Shown piece by piece: positions 1-32,139 of a stretch of 32,139 nucleotides of DNA. Below the pieces are notes generated by a model that searched no databases, was not told where the DNA came from, and worked only from the letters and a program-made list of their open reading frames with translations. Position 1 is the first letter of the stretch, and every line of letters starts with the position of its first letter. A program made the position numbers and the translations under genes. Origin of the DNA: a virus; IMG/VR virus record IMGVR_UViG_3300009494_000091, positions 1 to 32,139 of that record. The stretch is one strand, 5' to 3'.

Positions 1-91
1 TACCATATGGCATAGGCTGCTGCTGACACTGAAGCAAACAAACAAATGCAGTACAGATAGTGGCCTTTGTATTTTTTAAGAAGGGGAGATT

Positions 92-331
92 ATGGATGAG
101 AAACTGACGTATAATGAAAAAGTTTTTATGTGTATTGGTGCCATAGTGGCTAACCCGTATTTGGAGGGAGCATCATTTGAGAGAATATCAGATACCCTCA
201 GATATAATATAGAGATAGTAAAGGCGGCTTGTAAGTATTTGACGCCTGATAACGCTAAACAAAAAGACATAACTAATTATTGGATGGTTCAGAATTCCAT
301 AGCATGTAATAATAAAAAAATAGTAGGGTAG
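92..331 (+). CDS. Small hypothetical protein (79 aa)
   Basis: Unrecognised 79-residue protein, first gene of the plus-strand operon visible here. The ATG is preceded by a good ribosome site (AAGGGGAGA) about four bases upstream, which supports this start. The N-terminal two thirds (helical text around residues 5-50, with an FERISDTL stretch followed by AACKYL) could form a small helix-turn-helix, as expected of a protein encoded just before a terminase, but no family motif is decisive. It ends in a short basic tail. The 20-odd bases after the stop are AT-rich and hold nothing else. A DNA-packaging accessory role is only an inference from position. Confidence 0.55.
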   Translation: MDEKLTYNEKVFMCIGAIVANPYLEGASFERISDTLRYNIEIVKAACKYLTPDNAKQKDITNYWMVQNSIACNNKKIVG

Positions 332-364
332 AATATTTTAATTAAATAGTTAGTGGGTGATGTT

Positions 365-571
365 GTGAACCAGTATAATATAAAAATACCCCCCCCACAA
401 AAACGGATGTTTATAGATATGTTGATTGAGTATCGGAATAAACATTCAATACATCAACACACTGTAGACGCCATTGAGGAGATACGACATCGCAGTAAAA
501 AAGGTAGATTTGTGGAAAACAGTACAGGAAAGGTCACTGGCAGTAAGTGGTCAAGATGTAAGTGGGTTTAG
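365..571 (+). CDS. Hypothetical basic protein overlapping the small terminase gene
   Basis: Short open frame (68 aa from the GTG at 365; a further GTG at 353 is in frame). It is rich in Lys, Arg and His and is not recognised. Residues near the start are encoded across a run of eight C (389-396), a place prone to slippage or sequencing error. The 3' part overlaps the small terminase frame by about 60-100 bases, and the two frames differ by +1. It may be a separate small protein, or it may be the N-terminal part of the small terminase joined by a programmed frameshift or an assembly error, since the terminase frame itself lacks a good ATG start. Confidence 0.45.
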   Translation: MNQYNIKIPPPQKRMFIDMLIEYRNKHSIHQHTVDAIEEIRHRSKKGRFVENSTGKVTGSKWSRCKWV

Positions 572-992
572 ATGGGACCCAATTGACCTCAAACTGGCCC
601 AAGCCATGCTCACGGGGGCAAATACCCCTCTTGCACTAAAGGAAGAAACAGACATACCACAAACTGTCATAAAACACCGCCTCCTCGACCCAGTAAGGGC
701 GGCGTGGATATCACAGCAACTTGAGAAGTGTGTGGGCGACAGACTGGGCCAGGTCATGGCCGCTGTATACAACCGATGTTTAAGAAGTGGGGACCCCCAA
801 GCGGCTGCCCTATTACTGAAACAATATGGGAAGTTTGCACCTGAGAGGAAAGAGGTGCTACATAAGCACCACATGGACCTGACTGGTATAACTGAAGAAC
901 AACTAAACAAACTTATTGAGCAGAAACAGCGTGTGTTAAATATAACTGATGTAGAGTTTGAGGTAAAAAAGGATGACAAGACAGGAAAATGA
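510..992 (+). CDS. Putative terminase small subunit
   Basis: About 160 residues, lying directly before the large terminase and overlapping its first 20 bases, the usual place and size for the DNA-recognition subunit that starts genome packaging. The N-terminal half reads like a helix-turn-helix region (FRWDPIDLKLAQAML followed by LKEETDIPQTVIKHRL). The middle is helical with an ALLLKQYGKFAPERKE segment, typical of the oligomerisation part, and the end is charged. The start is uncertain: no ATG lies before codon 33 of this frame. TTG at 510 has AAGG five bases upstream and is preferred; TTG at 474 is in frame but has no ribosome site. The call rests on position and helix pattern, not on a diagnostic motif. 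Confidence 0.7.
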   Translation: MWKTVQERSLAVSGQDVSGFRWDPIDLKLAQAMLTGANTPLALKEETDIPQTVIKHRLLDPVRAAWISQQLEKCVGDRLGQVMAAVYNRCLRSGDPQAAALLLKQYGKFAPERKEVLHKHHMDLTGITEEQLNKLIEQKQRVLNITDVEFEVKKDDKTGK

Positions 993-2484
993 GGCCCTCT
1001 TCAGGCTCCTGGAAGAAAAGGAACGCCGCAATAAACTGTGCCCTATAGCCAATTTAATATGGAACCCTAATGGGCAGGCATTGGCGGCAAAACTCGTTGA
1101 GGAAACAGATATACTGTTATTCTGCGCGGGAAACCGCTCAGGCAAAACGCATTTTGTGGTGGCAGAAGTTGTGGCTTCCTTACTTGGGTACAGACCTTGG
1201 ATGGTACCCGGCTTCAAAATGGTTAAGGACACCAGCGGCAACCCAAAGTTTCCTGAGAGGGATGAAATGCCCACAGGGTCGTGGGTTAAGAGAAGTGATG
1301 GCCTGCCTATACAGCACCCAGCTACAGTGTTGTTTGTAACTGGGCTGCCGCTGAGCAAGGGGTTGAAGGTACTTGAGAAAAAGTGGCACGAGTTAATCCC
1401 AAAAGGTGTTAAATTTGATAGGTACTCTGGGCAGTGGGGTGTTATGGCTAAGGCCACACTTCAGGAGTCAGAGTTGATATGTGCGGCTGATACACAGAGC
1501 GTACAGAGTTTTGAAGGTGCCGACTATGACGTTGCCTTTTTTGATGAGCCTGTACGCCGCAATGTGTACACAGCCATTAAACGTGGGCTTGTTGATAGGC
1601 GTGGACGTATTGTTTGGTCTATGACACCACTCAATGATGCGCGATCGGCATGGGTTGCTCGTGATATTGTGTTAAGTGAAGATTGTAGGGATGATGTAAA
1701 GGTAGTATATGGCAGTGCTTCTGACAATAAACACGTAGATCAGGTTGCTTTGGCAGCTTTCCTGAATGATCCGTCTATGCCTGAAGACGAGAGAAGGGCA
1801 CGTAAAACCGGTGAGTTCGGGAGCATGGGTAATAAGATAGTGTCTACATTTGATGAGGCCACCGCTGTTATCCCACCAACAGACCTCCCACCAAACATTC
1901 CCAGGATATTATGTGCTGATCCACATCATAGTAAGCCGACGTGTTTAATATGGGTTGCATTGCTGTCTGATGAGCACTGGATTATCTACAGGGAGTGGCC
2001 AACAGTTCCCATACACACACAGGGCGTACCACGTATGTCAATATCTGATCTTGCCGCTAACATAAAAACAGCGGAGGGTAAAGAAAATATAGTTTACAGG
2101 GTTTGTGATCCTCAGTTTGGGCGGCAACATGGGATGAACCTGGGGGTTAGGTTTAAGTCATTTCAAGAGGAGATGGCGGAGTATAGCCTCTACTTTGACA
2201 CGCACGTGGACAATTGTATTGAACGGGGTATTGGTGCTCTACGTGATGTGTTTAAAGAGTCACCAGAGACAAAGCATCCTAAAATACAGATATTCAACAA
2301 CTTAAAGAATACCATTAACTCACTTGGGTTGTGGTCATATGAGGACACCCCAAGGGGGGACAGGAAAGTATCTGAGAAGATGAAGGATTTTTGTGATTGT
2401 GTCAGGTATACAGTAATGTATAACCCGTCAGCAAACACAGATGATGTTGGTGGACACAGCTATTTAGAAGAGGATGACGAATGA
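973..2484 (+). CDS. terL: Terminase large subunit (packaging ATPase-nuclease)
   Basis: 503-residue motor that pumps DNA into the prohead and cuts the concatemer. The ATPase domain shows Walker A GNRSGKTH (residues 53-60), Walker B VAFFDE (187-192) and a coupling motif SMTPL (216-220). The C-terminal RNase H-like nuclease domain shows acidic residues in order: Asp316 in LCADPHH, Asp379 in CDPQFGR, and Asp472/Asp475 in KDFCDCVRY. Length is normal for the family. The ATG at 973 overlaps the small terminase, with GAGG upstream. The gene ends in an ATGA overlap with the next gene, so translation is probably coupled. All key residues of both domains are present, so the protein should be active. Confidence 0.96.
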   Translation: MTRQENEALFRLLEEKERRNKLCPIANLIWNPNGQALAAKLVEETDILLFCAGNRSGKTHFVVAEVVASLLGYRPWMVPGFKMVKDTSGNPKFPERDEMPTGSWVKRSDGLPIQHPATVLFVTGLPLSKGLKVLEKKWHELIPKGVKFDRYSGQWGVMAKATLQESELICAADTQSVQSFEGADYDVAFFDEPVRRNVYTAIKRGLVDRRGRIVWSMTPLNDARSAWVARDIVLSEDCRDDVKVVYGSASDNKHVDQVALAAFLNDPSMPEDERRARKTGEFGSMGNKIVSTFDEATAVIPPTDLPPNIPRILCADPHHSKPTCLIWVALLSDEHWIIYREWPTVPIHTQGVPRMSISDLAANIKTAEGKENIVYRVCDPQFGRQHGMNLGVRFKSFQEEMAEYSLYFDTHVDNCIERGIGALRDVFKESPETKHPKIQIFNNLKNTINSLGLWSYEDTPRGDRKVSEKMKDFCDCVRYTVMYNPSANTDDVGGHSYLEEDDE

Positions 2485-2777
2485 AGCAGAGGTTAAACGA
2501 TTACTGGATGGATTTTTGGTATGTTCTGATAGGAGCGGCTGCGGCCATTTACTTATTCCCAGGCTGTAGCAGCACTGAGGATATAAAACTTGGTAGTAAG
2601 GTAATACTTGATACAGTTACAGAACATGGTGTTGATGTTTTAAGTAAGGCCACATCAGGCGACTGGATTGGTACATTACTTGCTATTGGTGCTGCTGTTA
2701 TTGGTGGGGCAGGTACTTATTTTACAGCGCGTAAGATAAGACAGAACAGAAAGAATAAACAATGTTCAGAAAAATAA
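2481..2777 (+). CDS. Small membrane protein, holin or spanin candidate
   Basis: 98 residues. There are two hydrophobic stretches: about residues 12-27 and 62-82 (rich in Gly, Ala and Ile), followed by a strongly basic C-terminus (ARKIRQNRKNKQ). A Cys follows the first segment (LFPGC, Cys29), so an atypical lipoprotein signal is possible, though the -3 residue is not a usual one. Two transmembrane segments with a charged tail fit a class II holin, and the lipobox-like Cys followed by a periplasmic stretch could fit a spanin. No endolysin is seen in this window to back the lysis idea. The gene overlaps the terminase stop (ATGA) and the next gene start. Confidence 0.6.
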   Translation: MKQRLNDYWMDFWYVLIGAAAAIYLFPGCSSTEDIKLGSKVILDTVTEHGVDVLSKATSGDWIGTLLAIGAAVIGGAGTYFTARKIRQNRKNKQCSEK

Positions 2778-2953
2778 TGTATTTTCTCGCTATTGTAGTC
2801 TTTTTTGCGTCAGTTTATGTATTTTACCAGGGTGGCTTCACACTACAGAGTCAGGGGAAGTTTGCGGGTAAGCTGTATCAGTTTCAGTGTGTCCTCAAAA
2901 TGCAGGATGAGGTTGAGCAGAAGGTTAGTATTTTGGAGTACAAACGTTCGTGA
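2762..2953 (+). CDS. Small single-pass membrane protein
   Basis: 63 residues with one strong N-terminal transmembrane segment (about residues 5-23, rich in Phe, Val and Ile), then a polar tail that becomes charged and possibly coiled-coil (residues 46-58). It starts inside the end of the preceding membrane protein gene and ends in a GTGA overlap with the following gene, which argues for coupled translation of three small genes. The topology (N-in, single membrane pass, exposed helical tail) is like that of inner-membrane spanins or antiholins. That is inference from architecture and neighbourhood only. Confidence 0.5.
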   Translation: MFRKIMYFLAIVVFFASVYVFYQGGFTLQSQGKFAGKLYQFQCVLKMQDEVEQKVSILEYKRS

Positions 2954-3573
2954 TAAATATACTCACCAATAACAAGTCCACAGAGTATAAGGACGTTATA
3001 CGCAAACTGGCACACAGTGTTGGTGAGGAAGTGTGTGTACTTGAGGACACCCCACAGAATGTGACACGGTTGTTTGATGGTGCAAATTACGTAAACGGGC
3101 GCACCATATTGTTACGTCCAACGTTTATACCCCTCCCCAGTTTCTTTGATGAGCTGGACTACTACTATAATCAAGGGGTGTTTGTTATTACCCCCCAGGC
3201 GTACAGGGCAGTGTTTAATCCTGGAGAGACCACACCGTATAAGATGGCCCCACACGGGATAGGTCATGACTTTGCTGTGATACAGGTTATGGGTCAGAGT
3301 AACTACATACTCCCACGTGGAGCACATTGGGACTACTTAGAGAAGAAGGAGTGCAATGCCATATACAGAATCGAATCTCGATTTTATGGAGACTTTGAAC
3401 AGGGGGTCTCAATCAGAAGCTCCCTTGGAGACATCATACCAGGAACTGGGAAGGGTGGCCAAATCACTTTTCTGGGGCGAGACGGTATCGGTGGAGATAC
3501 AACAGTCTGTAGAAACACACAAAAGCGGCTCGCAAGAGCAGCAATAGAGGCATTAAGAATATGGTTAAAGTAG
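2950..3573 (+). CDS. Protein of unknown function between membrane and glycosyltransferase genes
   Basis: 207 residues, not recognised. It starts with GTG in a GTGA overlap with the upstream stop, with GGAG about 12 bases before it. The N-terminus looks alpha/beta (residues 1-55). A central part is rich in Tyr, Phe and Pro. A Gly-rich stretch follows (residues about 160-180, including GTGKGG, which resembles but does not match a P-loop in context), and a basic helix closes the protein. It overlaps the next gene, a family-2 glycosyltransferase, by 13 bases, so the two are probably made together. A role in the same sugar-transfer process is possible but unproven. Confidence 0.6.
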   Translation: MINILTNNKSTEYKDVIRKLAHSVGEEVCVLEDTPQNVTRLFDGANYVNGRTILLRPTFIPLPSFFDELDYYYNQGVFVITPQAYRAVFNPGETTPYKMAPHGIGHDFAVIQVMGQSNYILPRGAHWDYLEKKECNAIYRIESRFYGDFEQGVSIRSSLGDIIPGTGKGGQITFLGRDGIGGDTTVCRNTQKRLARAAIEALRIWLK

Positions 3574-4355
3574 CGGTTTTACTACGGTGCCACAATAGAA
3601 CGTGGCAGCTTGAGGGGACTTTAAATCAGTGTCTTCTGGATATGCCCAAACAGGGTGTGAATACTCAAATTGTGTTGATGCCAGACAAACCCACGCCTGA
3701 GGTACAGCACATTGTGGATACAGTAAAGGGACAAGACAGAGTACACGTTGTTCTGCCCCCACCCTGTAGTGAACACAGGTGGGCCAAGACTGGGATGGAG
3801 GGGCTCAATGTGGGTATGGACTATATTGATAAGTGTCTGCCCCATACAGAGATTATACACTTCAGAGATGATGATGAGATGCTGGGTATTGGCTGGTCCT
3901 CTCAGTTGTTGAAGTGTCTTGAGGACAGAGACACACTGGCCTGGTTGGCGGTGTCCCTGTATGTGTGGCAGGACTTAGAGGGTGAAGAACCTATAGTAAA
4001 TCTCAATCAGATGCACTACTCCCCTATATTTTTCAGGTATATTAAGGGTGACAGGTTCCCAACAGATGGTAGAAGTGTACAAGTAACTACACAAATACAG
4101 AAGAGAATACTGCGAAATAAGTACAGAAAGCGTACTTTGCCCTTCTACTTGTACGACTATGGTGTCACTAATTACACTGCGTTACAAGTAAAAGAGATGG
4201 TAGGGCGCATGAATGCTGCGGGTAAGGATGATAGATACACCAAGGCGTTTACTGATATACCTACATTGATGGAATTATCCTACATCCTCAGAGAGAATAT
4301 ACCCCCAATAGAGATGATAAAAACGCAATTACGTAAAAAAGGAATGTTGGCATGA
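3561..4355 (+). CDS. GT-A fold (family 2-like) glycosyltransferase
   Basis: 264 residues. The N-terminus (KVAVLLRCHNR, residues 3-13, then TLNQCLLDM) is the typical first strand and helix of family-2 glycosyltransferases, which bind a nucleotide sugar. The DDD at residues 103-105, in IIHFRDDDEM, is the metal-binding DxD motif. The C-terminal half is variable and basic (QKRILRNKYRKR), as expected of an acceptor-binding region. There is no signal peptide or membrane segment, so it acts in the cytoplasm. It lies between terminase and portal genes, overlapping both neighbours (ATGA with the portal). The acceptor is unknown; virion proteins, phage DNA or a surface glycan are all possible. Confidence 0.75.
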   Translation: MVKVAVLLRCHNRTWQLEGTLNQCLLDMPKQGVNTQIVLMPDKPTPEVQHIVDTVKGQDRVHVVLPPPCSEHRWAKTGMEGLNVGMDYIDKCLPHTEIIHFRDDDEMLGIGWSSQLLKCLEDRDTLAWLAVSLYVWQDLEGEEPIVNLNQMHYSPIFFRYIKGDRFPTDGRSVQVTTQIQKRILRNKYRKRTLPFYLYDYGVTNYTALQVKEMVGRMNAAGKDDRYTKAFTDIPTLMELSYILRENIPPIEMIKTQLRKKGMLA

Positions 4356-6337
4356 AGCAGAACCCACTCAGTATAAAAGTATTACAGAGCTTAGACTTAC
4401 AAGCACACAAGCATGACATAAAGCGGATAACTCAGGCTATTGAGCTAGAGAAGGGTAATAGAGGGAAGTGGTCAACGAACATACGGAAAGTGAGGAAACT
4501 TGTAGATGGTACGGAAAAAAGGAAACATAAGCCGTGGCCCAATGCGTCCGATACGTGCATTCCCCTCATTAAACGGCAGTTACGGAGATGGAAGCCTTCA
4601 CTCTATAACTTGTATGCCCTTGCTGACCCATTATGTGCCTTTTACGCCTCAGATATTCAGGGTCTTGAAATGGTCGAACCCGCTGAACGCTTCTTCGACT
4701 GGTTGGTAAAGGTCCACATGGACGACACAGATGATCAGATACAGTATCTTGTCAACTATATTGGTAGGGATGGGAGTGGTTATCTTGGTGTGTCGTGGGA
4801 TTACAAGACTTCAGTACAGTCACGTATAGTGTCTGTTGAAAACATCTTCCCTGAGGGATTACCCAAAGACCCGCAGCAGATCATGGGTGTACTTGTTGCA
4901 CAATATGAACTGAACGTTGTTGACCAGCGTGTTGTGGAGATGCTCAACATTGCCACACAAAAGATACAGGCGGGTGCCCCGTTTGTGCAAATAAGTTATG
5001 ATAAGGTTGTTAAGAACAAGCCCAAGATTATAACATATGATCCCACTTTTGTCGTAACTCCCGCACACAGTTCCTCAGCACATGAGGCTCCATGGGTGGC
5101 CATACTACATGAGATGACCAAGAACGAGCTTTTGCAAAAGGTCAAAGACGGATTCTTTATGGAGGAGGCTGTACAGAAGTTACTTGAGAATGCTAAGGGG
5201 AATATTAATGACACTCCTCCCAGCTCCCCTCAGGCGAGCACAGAGGGGCCATATAACAAGAATACTCGTCTACAGGATGCTGGTATATGCTCTACTAATA
5301 ATAACTACCCTGTGTATCAGGTTTACTGCCACATAGACTGGAATGGGGACGGGATAAAGGAACGGGCAGTGCTTTGGTATACAGATAAAATGGGTGCCCC
5401 TGAGGTGTTGGCTCTTTTCCCATACTCAATGTCTATGGATCACTGGCCTATATTCAGGTTTGATTATGAACGTACAGAGCCGGGCCCTTATTTGTCACAG
5501 GGCATGGGCCGTATGTTAATGCCTCTTCAGAAACAACTGAATAAACAGTACAGAGCACGATCAGACGCCATTGATATACAGCTTGCACCGGTCTTCCAGA
5601 AGCGGATTACAGGTGGATTACGCAGTAGGAATATCAAGTGGGGTCCAGGTAGGGTAATTGACGTTCAGGAGATAGGAGACCTGGCTCCGGTGGAAAAAAG
5701 TGCTTTTAATCTGCATGAATATTTAAACTCGGAAAGTGTAATAGAGAACTATGCCGACACACTGGTAGGCAGCCTTGTTAATGACCTCCAGGCAACTGGG
5801 AAGAAATTAGAGAGGCGCACTGCTACTGAGGTGGGGCAAGTGTCTCAGACAAGTGAGGCCATGGCGAGCATGGACTCTGCCTGCTTCCAAAGTACAATGC
5901 GTCTTGTATGGCAGGCATTGTGGCAAATGTGGTTGGATTTTGGTGACCGCGAGATATATTATCACATCACCAACGAGAAGACACCTGAGCTATTTAAGAA
6001 GGCAGATTATGATAAGAACTTTCAACTTATGCCAACAGGCACGCCGGGTAATACTAATAAGAACAACCAACTGAGAAAGACCATGCAGCTTTTGGAGATG
6101 GCTATGAATGATCCAACGAGGAGCTTCAACATTCCATATTTAATTCATAGAGTTGCCACACTTATCGACGACCGCATGGCTGATGCAGCTCTAATGCCTC
6201 AGGCTCAACAGGTTGCGATCCAGACAATACAACAAGCCGCTAAGTTAATTTCTGCCGGTGATCTGCCCCCAGACACACAGGCGATGTTGACATCGGGTGC
6301 TGCTAATATTGAGAAACAACAAGGAGGTTCGGCGTAG
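4352..6337 (+). CDS. Portal protein
   Basis: 661 residues, the ring at the unique head vertex through which DNA passes. The N-terminal region carries PWPNASDTCIPLI (61-73), a stretch common in podovirus-type head-tail connecting proteins. The middle has PWPNAS-distal alpha/beta wing sequence, then the helical segment GMGRMLMPLQKQLNKQYRAR typical of the portal stem, followed by the LERRTATEVGQ region and a Gln/Ala-rich C-terminal helix that could form a crown or barrel. Length is within the podovirus range. The start ATG overlaps the glycosyltransferase stop. The gene is followed by a small unknown, scaffold and capsid, which is the expected order. Confidence 0.88.
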   Translation: MKQNPLSIKVLQSLDLQAHKHDIKRITQAIELEKGNRGKWSTNIRKVRKLVDGTEKRKHKPWPNASDTCIPLIKRQLRRWKPSLYNLYALADPLCAFYASDIQGLEMVEPAERFFDWLVKVHMDDTDDQIQYLVNYIGRDGSGYLGVSWDYKTSVQSRIVSVENIFPEGLPKDPQQIMGVLVAQYELNVVDQRVVEMLNIATQKIQAGAPFVQISYDKVVKNKPKIITYDPTFVVTPAHSSSAHEAPWVAILHEMTKNELLQKVKDGFFMEEAVQKLLENAKGNINDTPPSSPQASTEGPYNKNTRLQDAGICSTNNNYPVYQVYCHIDWNGDGIKERAVLWYTDKMGAPEVLALFPYSMSMDHWPIFRFDYERTEPGPYLSQGMGRMLMPLQKQLNKQYRARSDAIDIQLAPVFQKRITGGLRSRNIKWGPGRVIDVQEIGDLAPVEKSAFNLHEYLNSESVIENYADTLVGSLVNDLQATGKKLERRTATEVGQVSQTSEAMASMDSACFQSTMRLVWQALWQMWLDFGDREIYYHITNEKTPELFKKADYDKNFQLMPTGTPGNTNKNNQLRKTMQLLEMAMNDPTRSFNIPYLIHRVATLIDDRMADAALMPQAQQVAIQTIQQAAKLISAGDLPPDTQAMLTSGAANIEKQQGGSA

Positions 6338-6368
6338 GGGGGCCTGAGAAAACAGGTGTCGAACCTCC
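6323..6368 (+). other. Inverted repeat spanning the portal stop codon
   Basis: GGAGGTTCGGC (6323-6333) can pair with GTCGAACCTCC (6358-6368), eleven pairs including one G-U, around a loop of 24 bases that contains the portal stop codon and a run of G (6337-6342). Only three T follow (GTTT), so it is a weak intrinsic terminator at best. It lies just before the AAGGAGG ribosome site (6376-6382) of the next gene and could adjust expression of the scaffold and capsid genes, slow ribosomes, or protect mRNA ends after processing. Confidence 0.5.
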
Positions 6369-6386
6369 GTTTATAAAGGAGGCCTC

Positions 6387-6677
6387 GTGTCTAAAGAAAG
6401 TTTGAAGAAAGAGTTAGAAGGAATTACAGATTTCAACACCCGCGCTAAGAGGGTGAACGCTATTAAAAGCAGTGGTGGGGAGTTTGGTGATATGTTCCAA
6501 CTTGAACTCGACGACGTAAAAGAGAGAGTTACTAATATGATGTTGCAGTGCAAGGACAACAATGAGTTGGCAGGTGCGTTGGTACACAGATTACAGGGAA
6601 TTGAGATAGCCAAGGCATGTGCGTTTACTGCCTGGGAATTACAAGAAAACGTAAAAGAAGAAGGAGAAGAAGACTAA
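6387..6677 (+). CDS. Small head-region protein of unknown function
   Basis: 96 residues starting with GTG, chosen because a perfect AAGGAGG lies four bases upstream (6376-6382). It is helical and charged, with no membrane segment, and ends in an acidic tail (EEGEED). It sits between portal and scaffold and shares one base with the scaffold start (TAATG). The position is that of small head-assembly or decoration proteins in podoviruses, but no family is recognised. Its strong ribosome site suggests good expression. Confidence 0.65.
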   Translation: MSKESLKKELEGITDFNTRAKRVNAIKSSGGEFGDMFQLELDDVKERVTNMMLQCKDNNELAGALVHRLQGIEIAKACAFTAWELQENVKEEGEED

Positions 6678-7408
6678 TGTCGGAATCAACCCCCAATGAA
6701 CAAACAGCTCCCAATAAAATAGAGACAAGAATAAACAAATTATATGGAGAGAAAATGGCGGCACAGGAATCCGCTAACTCCTTTAAAGTAGAAAATGACG
6801 AACTGCGTACACAGATGCTCGACTTACAGGAACAGGTAAAAGGTCTTCAGATCACAGAACCTGACGCCACCCCCAAACCAACAGTTGGTGAACACGTCGC
6901 TGAAGGTTTTGATGTGGCAAAGCTCCAAGGTATGATCGAAACATCTGTAGGAAACGTGCTCAGTAAGGGCAAAGAACAGGCGCAGAAACAAGAGGAACTC
7001 CGACAAGCACACGTGAACTCATGGGGAAGTGCAACTGAAGAAATGGCAGAGCTAAAGGATAAGCAGTCAGATTTGTACAAGACTGCTCAAAACATCTGGG
7101 AACGAGACCCAGAACTAAAGCAAAGCCGCAACGGACCCTATAAAGCCGCAATGATGGCAAGAGGAATCGTAGGAGGTACAAGCAAGTCAGGTTCCGAGAT
7201 AAACGCTGCACAGCAACAACAGACCATCAACACAAATATAGGTGTTGATAATATTGATGCTGCAATTGTAGAACTCGACAAAGAAATTGAGCTCCACAAA
7301 GAGCAACTTAGTAGACCAACTGGGGGGAATGTTGGCAGCGTATGGATGAAGTATAAGGACCTTCAAGCAAAGAAGGGTGAACTTATACGAAAACAAAAAG
7401 GTAATTAA
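6677..7408 (+). CDS. Capsid scaffolding protein
   Basis: 243 residues from the ATG at 6677. This start shares a base with the upstream stop and has AAGGAGAAGAAG before it; a longer in-frame reading from 6617 lies inside the previous gene and is rejected. Scaffolds guide capsid assembly inside the prohead and then leave. The sequence fits: low hydrophobicity, many Gln, Glu and Lys, a coiled coil near residues 13-57, a disordered middle, a second helical region near 195-215, and a strongly basic C-terminal helix (LQAKKGELIRKQKGN) of the kind that binds the capsid protein. It is immediately followed by the capsid gene. Confidence 0.8.
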   Translation: MSESTPNEQTAPNKIETRINKLYGEKMAAQESANSFKVENDELRTQMLDLQEQVKGLQITEPDATPKPTVGEHVAEGFDVAKLQGMIETSVGNVLSKGKEQAQKQEELRQAHVNSWGSATEEMAELKDKQSDLYKTAQNIWERDPELKQSRNGPYKAAMMARGIVGGTSKSGSEINAAQQQQTINTNIGVDNIDAAIVELDKEIELHKEQLSRPTGGNVGSVWMKYKDLQAKKGELIRKQKGN

Positions 7409-7410
7409 AA

Positions 7411-8337
7411 ATGGCAGTATTACAAACGTGGGATGAAATTGTTGCAGCAACACTGCGCAGTGACGCAACCATCCGCGAGGAACTTCAGGATGCAATTCAT
7501 AATGTTGATCCGTTCAGGACTCCTCTTTTATCACGGCTCCGTCAGGTGCCGATTGATAACAATCATGTACAGTGGCTGACTGACTCTTTTAGAGCAGCTG
7601 CTACTAATGCTTGGTTGGAAGGTATTGCGTTTACAGCGCAGGCTCTTACTACACCAAGTAGGTCGTCTAACACAACTCAAATCTTTTATGATGGTGGGTC
7701 TGTTTCTGACCGTCAGAAGGTTACAGGACACGCTGGAGTTGCTGATCCTATTTCATATTATGAGGGAAAAGACCTCATTGAGATGAAAAAGGATATGGAG
7801 TTGGCTCTTGTAAAAGGTTCTGCGGCAACTGGTTCTTCTAATGTTGTATCCCAACTCGGTGGATTCATGAACATTGTTAGTACCAATAAGACTTCAACCA
7901 GTTCAGTCACACTGACTGAGATAATTTTCGGTAATCTTTTGGAGATGGTGTGGGATGACACGGATGCAATGCCTACTGATGTCTACGTTGGACCAAAACT
8001 CAAACGTACCATTAGTGGATATAGTACTGACGTCACTCGTAACATCGCGGCTGAGGAAAAACGTCAACTCCTCATCGTTAATCAGTACGACTCCGACTTC
8101 GGGGCCGTTAACATTCATTTGCACAGGGACATGACGAGTTCTGAAAGTGCTTGTGATTTACTCTGCATCGATCCTAATTACTTTGCCACTGGTTGGTTAC
8201 AGCCTCTGAAAAGAGAAACGCTGACTCGTGATGGTAAGAGAGATCGTTATCAGATTTCAGGCGAGTTCACTCTTCTGTACGGAAACGAGAAAGCGGCAAT
8301 GGCGGCTGCTCATCTTAATCCTTACGTAGGTGGATAG
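7411..8337 (+). CDS. Major capsid protein (SU10-like, HK97 fold expected)
   Basis: 308 residues. The N-terminal pattern NVDPFRTPLLSRL, then VQWLTDSFRAAATNAWLEG, matches the SU10-type major head protein family (DUF5309). The middle has the expected order: RQKVTGHAGVADPISYYEGKD, ELALVKGSA, a Gly-rich GGFMNIV stretch, and a C-terminal part describing native-location proteins (VNIHLHRDM, YQISGEFTLLYGNEKAAM). No N-terminal scaffold or protease domain is fused, so a separate scaffold gene upstream makes sense. Codon choice here uses more T-ending codons than in the flanking genes, as is common for a very highly expressed gene. A terminator follows directly. Confidence 0.88.
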   Translation: MAVLQTWDEIVAATLRSDATIREELQDAIHNVDPFRTPLLSRLRQVPIDNNHVQWLTDSFRAAATNAWLEGIAFTAQALTTPSRSSNTTQIFYDGGSVSDRQKVTGHAGVADPISYYEGKDLIEMKKDMELALVKGSAATGSSNVVSQLGGFMNIVSTNKTSTSSVTLTEIIFGNLLEMVWDDTDAMPTDVYVGPKLKRTISGYSTDVTRNIAAEEKRQLLIVNQYDSDFGAVNIHLHRDMTSSESACDLLCIDPNYFATGWLQPLKRETLTRDGKRDRYQISGEFTLLYGNEKAAMAAAHLNPYVGG

Positions 8338-8343
8338 CCACTT

Positions 8344-8379
8344 TGCCTGGGTGTCTCATTGGGGCACCCTGGCACTTTT
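8344..8379 (+). terminator. Intrinsic terminator after the capsid gene
   Basis: TGCC (8344-8347) and GGGTG (8349-8353) pair with CACCC (8365-8369) and GGCA (8371-8374), leaving one T-T mismatch and an 11-base loop. The stem is followed by CTTTT (8375-8379). It lies only seven bases after the capsid stop, where many phages use a partial terminator to raise capsid transcripts above downstream genes. The T run is short, so some read-through into the tail genes is expected. Confidence 0.7.
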
Positions 8380-8396
8380 ATGGGAACTCTGCCCCC

Positions 8397-8493
8397 GCTG
8401 GGAGGCTCAGGCCTGCAACTGAGGGAACGGCTGACTTGATCCCCAGCCTCCCCAAGTAACGAATAATATCAGATAGTCCCAGCATTTTTTTTT
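8397..8493 (+). other. Structured intergenic leader with T9 tract
   Basis: The rest of the 166-base gap after the capsid gene. GGGAGGCT (8400-8407) is an exact partner of AGCCTCCC (8445-8452). Inside the loop CTCAG (8406-8410) can instead pair with CTGAG (8419-8423), which competes for two bases of the larger stem. GCTGGG (8397-8402) can also pair with CCCAGC (8478-8483), right before a run of nine T (8485-8493) and the AAGGAG site of the next gene. These mutually exclusive pairings suggest a regulatory leader or a small RNA. No known riboswitch consensus was recognised. Confidence 0.45.
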
Positions 8494-8503
8494 AAGGAGA
8501 AAC

Positions 8504-8764
8504 ATGGACACTATACAAGAGTTAGAACACTGGGTGGAGTTTCGGTCGAAGATTAGAAATAGAGTTGAGCGCACACGTGTGCGGCGTATCATTGAGAAGC
8601 TAAAGAAAGAGTTTTTAGCACTTAAAGCAAAGACTCCAATGGATCTTTTGAATGAGTATAAAAAGTATAAAAAGGGTAAAAAGTTAGACCCTGTAGTGTA
8701 TAGTGCACCAGCCATAAAGTCTGTTGTGACTCTTAAAACCAAATCCACGAGCCACAAAGAATAA
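8504..8764 (+). CDS. Small basic coiled-coil protein
   Basis: 86 residues, very rich in Lys and Arg, helical in its first two thirds (heptad-like from residue 3 to about 45), then a repeat of YKKYKKGKK and a flexible basic end. No family is recognised. AAGGAG lies seven to eight bases upstream of the ATG, directly after the T9 tract. The charge suggests nucleic-acid binding or a contact with packaged DNA. It lies between capsid and tail genes, so a minor head or head-completion protein is possible. Confidence 0.55.
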   Translation: MDTIQELEHWVEFRSKIRNRVERTRVRRIIEKLKKEFLALKAKTPMDLLNEYKKYKKGKKLDPVVYSAPAIKSVVTLKTKSTSHKE

Positions 8765-8765
8765 T

Positions 8766-9086
8766 ATGCCACACGAAACACACATTCACTTCAAAGGTAA
8801 AGGTGTAAGAGATTTCTTAGAGAATGTTGCCCTGGCGTGGAAGGCACGGTATCCACAGAGAGCAAAAGAGTATTTAAGAGTATTGAAGCAAGAGCAGACA
8901 GTCTTGGTGAACCCTACTGGCATGTCCAAGAAGGGTAACTTACGATATACTGGAGCCATACCTGAGGACATATTCACACTGTTAGAGAATAAGTATCCGT
9001 ATTTTTTCAGAAGCCCTCAGAACATGAGGGCCTTTCAAGATGTGTTTATGCAGGGATTTGCCCCTGAGAGCATCATAAGGAGATAA
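8766..9086 (+). CDS. Small hypothetical protein in the head-tail region
   Basis: 106 residues, basic, with no membrane segment. It begins one base after the preceding stop and ends one base before the next start. The helical N-terminal half includes VRDFLENVALAWKARYPQRAKEYL. The second half has a Gly-rich turn and aromatic C-terminal helices. No known motif is visible. Its place between capsid and adaptor could suit a head-completion protein, but the adjacent glycosyltransferase makes an accessory role equally possible. Confidence 0.55.
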   Translation: MPHETHIHFKGKGVRDFLENVALAWKARYPQRAKEYLRVLKQEQTVLVNPTGMSKKGNLRYTGAIPEDIFTLLENKYPYFFRSPQNMRAFQDVFMQGFAPESIIRR

Positions 9087-9087
9087 C

Positions 9088-11574
9088 ATGTCAGAGATTA
9101 AAACCCCTATTAGTGTCTGTATAATTGCAAAGAATGAAGAAGAGAATATCAAGCCCTTCTTCGACAGCTTCAAGGATATTTTAACCCATCCTGATGACGA
9201 AGTAGTCCTTGTGGACACAGGCTCAACAGATAAGACGGTTAAAATAGCAAAACAGTATGGTTGGAAGGTGATAGACCGTTCCGATCTGTGTTCAAAACAA
9301 CTCGCAGTAGACGCCAAAAACAAACTTGGTAAAGTTTTTGAGGAATATGGCGGACACGCCCACTTCAAAGACGGGATACTTACATCGTTTGCAACAGCCA
9401 GACAGGCTGGTTTTGATGCTGCAAAGAATGACGTGTGTTTTTGGATAGACTTTGATGACGACTTGGTTAATGGCCATTTGTTACGCGGCATAGTTGACCA
9501 CATTACAGAGCAAAGTGCAAAACAACACAGGAACTTTGCATTATTTCTCCGGTATGACTACAGCTTTGCCGATGATGGACAGTGCAATACTATTCTGTGG
9601 CGTGAGCGTGTGGTCAGTAAGAATGGTTTTAAGTGGAAAGGGGGTTGCCATGAAACCCTAATACCGCTGACACCTGATTATTTAATGGCGCGAGATGTTA
9701 AGTGTCCTGTAGTAATTCGCCACAGAGCACCTAAACAACACCAGTTTAGTGACTTACGTAACTACATTATACTGAAAAATGACATACTGAACAAAAATGA
9801 TCCCCGTACTATGTTCTATATTGCCAATGCGTGTAGAGGGTTGAAGCTCTTTACCGAGGCTATTAAGTGGTACAAGGAGTTTATTCCACAGAGTGGTAAT
9901 AAGGACGACATACTATCAGCTCAGATAAATCTGGCCTACTGTGTAGCGCAGCAGGGCGACAGGTGGGCAGCCATTAAGGTGTGCCTTGATGCTCTAATGA
10001 CCTCAACTGACAACCCCGTCATATACTACACACTTGCAGCTATATGGGGTGAGTTGGGCCACTGGAAAAACGTTGTAAACTGTGTTAAACTGGGAGATCA
10101 GTTTCAGTTACAGGATACACTACATGCTGTGGACCCAGCATCAATTGGGTACCAACCAGCGTTGGCACTGACACAGGCATACAGAAACTTAAAGCAACCA
10201 GAACTGGCTCTTCAAGCTGCTGACCGACTGATAAGGTGTAAACAGGACGACTTTAATGTTAAATTGGTAAATGACTTACGTCGGTGGGCATACGCAGAGA
10301 TAAACTCTAACAGGCTGCTGGCCACACTACACCAAGCTGATAACCCAGCAGAGGCAATTAAACACTTTAAACTGTCTCCACACTTAATGGACAGAGGTAT
10401 TGTTCACAAAGAGACAAAGAGTCCTGGACACAGCAGCAGTAAAAAGACAATAGCTTTTTTCTGTGGACAGTCAGCCACAACGTGGGGGCCCCCAGGCGGA
10501 GAGAAGGGTGTGGGAGCCAGTGAGAAGATGGTGTATGAGGCCGCTAAACGTCTTGTGAAAAAAGGCTTCAACGTACAGGTGTACTGTAGACTGAACAGAC
10601 CTGAGGGTGTATGTAAAGAGGGAATAAACTGGTGCTACAGTGGCAGGTTTAACCCCAAACTGTACAGAGACATTGTTGTTATATGGCGTATGCCAGACAT
10701 GGTGCAGAAGATGGACATCGAGTGTTCACAACTGTATGTGTGGATGCATGATGTGGGCAATAATGGTGTATGGACGACACCAATGCTGAGTAAATTGGAT
10801 AAGGTTTGGTTCTTGTCTGACTATCACAGAAGCCTCCACCCTGCTGTACCAGATGACAAAGTGTATATTACACGTAACGGCGTGGATTTAGACAAGCATC
10901 TGTTCACCAGTGGTCATAAAAAGAAAAAGATTGTGTACTTCTCCTCTCCTGACAGAGGTTGGGTAACTGCAATCAAAGCCTTTAACAAATCAAAGCTATA
11001 TAAAAAAGGATATGAGTTTCATATGTTTTATGGTTTTGGGGAACTGTGGAAACAATTGGCCTCAGAACAAGAGTACGGCCACATTGTGGAGCTGAACAGG
11101 GACATGCGTTTCTATGCGTATGAGTCTGAGTGTAGACAGTTGGCCATACAGAGTAAGGGTGTTGTGTACCGGGGTGCTGTTGGTTGGGGCGAAATGGCAA
11201 AGGAACTAAGGACGGCCAAGATATGGTTGTACCCTACACAGTTCCAAGAGATAAGCTGTGTTGCTGCAATGGAAGCAATGGCGGCTGGATGTAAGATAGT
11301 GGCTACTGACTTTGCCGCACTAAAAGAAACACTAAAGGACTACCCAGGATGGCACAAGACCACCGGGGCAGACGCCTCTAATATCCTCCTATCAGCAGCG
11401 AGGGATAATACGGACCCCCTGAAGCTGGCAAAGTTTGCCAAGAAGTTTAATATGGACACGTTGATTAACAGTTGGGATGCTGATTTATTTAGGGGGAATG
11501 ATGGCGACGACAACCTTCGGCCAAGCGATAATTGCGGTGCAGCGGAAGACAGGGAGGAACGATTCGGGTTTTGA
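9088..11574 (+). CDS. Fusion glycosyltransferase: GT2-TPR-GT4
   Basis: 828 residues, three parts. Residues about 5-215 are a family-2 glycosyltransferase: IAKNEEENI (13-21), VDTGSTDKT (42-50) and acidic DFDDD (121-125) for metal and nucleotide sugar, with KWKGGCHE (182-189) in the expected acceptor loop. Residues about 240-430 are helical repeats of TPR type. Residues about 455-795 are a GT-B, family-4-like domain: Gly-rich GPPGGEKGVGASEK (467-480), MHD (553-555), RNGVD (596-600) and a clear E-x7-E nucleotide-sugar motif (Glu721, Glu729). Both catalytic sites look complete, so two different sugars or two steps are possible. There is no signal peptide. AAGGAG precedes the ATG. Its 3' end overlaps the adaptor gene by 77 bases. 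Confidence 0.85.
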   Translation: MSEIKTPISVCIIAKNEEENIKPFFDSFKDILTHPDDEVVLVDTGSTDKTVKIAKQYGWKVIDRSDLCSKQLAVDAKNKLGKVFEEYGGHAHFKDGILTSFATARQAGFDAAKNDVCFWIDFDDDLVNGHLLRGIVDHITEQSAKQHRNFALFLRYDYSFADDGQCNTILWRERVVSKNGFKWKGGCHETLIPLTPDYLMARDVKCPVVIRHRAPKQHQFSDLRNYIILKNDILNKNDPRTMFYIANACRGLKLFTEAIKWYKEFIPQSGNKDDILSAQINLAYCVAQQGDRWAAIKVCLDALMTSTDNPVIYYTLAAIWGELGHWKNVVNCVKLGDQFQLQDTLHAVDPASIGYQPALALTQAYRNLKQPELALQAADRLIRCKQDDFNVKLVNDLRRWAYAEINSNRLLATLHQADNPAEAIKHFKLSPHLMDRGIVHKETKSPGHSSSKKTIAFFCGQSATTWGPPGGEKGVGASEKMVYEAAKRLVKKGFNVQVYCRLNRPEGVCKEGINWCYSGRFNPKLYRDIVVIWRMPDMVQKMDIECSQLYVWMHDVGNNGVWTTPMLSKLDKVWFLSDYHRSLHPAVPDDKVYITRNGVDLDKHLFTSGHKKKKIVYFSSPDRGWVTAIKAFNKSKLYKKGYEFHMFYGFGELWKQLASEQEYGHIVELNRDMRFYAYESECRQLAIQSKGVVYRGAVGWGEMAKELRTAKIWLYPTQFQEISCVAAMEAMAAGCKIVATDFAALKETLKDYPGWHKTTGADASNILLSAARDNTDPLKLAKFAKKFNMDTLINSWDADLFRGNDGDDNLRPSDNCGAAEDREERFGF

Positions 11575-12436
11575 GCCCCGTATTCGTGAGGCGGTAAATG
11601 CAGCTATAAGGACATGGGCCAGGATTATACCATGGCCCTCCCTTGAGAAATGGGGAGAAGTTACATATGAGGGGGGCGGGTTTCTATACCTCCCAGCAGA
11701 TGTAAACAAAGTAATATGGTTACTGGACAAGACCAATCAGAACTCGATGGAGCAGAGCCAGGACACCTGGGACAGAGACGCTCCAAGCAGCCTGTGTCAA
11801 GATACTGTGGGGACCCCGTATGAGTTTGAGGACAGAGGTATGTCCCCTACAATTACTACTGTGTCTGGTCCTATGGTGGCTTTCTCCACAGATTCAGATG
11901 ATGTTATTGGTGTTTACTTTGAGGGTATGATAAGTCCAAGCATATCCACTTACTCCCTATCCAGTGCATTTCACACCTACCACGGCATTAAAGACATAAC
12001 CCTTAACGGCTGCACTCCAGTTACATGTTCACAGATATTCACCAGTTTATCCTCAGCGGGGAAGACGGCAGACAGTGATGGTGCCATTATACTTCAATGC
12101 AATGGACAAACTGTAGGCATAATCGGCCCAATGGAGAACCAGTCCACGTACCGGAAGATTAAGATAATGAATATTCCAGCAATTGGGACTGTGTTTAAGT
12201 ACAAGTCATACTGTGACCCATGCAAACTGACAGACACCAACCAACCAGTACCATGGTCTGTGGATTATGACTTCCTCGTATGGAAAGCGGTGTCCCAGAT
12301 ATTGTGGGACTTGCGGGAGACTGACAGGGCCTTTGCCGCTGAACGTCAGGCGGGGAAGATAGCACAGCAGCATATTAAACGTGAAGAGATGTTTGGGGGC
12401 GAGGGTGGCCGTGTTCAACCGGAGGACATGGAATAA
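11498..12436 (+). CDS. Head-tail adaptor protein
   Basis: 312 residues from the ATG at 11498, chosen because AGGGGG lies just upstream; an in-frame TTG at 11477 lacks a site. The N-terminus (FGQAIIAVQRKTG, then RIREAVNAAIRTWARIIPWPSL) is the helical pattern of P22 gp4-like adaptors that dock under the portal. A beta-rich insertion of about 120 residues (rich in Ser, Thr and Gly, about 110-230) follows, and a helical C-terminus (LVWKAVSQILWDL...) closes the fold. It is directly upstream of the nozzle-like gene, as in other podoviruses. The call rests on fold pattern and gene order. Confidence 0.68.
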   Translation: MMATTTFGQAIIAVQRKTGRNDSGFEPRIREAVNAAIRTWARIIPWPSLEKWGEVTYEGGGFLYLPADVNKVIWLLDKTNQNSMEQSQDTWDRDAPSSLCQDTVGTPYEFEDRGMSPTITTVSGPMVAFSTDSDDVIGVYFEGMISPSISTYSLSSAFHTYHGIKDITLNGCTPVTCSQIFTSLSSAGKTADSDGAIILQCNGQTVGIIGPMENQSTYRKIKIMNIPAIGTVFKYKSYCDPCKLTDTNQPVPWSVDYDFLVWKAVSQILWDLRETDRAFAAERQAGKIAQQHIKREEMFGGEGGRVQPEDME

Positions 12437-14118
12437 TGGCGGACTTAGAACTAAAACTTGAACAGGCAATAGACGTGACTGGGGGTGTCCACAGTAATGT
12501 GGAACCCTACTACTTGGAACAGAATCAACTCCACTACCTACAAAATGCTGACCTTGGTGAGTTGGGCGCGAGGCGTAAGCGGCGCGGGTGTACCAGTTAT
12601 GGTGTAGAGGGTACTGAGTGTGGTGGACTTGCTGCTTGGGTATATAAAGACTTATCGCGTAAAATGGCAGGGTATTGGAATAATGAAGTGTTTGTCACTG
12701 ACGGGGACTATAGCTGGTCCCAACTTGGGACGGGTATCAGCCTTGTTACTGAACATTACCTCCACGGCACATATGGCCGCATACTCCAACACTTAACAGC
12801 CTCAGCTACCTCCACAGCAACATTCTCTACTACATGTCAGTTTATTCATAGTGTGTATGAGAGCACTAGTAATCCCACTCTATCCAACCTGTCCATGCTC
12901 CCTGAAAACGGGCTTGGGACAATGCAAGCCTCTTTTCACCCACGGACAGTTGAGTGGTGGCAAGGGAGGTTGTGGTTGGGGGGGTGTGTGGATGATGGTC
13001 TATACGCTGATGCCATATATTGGTCTACTATATTCGATGGTGGAAGTCTTGACCTCAGTAATAATGTACGCATTGACGCTGAAAAGGGTGAGGGTATTGT
13101 AAAGATACTGCCCATACGTGACCAGCAACCCAGATTATATGCATTTAAAAATCACTCCATTCACGCCTTTGATGTTGTCTGGACGAGTGGGGCACAGATA
13201 CCTACAACAGAGAACACAATTGACGCCATTAACTCCAAGGTAATGCCCATCTCTACTGAGATAGGTGCAGCAGCCCCCAACTCTATTGTGTATGCTGGTG
13301 GTGCGGGGGATAGTGACGTATTCTTCTTGTCCTATGATGGGGTCAGGTCTATGAAGAGGGTTGAGGGAGACGTGGCTGGTGGTGTGGGATCACCAATTAG
13401 TGACCCTATTAAGGATATTATAGACCGCATTAACTGGACAATGGCTGAAATTGCTACAGCGGCTGTGTATGACTTCAAGTTATACATGGGCATACCAGTT
13501 GACGGGGCGGCATATAACAATACCACTATTGTATATGACCTGGAAAAGAAGAGGTGGATAGGGGAGTACACACTGAACCCTATTGACTTCCAGTGCGCCA
13601 ATTTTGACGCATCAGGGGAGAAACTGTTCAGTGCGTGGCACAGTGCAACGTCTGAAATAGTAGGGCAGGCCACCACTGTAACATATGGAATCCACGTCTT
13701 TAATTTACTTGACGCTGATTCTGTAACAGACCCTGGTAGTGCCACTATTGAGTACATTGAAGAAACACCCGCATATAAGTTTGGACACCTTGGTAAACGT
13801 AAGAGGTGGAACTGGTTGGAGTTAGAGTTCACACCTGCCACAACGACAGTTACAATTGCTGTGTATGGGAAAATAGAGGACCAGGAATATCACTTGATAA
13901 CTTATATGGGAATAGAGCCAAACTGGGTATATCCCATTCTCCCAGCACAGTTGCCTTGGGATTTGGCTAGTTCAGCTAAGAGTATTGAGAAAGTGAACCT
14001 TATGGACCTTGAGCCGGGTAAGACGTTGCAGATAAAACTTATAACAGACAGCCCTGGAGCATTTGGTACACGTACCACACGTCTCACAGCCTGGCCCTTA
14101 GAGGAGATATGGGAATAA
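12436..14118 (+). CDS. Tail nozzle / DNA-stabilisation protein
   Basis: 560 residues, nearly all beta-strand. It shows the features of P22 gp10-like and other podovirus nozzle proteins: an N-terminal YLQNADLGELGARRKRRG segment like the shared start of this group, repeated strand-turn-strand units with WWQGRLWLGG, FFLSYDGVRSM and KRRWIGE-like turns (KKRWIGEY), consistent with a beta-propeller that plugs the portal channel. It follows the adaptor with a one-base TAATG overlap. The length fits the usual 450-650. The general role in closing the head after packaging is known for the family; that this protein does it is inferred. Confidence 0.72.
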   Translation: MADLELKLEQAIDVTGGVHSNVEPYYLEQNQLHYLQNADLGELGARRKRRGCTSYGVEGTECGGLAAWVYKDLSRKMAGYWNNEVFVTDGDYSWSQLGTGISLVTEHYLHGTYGRILQHLTASATSTATFSTTCQFIHSVYESTSNPTLSNLSMLPENGLGTMQASFHPRTVEWWQGRLWLGGCVDDGLYADAIYWSTIFDGGSLDLSNNVRIDAEKGEGIVKILPIRDQQPRLYAFKNHSIHAFDVVWTSGAQIPTTENTIDAINSKVMPISTEIGAAAPNSIVYAGGAGDSDVFFLSYDGVRSMKRVEGDVAGGVGSPISDPIKDIIDRINWTMAEIATAAVYDFKLYMGIPVDGAAYNNTTIVYDLEKKRWIGEYTLNPIDFQCANFDASGEKLFSAWHSATSEIVGQATTVTYGIHVFNLLDADSVTDPGSATIEYIEETPAYKFGHLGKRKRWNWLELEFTPATTTVTIAVYGKIEDQEYHLITYMGIEPNWVYPILPAQLPWDLASSAKSIEKVNLMDLEPGKTLQIKLITDSPGAFGTRTTRLTAWPLEEIWE

Positions 14119-14119
14119 T

Positions 14120-14971
14120 ATGTCATTAGACTTAAACATACATCCTGAATACGTACCCGCGCCTGGTACCACAATGGTAGCGGCTGCTGTACAAAAAATA
14201 ATTGATGATGCTGCTGTGAATCTAACCGGCTCCCTTATAAACACAGGCCCCTTTGACACAGCTACAGAGCGCAGTACAGACTATAAACCCTCAGTCCAGT
14301 CTATTGTGGACACTGAGATTGCTGTGGCACATGTTACTGAGATGTCATTAGGCAGTACACTGTTCGACCACATGTTGAGCAAGGGAGGCGTGTGTCATCT
14401 TAACCGTGGATATAGTGGAGATGTTACAAAGGGTATGCCAGTAATCCACCAGTACAACCTTGGACCAGACCTGGCCCTTGGTAGTAACGTCACAATGATT
14501 AACTACAAAAATGCACACAGTGGGTATAACTTCCCAGTAGTCCATGGGGATTTGAAGGGCCTCACTGAAACTGTGGAGACAACACTTGAGTGTGGTGTGT
14601 CAACACCTAACAGTTTTCCACCTATACTCATAGCTGCTGAAGACTCTGCGGCGTCACTACTGCCACTTGAAGTTGTGTTTAAGGGAGAGGTTGAGGTGTT
14701 GGTACACGTCAGCCAGTCTGACACAGTAGACAATGCACTGTACGCAATACACCACACAGACATAGGGGGTAAGTATTACCAGATACCCGTGGCCTGGAAT
14801 GGTGTAAACACAGGAACCACACATATGTATGTGCCCTGGGGTCTCATTAAAAGTGTGGACACCTCCACCTATACCGCTGTAGCCACACCGCAGATGTCAA
14901 CAACACACAGTTTGGCTACGCAGAACTACTACGTTGCACAAGCATTCTTTTGGGGGGAGCCATGTCTGTAA
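14120..14971 (+). CDS. Tail appendage protein of unknown family
   Basis: 283 residues, beta-rich with many Thr, Ser and Gly, no membrane segment and no known motif. The first 35 residues look helical and could be the anchor to the nozzle. The rest (residues about 90-270) alternates short hydrophobic strands, as in small receptor-binding or fibre-base proteins. It starts one base after the nozzle stop and overlaps the fibre gene by 10 bases, so it is made together with the tail tip. A structural role is likely; the exact job is not visible. Confidence 0.6.
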   Translation: MSLDLNIHPEYVPAPGTTMVAAAVQKIIDDAAVNLTGSLINTGPFDTATERSTDYKPSVQSIVDTEIAVAHVTEMSLGSTLFDHMLSKGGVCHLNRGYSGDVTKGMPVIHQYNLGPDLALGSNVTMINYKNAHSGYNFPVVHGDLKGLTETVETTLECGVSTPNSFPPILIAAEDSAASLLPLEVVFKGEVEVLVHVSQSDTVDNALYAIHHTDIGGKYYQIPVAWNGVNTGTTHMYVPWGLIKSVDTSTYTAVATPQMSTTHSLATQNYYVAQAFFWGEPCL

Positions 14972-16839
14972 GTTTTTTACCTGGATACGACTTTGAATAT
15001 AATGAAGAGGTTACATCAGAGAAGCTACGTAAATGGATAGCGGGTACAGCAAACACTGCTACACTGGTAGCTGCTGATGTGGGCCTGTCTGATGATGACA
15101 CGGGTATCGGACTCAATACTACATCCACTTGGAATTCTGGTGCGTCTATGGGGGCAATCACATTCAATAAGAACACGGGGTTTGTGGAGGTCACTACTAA
15201 GTGGGGGGCCGTGCCTGTGTTTGGTACACAGGGGGGTCTGTTCACCAGTAGACTTAGGGATGATAGACAGGCTGCGGGTGCGGCATTCAACTACCTCTTC
15301 GCAGGAAACAACCCACTTACTGTTGGTGTGGAGTCTGGTTTAACGGCCACACTCCCAGCAGCTAACTACACGTTGGGCACAGGCTATGACTGCTTTGGTG
15401 GGAATGATTTAATTGGGGCGTGTGCTGCTGCTGGGTATACACTGAACAGGGGTGGGAAGACGCTTACCCGTTATCCCAATAATGCAAGACACAGTATCGC
15501 AGGTACTTACCAGGCAGATAGTTGTGTCAGTTTGGCGGCTTCTGTGCACAGTTTGTATAAAATTGGGGGGGTGGATACTCTCCGTTATGATATGGTTGTG
15601 GGTGGTGGTGGGTACGAGTTTGAGAGATCTGAAGTAACATCTCTTACAGGGTATACAACTACAACCATGTTTCCTGAGATTGTACACTATAATTGTAGTA
15701 TTGATTTTGATTATAGTGCTAATCTTGGGTTTTTATATACTGCGGGGACGACACCAAAATTAGCTATGTTTAAAGACTCTGCAACAAATTTTACAACGTT
15801 CTGTACAATTGACCCTGTAACACCTCTGTATTCAATGGGTGTTGATGAAATCAATAAAATACTTATATCTGGAAACAAGGTATATGCTTATACATATTCT
15901 ACAATATCCCTTTTTGGGACAGCCCTTAAAGCTAATGCACAATTTGGTGGTGATGGACACGTAGGAGTTAATGAAGAAGCTAAAGAATTTTTAGTTGGGG
16001 ATGATGGGAATGTTAAATCTTTTGTTTTGGGTAACTATGTTACTGATGGCAGTGGTAGTGGGGTAAGTTTTGTACATAGCATTAACATGCCTTCTGCTGC
16101 ATATGATATATATGGTGTCATATATGATAAAGATGAAGATTTGTATGTTTGTAGTTCCCCTGGATATGGTGCAGGTGTTAGGTTTATAGAAGGTAATGCA
16201 GCTACTGGAATTACAAACTTTTTAACTTATGCTTTTACTGGTTCCGCTAAGTATATACAAAAAATAGGTTTAAGATTATATGGTTTTGTTGCAGATTATT
16301 TCGATGGACATGTTATTTATTTATCCTCTGACCATTCAAGTGTTTCTAAAGTATCTGATTTACTTAATTCGGGGGAGAGAGGTTCTGGGTTTTCATGGAA
16401 AGAAAATGTTGGAATTTCAGGTAGACATAATTCACACGCAGTAAATTTATATCATACAGACGGTTCAACTGTTTCTTTGTCTGCTACAGTAGCTGTTGGA
16501 AACGAGGATTTAAGAACTGTGGGTGTAGGTAGTTGTATATATGTAACACAAGAATATAATGCTGCAAATACTTTTATTCATAGATATGATGGTTTAGGGA
16601 GTACCCTTGGTGCAGCCCCCTCCGCTTCTGGTTCTACTGGTGTGCGGGGTGAGATGTCAGGCAACGTCTGGAATATAAGTGTGAACGCATCAGGCGTATC
16701 CCACCCTACACCACAAAGGATACACCCAAACACACAATGTTTTTATGAAACAGGGGAGGATAAACTGTCAACCTGCTTATTGTATCCCACATTATCCACA
16801 CCGAGTGAGGGGTTTTCAAAAGGAGGGAGCAACTTCTAA
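14962..16839 (+). CDS. Tail fibre / receptor-binding protein with foreign central domain
   Basis: 625 residues from the ATG at 14962 (GGGGGGAG upstream), overlapping the previous gene by ten bases. The N-terminal about 230 residues are beta-rich (Gly, Thr and Ser), with VSFLPGYDF at the start. The central residues (about 231-548) are strand-rich with spaced repeats (YNCSIDFDYSANLGFLYTA, NKILISGNKVYAYTY, GVIYDKDEDLYVCSS, QKIGLRLYGFVADY) like blades of a beta-propeller. The C-terminal 77 residues return to the style of the flanks. Base composition falls sharply in the central part (see the separate entry), which suggests domain exchange in a host-recognition protein. The receptor is not predictable. 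Confidence 0.68.
   Translation: MSVSFLPGYDFEYNEEVTSEKLRKWIAGTANTATLVAADVGLSDDDTGIGLNTTSTWNSGASMGAITFNKNTGFVEVTTKWGAVPVFGTQGGLFTSRLRDDRQAAGAAFNYLFAGNNPLTVGVESGLTATLPAANYTLGTGYDCFGGNDLIGACAAAGYTLNRGGKTLTRYPNNARHSIAGTYQADSCVSLAASVHSLYKIGGVDTLRYDMVVGGGGYEFERSEVTSLTGYTTTTMFPEIVHYNCSIDFDYSANLGFLYTAGTTPKLAMFKDSATNFTTFCTIDPVTPLYSMGVDEINKILISGNKVYAYTYSTISLFGTALKANAQFGGDGHVGVNEEAKEFLVGDDGNVKSFVLGNYVTDGSGSGVSFVHSINMPSAAYDIYGVIYDKDEDLYVCSSPGYGAGVRFIEGNAATGITNFLTYAFTGSAKYIQKIGLRLYGFVADYFDGHVIYLSSDHSSVSKVSDLLNSGERGSGFSWKENVGISGRHNSHAVNLYHTDGSTVSLSATVAVGNEDLRTVGVGSCIYVTQEYNAANTFIHRYDGLGSTLGAAPSASGSTGVRGEMSGNVWNISVNASGVSHPTPQRIHPNTQCFYETGEDKLSTCLLYPTLSTPSEGFSKGGSNF
15655..16605 (+). other. AT-rich mosaic segment inside the fibre gene
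   Basis: Hand counts in 60-base blocks show the shift: 31 of 60 G+C at 15241-15300, 27 of 60 at 15601-15660, then 18 of 60 at 15661-15720, 15 of 60 at 15841-15900 and 15 of 60 at 16261-16320, rising to 19 of 60 at 16501-16560 and 27 of 60 at 16561-16620. The reading frame stays open throughout. The boundaries match the predicted beta-propeller domain. This is best explained by recombination with a low-GC phage or host source. Confidence 0.75.
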
Positions 16840-17612
16840 TGAGTTTATCATTACAACGTGGGGAGAGTATAGGAGATACAGTCACCCGCCAACACTTATA
16901 TGATTTAATAACATCCTGCACCCTCACAGGTACGGCAGATGCAGATAATGTGACAGTAAAACGGACAATGCAGATGACAGCAGTGTCCCTGCCACCTGAC
17001 CTCCCAGATGATGGATGTACTTGGTGTTATGATCTCACCCAGGAGTTGTTGAAGATACCTATATCAGCAGTGGGGGCGTCCCCGTGCTCCATGTGGTTGA
17101 GTGTAGGGCCAGACGCCTGGCAGGTTCCGGTATACAATGGGAACAACTATACGCTATCTGCTGGTAGTGTATGTAGTTATAACAGTAGTGGTGTGGAGTT
17201 TGTTGGTGGGTATATACCCGACAGCAGTTCGCCACATGACTTCTTAGATGCCATGAGGGGTAGTAGCAATATTCGGGGTTATGCGGGGGTAGTTCAGCAA
17301 GACATAGCACCCGAAGGGTTTGGGCCTCTTACTTGGTATGGTTTTGCATATGTGGACGTGGACTTGAGTGGGGTGGACGTAACACTAAACAACCCACTAT
17401 TCTTGACAGTGGCCACCAACTCAACCGCAATGGGGTATGCGCTGTCAACCCAAACGCCCCACAACTACCCCAATATAATTGGAGGGGTTATCTCCCACCC
17501 TACGGCTGCTGGAAGTCTGGGAGTGGTCAGGTGCCCATGTTTGTTGAGTGGGCCGTGGGCAAGTGGGATGAGGATACAAAGTGGCATGGCGACAAACGCC
17601 AGTTTACTATAA
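16839..17612 (+). CDS. Tail appendage or structural protein, unknown
   Basis: 257 residues, beta-rich, with a short helical start (residues 1-25) and no membrane segment. It has many Cys for a phage structural protein (about nine), several in pairs such as DDGCTWCYDL and RCPCLL. That could reflect metal binding, or tolerance of free thiols in the cytoplasm. It starts with a one-base TAATG overlap from the fibre gene and is followed by an AAGGGGG site for the next gene. It is not recognised; position suggests a tail-tip or fibre-associated protein. Confidence 0.6.
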   Translation: MSLSLQRGESIGDTVTRQHLYDLITSCTLTGTADADNVTVKRTMQMTAVSLPPDLPDDGCTWCYDLTQELLKIPISAVGASPCSMWLSVGPDAWQVPVYNGNNYTLSAGSVCSYNSSGVEFVGGYIPDSSSPHDFLDAMRGSSNIRGYAGVVQQDIAPEGFGPLTWYGFAYVDVDLSGVDVTLNNPLFLTVATNSTAMGYALSTQTPHNYPNIIGGVISHPTAAGSLGVVRCPCLLSGPWASGMRIQSGMATNASLL

Positions 17613-17621
17613 GGGGGACAC

Positions 17622-18368
17622 ATGGCGTGGTATGCGGAATATGATAAGACGTTGGAGCAACTACAGAAGCAGTTGGCTGCACAGTTAGAACAGGAGAAGG
17701 CCCAGTACGCCGCAAGTGAGGGACTGTCTGCTTTTATGAAGGAGAAGCAGGGGGAGTTGCTGACTGAACAGGGTGAGGCCCGACAAGCAGCGGCCACTAA
17801 GTACGGGGATGTACTCCAACCGGCTTTCCAGAACACATTGCAACAGGTACAGGGCCTGTCTGCGGGTATAGCCAGAGATACAGAAGTAGGGCTTCAACAA
17901 GACCCTGGATACAGAACAGCCATGGATACTATAGAGGCTGCTGGTAGTGGTGAGGGTATATCAGGAGCCATTGAGAGTGGCAGGGAAGCCTCCACAGTAC
18001 GGGGGTCAGGTGGCCATGGTATGGAGGCGGTGGAACGGGAGCTTGCCTTGAACGTACAACGCCAGGCCGCGCCACTCGCCATACAGAAAAAAATAGAGGG
18101 TACACTGAGGCCATTTCAGACACAGGCAGCACAGGCTGGTATTGCAAAGACACTTGCACAGACTGAGCAGATGGGGGTGGGGGCCCAGGCCCAGTCCCTG
18201 TCCAGTCTACTGCGTACAGAGGCCAACCCGATTGAGGCACTGTCTGGGTTGTATGGACAACACGCTGGATCATTTGCACAACCAGCAGGGTCAACGGCGG
18301 CCATAAAGGCTGGGTATGCAGACTACGGCTATGAAGCACCGTTTGGCCTTGGGGATTTAATGAGGTAA
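17622..18368 (+). CDS. Internal virion / ejection-type protein A
   Basis: 248 residues starting at an ATG with AAGGGGG six bases upstream. It is almost wholly helical, with a Gln/Ala-rich coiled coil at residues 7-95 and Gly/Ala-rich loops after. Its C-terminal part (TEQMGVGAQAQSLSSLL, then NPIEALSGLYGQHAG) resembles the ends of the next two proteins, where a polar helix leads to a Pro-x-(E/D)-x-(L/Y/F)-x-(S)-(G/L)-(L/Y)-(Y/G)-G type tail. Such Ala/Gln/Gly-rich helical proteins before a giant protein are typical of proteins stored in podovirus heads and ejected with DNA to form a channel in the cell envelope. Inference from pattern and place. Confidence 0.6.
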   Translation: MAWYAEYDKTLEQLQKQLAAQLEQEKAQYAASEGLSAFMKEKQGELLTEQGEARQAAATKYGDVLQPAFQNTLQQVQGLSAGIARDTEVGLQQDPGYRTAMDTIEAAGSGEGISGAIESGREASTVRGSGGHGMEAVERELALNVQRQAAPLAIQKKIEGTLRPFQTQAAQAGIAKTLAQTEQMGVGAQAQSLSSLLRTEANPIEALSGLYGQHAGSFAQPAGSTAAIKAGYADYGYEAPFGLGDLMR

Positions 18369-18371
18369 TGA

Positions 18372-19169
18372 ATGTATAGACGTTTTGCTCCAAGATATCC
18401 TACTGCTCGAAGAAGAAGCCCTACCCCCTCTTTCCGTAAACCTGGAGATCCCGGCTATTCAATACGTGATAAAATACGAGACTACGAAAAAGCAGGGGTA
18501 GATTTAAAATTTGCACATAAAGACGGTGGGGGTAATATTGTAAACCGCACCTATCTGTTCATAGACCCAGGGGGAAGATTTCAGGGCGGAAGTTTTTTAT
18601 CTCCACAAGCGGCACGTAAGTTTTTAAACCCAAGCACGAAACAAACAGCCCCCGCAAAAACTGTGTCTACTGATACAAGTGGCCCAGTAACTACAGACAC
18701 AAGTGGCCCAGTAACTACAGACACAAGTGGCCCTGTAGACGACAACCTGTCTGGGGACACAACAGACCCAATAGCCCTTGAGCACTCCCTTACTGGTAGT
18801 GCAGCAAAGGACTACCTGGGTGACATTGCTGGTGGAGACATAGACACATCCGAACTTGAGAAAAGGATACGGACACAACAAGCAGCAGGGGGTCTTGGGT
18901 ATGGTGGAGCGTCTGCCAAACAAGAGGCCACCCTTGTAGGTAGGTATAAACAAGGAGAGAGGTTACGGGCGTCTGAACAACTGGCCTCACTGTCTGAGGC
19001 AGAGTCAAAAACAACTACGCAGATAGGGCAATTACTTGGACAGTCACAGCAAGACGCAGTATCAGCGGCCACATCACAACTTACAATGCCTGCACAGACT
19101 TACGAGAGTATATTAGGGGGGAGCATGGCTGGATTAAACAGCATATTTGGACTTGGGGGATTAACGTAA
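18372..19169 (+). CDS. Internal virion-type protein B with extra basic N-terminal domain
   Basis: 265 residues. Residues 1-90 form a separate basic domain (RRFAPRYPTARRRS at the start; then a compact KFAHKDGGGN...YLFIDPGGRF sheet-like part). Residues about 98-121 are a threefold repeat of TDTSGPVT that acts as a linker. Residues about 150-265 are paralogous to the following protein: RIRTQQA-(A/S)-x-GLGYGG-x-(S/A)-AKQE, LVGR, EQLASL-(S/T)-EA and a Gly-rich end (YESILGGSMAGLNSIFGLGGL). The shared part is likely the virion module; the extra domain could bind DNA or another virion protein. Function is not known beyond this. Confidence 0.6.
   Translation: MYRRFAPRYPTARRRSPTPSFRKPGDPGYSIRDKIRDYEKAGVDLKFAHKDGGGNIVNRTYLFIDPGGRFQGGSFLSPQAARKFLNPSTKQTAPAKTVSTDTSGPVTTDTSGPVTTDTSGPVDDNLSGDTTDPIALEHSLTGSAAKDYLGDIAGGDIDTSELEKRIRTQQAAGGLGYGGASAKQEATLVGRYKQGERLRASEQLASLSEAESKTTTQIGQLLGQSQQDAVSAATSQLTMPAQTYESILGGSMAGLNSIFGLGGLT
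18667..18738 (+). repeat. Three tandem 24-base repeats coding for TDTSGPVT
   Basis: Three head-to-tail 24-base units at 18667-18690, 18691-18714 and 18715-18738. Units 2 and 3 are nearly identical (they differ only in the last few bases) and unit 1 differs at a few sites. Each codes for eight residues, keeping the frame, and links the basic N-terminal domain to the conserved module. Copy-number change would keep the frame, so linker length may vary between relatives. Confidence 0.85.
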
Positions 19170-19561
19170 TGGAGATACAGAATACACAGGCGGGGCAGTA
19201 CCTTGCAGGTATGGCTGAACACGGCTTTATGGGTGCCCAAGAGGGGGAATTACAGAACAGAATACGAACACAGCAGGCGTCTAGTGGTCTTGGGTATGGG
19301 GGCGTGGCTGCTAAACAAGAGACACGCCTTGTGGGTAGAGTCCGAGAGCAGCAGAAGTTGGGAGCGGCGGAGCAACTGGCGTCACTGACTGAGGCGGCGT
19401 CTATGTTGCCGACACAATTACAAGACCTGGCCGCAAAGACACAACAGTATTCAATGGAGGCGGCTCTTCCTCAGATGCTCACTCCTACGGATACATTTAG
19501 TAGTTTATATGGCGGGGCAATGTCGGGACTTAGTGGGATTTTTAATATGGGGGGTATATAA
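19169..19561 (+). CDS. Internal virion-type protein C (paralogue of B)
   Basis: 130 residues, sharing its core with the C-terminal half of the previous protein: NRIRTQQASSGLGYGG at residues 30-45, AKQE, LVGR, EQLASLTEA and a SLYGGAMSGLSGIFNMGG tail. It starts inside the stop of protein B (TAATG), so it is probably a tandem duplication that has since diverged. It is helical, rich in Gln, Ala and Gly, with no transmembrane segment, although the Gly-rich tail could contact membranes. A role in ejection-channel formation is an inference. Confidence 0.6.
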   Translation: MEIQNTQAGQYLAGMAEHGFMGAQEGELQNRIRTQQASSGLGYGGVAAKQETRLVGRVREQQKLGAAEQLASLTEAASMLPTQLQDLAAKTQQYSMEAALPQMLTPTDTFSSLYGGAMSGLSGIFNMGGI

Positions 19562-19989
19562 TGGCTTTAATGGGATTTCAAACGTACATTGATGAAATGG
19601 CTGCGGGGGATGTAGACAGAGTAGGACTGGACTTTGCACGCCAGGCAGACACACATGAGGGTGCAATAGATGCCATTAACCAGATAGCGGCTGCCAAGTC
19701 ACTGGGCATGAGCCAACTACACCAGACCTACAGTAAAGGGGCTGCTGAACAACAGTTAAGCCAGTACAGAAAATCCACACAGGACGCCAGGTCTTTTGCT
19801 GGTGGGCAGATGCAGGGTATCCACACAAACATAATGGGTGGTATGGCAGGGTGGACAGAAAATATGTTAATGCAGATGAACCCAAGTGGTGTTGGTTCAG
19901 GGGCCGCCGTGCAGGCCATGCAACACCTTGGTGCTATGCAAGAGGCTGTGAGCCTTGGAGTTGTTAAAGATTTAGCTGACCTTATGTAA
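19561..19989 (+). CDS. Small internal virion-type protein D
   Basis: 142 residues, helical, rich in Ala, Gln, Met and Gly. Start overlaps the preceding stop by one base. The residue 60-85 region is a polar helix and the C-terminal half (residues 90-142) has Met-rich, Gly-rich amphipathic text such as MGGMAGWTENMLMQM. It shares the general style of the three preceding proteins but no clear alignable motif. Its position in the run leading to the giant protein supports a structural, possibly ejected, protein. Confidence 0.55.
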   Translation: MALMGFQTYIDEMAAGDVDRVGLDFARQADTHEGAIDAINQIAAAKSLGMSQLHQTYSKGAAEQQLSQYRKSTQDARSFAGGQMQGIHTNIMGGMAGWTENMLMQMNPSGVGSGAAVQAMQHLGAMQEAVSLGVVKDLADLM

Positions 19990-19998
19990 GGAGACGTT

Positions 19999-21363
19999 AT
20001 GGGTAATGTATATAGTAGTAGACTCGGACTGGGGCAGGAACAGAGTATCGGAGACTTTGCCCAGGCAATACGCCGCCTTAGTACGGCACACAAAAGGGCT
20101 ACCAACATGGCTGACGCCACACGGCTACAGTTAAAATGGGCTGAAGAGACCCATACTGCACAACTTGCAAAGTACCAAGCTGACATTGACTTAACCAACA
20201 AGCGCAACGTGGCTTTACAGGATGAGCTTGGCCGTAGAGAGGAAGAGTCTCAGCGGGTAACAGGGCAGTTAAAACAACAAGAGGCCACACGTAAAACTGT
20301 GTCCACAAATGTACATGGCATGATAAAGTCATGGGAGAAGTATAAAAAGGATGGAGATGTTACTGCTAAGACCTCTTTTTATGACGCTTATGCAAACATA
20401 ATGGCGGCAGACCCCAAGCAGGCAATAGAGATGGGCAGGATATTCTCTGGGCTTGTGGGGGCGGAGACTGGTTTGAAGGCGGCTGAGACTGATATAGCAC
20501 ATGAGATGGCACTGACAGCACAGGCGACAGCTCAGACACGGGAGTCAGGCGCACGTCTTGTGGGACAGGAGCTCACAAATAAACTACGTATGCAGGAACT
20601 GTTGCAGGATGATGCTGGGATAGAGAAATACAGAAAGTTTAAGTCTATGGTTAAGGAGAGTGCTTACAACGAGATGGGTATAACAGCACAAAAGCCTGCC
20701 ATTGAGGAGGAACGGCGGATTACTATCCAGGCTTTTGATGACAAGATAAAAGTAGAAGTACAGAAGATATCTGTGGAGAAGGATAAGATGAAAGCACAGA
20801 TGGATGCTGCGTCCTATGATAAGTTGGGACAGATACTTAGTGGTAAGGGTGGAGATAAAGTAGGTCTTATCCAAGCCATTGATACTTCAGGTTTGGACGC
20901 TGAGGGCAACGCTGCAATAGAAGAGATGTCACGGCTGTACACAGAGAAGACAGCAGCAGAACGCCATTTCTCAGCACAGATGCGGGAACAAGAGGACTTT
21001 GACTTCATGGTTGATGAAGCATCCGAGTATGCTTACTCCACAATGAATCTACGTGGTCCAGGGGCAGCATTTAAAGTATCTGATTTGCTTGCTGACATCT
21101 TCCCATCATTGGCTCAAATGCGTAAAGATAGTTTTGATAGGTACAAGGAACTACGTGCGGCTTCAAGCCCAGATGTTACTGATGATACTATTAACAAAGA
21201 CGTGACCCGCGAACTCTTTAGTAAGTGGGAAGAGAAGATACCTCCTAACATGTGGGGACTTGCCAAGAACTTATTTGTAAAGGGTTTTTATAATGATATG
21301 AACAGCAGACGAAATGCAATAAAGATATTCGGTGCGCCCCCAACAGAAGTCACTGAGGAGTAG
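19999..21363 (+). CDS. Coiled-coil internal virion protein
   Basis: 454 residues, highly charged and helical. Long coiled-coil stretches lie at about residues 20-105, 220-275 and 305-335, with a more globular end (residues 340-454). No catalytic motif or membrane segment is seen. GGAG lies upstream of the ATG after a nine-base gap, and the gene ends two bases before the giant gene. Length and place match the mid-size internal core proteins of podoviruses, which stack under the portal and are ejected before the DNA. Assignment is by architecture only. Confidence 0.62.
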   Translation: MGNVYSSRLGLGQEQSIGDFAQAIRRLSTAHKRATNMADATRLQLKWAEETHTAQLAKYQADIDLTNKRNVALQDELGRREEESQRVTGQLKQQEATRKTVSTNVHGMIKSWEKYKKDGDVTAKTSFYDAYANIMAADPKQAIEMGRIFSGLVGAETGLKAAETDIAHEMALTAQATAQTRESGARLVGQELTNKLRMQELLQDDAGIEKYRKFKSMVKESAYNEMGITAQKPAIEEERRITIQAFDDKIKVEVQKISVEKDKMKAQMDAASYDKLGQILSGKGGDKVGLIQAIDTSGLDAEGNAAIEEMSRLYTEKTAAERHFSAQMREQEDFDFMVDEASEYAYSTMNLRGPGAAFKVSDLLADIFPSLAQMRKDSFDRYKELRAASSPDVTDDTINKDVTRELFSKWEEKIPPNMWGLAKNLFVKGFYNDMNSRRNAIKIFGAPPTEVTEE

Positions 21364-21365
21364 AC

Positions 21366-24300
21366 ATGGACTGGAATAAATTTTTATCCGCTGGAGCTGA
21401 ACCCCTAAAGTCTACAGAACAAGTGGAGTTTGATGAAGCTATCCAACTGGATGTAGTTAAACCCAACCCTGTTTTTAATAATTCCCCTGTACGGGCCCTA
21501 CAAATAATGGAGCAGGACGAGGAAGAGAGGGAGAATAACTGGCATTATACTAAGGACCGGCTTGTGGACAGACTGTCTGATCTAGGCACTGAAACAGCGG
21601 GCTTAATCTTTGGTAAACACGCACCACTTGGTGGGTTTGGACTTTTCCAAGGCCGCAGTACTCAGTATGAGCAGATGCAGGGAATGATCCTTAATTACAG
21701 TGGCTTCAGGAAGGGGTCTGGAAAGGGTGGACCCTCTGCATTGGGAGAGGCAATGGCCTATGTGGGTGATCTTAAACGGAAGCTACACTCCAATGGTGTC
21801 AATGTAAAGGACTCCTTTAACCTCCGTAACATACTGGAGGGTACCCATTTTACCCTAATGGATAATTTGGGTAAGAACTTCCACGGCAGAGTAGCCGAGG
21901 GGGATGCCAAATTGTTGACTGGTATGGCTGTAATGGGTCAGGTTGTACGCCACTCAGAGAAGGCAGACAACACAATAGCTGACACTATGCCTATTGTTCT
22001 TGATACACTAAAGGAGGGCGGCCTTGAATTTGACGGCCCGTGGGGGAGGTTTAACAACGAACTGCATCAACTCCGCAGGGAAAGGGACTTGGACACCACT
22101 GAAACTCCCTTAAGCGTGAACAAAACCATGCAGAATAGAGGCTGGTTGGATGTGGATGCCACACGTATCAAAGATTGGTACCAAAAACTGACTGGGAAGG
22201 AAGCTCCTGAGGACATACTCCTAGATGATGCCAGGAAGCCCATCTTCGCATTTTTGGATAAAGTGGACTCACTCACTGCAAAAGCCAACAAAGCCGTCAT
22301 ATGGAAGGCTATGGGGGTGAATATCAACCTTGACCACGTTAACGAGGATGGTACTATCGCAGGACTACGTGAGATGCGAGAGAGTGCGGGAGCCATGATG
22401 CGGTTTGATAGGGCCCTTGGATTGGATGTGGCATACGATAATGAGTACGAACACGCTGAAAATGCTGCTGTCAAGAGCATAAAAGCTGATATGTTTACAA
22501 AAGGACCCACTGAAGCCCTCAAAAACACAGGGTTAAGCGATGATAGATTAAACGAACTCACCAAGCAGTACACCCAAAAACTCCAGCCCCCAGCCCCGGT
22601 TGTACCTGGTAAAACTTCTCCGTTTGGTCGATACCAGATAACAACTGAACAGGGTGCATGGGAGTGGCTACGCCGCCAGGCGTTCCAAGACAAAGAAGTG
22701 GCTGCGGCTATTGGTGTGGCCAAAGGGTCCAAACGACACGCTTGGATTAAAAGCAACACAGAGAAACTGGATAAGATAGCTCTTGAGGATGATATACCCC
22801 CAGAACTCATGGCTGAGTACAGGGATAAAGTGAAGGACGCCCGTATTAAAGCCACAGCAGTTAGTGATAGACGACAACAGGAATATGATTGGGCATATGC
22901 AATCCGCCACGCTAATTCTATTGTGGGAGGTATTGGGCAGCTCATACACAAAATACCCGGTATTGGATACATGGGTGATAGTCTTGGGGGTATATACAAG
23001 CAGTTGAATGCAGAAATGTACAACATCCCAGTAAGTGAGCGGCTTGATGAAAGTATTGGACAGAATATTGTAGACGTATTACAGAAGAATATCACGGATA
23101 CTTTGGGCTTTATGCCCTGTAGCCAAGATGAACTCATTGAAAAGTACCTGGACAGAGCAGCAGCAGGAGAGACCATACCTATTGCCGACCAGTTATATAC
23201 ACTTGGTGGGCAGGGCATGCGCATGTTCTATGACCTCCCCTTCATAATGATGAAAAACCCGGCTGAATTCGCGGCTATAGGGGGGTCCCTACGGTTGTAT
23301 GGTAAAGCAGCCACAGGCGTTATCAACAAAGTGCAAAAAGCCACAGGGTCTAAGGGTCTGGGCACTCTTACTGGTTTTGCGCTGCGCCCCCACGAGTTCA
23401 TTAAGAACATGACTAAGCCTCTACGTGACTTCCAGAGTGAGCGTATGTTGTTTGGTATGTCTGTGGGTAAGTTCAAGCAGACACTCAATAAAATGCCAGC
23501 CCCACTAAGAGACCAGTATTGGGAAACTTTTAAGAAGATATCCAATGAACTTGCCACCAGTGATGTTGAGGGTATGGTCCCCATATCTAACAAACTCAAA
23601 TCCCTTGAGTCTGCTATGGGCCACCTTATTGCTAAAGCGGGGGCACAAAAGGGACTATCTAATAAAGACGTACACACATTTGCTGAATTGGCACGGAAAC
23701 ATGATGTGCCTCTGGAAGCCACAAACTTAGCATTTGCCACACCCTTTGGCAATGGCCGTTTTGTGGACGGAATGGTAGCAGAACACACATATATTAAACA
23801 ACAACAGCACTTTGCCAACATAGAGAAGTCTATTGAGGTACAGGCTGCAGGTAGATTTGGAACCACAGCAGCTCAAAGCGTAGTAAACTTCAACAACAAC
23901 TATAGAAAATGGGTCAGTTCCCCTAAACAACGAGCCGCTAAGAGCCTTAGAAACGCTTTAAACAAAAGAGGGTGGAGCACTGAGTGGGTGGACAAGCACA
24001 TAGAAGCTTTTACAGCACGTGAAAAATATGAAGAGGCTACCAGTATGGACCAGACCATATTTGAGTCAGCCGCACAATACAACTATGAAGCAACACGCCG
24101 CACTAACTTCCGTAAACGCCTTATGGATGGGATGCGAGAGACATTTGGCCTCCGCACAAATAGTCTTAAAGGCCTCCTCCCTAAAGAGGAAGCCACAACA
24201 CCTGAGGGTAAGGCCCGTGTGAAGCAGATGCAGCAGGATATAGAAGTGCTTGAGAATGTACGGAACACTCTAGACTATGATGGAAGGGCCCTAGGGAAAC

Positions 24301-27300
24301 TCGGTCAGAGTAGACTGGTCCCTCTTGCTGATAATCCCGCTTCAGAGTTTAAAGAAGTGGAAAATGGATGGCGTACGTCTGGTGGTGACTCCCATAAGGA
24401 AGCCATATACAACCACCTTGCACGGCTTGTGTATGCAGACATGGATGTAATAGGAGATCTTGCCTACTTCTTTAATGATTCAAAACTGGCACATAACCTT
24501 GCCAAACTTCGTACACGTAAACCCACAGACAAACACTTCGACGTACTGAAGAAGATCATTAAGACATCTGAAAAGAACTCAGAGAATAAACTGTTCACAG
24601 ACAGGCCCCCAGTGCATAAGGAACAAGTGATACGACAAGGACGTGATATGGTAGCGGCAATTAAGAATGTAGCGGGTGAGCACAACAGCATGATACTGGC
24701 AGACCTTGCCACAACAGCTATCAACTCCCATTACAACATGAACCAGAACAGAATCTTCCGTATGAAGTCCCAACGTATTGAGAATCAAGGCCAGTGTGCC
24801 CAGGCCAGTATCTCCAAAGCCCGTGACCTTATGGATCAACTGTCTACAAAACAAGAAAAGGAGTTTGCTGGGTTGTCGAAGCTTCCCCCTAAGGAGTTAC
24901 TCAAGAGAGAAGGGTCAAGTCCTATGGTGGACGCAGCCATTGAGGTACTAGGGATACGTAACCACCTTATTGATATGATGGTGGACGTAGGCAAGTTGAC
25001 AAATGAAGAGGCCAACAGTATGCGTAGTAAGGGAATCGACCCCCATGTGTATGCTAAGGACATATACCGCAGTGACTTACGTAAATATGAATCTGCCACA
25101 CACACAGTTACTCAGAACGTGGGCAAAGACGCACCAGAGTTCTCACGTCTAAACGTACAGAGAAAGGCAAACACCCCCAGGATTACATGGTATGATGAGG
25201 CCCAAGGTAAACGCCGTATAATTGACATAACCACAGACAAAGACGGAAAGACACTACCCCTTAACAAACGCCGTAAAGAGGCCACACGCCGAATAAAAGA
25301 AATTGTTACAAAACAACCCGGCCTTAAGGACAAAGTGAAACTGGTCGAGGAACTCACCGAGTTTGATATGGGTATGATGGGTCTGTTTGATGCCGAGGGC
25401 AGCCATATTACATCTGTATTGCAGGAGATGTTGGTGGACGTGACAAAAGCACGACTACTTAATGAAGTTGGGTTAATGCAAGGCATGATAATGAACAGGA
25501 TGCCACGGGAATATAGGACAAACGGCAAGGCAGGAGACTGGGTATATCTTGGCCCCACCAAACGCTATAAGGGCAGCGGTGAGTCTGAGCCCGTATCATT
25601 TCAAAACCTCACACATGAACAACGTCTACATCTCCGCAGAGAGTGGGGGACTATGGCCGGAAAATATGTACACAGACGCTTCTTCGACCACATCAACTCC
25701 TGGGAGGATTACTCCACACTGTTAAGTGCAGTGAGTAAGTCCATGAAAGAGGGTCGCAATGAGATGGGTAAGACACTGGGAGCGGAGTATGATAACATTA
25801 TTGACACCGCTACATCAAATATTATGGACAAATTATCCACACCTGGGGACATGCCCTTCTTCAAGTGGGCTGGACGAGCACTGCGGCAGAACTTAATCAC
25901 TCAGAGTGTAAGCACCTTCAATAAAAACTTCATGGGGGCATTGACTTTTGCCCATCAATCAGGAGCCAAGCTACTAGACCCCTGTTTCTGGAAGGGGTTT
26001 GGACAAAAGAAACATCTTGCAAATTTTGACTACCTCCTTGACGTGTTTAATGAGCACGACATATACAAGCTTAAAGTAAGGGGTACACCAGAACAACAAC
26101 AACAATCTTTAAATGCAGAGTTTGCGCGGAAGAAATTTAGTGCTGATAAGATTGATATGCTACAAAAGTTTAAATATTGTATGGACCACGGCCTTATTGA
26201 AAGGTCTGATGAGGGTATTGTTAAGGGGGGTGAACGTCAGTTACGACCAGGTAAACGTTCTGTTGGAGAGCAGCGGAAGAAGGACCAGCGCAACACTTTA
26301 CGAGATATCACAAGACACCAAGAAGTAATATCCCATCTTAAGAATGTATTAGAGACAGCCGAACAAAAAACACCAGAAAGAGTATACACCCCCAAGCAGA
26401 GAGCACAGGCAGAACGGCGTATTATTGCACACACCACAGAAATGACCAAACTCAAGAAAGAAATGATTAAGTACAACTTCCGCAGTAATTGGCGAGATGG
26501 TTTGGATGAGGCGTGGAGGTATATTAAAAGTGGTGACCCTAAAAAACGTGGTAACTACTCTGTAATTAAGGAACGTATTGGACAGGCTTATGGTAAAGTT
26601 GATCCACGTGTTAAGTGGATGACTTTTAACTACCTTGTAAGTGAGATGGGTTTGTCTAAACAAGCAGCCGTGGAACGGGTTAAGGACTACCACCAGAACT
26701 ACGGTGCTGTGTCTCCAGGAGTACGTAAACTCAGTAACGCACCGCTTATAGGATCATTTGTACCCTCATTCCCAGCAGAGGCCGCACGTATTATTAAAAA
26801 TGGTATGATGGAGAATCCTGGTCGAATCTTTAGTCCACTTATATCAATGGCCACAGCCAACTCAGCCGCTTTAATGTCCCAAGGTATGATGTTATCTGAC
26901 TACGCCAACATTACAGGCAATGAGTCTGGTTGGGAACAACTGCGTGGAATGTTGACAGGTCTTATAATACCTACAGGACACGGAAATTTCACACGTTTTG
27001 ACATGACTGACTTCACACCCTTCGGACCCTTTATGGAGTCTTCCTCTATGTTCAAGACACTTACTGATACTATGGCAAAAGATAGCATGCTTGCACAGGC
27101 TGCAATACCCGCAGTAAACTTCATGTCTAACTTTGTTCTTAACACACCAGGTATGCAAGCCACACAAAAACTGGCAACTGGTGTGGACCCCTGGTCGGGC
27201 AAAGTAACATACCAACGTGGTCTCGGTGATGGTTTAGCATCACTTGCAAAAAGCGGAGCTAACCTTTTCCTCCCTGCTGCTGTTACACAAACATATGAGA

Positions 27301-28097
27301 CTGTGGCTGCGTGGCGGGACTCTCCGACATCACTCATAACCCAACGCAACATACGTGGTGTGGACGCCGCACTGAGACTAGTGGGGGTGCGTTCAAGCAC
27401 TTTAGGGAAGAAACAACAAAAGGCGCACCTCGCACTGGGTTTTATGAATGAGTCCACACGGCTTGAGTTAATCAAGGCTTATGAGGAACTGCCCAGAGAG
27501 TTTAAACACAAGGTGTACATGTTGGGAGAACATTTTGACGCACGTGATCCTGAACAACAACAGGAGTATAAAGCTCTTGTGGACGAACGAATGAAACAAG
27601 TAGGAGACACACTGCAAGTAGGCAACCAGAAATGGGATATGTCCAAGAGTGTGTACTCAGAAGTTGAGAAGAAGAAGAGGGCAGCACAAATATTCAATAT
27701 GTTGCACCGCAATATCAATAAGACTATTGAAAGGATACCCGTAAGCAGGAAGTTGAAGTTTGCCAGGGCTGTGAAGAATACGTGGGGCATGGACGAACCA
27801 GAGTATAAGCATACCGTTTTATCTCTGTCTGATCCTCGATACCTCGCCAGTCAGCATGACTTAGAAACACTTATGGCCGTATGGAAAGAAGCCACACAGA
27901 TGGGAGAGAAGACTACGGATGAACAGTTCTTAGGGGATTTGGGTGCTATTAAGGGCGGCCTACTGCTTAGGATGAGGGATTTGATTCCACGTACAGCAGA
28001 CCGCCGTAAACAATTAGTGCGGCAGATATTGGACTCAACTAAGGGTAACTTAGACGCCAACCTTAACAAGTTATTTCTTCAGTCTGTTGGACTATAA
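21366..28097 (+). CDS. Giant internal/ejection protein, polyvalent-protein type
   Basis: 2243 residues, the largest gene here, last in the late operon. It looks like the large polyvalent or internal core proteins of podoviruses: mostly helical, charged, with a Gly-rich hydrophobic stretch near residues 515-545 (IVGGIGQLIHKIPGIGYMG) and another near 620-660. Around 1388-1436 it carries GDWVYLGP then WGTMAGKYVHRRFFDHI, a pattern I associate with large polyvalent protein-associated domains. Near 1797 SFVPSFPAEAARIIKNG and later helices close the protein. No lysozyme or transglycosylase motif is clear, and no convincing polymerase motif. Likely stored in the capsid and ejected. Its long reading frame gives several long antisense shadows. 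Confidence 0.7.
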   Translation: MDWNKFLSAGAEPLKSTEQVEFDEAIQLDVVKPNPVFNNSPVRALQIMEQDEEERENNWHYTKDRLVDRLSDLGTETAGLIFGKHAPLGGFGLFQGRSTQYEQMQGMILNYSGFRKGSGKGGPSALGEAMAYVGDLKRKLHSNGVNVKDSFNLRNILEGTHFTLMDNLGKNFHGRVAEGDAKLLTGMAVMGQVVRHSEKADNTIADTMPIVLDTLKEGGLEFDGPWGRFNNELHQLRRERDLDTTETPLSVNKTMQNRGWLDVDATRIKDWYQKLTGKEAPEDILLDDARKPIFAFLDKVDSLTAKANKAVIWKAMGVNINLDHVNEDGTIAGLREMRESAGAMMRFDRALGLDVAYDNEYEHAENAAVKSIKADMFTKGPTEALKNTGLSDDRLNELTKQYTQKLQPPAPVVPGKTSPFGRYQITTEQGAWEWLRRQAFQDKEVAAAIGVAKGSKRHAWIKSNTEKLDKIALEDDIPPELMAEYRDKVKDARIKATAVSDRRQQEYDWAYAIRHANSIVGGIGQLIHKIPGIGYMGDSLGGIYKQLNAEMYNIPVSERLDESIGQNIVDVLQKNITDTLGFMPCSQDELIEKYLDRAAAGETIPIADQLYTLGGQGMRMFYDLPFIMMKNPAEFAAIGGSLRLYGKAATGVINKVQKATGSKGLGTLTGFALRPHEFIKNMTKPLRDFQSERMLFGMSVGKFKQTLNKMPAPLRDQYWETFKKISNELATSDVEGMVPISNKLKSLESAMGHLIAKAGAQKGLSNKDVHTFAELARKHDVPLEATNLAFATPFGNGRFVDGMVAEHTYIKQQQHFANIEKSIEVQAAGRFGTTAAQSVVNFNNNYRKWVSSPKQRAAKSLRNALNKRGWSTEWVDKHIEAFTAREKYEEATSMDQTIFESAAQYNYEATRRTNFRKRLMDGMRETFGLRTNSLKGLLPKEEATTPEGKARVKQMQQDIEVLENVRNTLDYDGRALGKLGQSRLVPLADNPASEFKEVENGWRTSGGDSHKEAIYNHLARLVYADMDVIGDLAYFFNDSKLAHNLAKLRTRKPTDKHFDVLKKIIKTSEKNSENKLFTDRPPVHKEQVIRQGRDMVAAIKNVAGEHNSMILADLATTAINSHYNMNQNRIFRMKSQRIENQGQCAQASISKARDLMDQLSTKQEKEFAGLSKLPPKELLKREGSSPMVDAAIEVLGIRNHLIDMMVDVGKLTNEEANSMRSKGIDPHVYAKDIYRSDLRKYESATHTVTQNVGKDAPEFSRLNVQRKANTPRITWYDEAQGKRRIIDITTDKDGKTLPLNKRRKEATRRIKEIVTKQPGLKDKVKLVEELTEFDMGMMGLFDAEGSHITSVLQEMLVDVTKARLLNEVGLMQGMIMNRMPREYRTNGKAGDWVYLGPTKRYKGSGESEPVSFQNLTHEQRLHLRREWGTMAGKYVHRRFFDHINSWEDYSTLLSAVSKSMKEGRNEMGKTLGAEYDNIIDTATSNIMDKLSTPGDMPFFKWAGRALRQNLITQSVSTFNKNFMGALTFAHQSGAKLLDPCFWKGFGQKKHLANFDYLLDVFNEHDIYKLKVRGTPEQQQQSLNAEFARKKFSADKIDMLQKFKYCMDHGLIERSDEGIVKGGERQLRPGKRSVGEQRKKDQRNTLRDITRHQEVISHLKNVLETAEQKTPERVYTPKQRAQAERRIIAHTTEMTKLKKEMIKYNFRSNWRDGLDEAWRYIKSGDPKKRGNYSVIKERIGQAYGKVDPRVKWMTFNYLVSEMGLSKQAAVERVKDYHQNYGAVSPGVRKLSNAPLIGSFVPSFPAEAARIIKNGMMENPGRIFSPLISMATANSAALMSQGMMLSDYANITGNESGWEQLRGMLTGLIIPTGHGNFTRFDMTDFTPFGPFMESSSMFKTLTDTMAKDSMLAQAAIPAVNFMSNFVLNTPGMQATQKLATGVDPWSGKVTYQRGLGDGLASLAKSGANLFLPAAVTQTYETVAAWRDSPTSLITQRNIRGVDAALRLVGVRSSTLGKKQQKAHLALGFMNESTRLELIKAYEELPREFKHKVYMLGEHFDARDPEQQQEYKALVDERMKQVGDTLQVGNQKWDMSKSVYSEVEKKKRAAQIFNMLHRNINKTIERIPVSRKLKFARAVKNTWGMDEPEYKHTVLSLSDPRYLASQHDLETLMAVWKEATQMGEKTTDEQFLGDLGAIKGGLLLRMRDLIPRTADRRKQLVRQILDSTKGNLDANLNKLFLQSVGL

Positions 28098-28649
28098 TCA
28101 CTTTGCGGGTACACCTTTAACAATTACATTTGGAGGCACATTCCTTGTAACCACCGCACCGGCACCAACAATAGACCCACTACCAATTATAATGTTGGGT
28201 AAAATTACTGCCCCAAGCCCAATAAATGCACCCCCACAAATAGTAACCCTTCCCCCAATAGTTGTATTGGCTGCTATGTTTACATATTCACCTAACCACA
28301 CATCGTGTTCTAATACTGCACCAGAATGAACTATACTATGCCTACCTATGAAAACACCATTAGATATTATAGCCCCCATATTTAATATACACCCAGGAGC
28401 AACATAAGAGCTTTTATGAATATAGGTTTGCACTAAAGAAATAAACTGTGATGGCTCAATTAAATGTGCTACTTTTCTCTTTAAACGCCAATCCCCGTGG
28501 GCTATTATAGCTTTATCCCATGGCCAAACAGGAACTTTAATGTTGTTCTGTTCAATGTCCCATGGTATACAGTTATACTTATCTTCAAAAGCATTGATAC
28601 AATATTGAGCCTGTGCGCCAGTACCACAAATTAACAACGTATTCATCAT
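28098..28649 (-). CDS. PglD/NeuD-like sugar acyltransferase
   Basis: 183 residues. The N-terminus (LLICGTGAQAQ, 5-15) is the short Rossmann-like lobe of the PglD/NeuD family, which binds the nucleotide sugar. Residues about 80-170 are a left-handed beta-helix made of hexapeptide repeats (for example GAIISNGVFIGRHSIV, IGGRVTICGGAFIG) that binds acetyl-CoA. His115 in LEHDVWLG is at the place of the catalytic base, and the family end GAGAVVTRNVPPNVIVKGVPAK is intact. Known members N-acetylate UDP-4-amino sugars or O-acetylate sialic acid. AAGGAT precedes the ATG. The gene ends flush against the late operon stop and is lower in G+C than the protease gene upstream. Confidence 0.88.
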   Translation of the reverse strand: MMNTLLICGTGAQAQYCINAFEDKYNCIPWDIEQNNIKVPVWPWDKAIIAHGDWRLKRKVAHLIEPSQFISLVQTYIHKSSYVAPGCILNMGAIISNGVFIGRHSIVHSGAVLEHDVWLGEYVNIAANTTIGGRVTICGGAFIGLGAVILPNIIIGSGSIVGAGAVVTRNVPPNVIVKGVPAK

Positions 28650-28671
28650 AATAAATCCTTTAACACTTTCT

Positions 28672-29328
28672 TCAGTCTGTTGGTTTGTAAGAAGTGACAG
28701 TAAGATTAAACCTTCTCAGTCCGTGCATGAAAAATGCTGGGTATAGTTTATTATCCGAAGCTTTTATTATTTTTATTTGTTCTTCTGTTAAAAATAATTG
28801 ACTGTCTTCAGGTGATCTACGCTTTAAAAGTCCTGTCCTTTCTATAGCAGACACATCAGTCCCTGTATATACAGCTTCCTTTATAAGCTCAGCATACCAC
28901 GTATGACACTCGTCTACAACTTCAGAGTATAACATACCCTCAATATTCAACCTAACAAACGCCACACCCCGCCTATTATCCAGAGGCTCATTTTGTTTAA
29001 CGTGTATAGCGTGGACCTCAATAGTGTCTTCCCCCGCCAGTATCTGGTGGTTTAAAACGGAGGCCCCTCTGTATTTAGTGGGATCTGCTCTATGGATGTT
29101 TAATACGTACCCTCCAGTATGTTCATAATCCTTTATTGTATAATCAGATATATTTCTCCCGAATTCTACAGTTATTAAAATGGATCTATCAATGCGGTGG
29201 GATACAGAACAAACAGCATAGCACAAATTAACCACATATCCTTTCCCTAACTTCCTTATAACAGAAGACTTTAAAGCATCACCTATTTTCCTACTATTTT
29301 CACCTACCAGTATATCAACATATGTCAT
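28672..29328 (-). CDS. Unknown protein in the sugar cassette
   Basis: 218 residues, not recognised. AAGGAGAGTGAT before the ATG is a good ribosome site and lies across the stop of the upstream protease gene, so translation is probably coupled. The first 110 residues look beta-rich with alternating strands (VVNLCYAVCSVSHR, SILITVEFGRN, GGYVLNIHRAD); the second half is helical and charged with LKRRSPEDSQLF and a basic end. No cofactor motif or membrane segment is visible. Lying between the protease and the acyltransferase, it might be a sugar-pathway enzyme or a structural protein. Its lower G+C (12 of 60 at 28741-28800) hints at separate origin. Confidence 0.6.
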   Translation of the reverse strand: MTYVDILVGENSRKIGDALKSSVIRKLGKGYVVNLCYAVCSVSHRIDRSILITVEFGRNISDYTIKDYEHTGGYVLNIHRADPTKYRGASVLNHQILAGEDTIEVHAIHVKQNEPLDNRRGVAFVRLNIEGMLYSEVVDECHTWYAELIKEAVYTGTDVSAIERTGLLKRRSPEDSQLFLTEEQIKIIKASDNKLYPAFFMHGLRRFNLTVTSYKPTD

Positions 29329-29329
29329 A

Positions 29330-29857
29330 TCACTCTCCTTGTACTGTGTCCACTAAACACCACTTCTTCGCCTGCTTCGCATCAAATGTAAGCAGGCTCT
29401 TACCATGTATCCTACTCCGCCACGTCCGCACAGACGTGTCAGTCAACTCACTCAACAACGTATAAAAACGATCAATGGTAGACTGTAGATTCCTTTTTTC
29501 AGACTCAAACACTGCTGGGTCGCCTTGTATCGTAGTAATGTAGGGCTCATGGAGGCCAAATAGGGTGTGTTCCATTGCAAGGCGGTGCCCTTTACTCCCA
29601 GCCGCCACAATAAGAGGGGCTCCTGACATAACCTCCCCTACTGCAAGGGTGTTTACGTTACCCTTCATCCGCCAATACTTAAACAAATCCACAAACACAC
29701 AAAACACATCACTATCCCCCCCCTCTGAAGACACAATAACATCTAACACCACTTCAGAAAAGTCTGTGGGGTTGAGCATTGTGTGATATATATCACACAT
29801 CCTGATGACAGTGTGTGTATTCAACTCCCCAATTATAGGCATTAAAATAGACTTCAT
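29330..29857 (-). CDS. ClpP-like serine protease
   Basis: 175 residues from the ATG at 29857. This start makes an ATGA overlap with the aminotransferase stop and has GGAGG seven bases upstream; an ATG 15 bases earlier lacks a site. The fold marks are clear: SSEGGD (43-48) for the oxyanion loop, GEVMSGAPLIVAAGSKGHR (74-92) with Ser78 as nucleophile, and GLHEP with His103. The end AKKWCLVDTV matches the usual EYGLVDSI. The residue where ClpP has its catalytic Asp aligns with a non-acidic stretch (RIHGK), so the triad may be altered. Phage members act as prohead proteases or as Clp-like degraders; its distance from the head genes favours neither. Confidence 0.8.
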   Translation of the reverse strand: MKSILMPIIGELNTHTVIRMCDIYHTMLNPTDFSEVVLDVIVSSEGGDSDVFCVFVDLFKYWRMKGNVNTLAVGEVMSGAPLIVAAGSKGHRLAMEHTLFGLHEPYITTIQGDPAVFESEKRNLQSTIDRFYTLLSELTDTSVRTWRSRIHGKSLLTFDAKQAKKWCLVDTVQGE

Positions 29858-30633
29858 AGCTGCATCCTCCATAGATGATTACTTGCATACGGCTCTCCAC
29901 CTGGTATAGATGAGGTACTATAAATATGTGTAAATATATTACTTTCACCTACTACCGTGTGGTTATTCACCACATTTTTTAACTTTTTACTCTGCGTATC
30001 ATGTTTCTTCCTCTGTGATATGGATTGCTCTATTGCAGCAATTGTATTTAACTCATCGAGGGTACTAATACACTGATACGCGCGGGGGTTGAAGTAATAC
30101 CTACCGGGAATAAAGTGCTCCCGTAACTTTAATTCTCTTTTCTTGTGACAGACCAAAGCACCCCCACCACACCAAGAACCCATCGGCTTTGACTCTTCAA
30201 AAGACAACACAGCATACTGCGTGGGTTTAAATGTCAACCCTTTGAACATATTAAAATAACATGTTTGGGCACAGTCATACATTAAGGCGGAAAATATATC
30301 CCAGTATTCTTTATGTATAGCCTCCCCACCAAGGGCCACAGGGGCAACAACACTAAAACTACCAGTAAGGCGGTTTAATATAACCTCTCTCGAACATGCG
30401 TGGCACTCAAAACCAAGCCGTTCACTAATATTACCAACAGCATGAAAATTGGGCCACTCTGCATATACAGTAGGCAGCACACTAAATGTTCCCAAAGCCA
30501 TATGAATACCCGCCGCCGCTCTATTCACGTATATTACTGCCGTGTCTTCCGCCAATCCCAGCCACTCGTGAAGTGCCTTTTCCACCCCTTTTGCCTGTTC
30601 TCTCCACTTTAAAGGCTTGCGCATAATTAGCAT
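29854..30633 (-). CDS. Compact DegT/DnrJ-like PLP aminotransferase
   Basis: 259 residues; family members are commonly 360-400. The core signature is present: YDCAQTCYF gives Asp120 (pairs with the PLP ring nitrogen) and Gln123, and SFEESKPMGSWCGGGALV (144-161) gives Lys149 as the PLP-binding residue in the family pattern S-F-x3-K-x5-GGG. An NRAAAGIHMAL stretch (37-47) fits the phosphate-binding start of the large domain. NPRAYQCISTLDELNTIAAIEQ fits the helix after the active site. The C-terminal small domain is much shortened. Known members aminate 4-keto or 3-keto nucleotide sugars. AGGAGG precedes the ATG. The stop overlaps the protease start. The pairing with an acyltransferase three genes on suggests amino-sugar synthesis. 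Confidence 0.78.
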   Translation of the reverse strand: MLIMRKPLKWREQAKGVEKALHEWLGLAEDTAVIYVNRAAAGIHMALGTFSVLPTVYAEWPNFHAVGNISERLGFECHACSREVILNRLTGSFSVVAPVALGGEAIHKEYWDIFSALMYDCAQTCYFNMFKGLTFKPTQYAVLSFEESKPMGSWCGGGALVCHKKRELKLREHFIPGRYYFNPRAYQCISTLDELNTIAAIEQSISQRKKHDTQSKKLKNVVNNHTVVGESNIFTHIYSTSSIPGGEPYASNHLWRMQL

Positions 30634-30691
30634 CCCATTCCTCCTTTGTTATTTGCATTGGTCTCCGTTTATCCCCTTTACCATTTCTCAT
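30521..30691 (-). CDS. KGDKRRP-type phage microprotein (56 aa)
   Basis: 56 residues, very basic. The start NGKGDKRRPMQITKEEWD followed by an aromatic-rich helix is the pattern of a small protein found in many phages (a KGDKRRP or KGDKPRP start), whose function is unknown. Its ATG overlaps the stop of the upstream 85-residue gene (ATGA), a strong sign that it is translated. The 3' part overlaps the start of the aminotransferase gene by 113 bases in another frame, and the AGGAGG used by that gene is encoded within it. The Gly/Arg/Lys-rich end (TGKRGGKGTSR) suggests nucleic-acid contact. Confidence 0.68.
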   Translation of the reverse strand: MRNGKGDKRRPMQITKEEWDANYAQAFKVERTGKRGGKGTSRVAGIGGRHGSNIRE

Positions 30692-30945
30692 ATCCCATAC
30701 ACCTGTAATTTTTGAGGATGATTTATACGGTATATATTATCAAACAGTTCTTCTCCAAGCACATTTCTTGTAGTACTCTCACAATCTCTAACCTTATCAA
30801 CAGGTAGTTGCCTACCACCTAAAGCTACATTAAGCGCACAGAAAGCCAGGCGGCTTATTTCGTCTTGGTTCAGTTCTGTTGCTACCTTAAATAGGTTTAC
30901 TTCACCGTCGCATAAACAATCTTTAAATTTTAATTTATTTCTCAT
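30688..30945 (-). CDS. Small hypothetical protein (85 aa)
   Basis: 85 residues, not recognised. It is helical, with an N-terminal basic stretch, two close Cys (CLCDGE, residues 10-15) and further Cys at about 36 and 55. GAAAGGAAG lies upstream of the ATG at a usable distance. It sits between the phosphoesterase and the 56-residue microprotein, to which it is coupled by an ATGA overlap. The Cys pattern might bind metal but is not a recognised finger. Function cannot be inferred. Confidence 0.6.
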   Translation of the reverse strand: MRNKLKFKDCLCDGEVNLFKVATELNQDEISRLAFCALNVALGGRQLPVDKVRDCESTTRNVLGEELFDNIYRINHPQKLQVYGI

Positions 30946-30959
30946 TTGTTTCTTCCTTT

Positions 30960-31637
30960 CTATAGAAGTTCTAAGTAGGGTAAACCGTCTTCACACCACG
31001 CCATGGCGTGGCTCCAATTAACATCACTCGCATAGCCTGGTTTAAGGTCACACAGACAACCGCTCTCCACAGCACCTATATGCTTACCTGAGGAGAGGCG
31101 CAGGTACATTGAGGAGGCGCGGTGGGAGTGACCTTGCACTACACTACCCATGTACTTATTGAGATTACACATACACACATTACCTGAGAACTTTCGGCCA
31201 TGTATATAACTAATATCGTCAATAACAACAGCGTTGAGGTTATAGGGATAAAACTTCCAAGTTTTGGGTATCTCCAGTATCTGCTCCAAAGCCAACGCAG
31301 GAATATTCGATAGTTCAGGACAATTACGTGTCACATACTTGCTTAAACGCGATTCATGGTTTCCCGCTAAGTAGTGTACCTCACACCCTTTAAATCGCTT
31401 CTGGAAGTATGCCAACATACCACGAACCAGTTCTATCTCTTGCCAAAATGCTGCCCTCTTATCCAACTTCCTACTAAATGTACTAATAGCCTCCATATCA
31501 GCAATATCACCAAGCAGTATAACTTTCCCCGCCTTCTCCTCATCCACCCGGTTGAGAGCGTTTTCAATAGCATTCATGTCGTGTTTAGGTATGTGCATAT
31601 CCGGCAACACGGCGTGTAATTTCTTATTTCTTTTCAT
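30960..31637 (-). CDS. Calcineurin-like metallophosphoesterase
   Basis: 225 residues with all marks of the metal-dependent phosphoesterase superfamily: Asp13-x-His15 (LPDMHIP), Gly-Asp44 (LLGDIAD), GNHE (Asn93-His94), His146 in YIHGRKF, and GHSHR (His170, His172). Each metal ligand is present, so it should be active. Family members cleave phosphomonoesters or phosphodiesters, in phages often acting on nucleotides, DNA or RNA ends, or protein phosphates; the substrate is not readable. The AAGGAGGACACAC site precedes the ATG and lies within the upstream 46-residue gene. It could also remove a phosphate in sugar metabolism, given the neighbours, but that is only a possibility. Confidence 0.88.
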   Translation of the reverse strand: MKRNKKLHAVLPDMHIPKHDMNAIENALNRVDEEKAGKVILLGDIADMEAISTFSRKLDKRAAFWQEIELVRGMLAYFQKRFKGCEVHYLAGNHESRLSKYVTRNCPELSNIPALALEQILEIPKTWKFYPYNLNAVVIDDISYIHGRKFSGNVCMCNLNKYMGSVVQGHSHRASSMYLRLSSGKHIGAVESGCLCDLKPGYASDVNWSHAMAWCEDGLPYLELL

Positions 31638-31764
31638 GTGTGTCCTCCTTTGTGGGTTTTAAGTGTCTTTGTGGGCAAGTAATAACCAGTTGTTTAATCA
31701 GCTTACCTGAAGCTATTGCTTTAATAAAAGCATCCACAGCATTAGACTCGATTTTTCTTTTCAT
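31624..31764 (-). CDS. Microprotein (46 aa)
   Basis: 46 residues, basic, probably one amphipathic helix in the first half (NAVDAFIKAIASGKLIKQLVI) followed by a polar tail. AAAAGGAGGTTGG precedes the ATG, a strong ribosome site lying inside the end of the upstream gene. Its end overlaps the start of the phosphoesterase by 14 bases. The tight overlaps on both sides support a real gene despite its size. Function is unknown. Confidence 0.55.
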   Translation of the reverse strand: MKRKIESNAVDAFIKAIASGKLIKQLVITCPQRHLKPTKEDTHEKK

Positions 31765-31885
31765 TATCCAACCTCCTTTTTATCTCTTTAATCTCACCCT
31801 CAATATCCTTTATCTTGGCCTTCACCCAGCCAACAACACCACCAGCCGAAAAGACCAACGCTAACAACTCCTTTACTTCATCCAC
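31742..31885 (-). CDS. Small membrane-anchored helical protein (47 aa)
   Basis: 47 residues from the GTG at 31885, which has AGGTGG six bases upstream. The start is a short acidic stretch, then a hydrophobic segment (LLALVFSAGGVVGWV, residues 7-21) that could cross the membrane, then a charged coiled-coil tail (residues 23-45, Ile/Leu in heptad spacing). A longer open frame (106 residues) continues upstream, but that part is antiphase to a better supported gene (31926-32087), so the short form is preferred. Such small anchored coiled-coil proteins are common in phages, for example as superinfection or lysis-timing factors. Function is not known. Confidence 0.5.
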   Translation of the reverse strand: MDEVKELLALVFSAGGVVGWVKAKIKDIEGEIKEIKRRLDNEKKNRV

Positions 31886-31925
31886 TATCCACCACCTAAC
31901 ATCGTTACTATATATGTTTTGTGTT

Positions 31926-32087
31926 TCATTTGGATGCCCCTTCTTTAAACATATTACAAACAGCTTCGTGTTTCTGGTCACACCTATAATGTTCCACACA
32001 CTTCCACTGTTCACCCTCCCAATACTGTAATTCTGGCTTGCTGGGCACCCCATCTTTATCATAAACTGTTAAGTATCTAAGCTCCAT
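31926..32087 (-). CDS. Microprotein with Cys/His cluster (53 aa)
   Basis: 53 residues from an ATG with AAGGAG about ten bases upstream. The start shares one base with the stop of the gene at the window edge (TAATG). The first half looks like a small beta sheet (RYLTVYDKDG, then LQYWEGEQW). The second half has Cys30, His33, Cys36, His40 and Cys44, a spacing that could hold a zinc ion. It is too short for a confident family call, but small zinc-bound proteins of this kind are often anti-host or nucleic-acid-binding proteins. It is preferred over the longer antiphase frame at this place. Confidence 0.55.
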   Translation of the reverse strand: MELRYLTVYDKDGVPSKPELQYWEGEQWKCVEHYRCDQKHEAVCNMFKEGASK

Positions 32088-32139
32088 TATTTTGGTGCTC
32101 CTTCTTTTTTAAATTCCTTATACGCCTTACTGTTTCCCA
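32087..32139 (-). CDS. C-terminal end of a gene cut by the window edge
   Basis: Sixteen codons and a stop (reading GNSKAYKEFKKEGAPK) run in from the right edge and end in a TAATG overlap with the next gene. The Lys/Glu-rich tail gives no clue to function. It is called as coding because of the overlap typical of this operon and the matching codon style. Confidence 0.45.
   Translation of the reverse strand, partial: GNSKAYKEFKKEGAPK

Follow-up and report, generated by a model that had tools for sequence, protein, structure and literature searches.

The window analysed here is a 32,139-nt genome fragment of an uncultured phage (positions 1 to 32,139 of IMG/VR record IMGVR_UViG_3300009494_000091; all records compared below likewise derive from uncultured phages). 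It encodes, in order, a terminase, a portal, the gene at 6617–7408, an SU10-type major capsid protein (MCP), two small ORFs, an 828-aa glycosyltransferase (GT), an adaptor and a nozzle-like tail protein (Table 1). The GT ORF is preceded by a Shine-Dalgarno (SD) sequence, AAGGAG, its ATG lies one base beyond the upstream stop codon (9084–9086), and the gene is tightly coupled within the series MCP, two small ORFs, GT, adaptor and nozzle. An earlier sequence-only reading of this DNA had placed the GT between the capsid and adaptor genes, which holds, with the ORFs at 8504–8764 and 8766–9086 lying between it and the MCP. The overlap with the adaptor start, also noted in that reading, was borne out: the adaptor probably starts at 11498, judging from its own SD sequence (AGGGGG) inside the GT gene, and the true overlap would therefore be about 77 bp. 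Synonymous divergence (dS) in this overlapping tail is about 0.3, against saturation elsewhere (one comparison, with locus L004, and a small sample of 33 codons), as use of both reading frames would predict. The product of 8766–9086 matches no known family and its structure model was weak, below interpretable quality; in some 30 divergent loci, an iterated HMM found putative homologues next to the MCP.

Table 1 Features of the window relevant to the fused glycosyltransferase and its genomic context.
Feature	Position	Strand	Basis
Terminase	973–2484		
Portal	4352–6337		PF23899
Gene between portal and MCP	6617–7408		
SU10-type MCP	7411–8337	+	PF17236, 7.1e-64
Small ORF, closest relatives only	8504–8764	+	
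Small protein, 106 aa, directly ahead of GT	8766–9086	+	Iterated HMM
Fused GT2-TPR-GT4 glycosyltransferase, 828 aa	9088–11574	+	Pfam, AlphaFold2 model, 34-relative alignment
GT2 (GT-A) domain, residues ~1–215	9088–9732	+	PF00535; model; invariance in 34 relatives
DxDD motif (GT2 domain)	9448–9459	+	Invariant in 34 relatives
HE motif (GT2 domain)	9649–9654	+	Invariant in 34 relatives
TPR-like helical bridge, residues ~216–435	9733–10392	+	Helix pairs in model; weak TPR profiles
GT4 (GT-B) domain, residues ~450–800	10435–11487	+	PF13692, PF00534; model; invariance
HD motif (GT4 domain)	10747–10752	+	
Arg623 (GT4 domain)	10954–10956	+	
E721 and E729, EX7E (GT4 domain)	11248–11274	+	
Overlap of GT 3' end and adaptor start	11498–11574	+	Adaptor SD at 11491–11496; reduced synonymous change
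SU10-adaptor-like protein	11498–12436	+	PF24175, 2.9e-4 (below cut-off); position; orthologues
Nozzle/stabilisation-like tail protein	12436–14118	+	Orthologue "phage stabilization protein" in MW202524
NeuD/PglB/VioB-like sugar N-acetyltransferase	28098–28649	-	TIGR03570, 6.8e-35 (below its cut-off); perosamine N-acetyltransferase 4ea7, 7.8e-19
Formyltransferase-like protein, possible sugar N-formyltransferase	28672–29328	-	PF00551, 0.0085
ClpP-like protease	29330–29872	-	PF00574, 9e-14
Putative protein with DegT-like motif (D120, SFEESK148, GGGA)	29854–30633	-	Motif alignment only
Metallophosphoesterase	30960–31637	-	phrog_221, 3.7e-34

Domain-resolved homology search and structure prediction agreed with the initial proposal of two different transferase folds joined by TPR helices. 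In Pfam, the N-terminal half matched PF00535 (E = 1e-15, residues 9–64), the C-terminal half passed the gathering cut-offs of PF13692 (2.4e-7) and PF00534 (2e-6), and several TPR models matched the intervening bridge, all below cut-off. No model of GT41, the catalytic family that follows the TPRs in OGT, was listed at E 0.01, the C-terminal half matching GT4 instead. Among PHROGs, a beta-1,4-glycosyltransferase family covered residues 102–407 (1.9e-33) and a second glycosyltransferase family residues 559–752. The AlphaFold2 model, built from a 30-sequence alignment drawn from the window and from viral contigs (pLDDT 88.7, pTM 0.81, pLDDT of at least 90 at 544 of 828 residues), displays a GT-A fold (residues ~1–215), helical repeats (~218–425) and a GT-B fold (~454–800) in this order, i.e. 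both transferase folds rather than one alone. The N-terminal domain thus combines a PF00535 match, a DxD-type motif and a GT-A fold, which defines GT2, and the C-terminal domain combines the two-Rossmann GT-B fold with the GT4 profiles. No transmembrane-like segment was seen in the GT sequence, and the protein is most likely a soluble, cytoplasmic dual transferase.

When the model was compared to the PDB with Foldseek, ThuS and SunS ranked first (best match 2.9e-15, 7msk; SunS 7msp, 332–340 aligned columns at an rmsd of 3.6–3.8 Å), followed by SPINDLY (SPY), OGT and GT4 enzymes, the GT4-type matches including PimA, tll1591 and BshA. Matches to OGT and SPY were local only, with a query-normalised TM-score of about 0.3. 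By sequence, the best PDB match was GmaR (2.1e-7), a GT2-TPR enzyme that places GlcNAc on flagellin and whose TPR region has been proposed as the acceptor-binding part (PMC9638930). These relationships make plausible the suggestion, raised in the sequence-only reading, that the TPR bridge hints at a protein acceptor. Each known system nevertheless differs from the window GT. SunS and ThuS likewise have helical repeats after a GT2 domain and modify ribosomal peptides, but they lack the GT4 domain and are 15–17% identical to the window GT, which scored 15.6 bits against a cut-off of 350 for the SunS equivalog TIGR04195 and sits in a phage structural rather than a glycocin context. Listeria GmaR has GT2, then TPRs, and a protein acceptor, as we propose for the window GT, but its C-terminus is an antirepressor domain instead of a second GT. 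OGT and SPINDLY carry a TPR solenoid ahead of a GT-B domain, as here, but theirs belongs to GT41, whereas that of the window is GT4 by Pfam. Among viral proteins, the best fold match was A0A6J5QFS6, deposited without a functional study. Multi-domain GTs of giant and algal viruses in BFVD, including Pithovirus, Indivirus and Heterosigma akashiwo virus, also match much of the model length at low TM-score.

To place the gene in its lineage, viral contigs were scanned with an alignment of three GTs, which recovered 56 loci; the same scan with the single sequence P0001 returned no match, and a 30-row GT alignment was too divergent to serve as a genome-scan query. In all 35 loci with both genes, GT and MCP share a strand, and in most of these the MCP comes first, with the GT usually 0.3–2.8 kb and once 6.5 kb downstream. 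Because these loci had been chosen by their GT, the search was repeated with the MCP as query. A full-length GT followed the MCP and a small ORF in 7 of 7 loci whose MCP was at least 53% identical, and most loci of the next tier (32–38%) with enough downstream DNA also carry it likewise. More distant MCP relatives had no full-length GT, and most phages of this MCP type do not carry the gene: among the 100 annotated phage records matching the window MCP, only two kinds matched across GT2 and most of the GT, namely MW202524 (with duplicates) and MW202497. MW202524 (ctKR88), for which no functional study is deposited, encodes a full-length tri-domain homologue that likewise sits between MCP and adaptor. 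Across loci, GT distances correlated with those of the MCP (r = 0.76, 0 of 5000 permutations) and portal (r = 0.83; portal versus MCP, r = 0.73), and the GT–MCP correlation persisted at r = 0.49 (7 of 5000) when restricted to MCPs below 50% identity. From sequence comparison, vertical inheritance as a core gene within a single SU10-MCP-type lineage would fit better than recent acquisition as a moron. This broad conservation in relatives had been missed initially. Genome contigs yielded mainly two kinds of match, GT2-TPR proteins from Firmicutes and, from Deltaproteobacteria MAGs, matches that were partial or to GT4; the window MCP, portal and terminase were absent from all 80 genome-contig loci, so no host could be inferred from them.

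A second group of genes, on the minus strand, includes predicted sugar-modifying functions (Table 1). For the formyltransferase-like protein, the orthologue in the nearest relative matches PF00551 at 4.4e-9, above cut-off. The DegT-like identity of 29854–30633 found no support in NCBIfam, PDB, BLASTP or hhalign comparisons, and scans for relatives were empty. Related phages carry comparable genes in varying arrangements: L005 groups a formyltransferase gene with those for an epimerase and a DegT protein; a DegT adjoins metallophosphoesterase and ClpP-like genes matching those of the window in L009; the stretch from the GT to the nozzle gene in L011 contains genes for an epimerase and a DegT protein (2.6e-84); and a further GT4-type gene and two methyltransferases lie between the GT and the adaptor/nozzle side in ctKR88. 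Of 70 proteins from such islands in relatives, seven matched GT2 and three GT4. Neither the minus-strand sugar genes nor the glycan islands of relatives had been picked up in the sequence-only reading. Separately, in a DegT-family protein of L011 (L011:9448-10575) the PLP lysine is replaced by His (SFYPTHQ), a feature known from ColD-type dehydratases. The ClpP-like and metallophosphoesterase genes stay adjacent in L144/L147 and L150, and the window also encodes a 2243-aa virion-module protein (21366–28097) for which neither Pfam nor PHROGs gave a significant match.

On balance, we lean towards the GT being a soluble bifunctional protein glycosyltransferase that builds a short glycan on a virion protein. 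The peptide-GT folds, the GmaR match and the lack of a transmembrane-like segment are best explained by a soluble enzyme that glycosylates protein. The GT2 and TPR portion would hold the protein acceptor and attach the first sugar, as in SunS, ThuS and GmaR, and the GT4 half would then extend this sugar into a short glycan; we expect the GT2 half to act first because of its likeness to peptide GTs. The likeliest acceptor would be the MCP itself or another head or tail protein encoded nearby, and the window N-acetyltransferase and formyltransferase-like products may tailor the donor amino sugar of the dual GT. A virion-protein target is suggested by the position of the gene, its co-divergence and precedents in other viruses (PMC12363180, PMC7019647). 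Locus comparisons and co-divergence also reveal a phage-encoded GT linked to virion genes, a feature expected of a virion glycosylation system, and thereby suggest that these phages may coat their own particles with sugar. Several observations count against this explanation: the gene is split or displaced in one branch, E729 is often Lys (see below), a search of the virion proteins of the window found no obvious Ser/Thr-rich acceptor tail, and most phages with this type of MCP do not have the gene.

The GT could instead act on glycans of the host surface or on a lipid-linked sugar, e.g. in a superinfection block or serotype change. Many phage GTs act in this way, as in O-antigen conversion, genes for amino sugars are a typical feature of surface polysaccharides, and a GtrB-like PHROG weakly matches residues 8–57 (1.8e-4). 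GtrB differs, however, from the window GT, in which no transmembrane-like segment was seen, and both the TPR bridge with its peptide-GT fold and the core head-tail position with MCP co-divergence, which is not the pattern of a moron, make a host-glycan role unlikely.

Conservation and selection bear on whether both halves are active, since it is conceivable that only the GT2 half transfers sugar and that the GT4-type half serves for sugar binding or as a scaffold. Across 34 dereplicated full-length relatives (22–74% identity to the window GT, median 26%), D121, D123, D124, W183, H188, E189, R224 and N225 in the N-terminal half and G474, G476, S478, E479, R534, H554, D555, N597, S619, R623 and E721 in the C-terminal half are invariant, residues which we take to be catalytic from knowledge of the GT-A and GT-B fold classes. 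The second Glu of EX7E, E729, is Glu in the window and in 15 of the relatives but Lys in 18, so that the motif is whole in the window yet no family rule; the initial description of both catalytic signatures as intact is accordingly right for this protein and does not extend to its family. In addition, the GT4 half is interrupted by inserted genes in eight loci, seven times by groEL (519–574 aa; L003, L027, L028, L032, L034, L035 and L037, e.g. L028:2915-6872), in one phage branch and directly after a conserved NGI motif, and once by an HNH-like gene (L059). In one branch the GT, split within its GT4 half, lies between terminase and portal, and in L003, L023, L027, L028, L033, L035 and L037 the GT is 9–12 kb upstream of the MCP, on the terminase side; neither fusion nor MCP adjacency is therefore strictly needed. 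Yet HD is retained in the N-terminal pieces of the split genes and the Arg-Gly motif in their C-terminal pieces, H554, D555, R623 and E721 are invariant in all 34 relatives, and GT2, TPR and GT4 alike show low amino-acid divergence against saturated synonymous divergence, the signature of purifying selection, which is equal in the GT4 and GT2 halves (these ratios being bounds only, since dS is saturated). A GT4 half devoid of transferase activity is thus about as improbable as a host-glycan role. In L059 (L059:9776-12785), the interrupting ORF has HNH-endonuclease-like motifs, lies at the same NGI point and repeats at its own end the GT sequence EKVFITSNGL. To judge from these sequences, the NGI point looks as if it were an insertion hot spot.

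Two further roles appear less probable still. The GT might glycosylate hypermodified phage DNA, virus GTs that hypermodify DNA being known (Pyle et al. 2024, as cited in PMC12619734), but a thymidylate-synthase-family (hydroxymethylase, PF00303) gene was present in 0 of 20 records, two of them complete phages and the rest mostly fragments, with positive controls, and the fold is nearest to peptide GTs. A search for TET/JBP oxygenases gave no match, with controls equally silent. Modification of a host protein in aid of takeover would also be compatible with the TPR bridge, which would accommodate a protein acceptor of either origin, but the structural-operon position and the co-divergence with MCP and portal favour a virion target and leave this role similarly doubtful.

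Protein glycosylation of the virion by a dual GT has partial precedents. Mycobacteriophage capsids and tail tubes have been proved to be glycosylated by phage GTs (Freeman et al. 2023, as reported in PMC12363180), and in that text Che8 gp110 and Corndog gp38 are phage GTs with proven virion targets, whereas for the window GT a virion glycan is a proposal. The account of the mycobacteriophage system in the same text includes neither the GT2-TPR-GT4 fusion nor the position between MCP and adaptor. In the eukaryotic virus PBCV-1, the A064R protein likewise carries two successive GT domains in a single viral protein, for a capsid-protein glycan (PMC7019647), but its domains are different, the third being a methyltransferase, and we do not claim homology. 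No paper on a fused GT2-TPR-GT4 family was found in the partial literature covered, which is not to say that the family has never been described.

A broader and more tentative proposal is that a one-protein, two-step protein-glycosylation enzyme is an inherited core component of a broad uncultured SU10-MCP-type lineage, together with the phages' own supply of N-acyl amino sugars (N-acetyl- and N-formyltransferases, DegT, epimerase), such that the virion glycan would be largely phage-encoded and the sugar genes exchangeable. Virion glycosylation has been proven for few phages, and the cases found are mycobacteriophages. If the proposal is true, capsid or tail glycosylation would be a regular trait of a large lineage rather than an oddity, and the GT would provide a compact enzyme for building protein glycans in bacteria.
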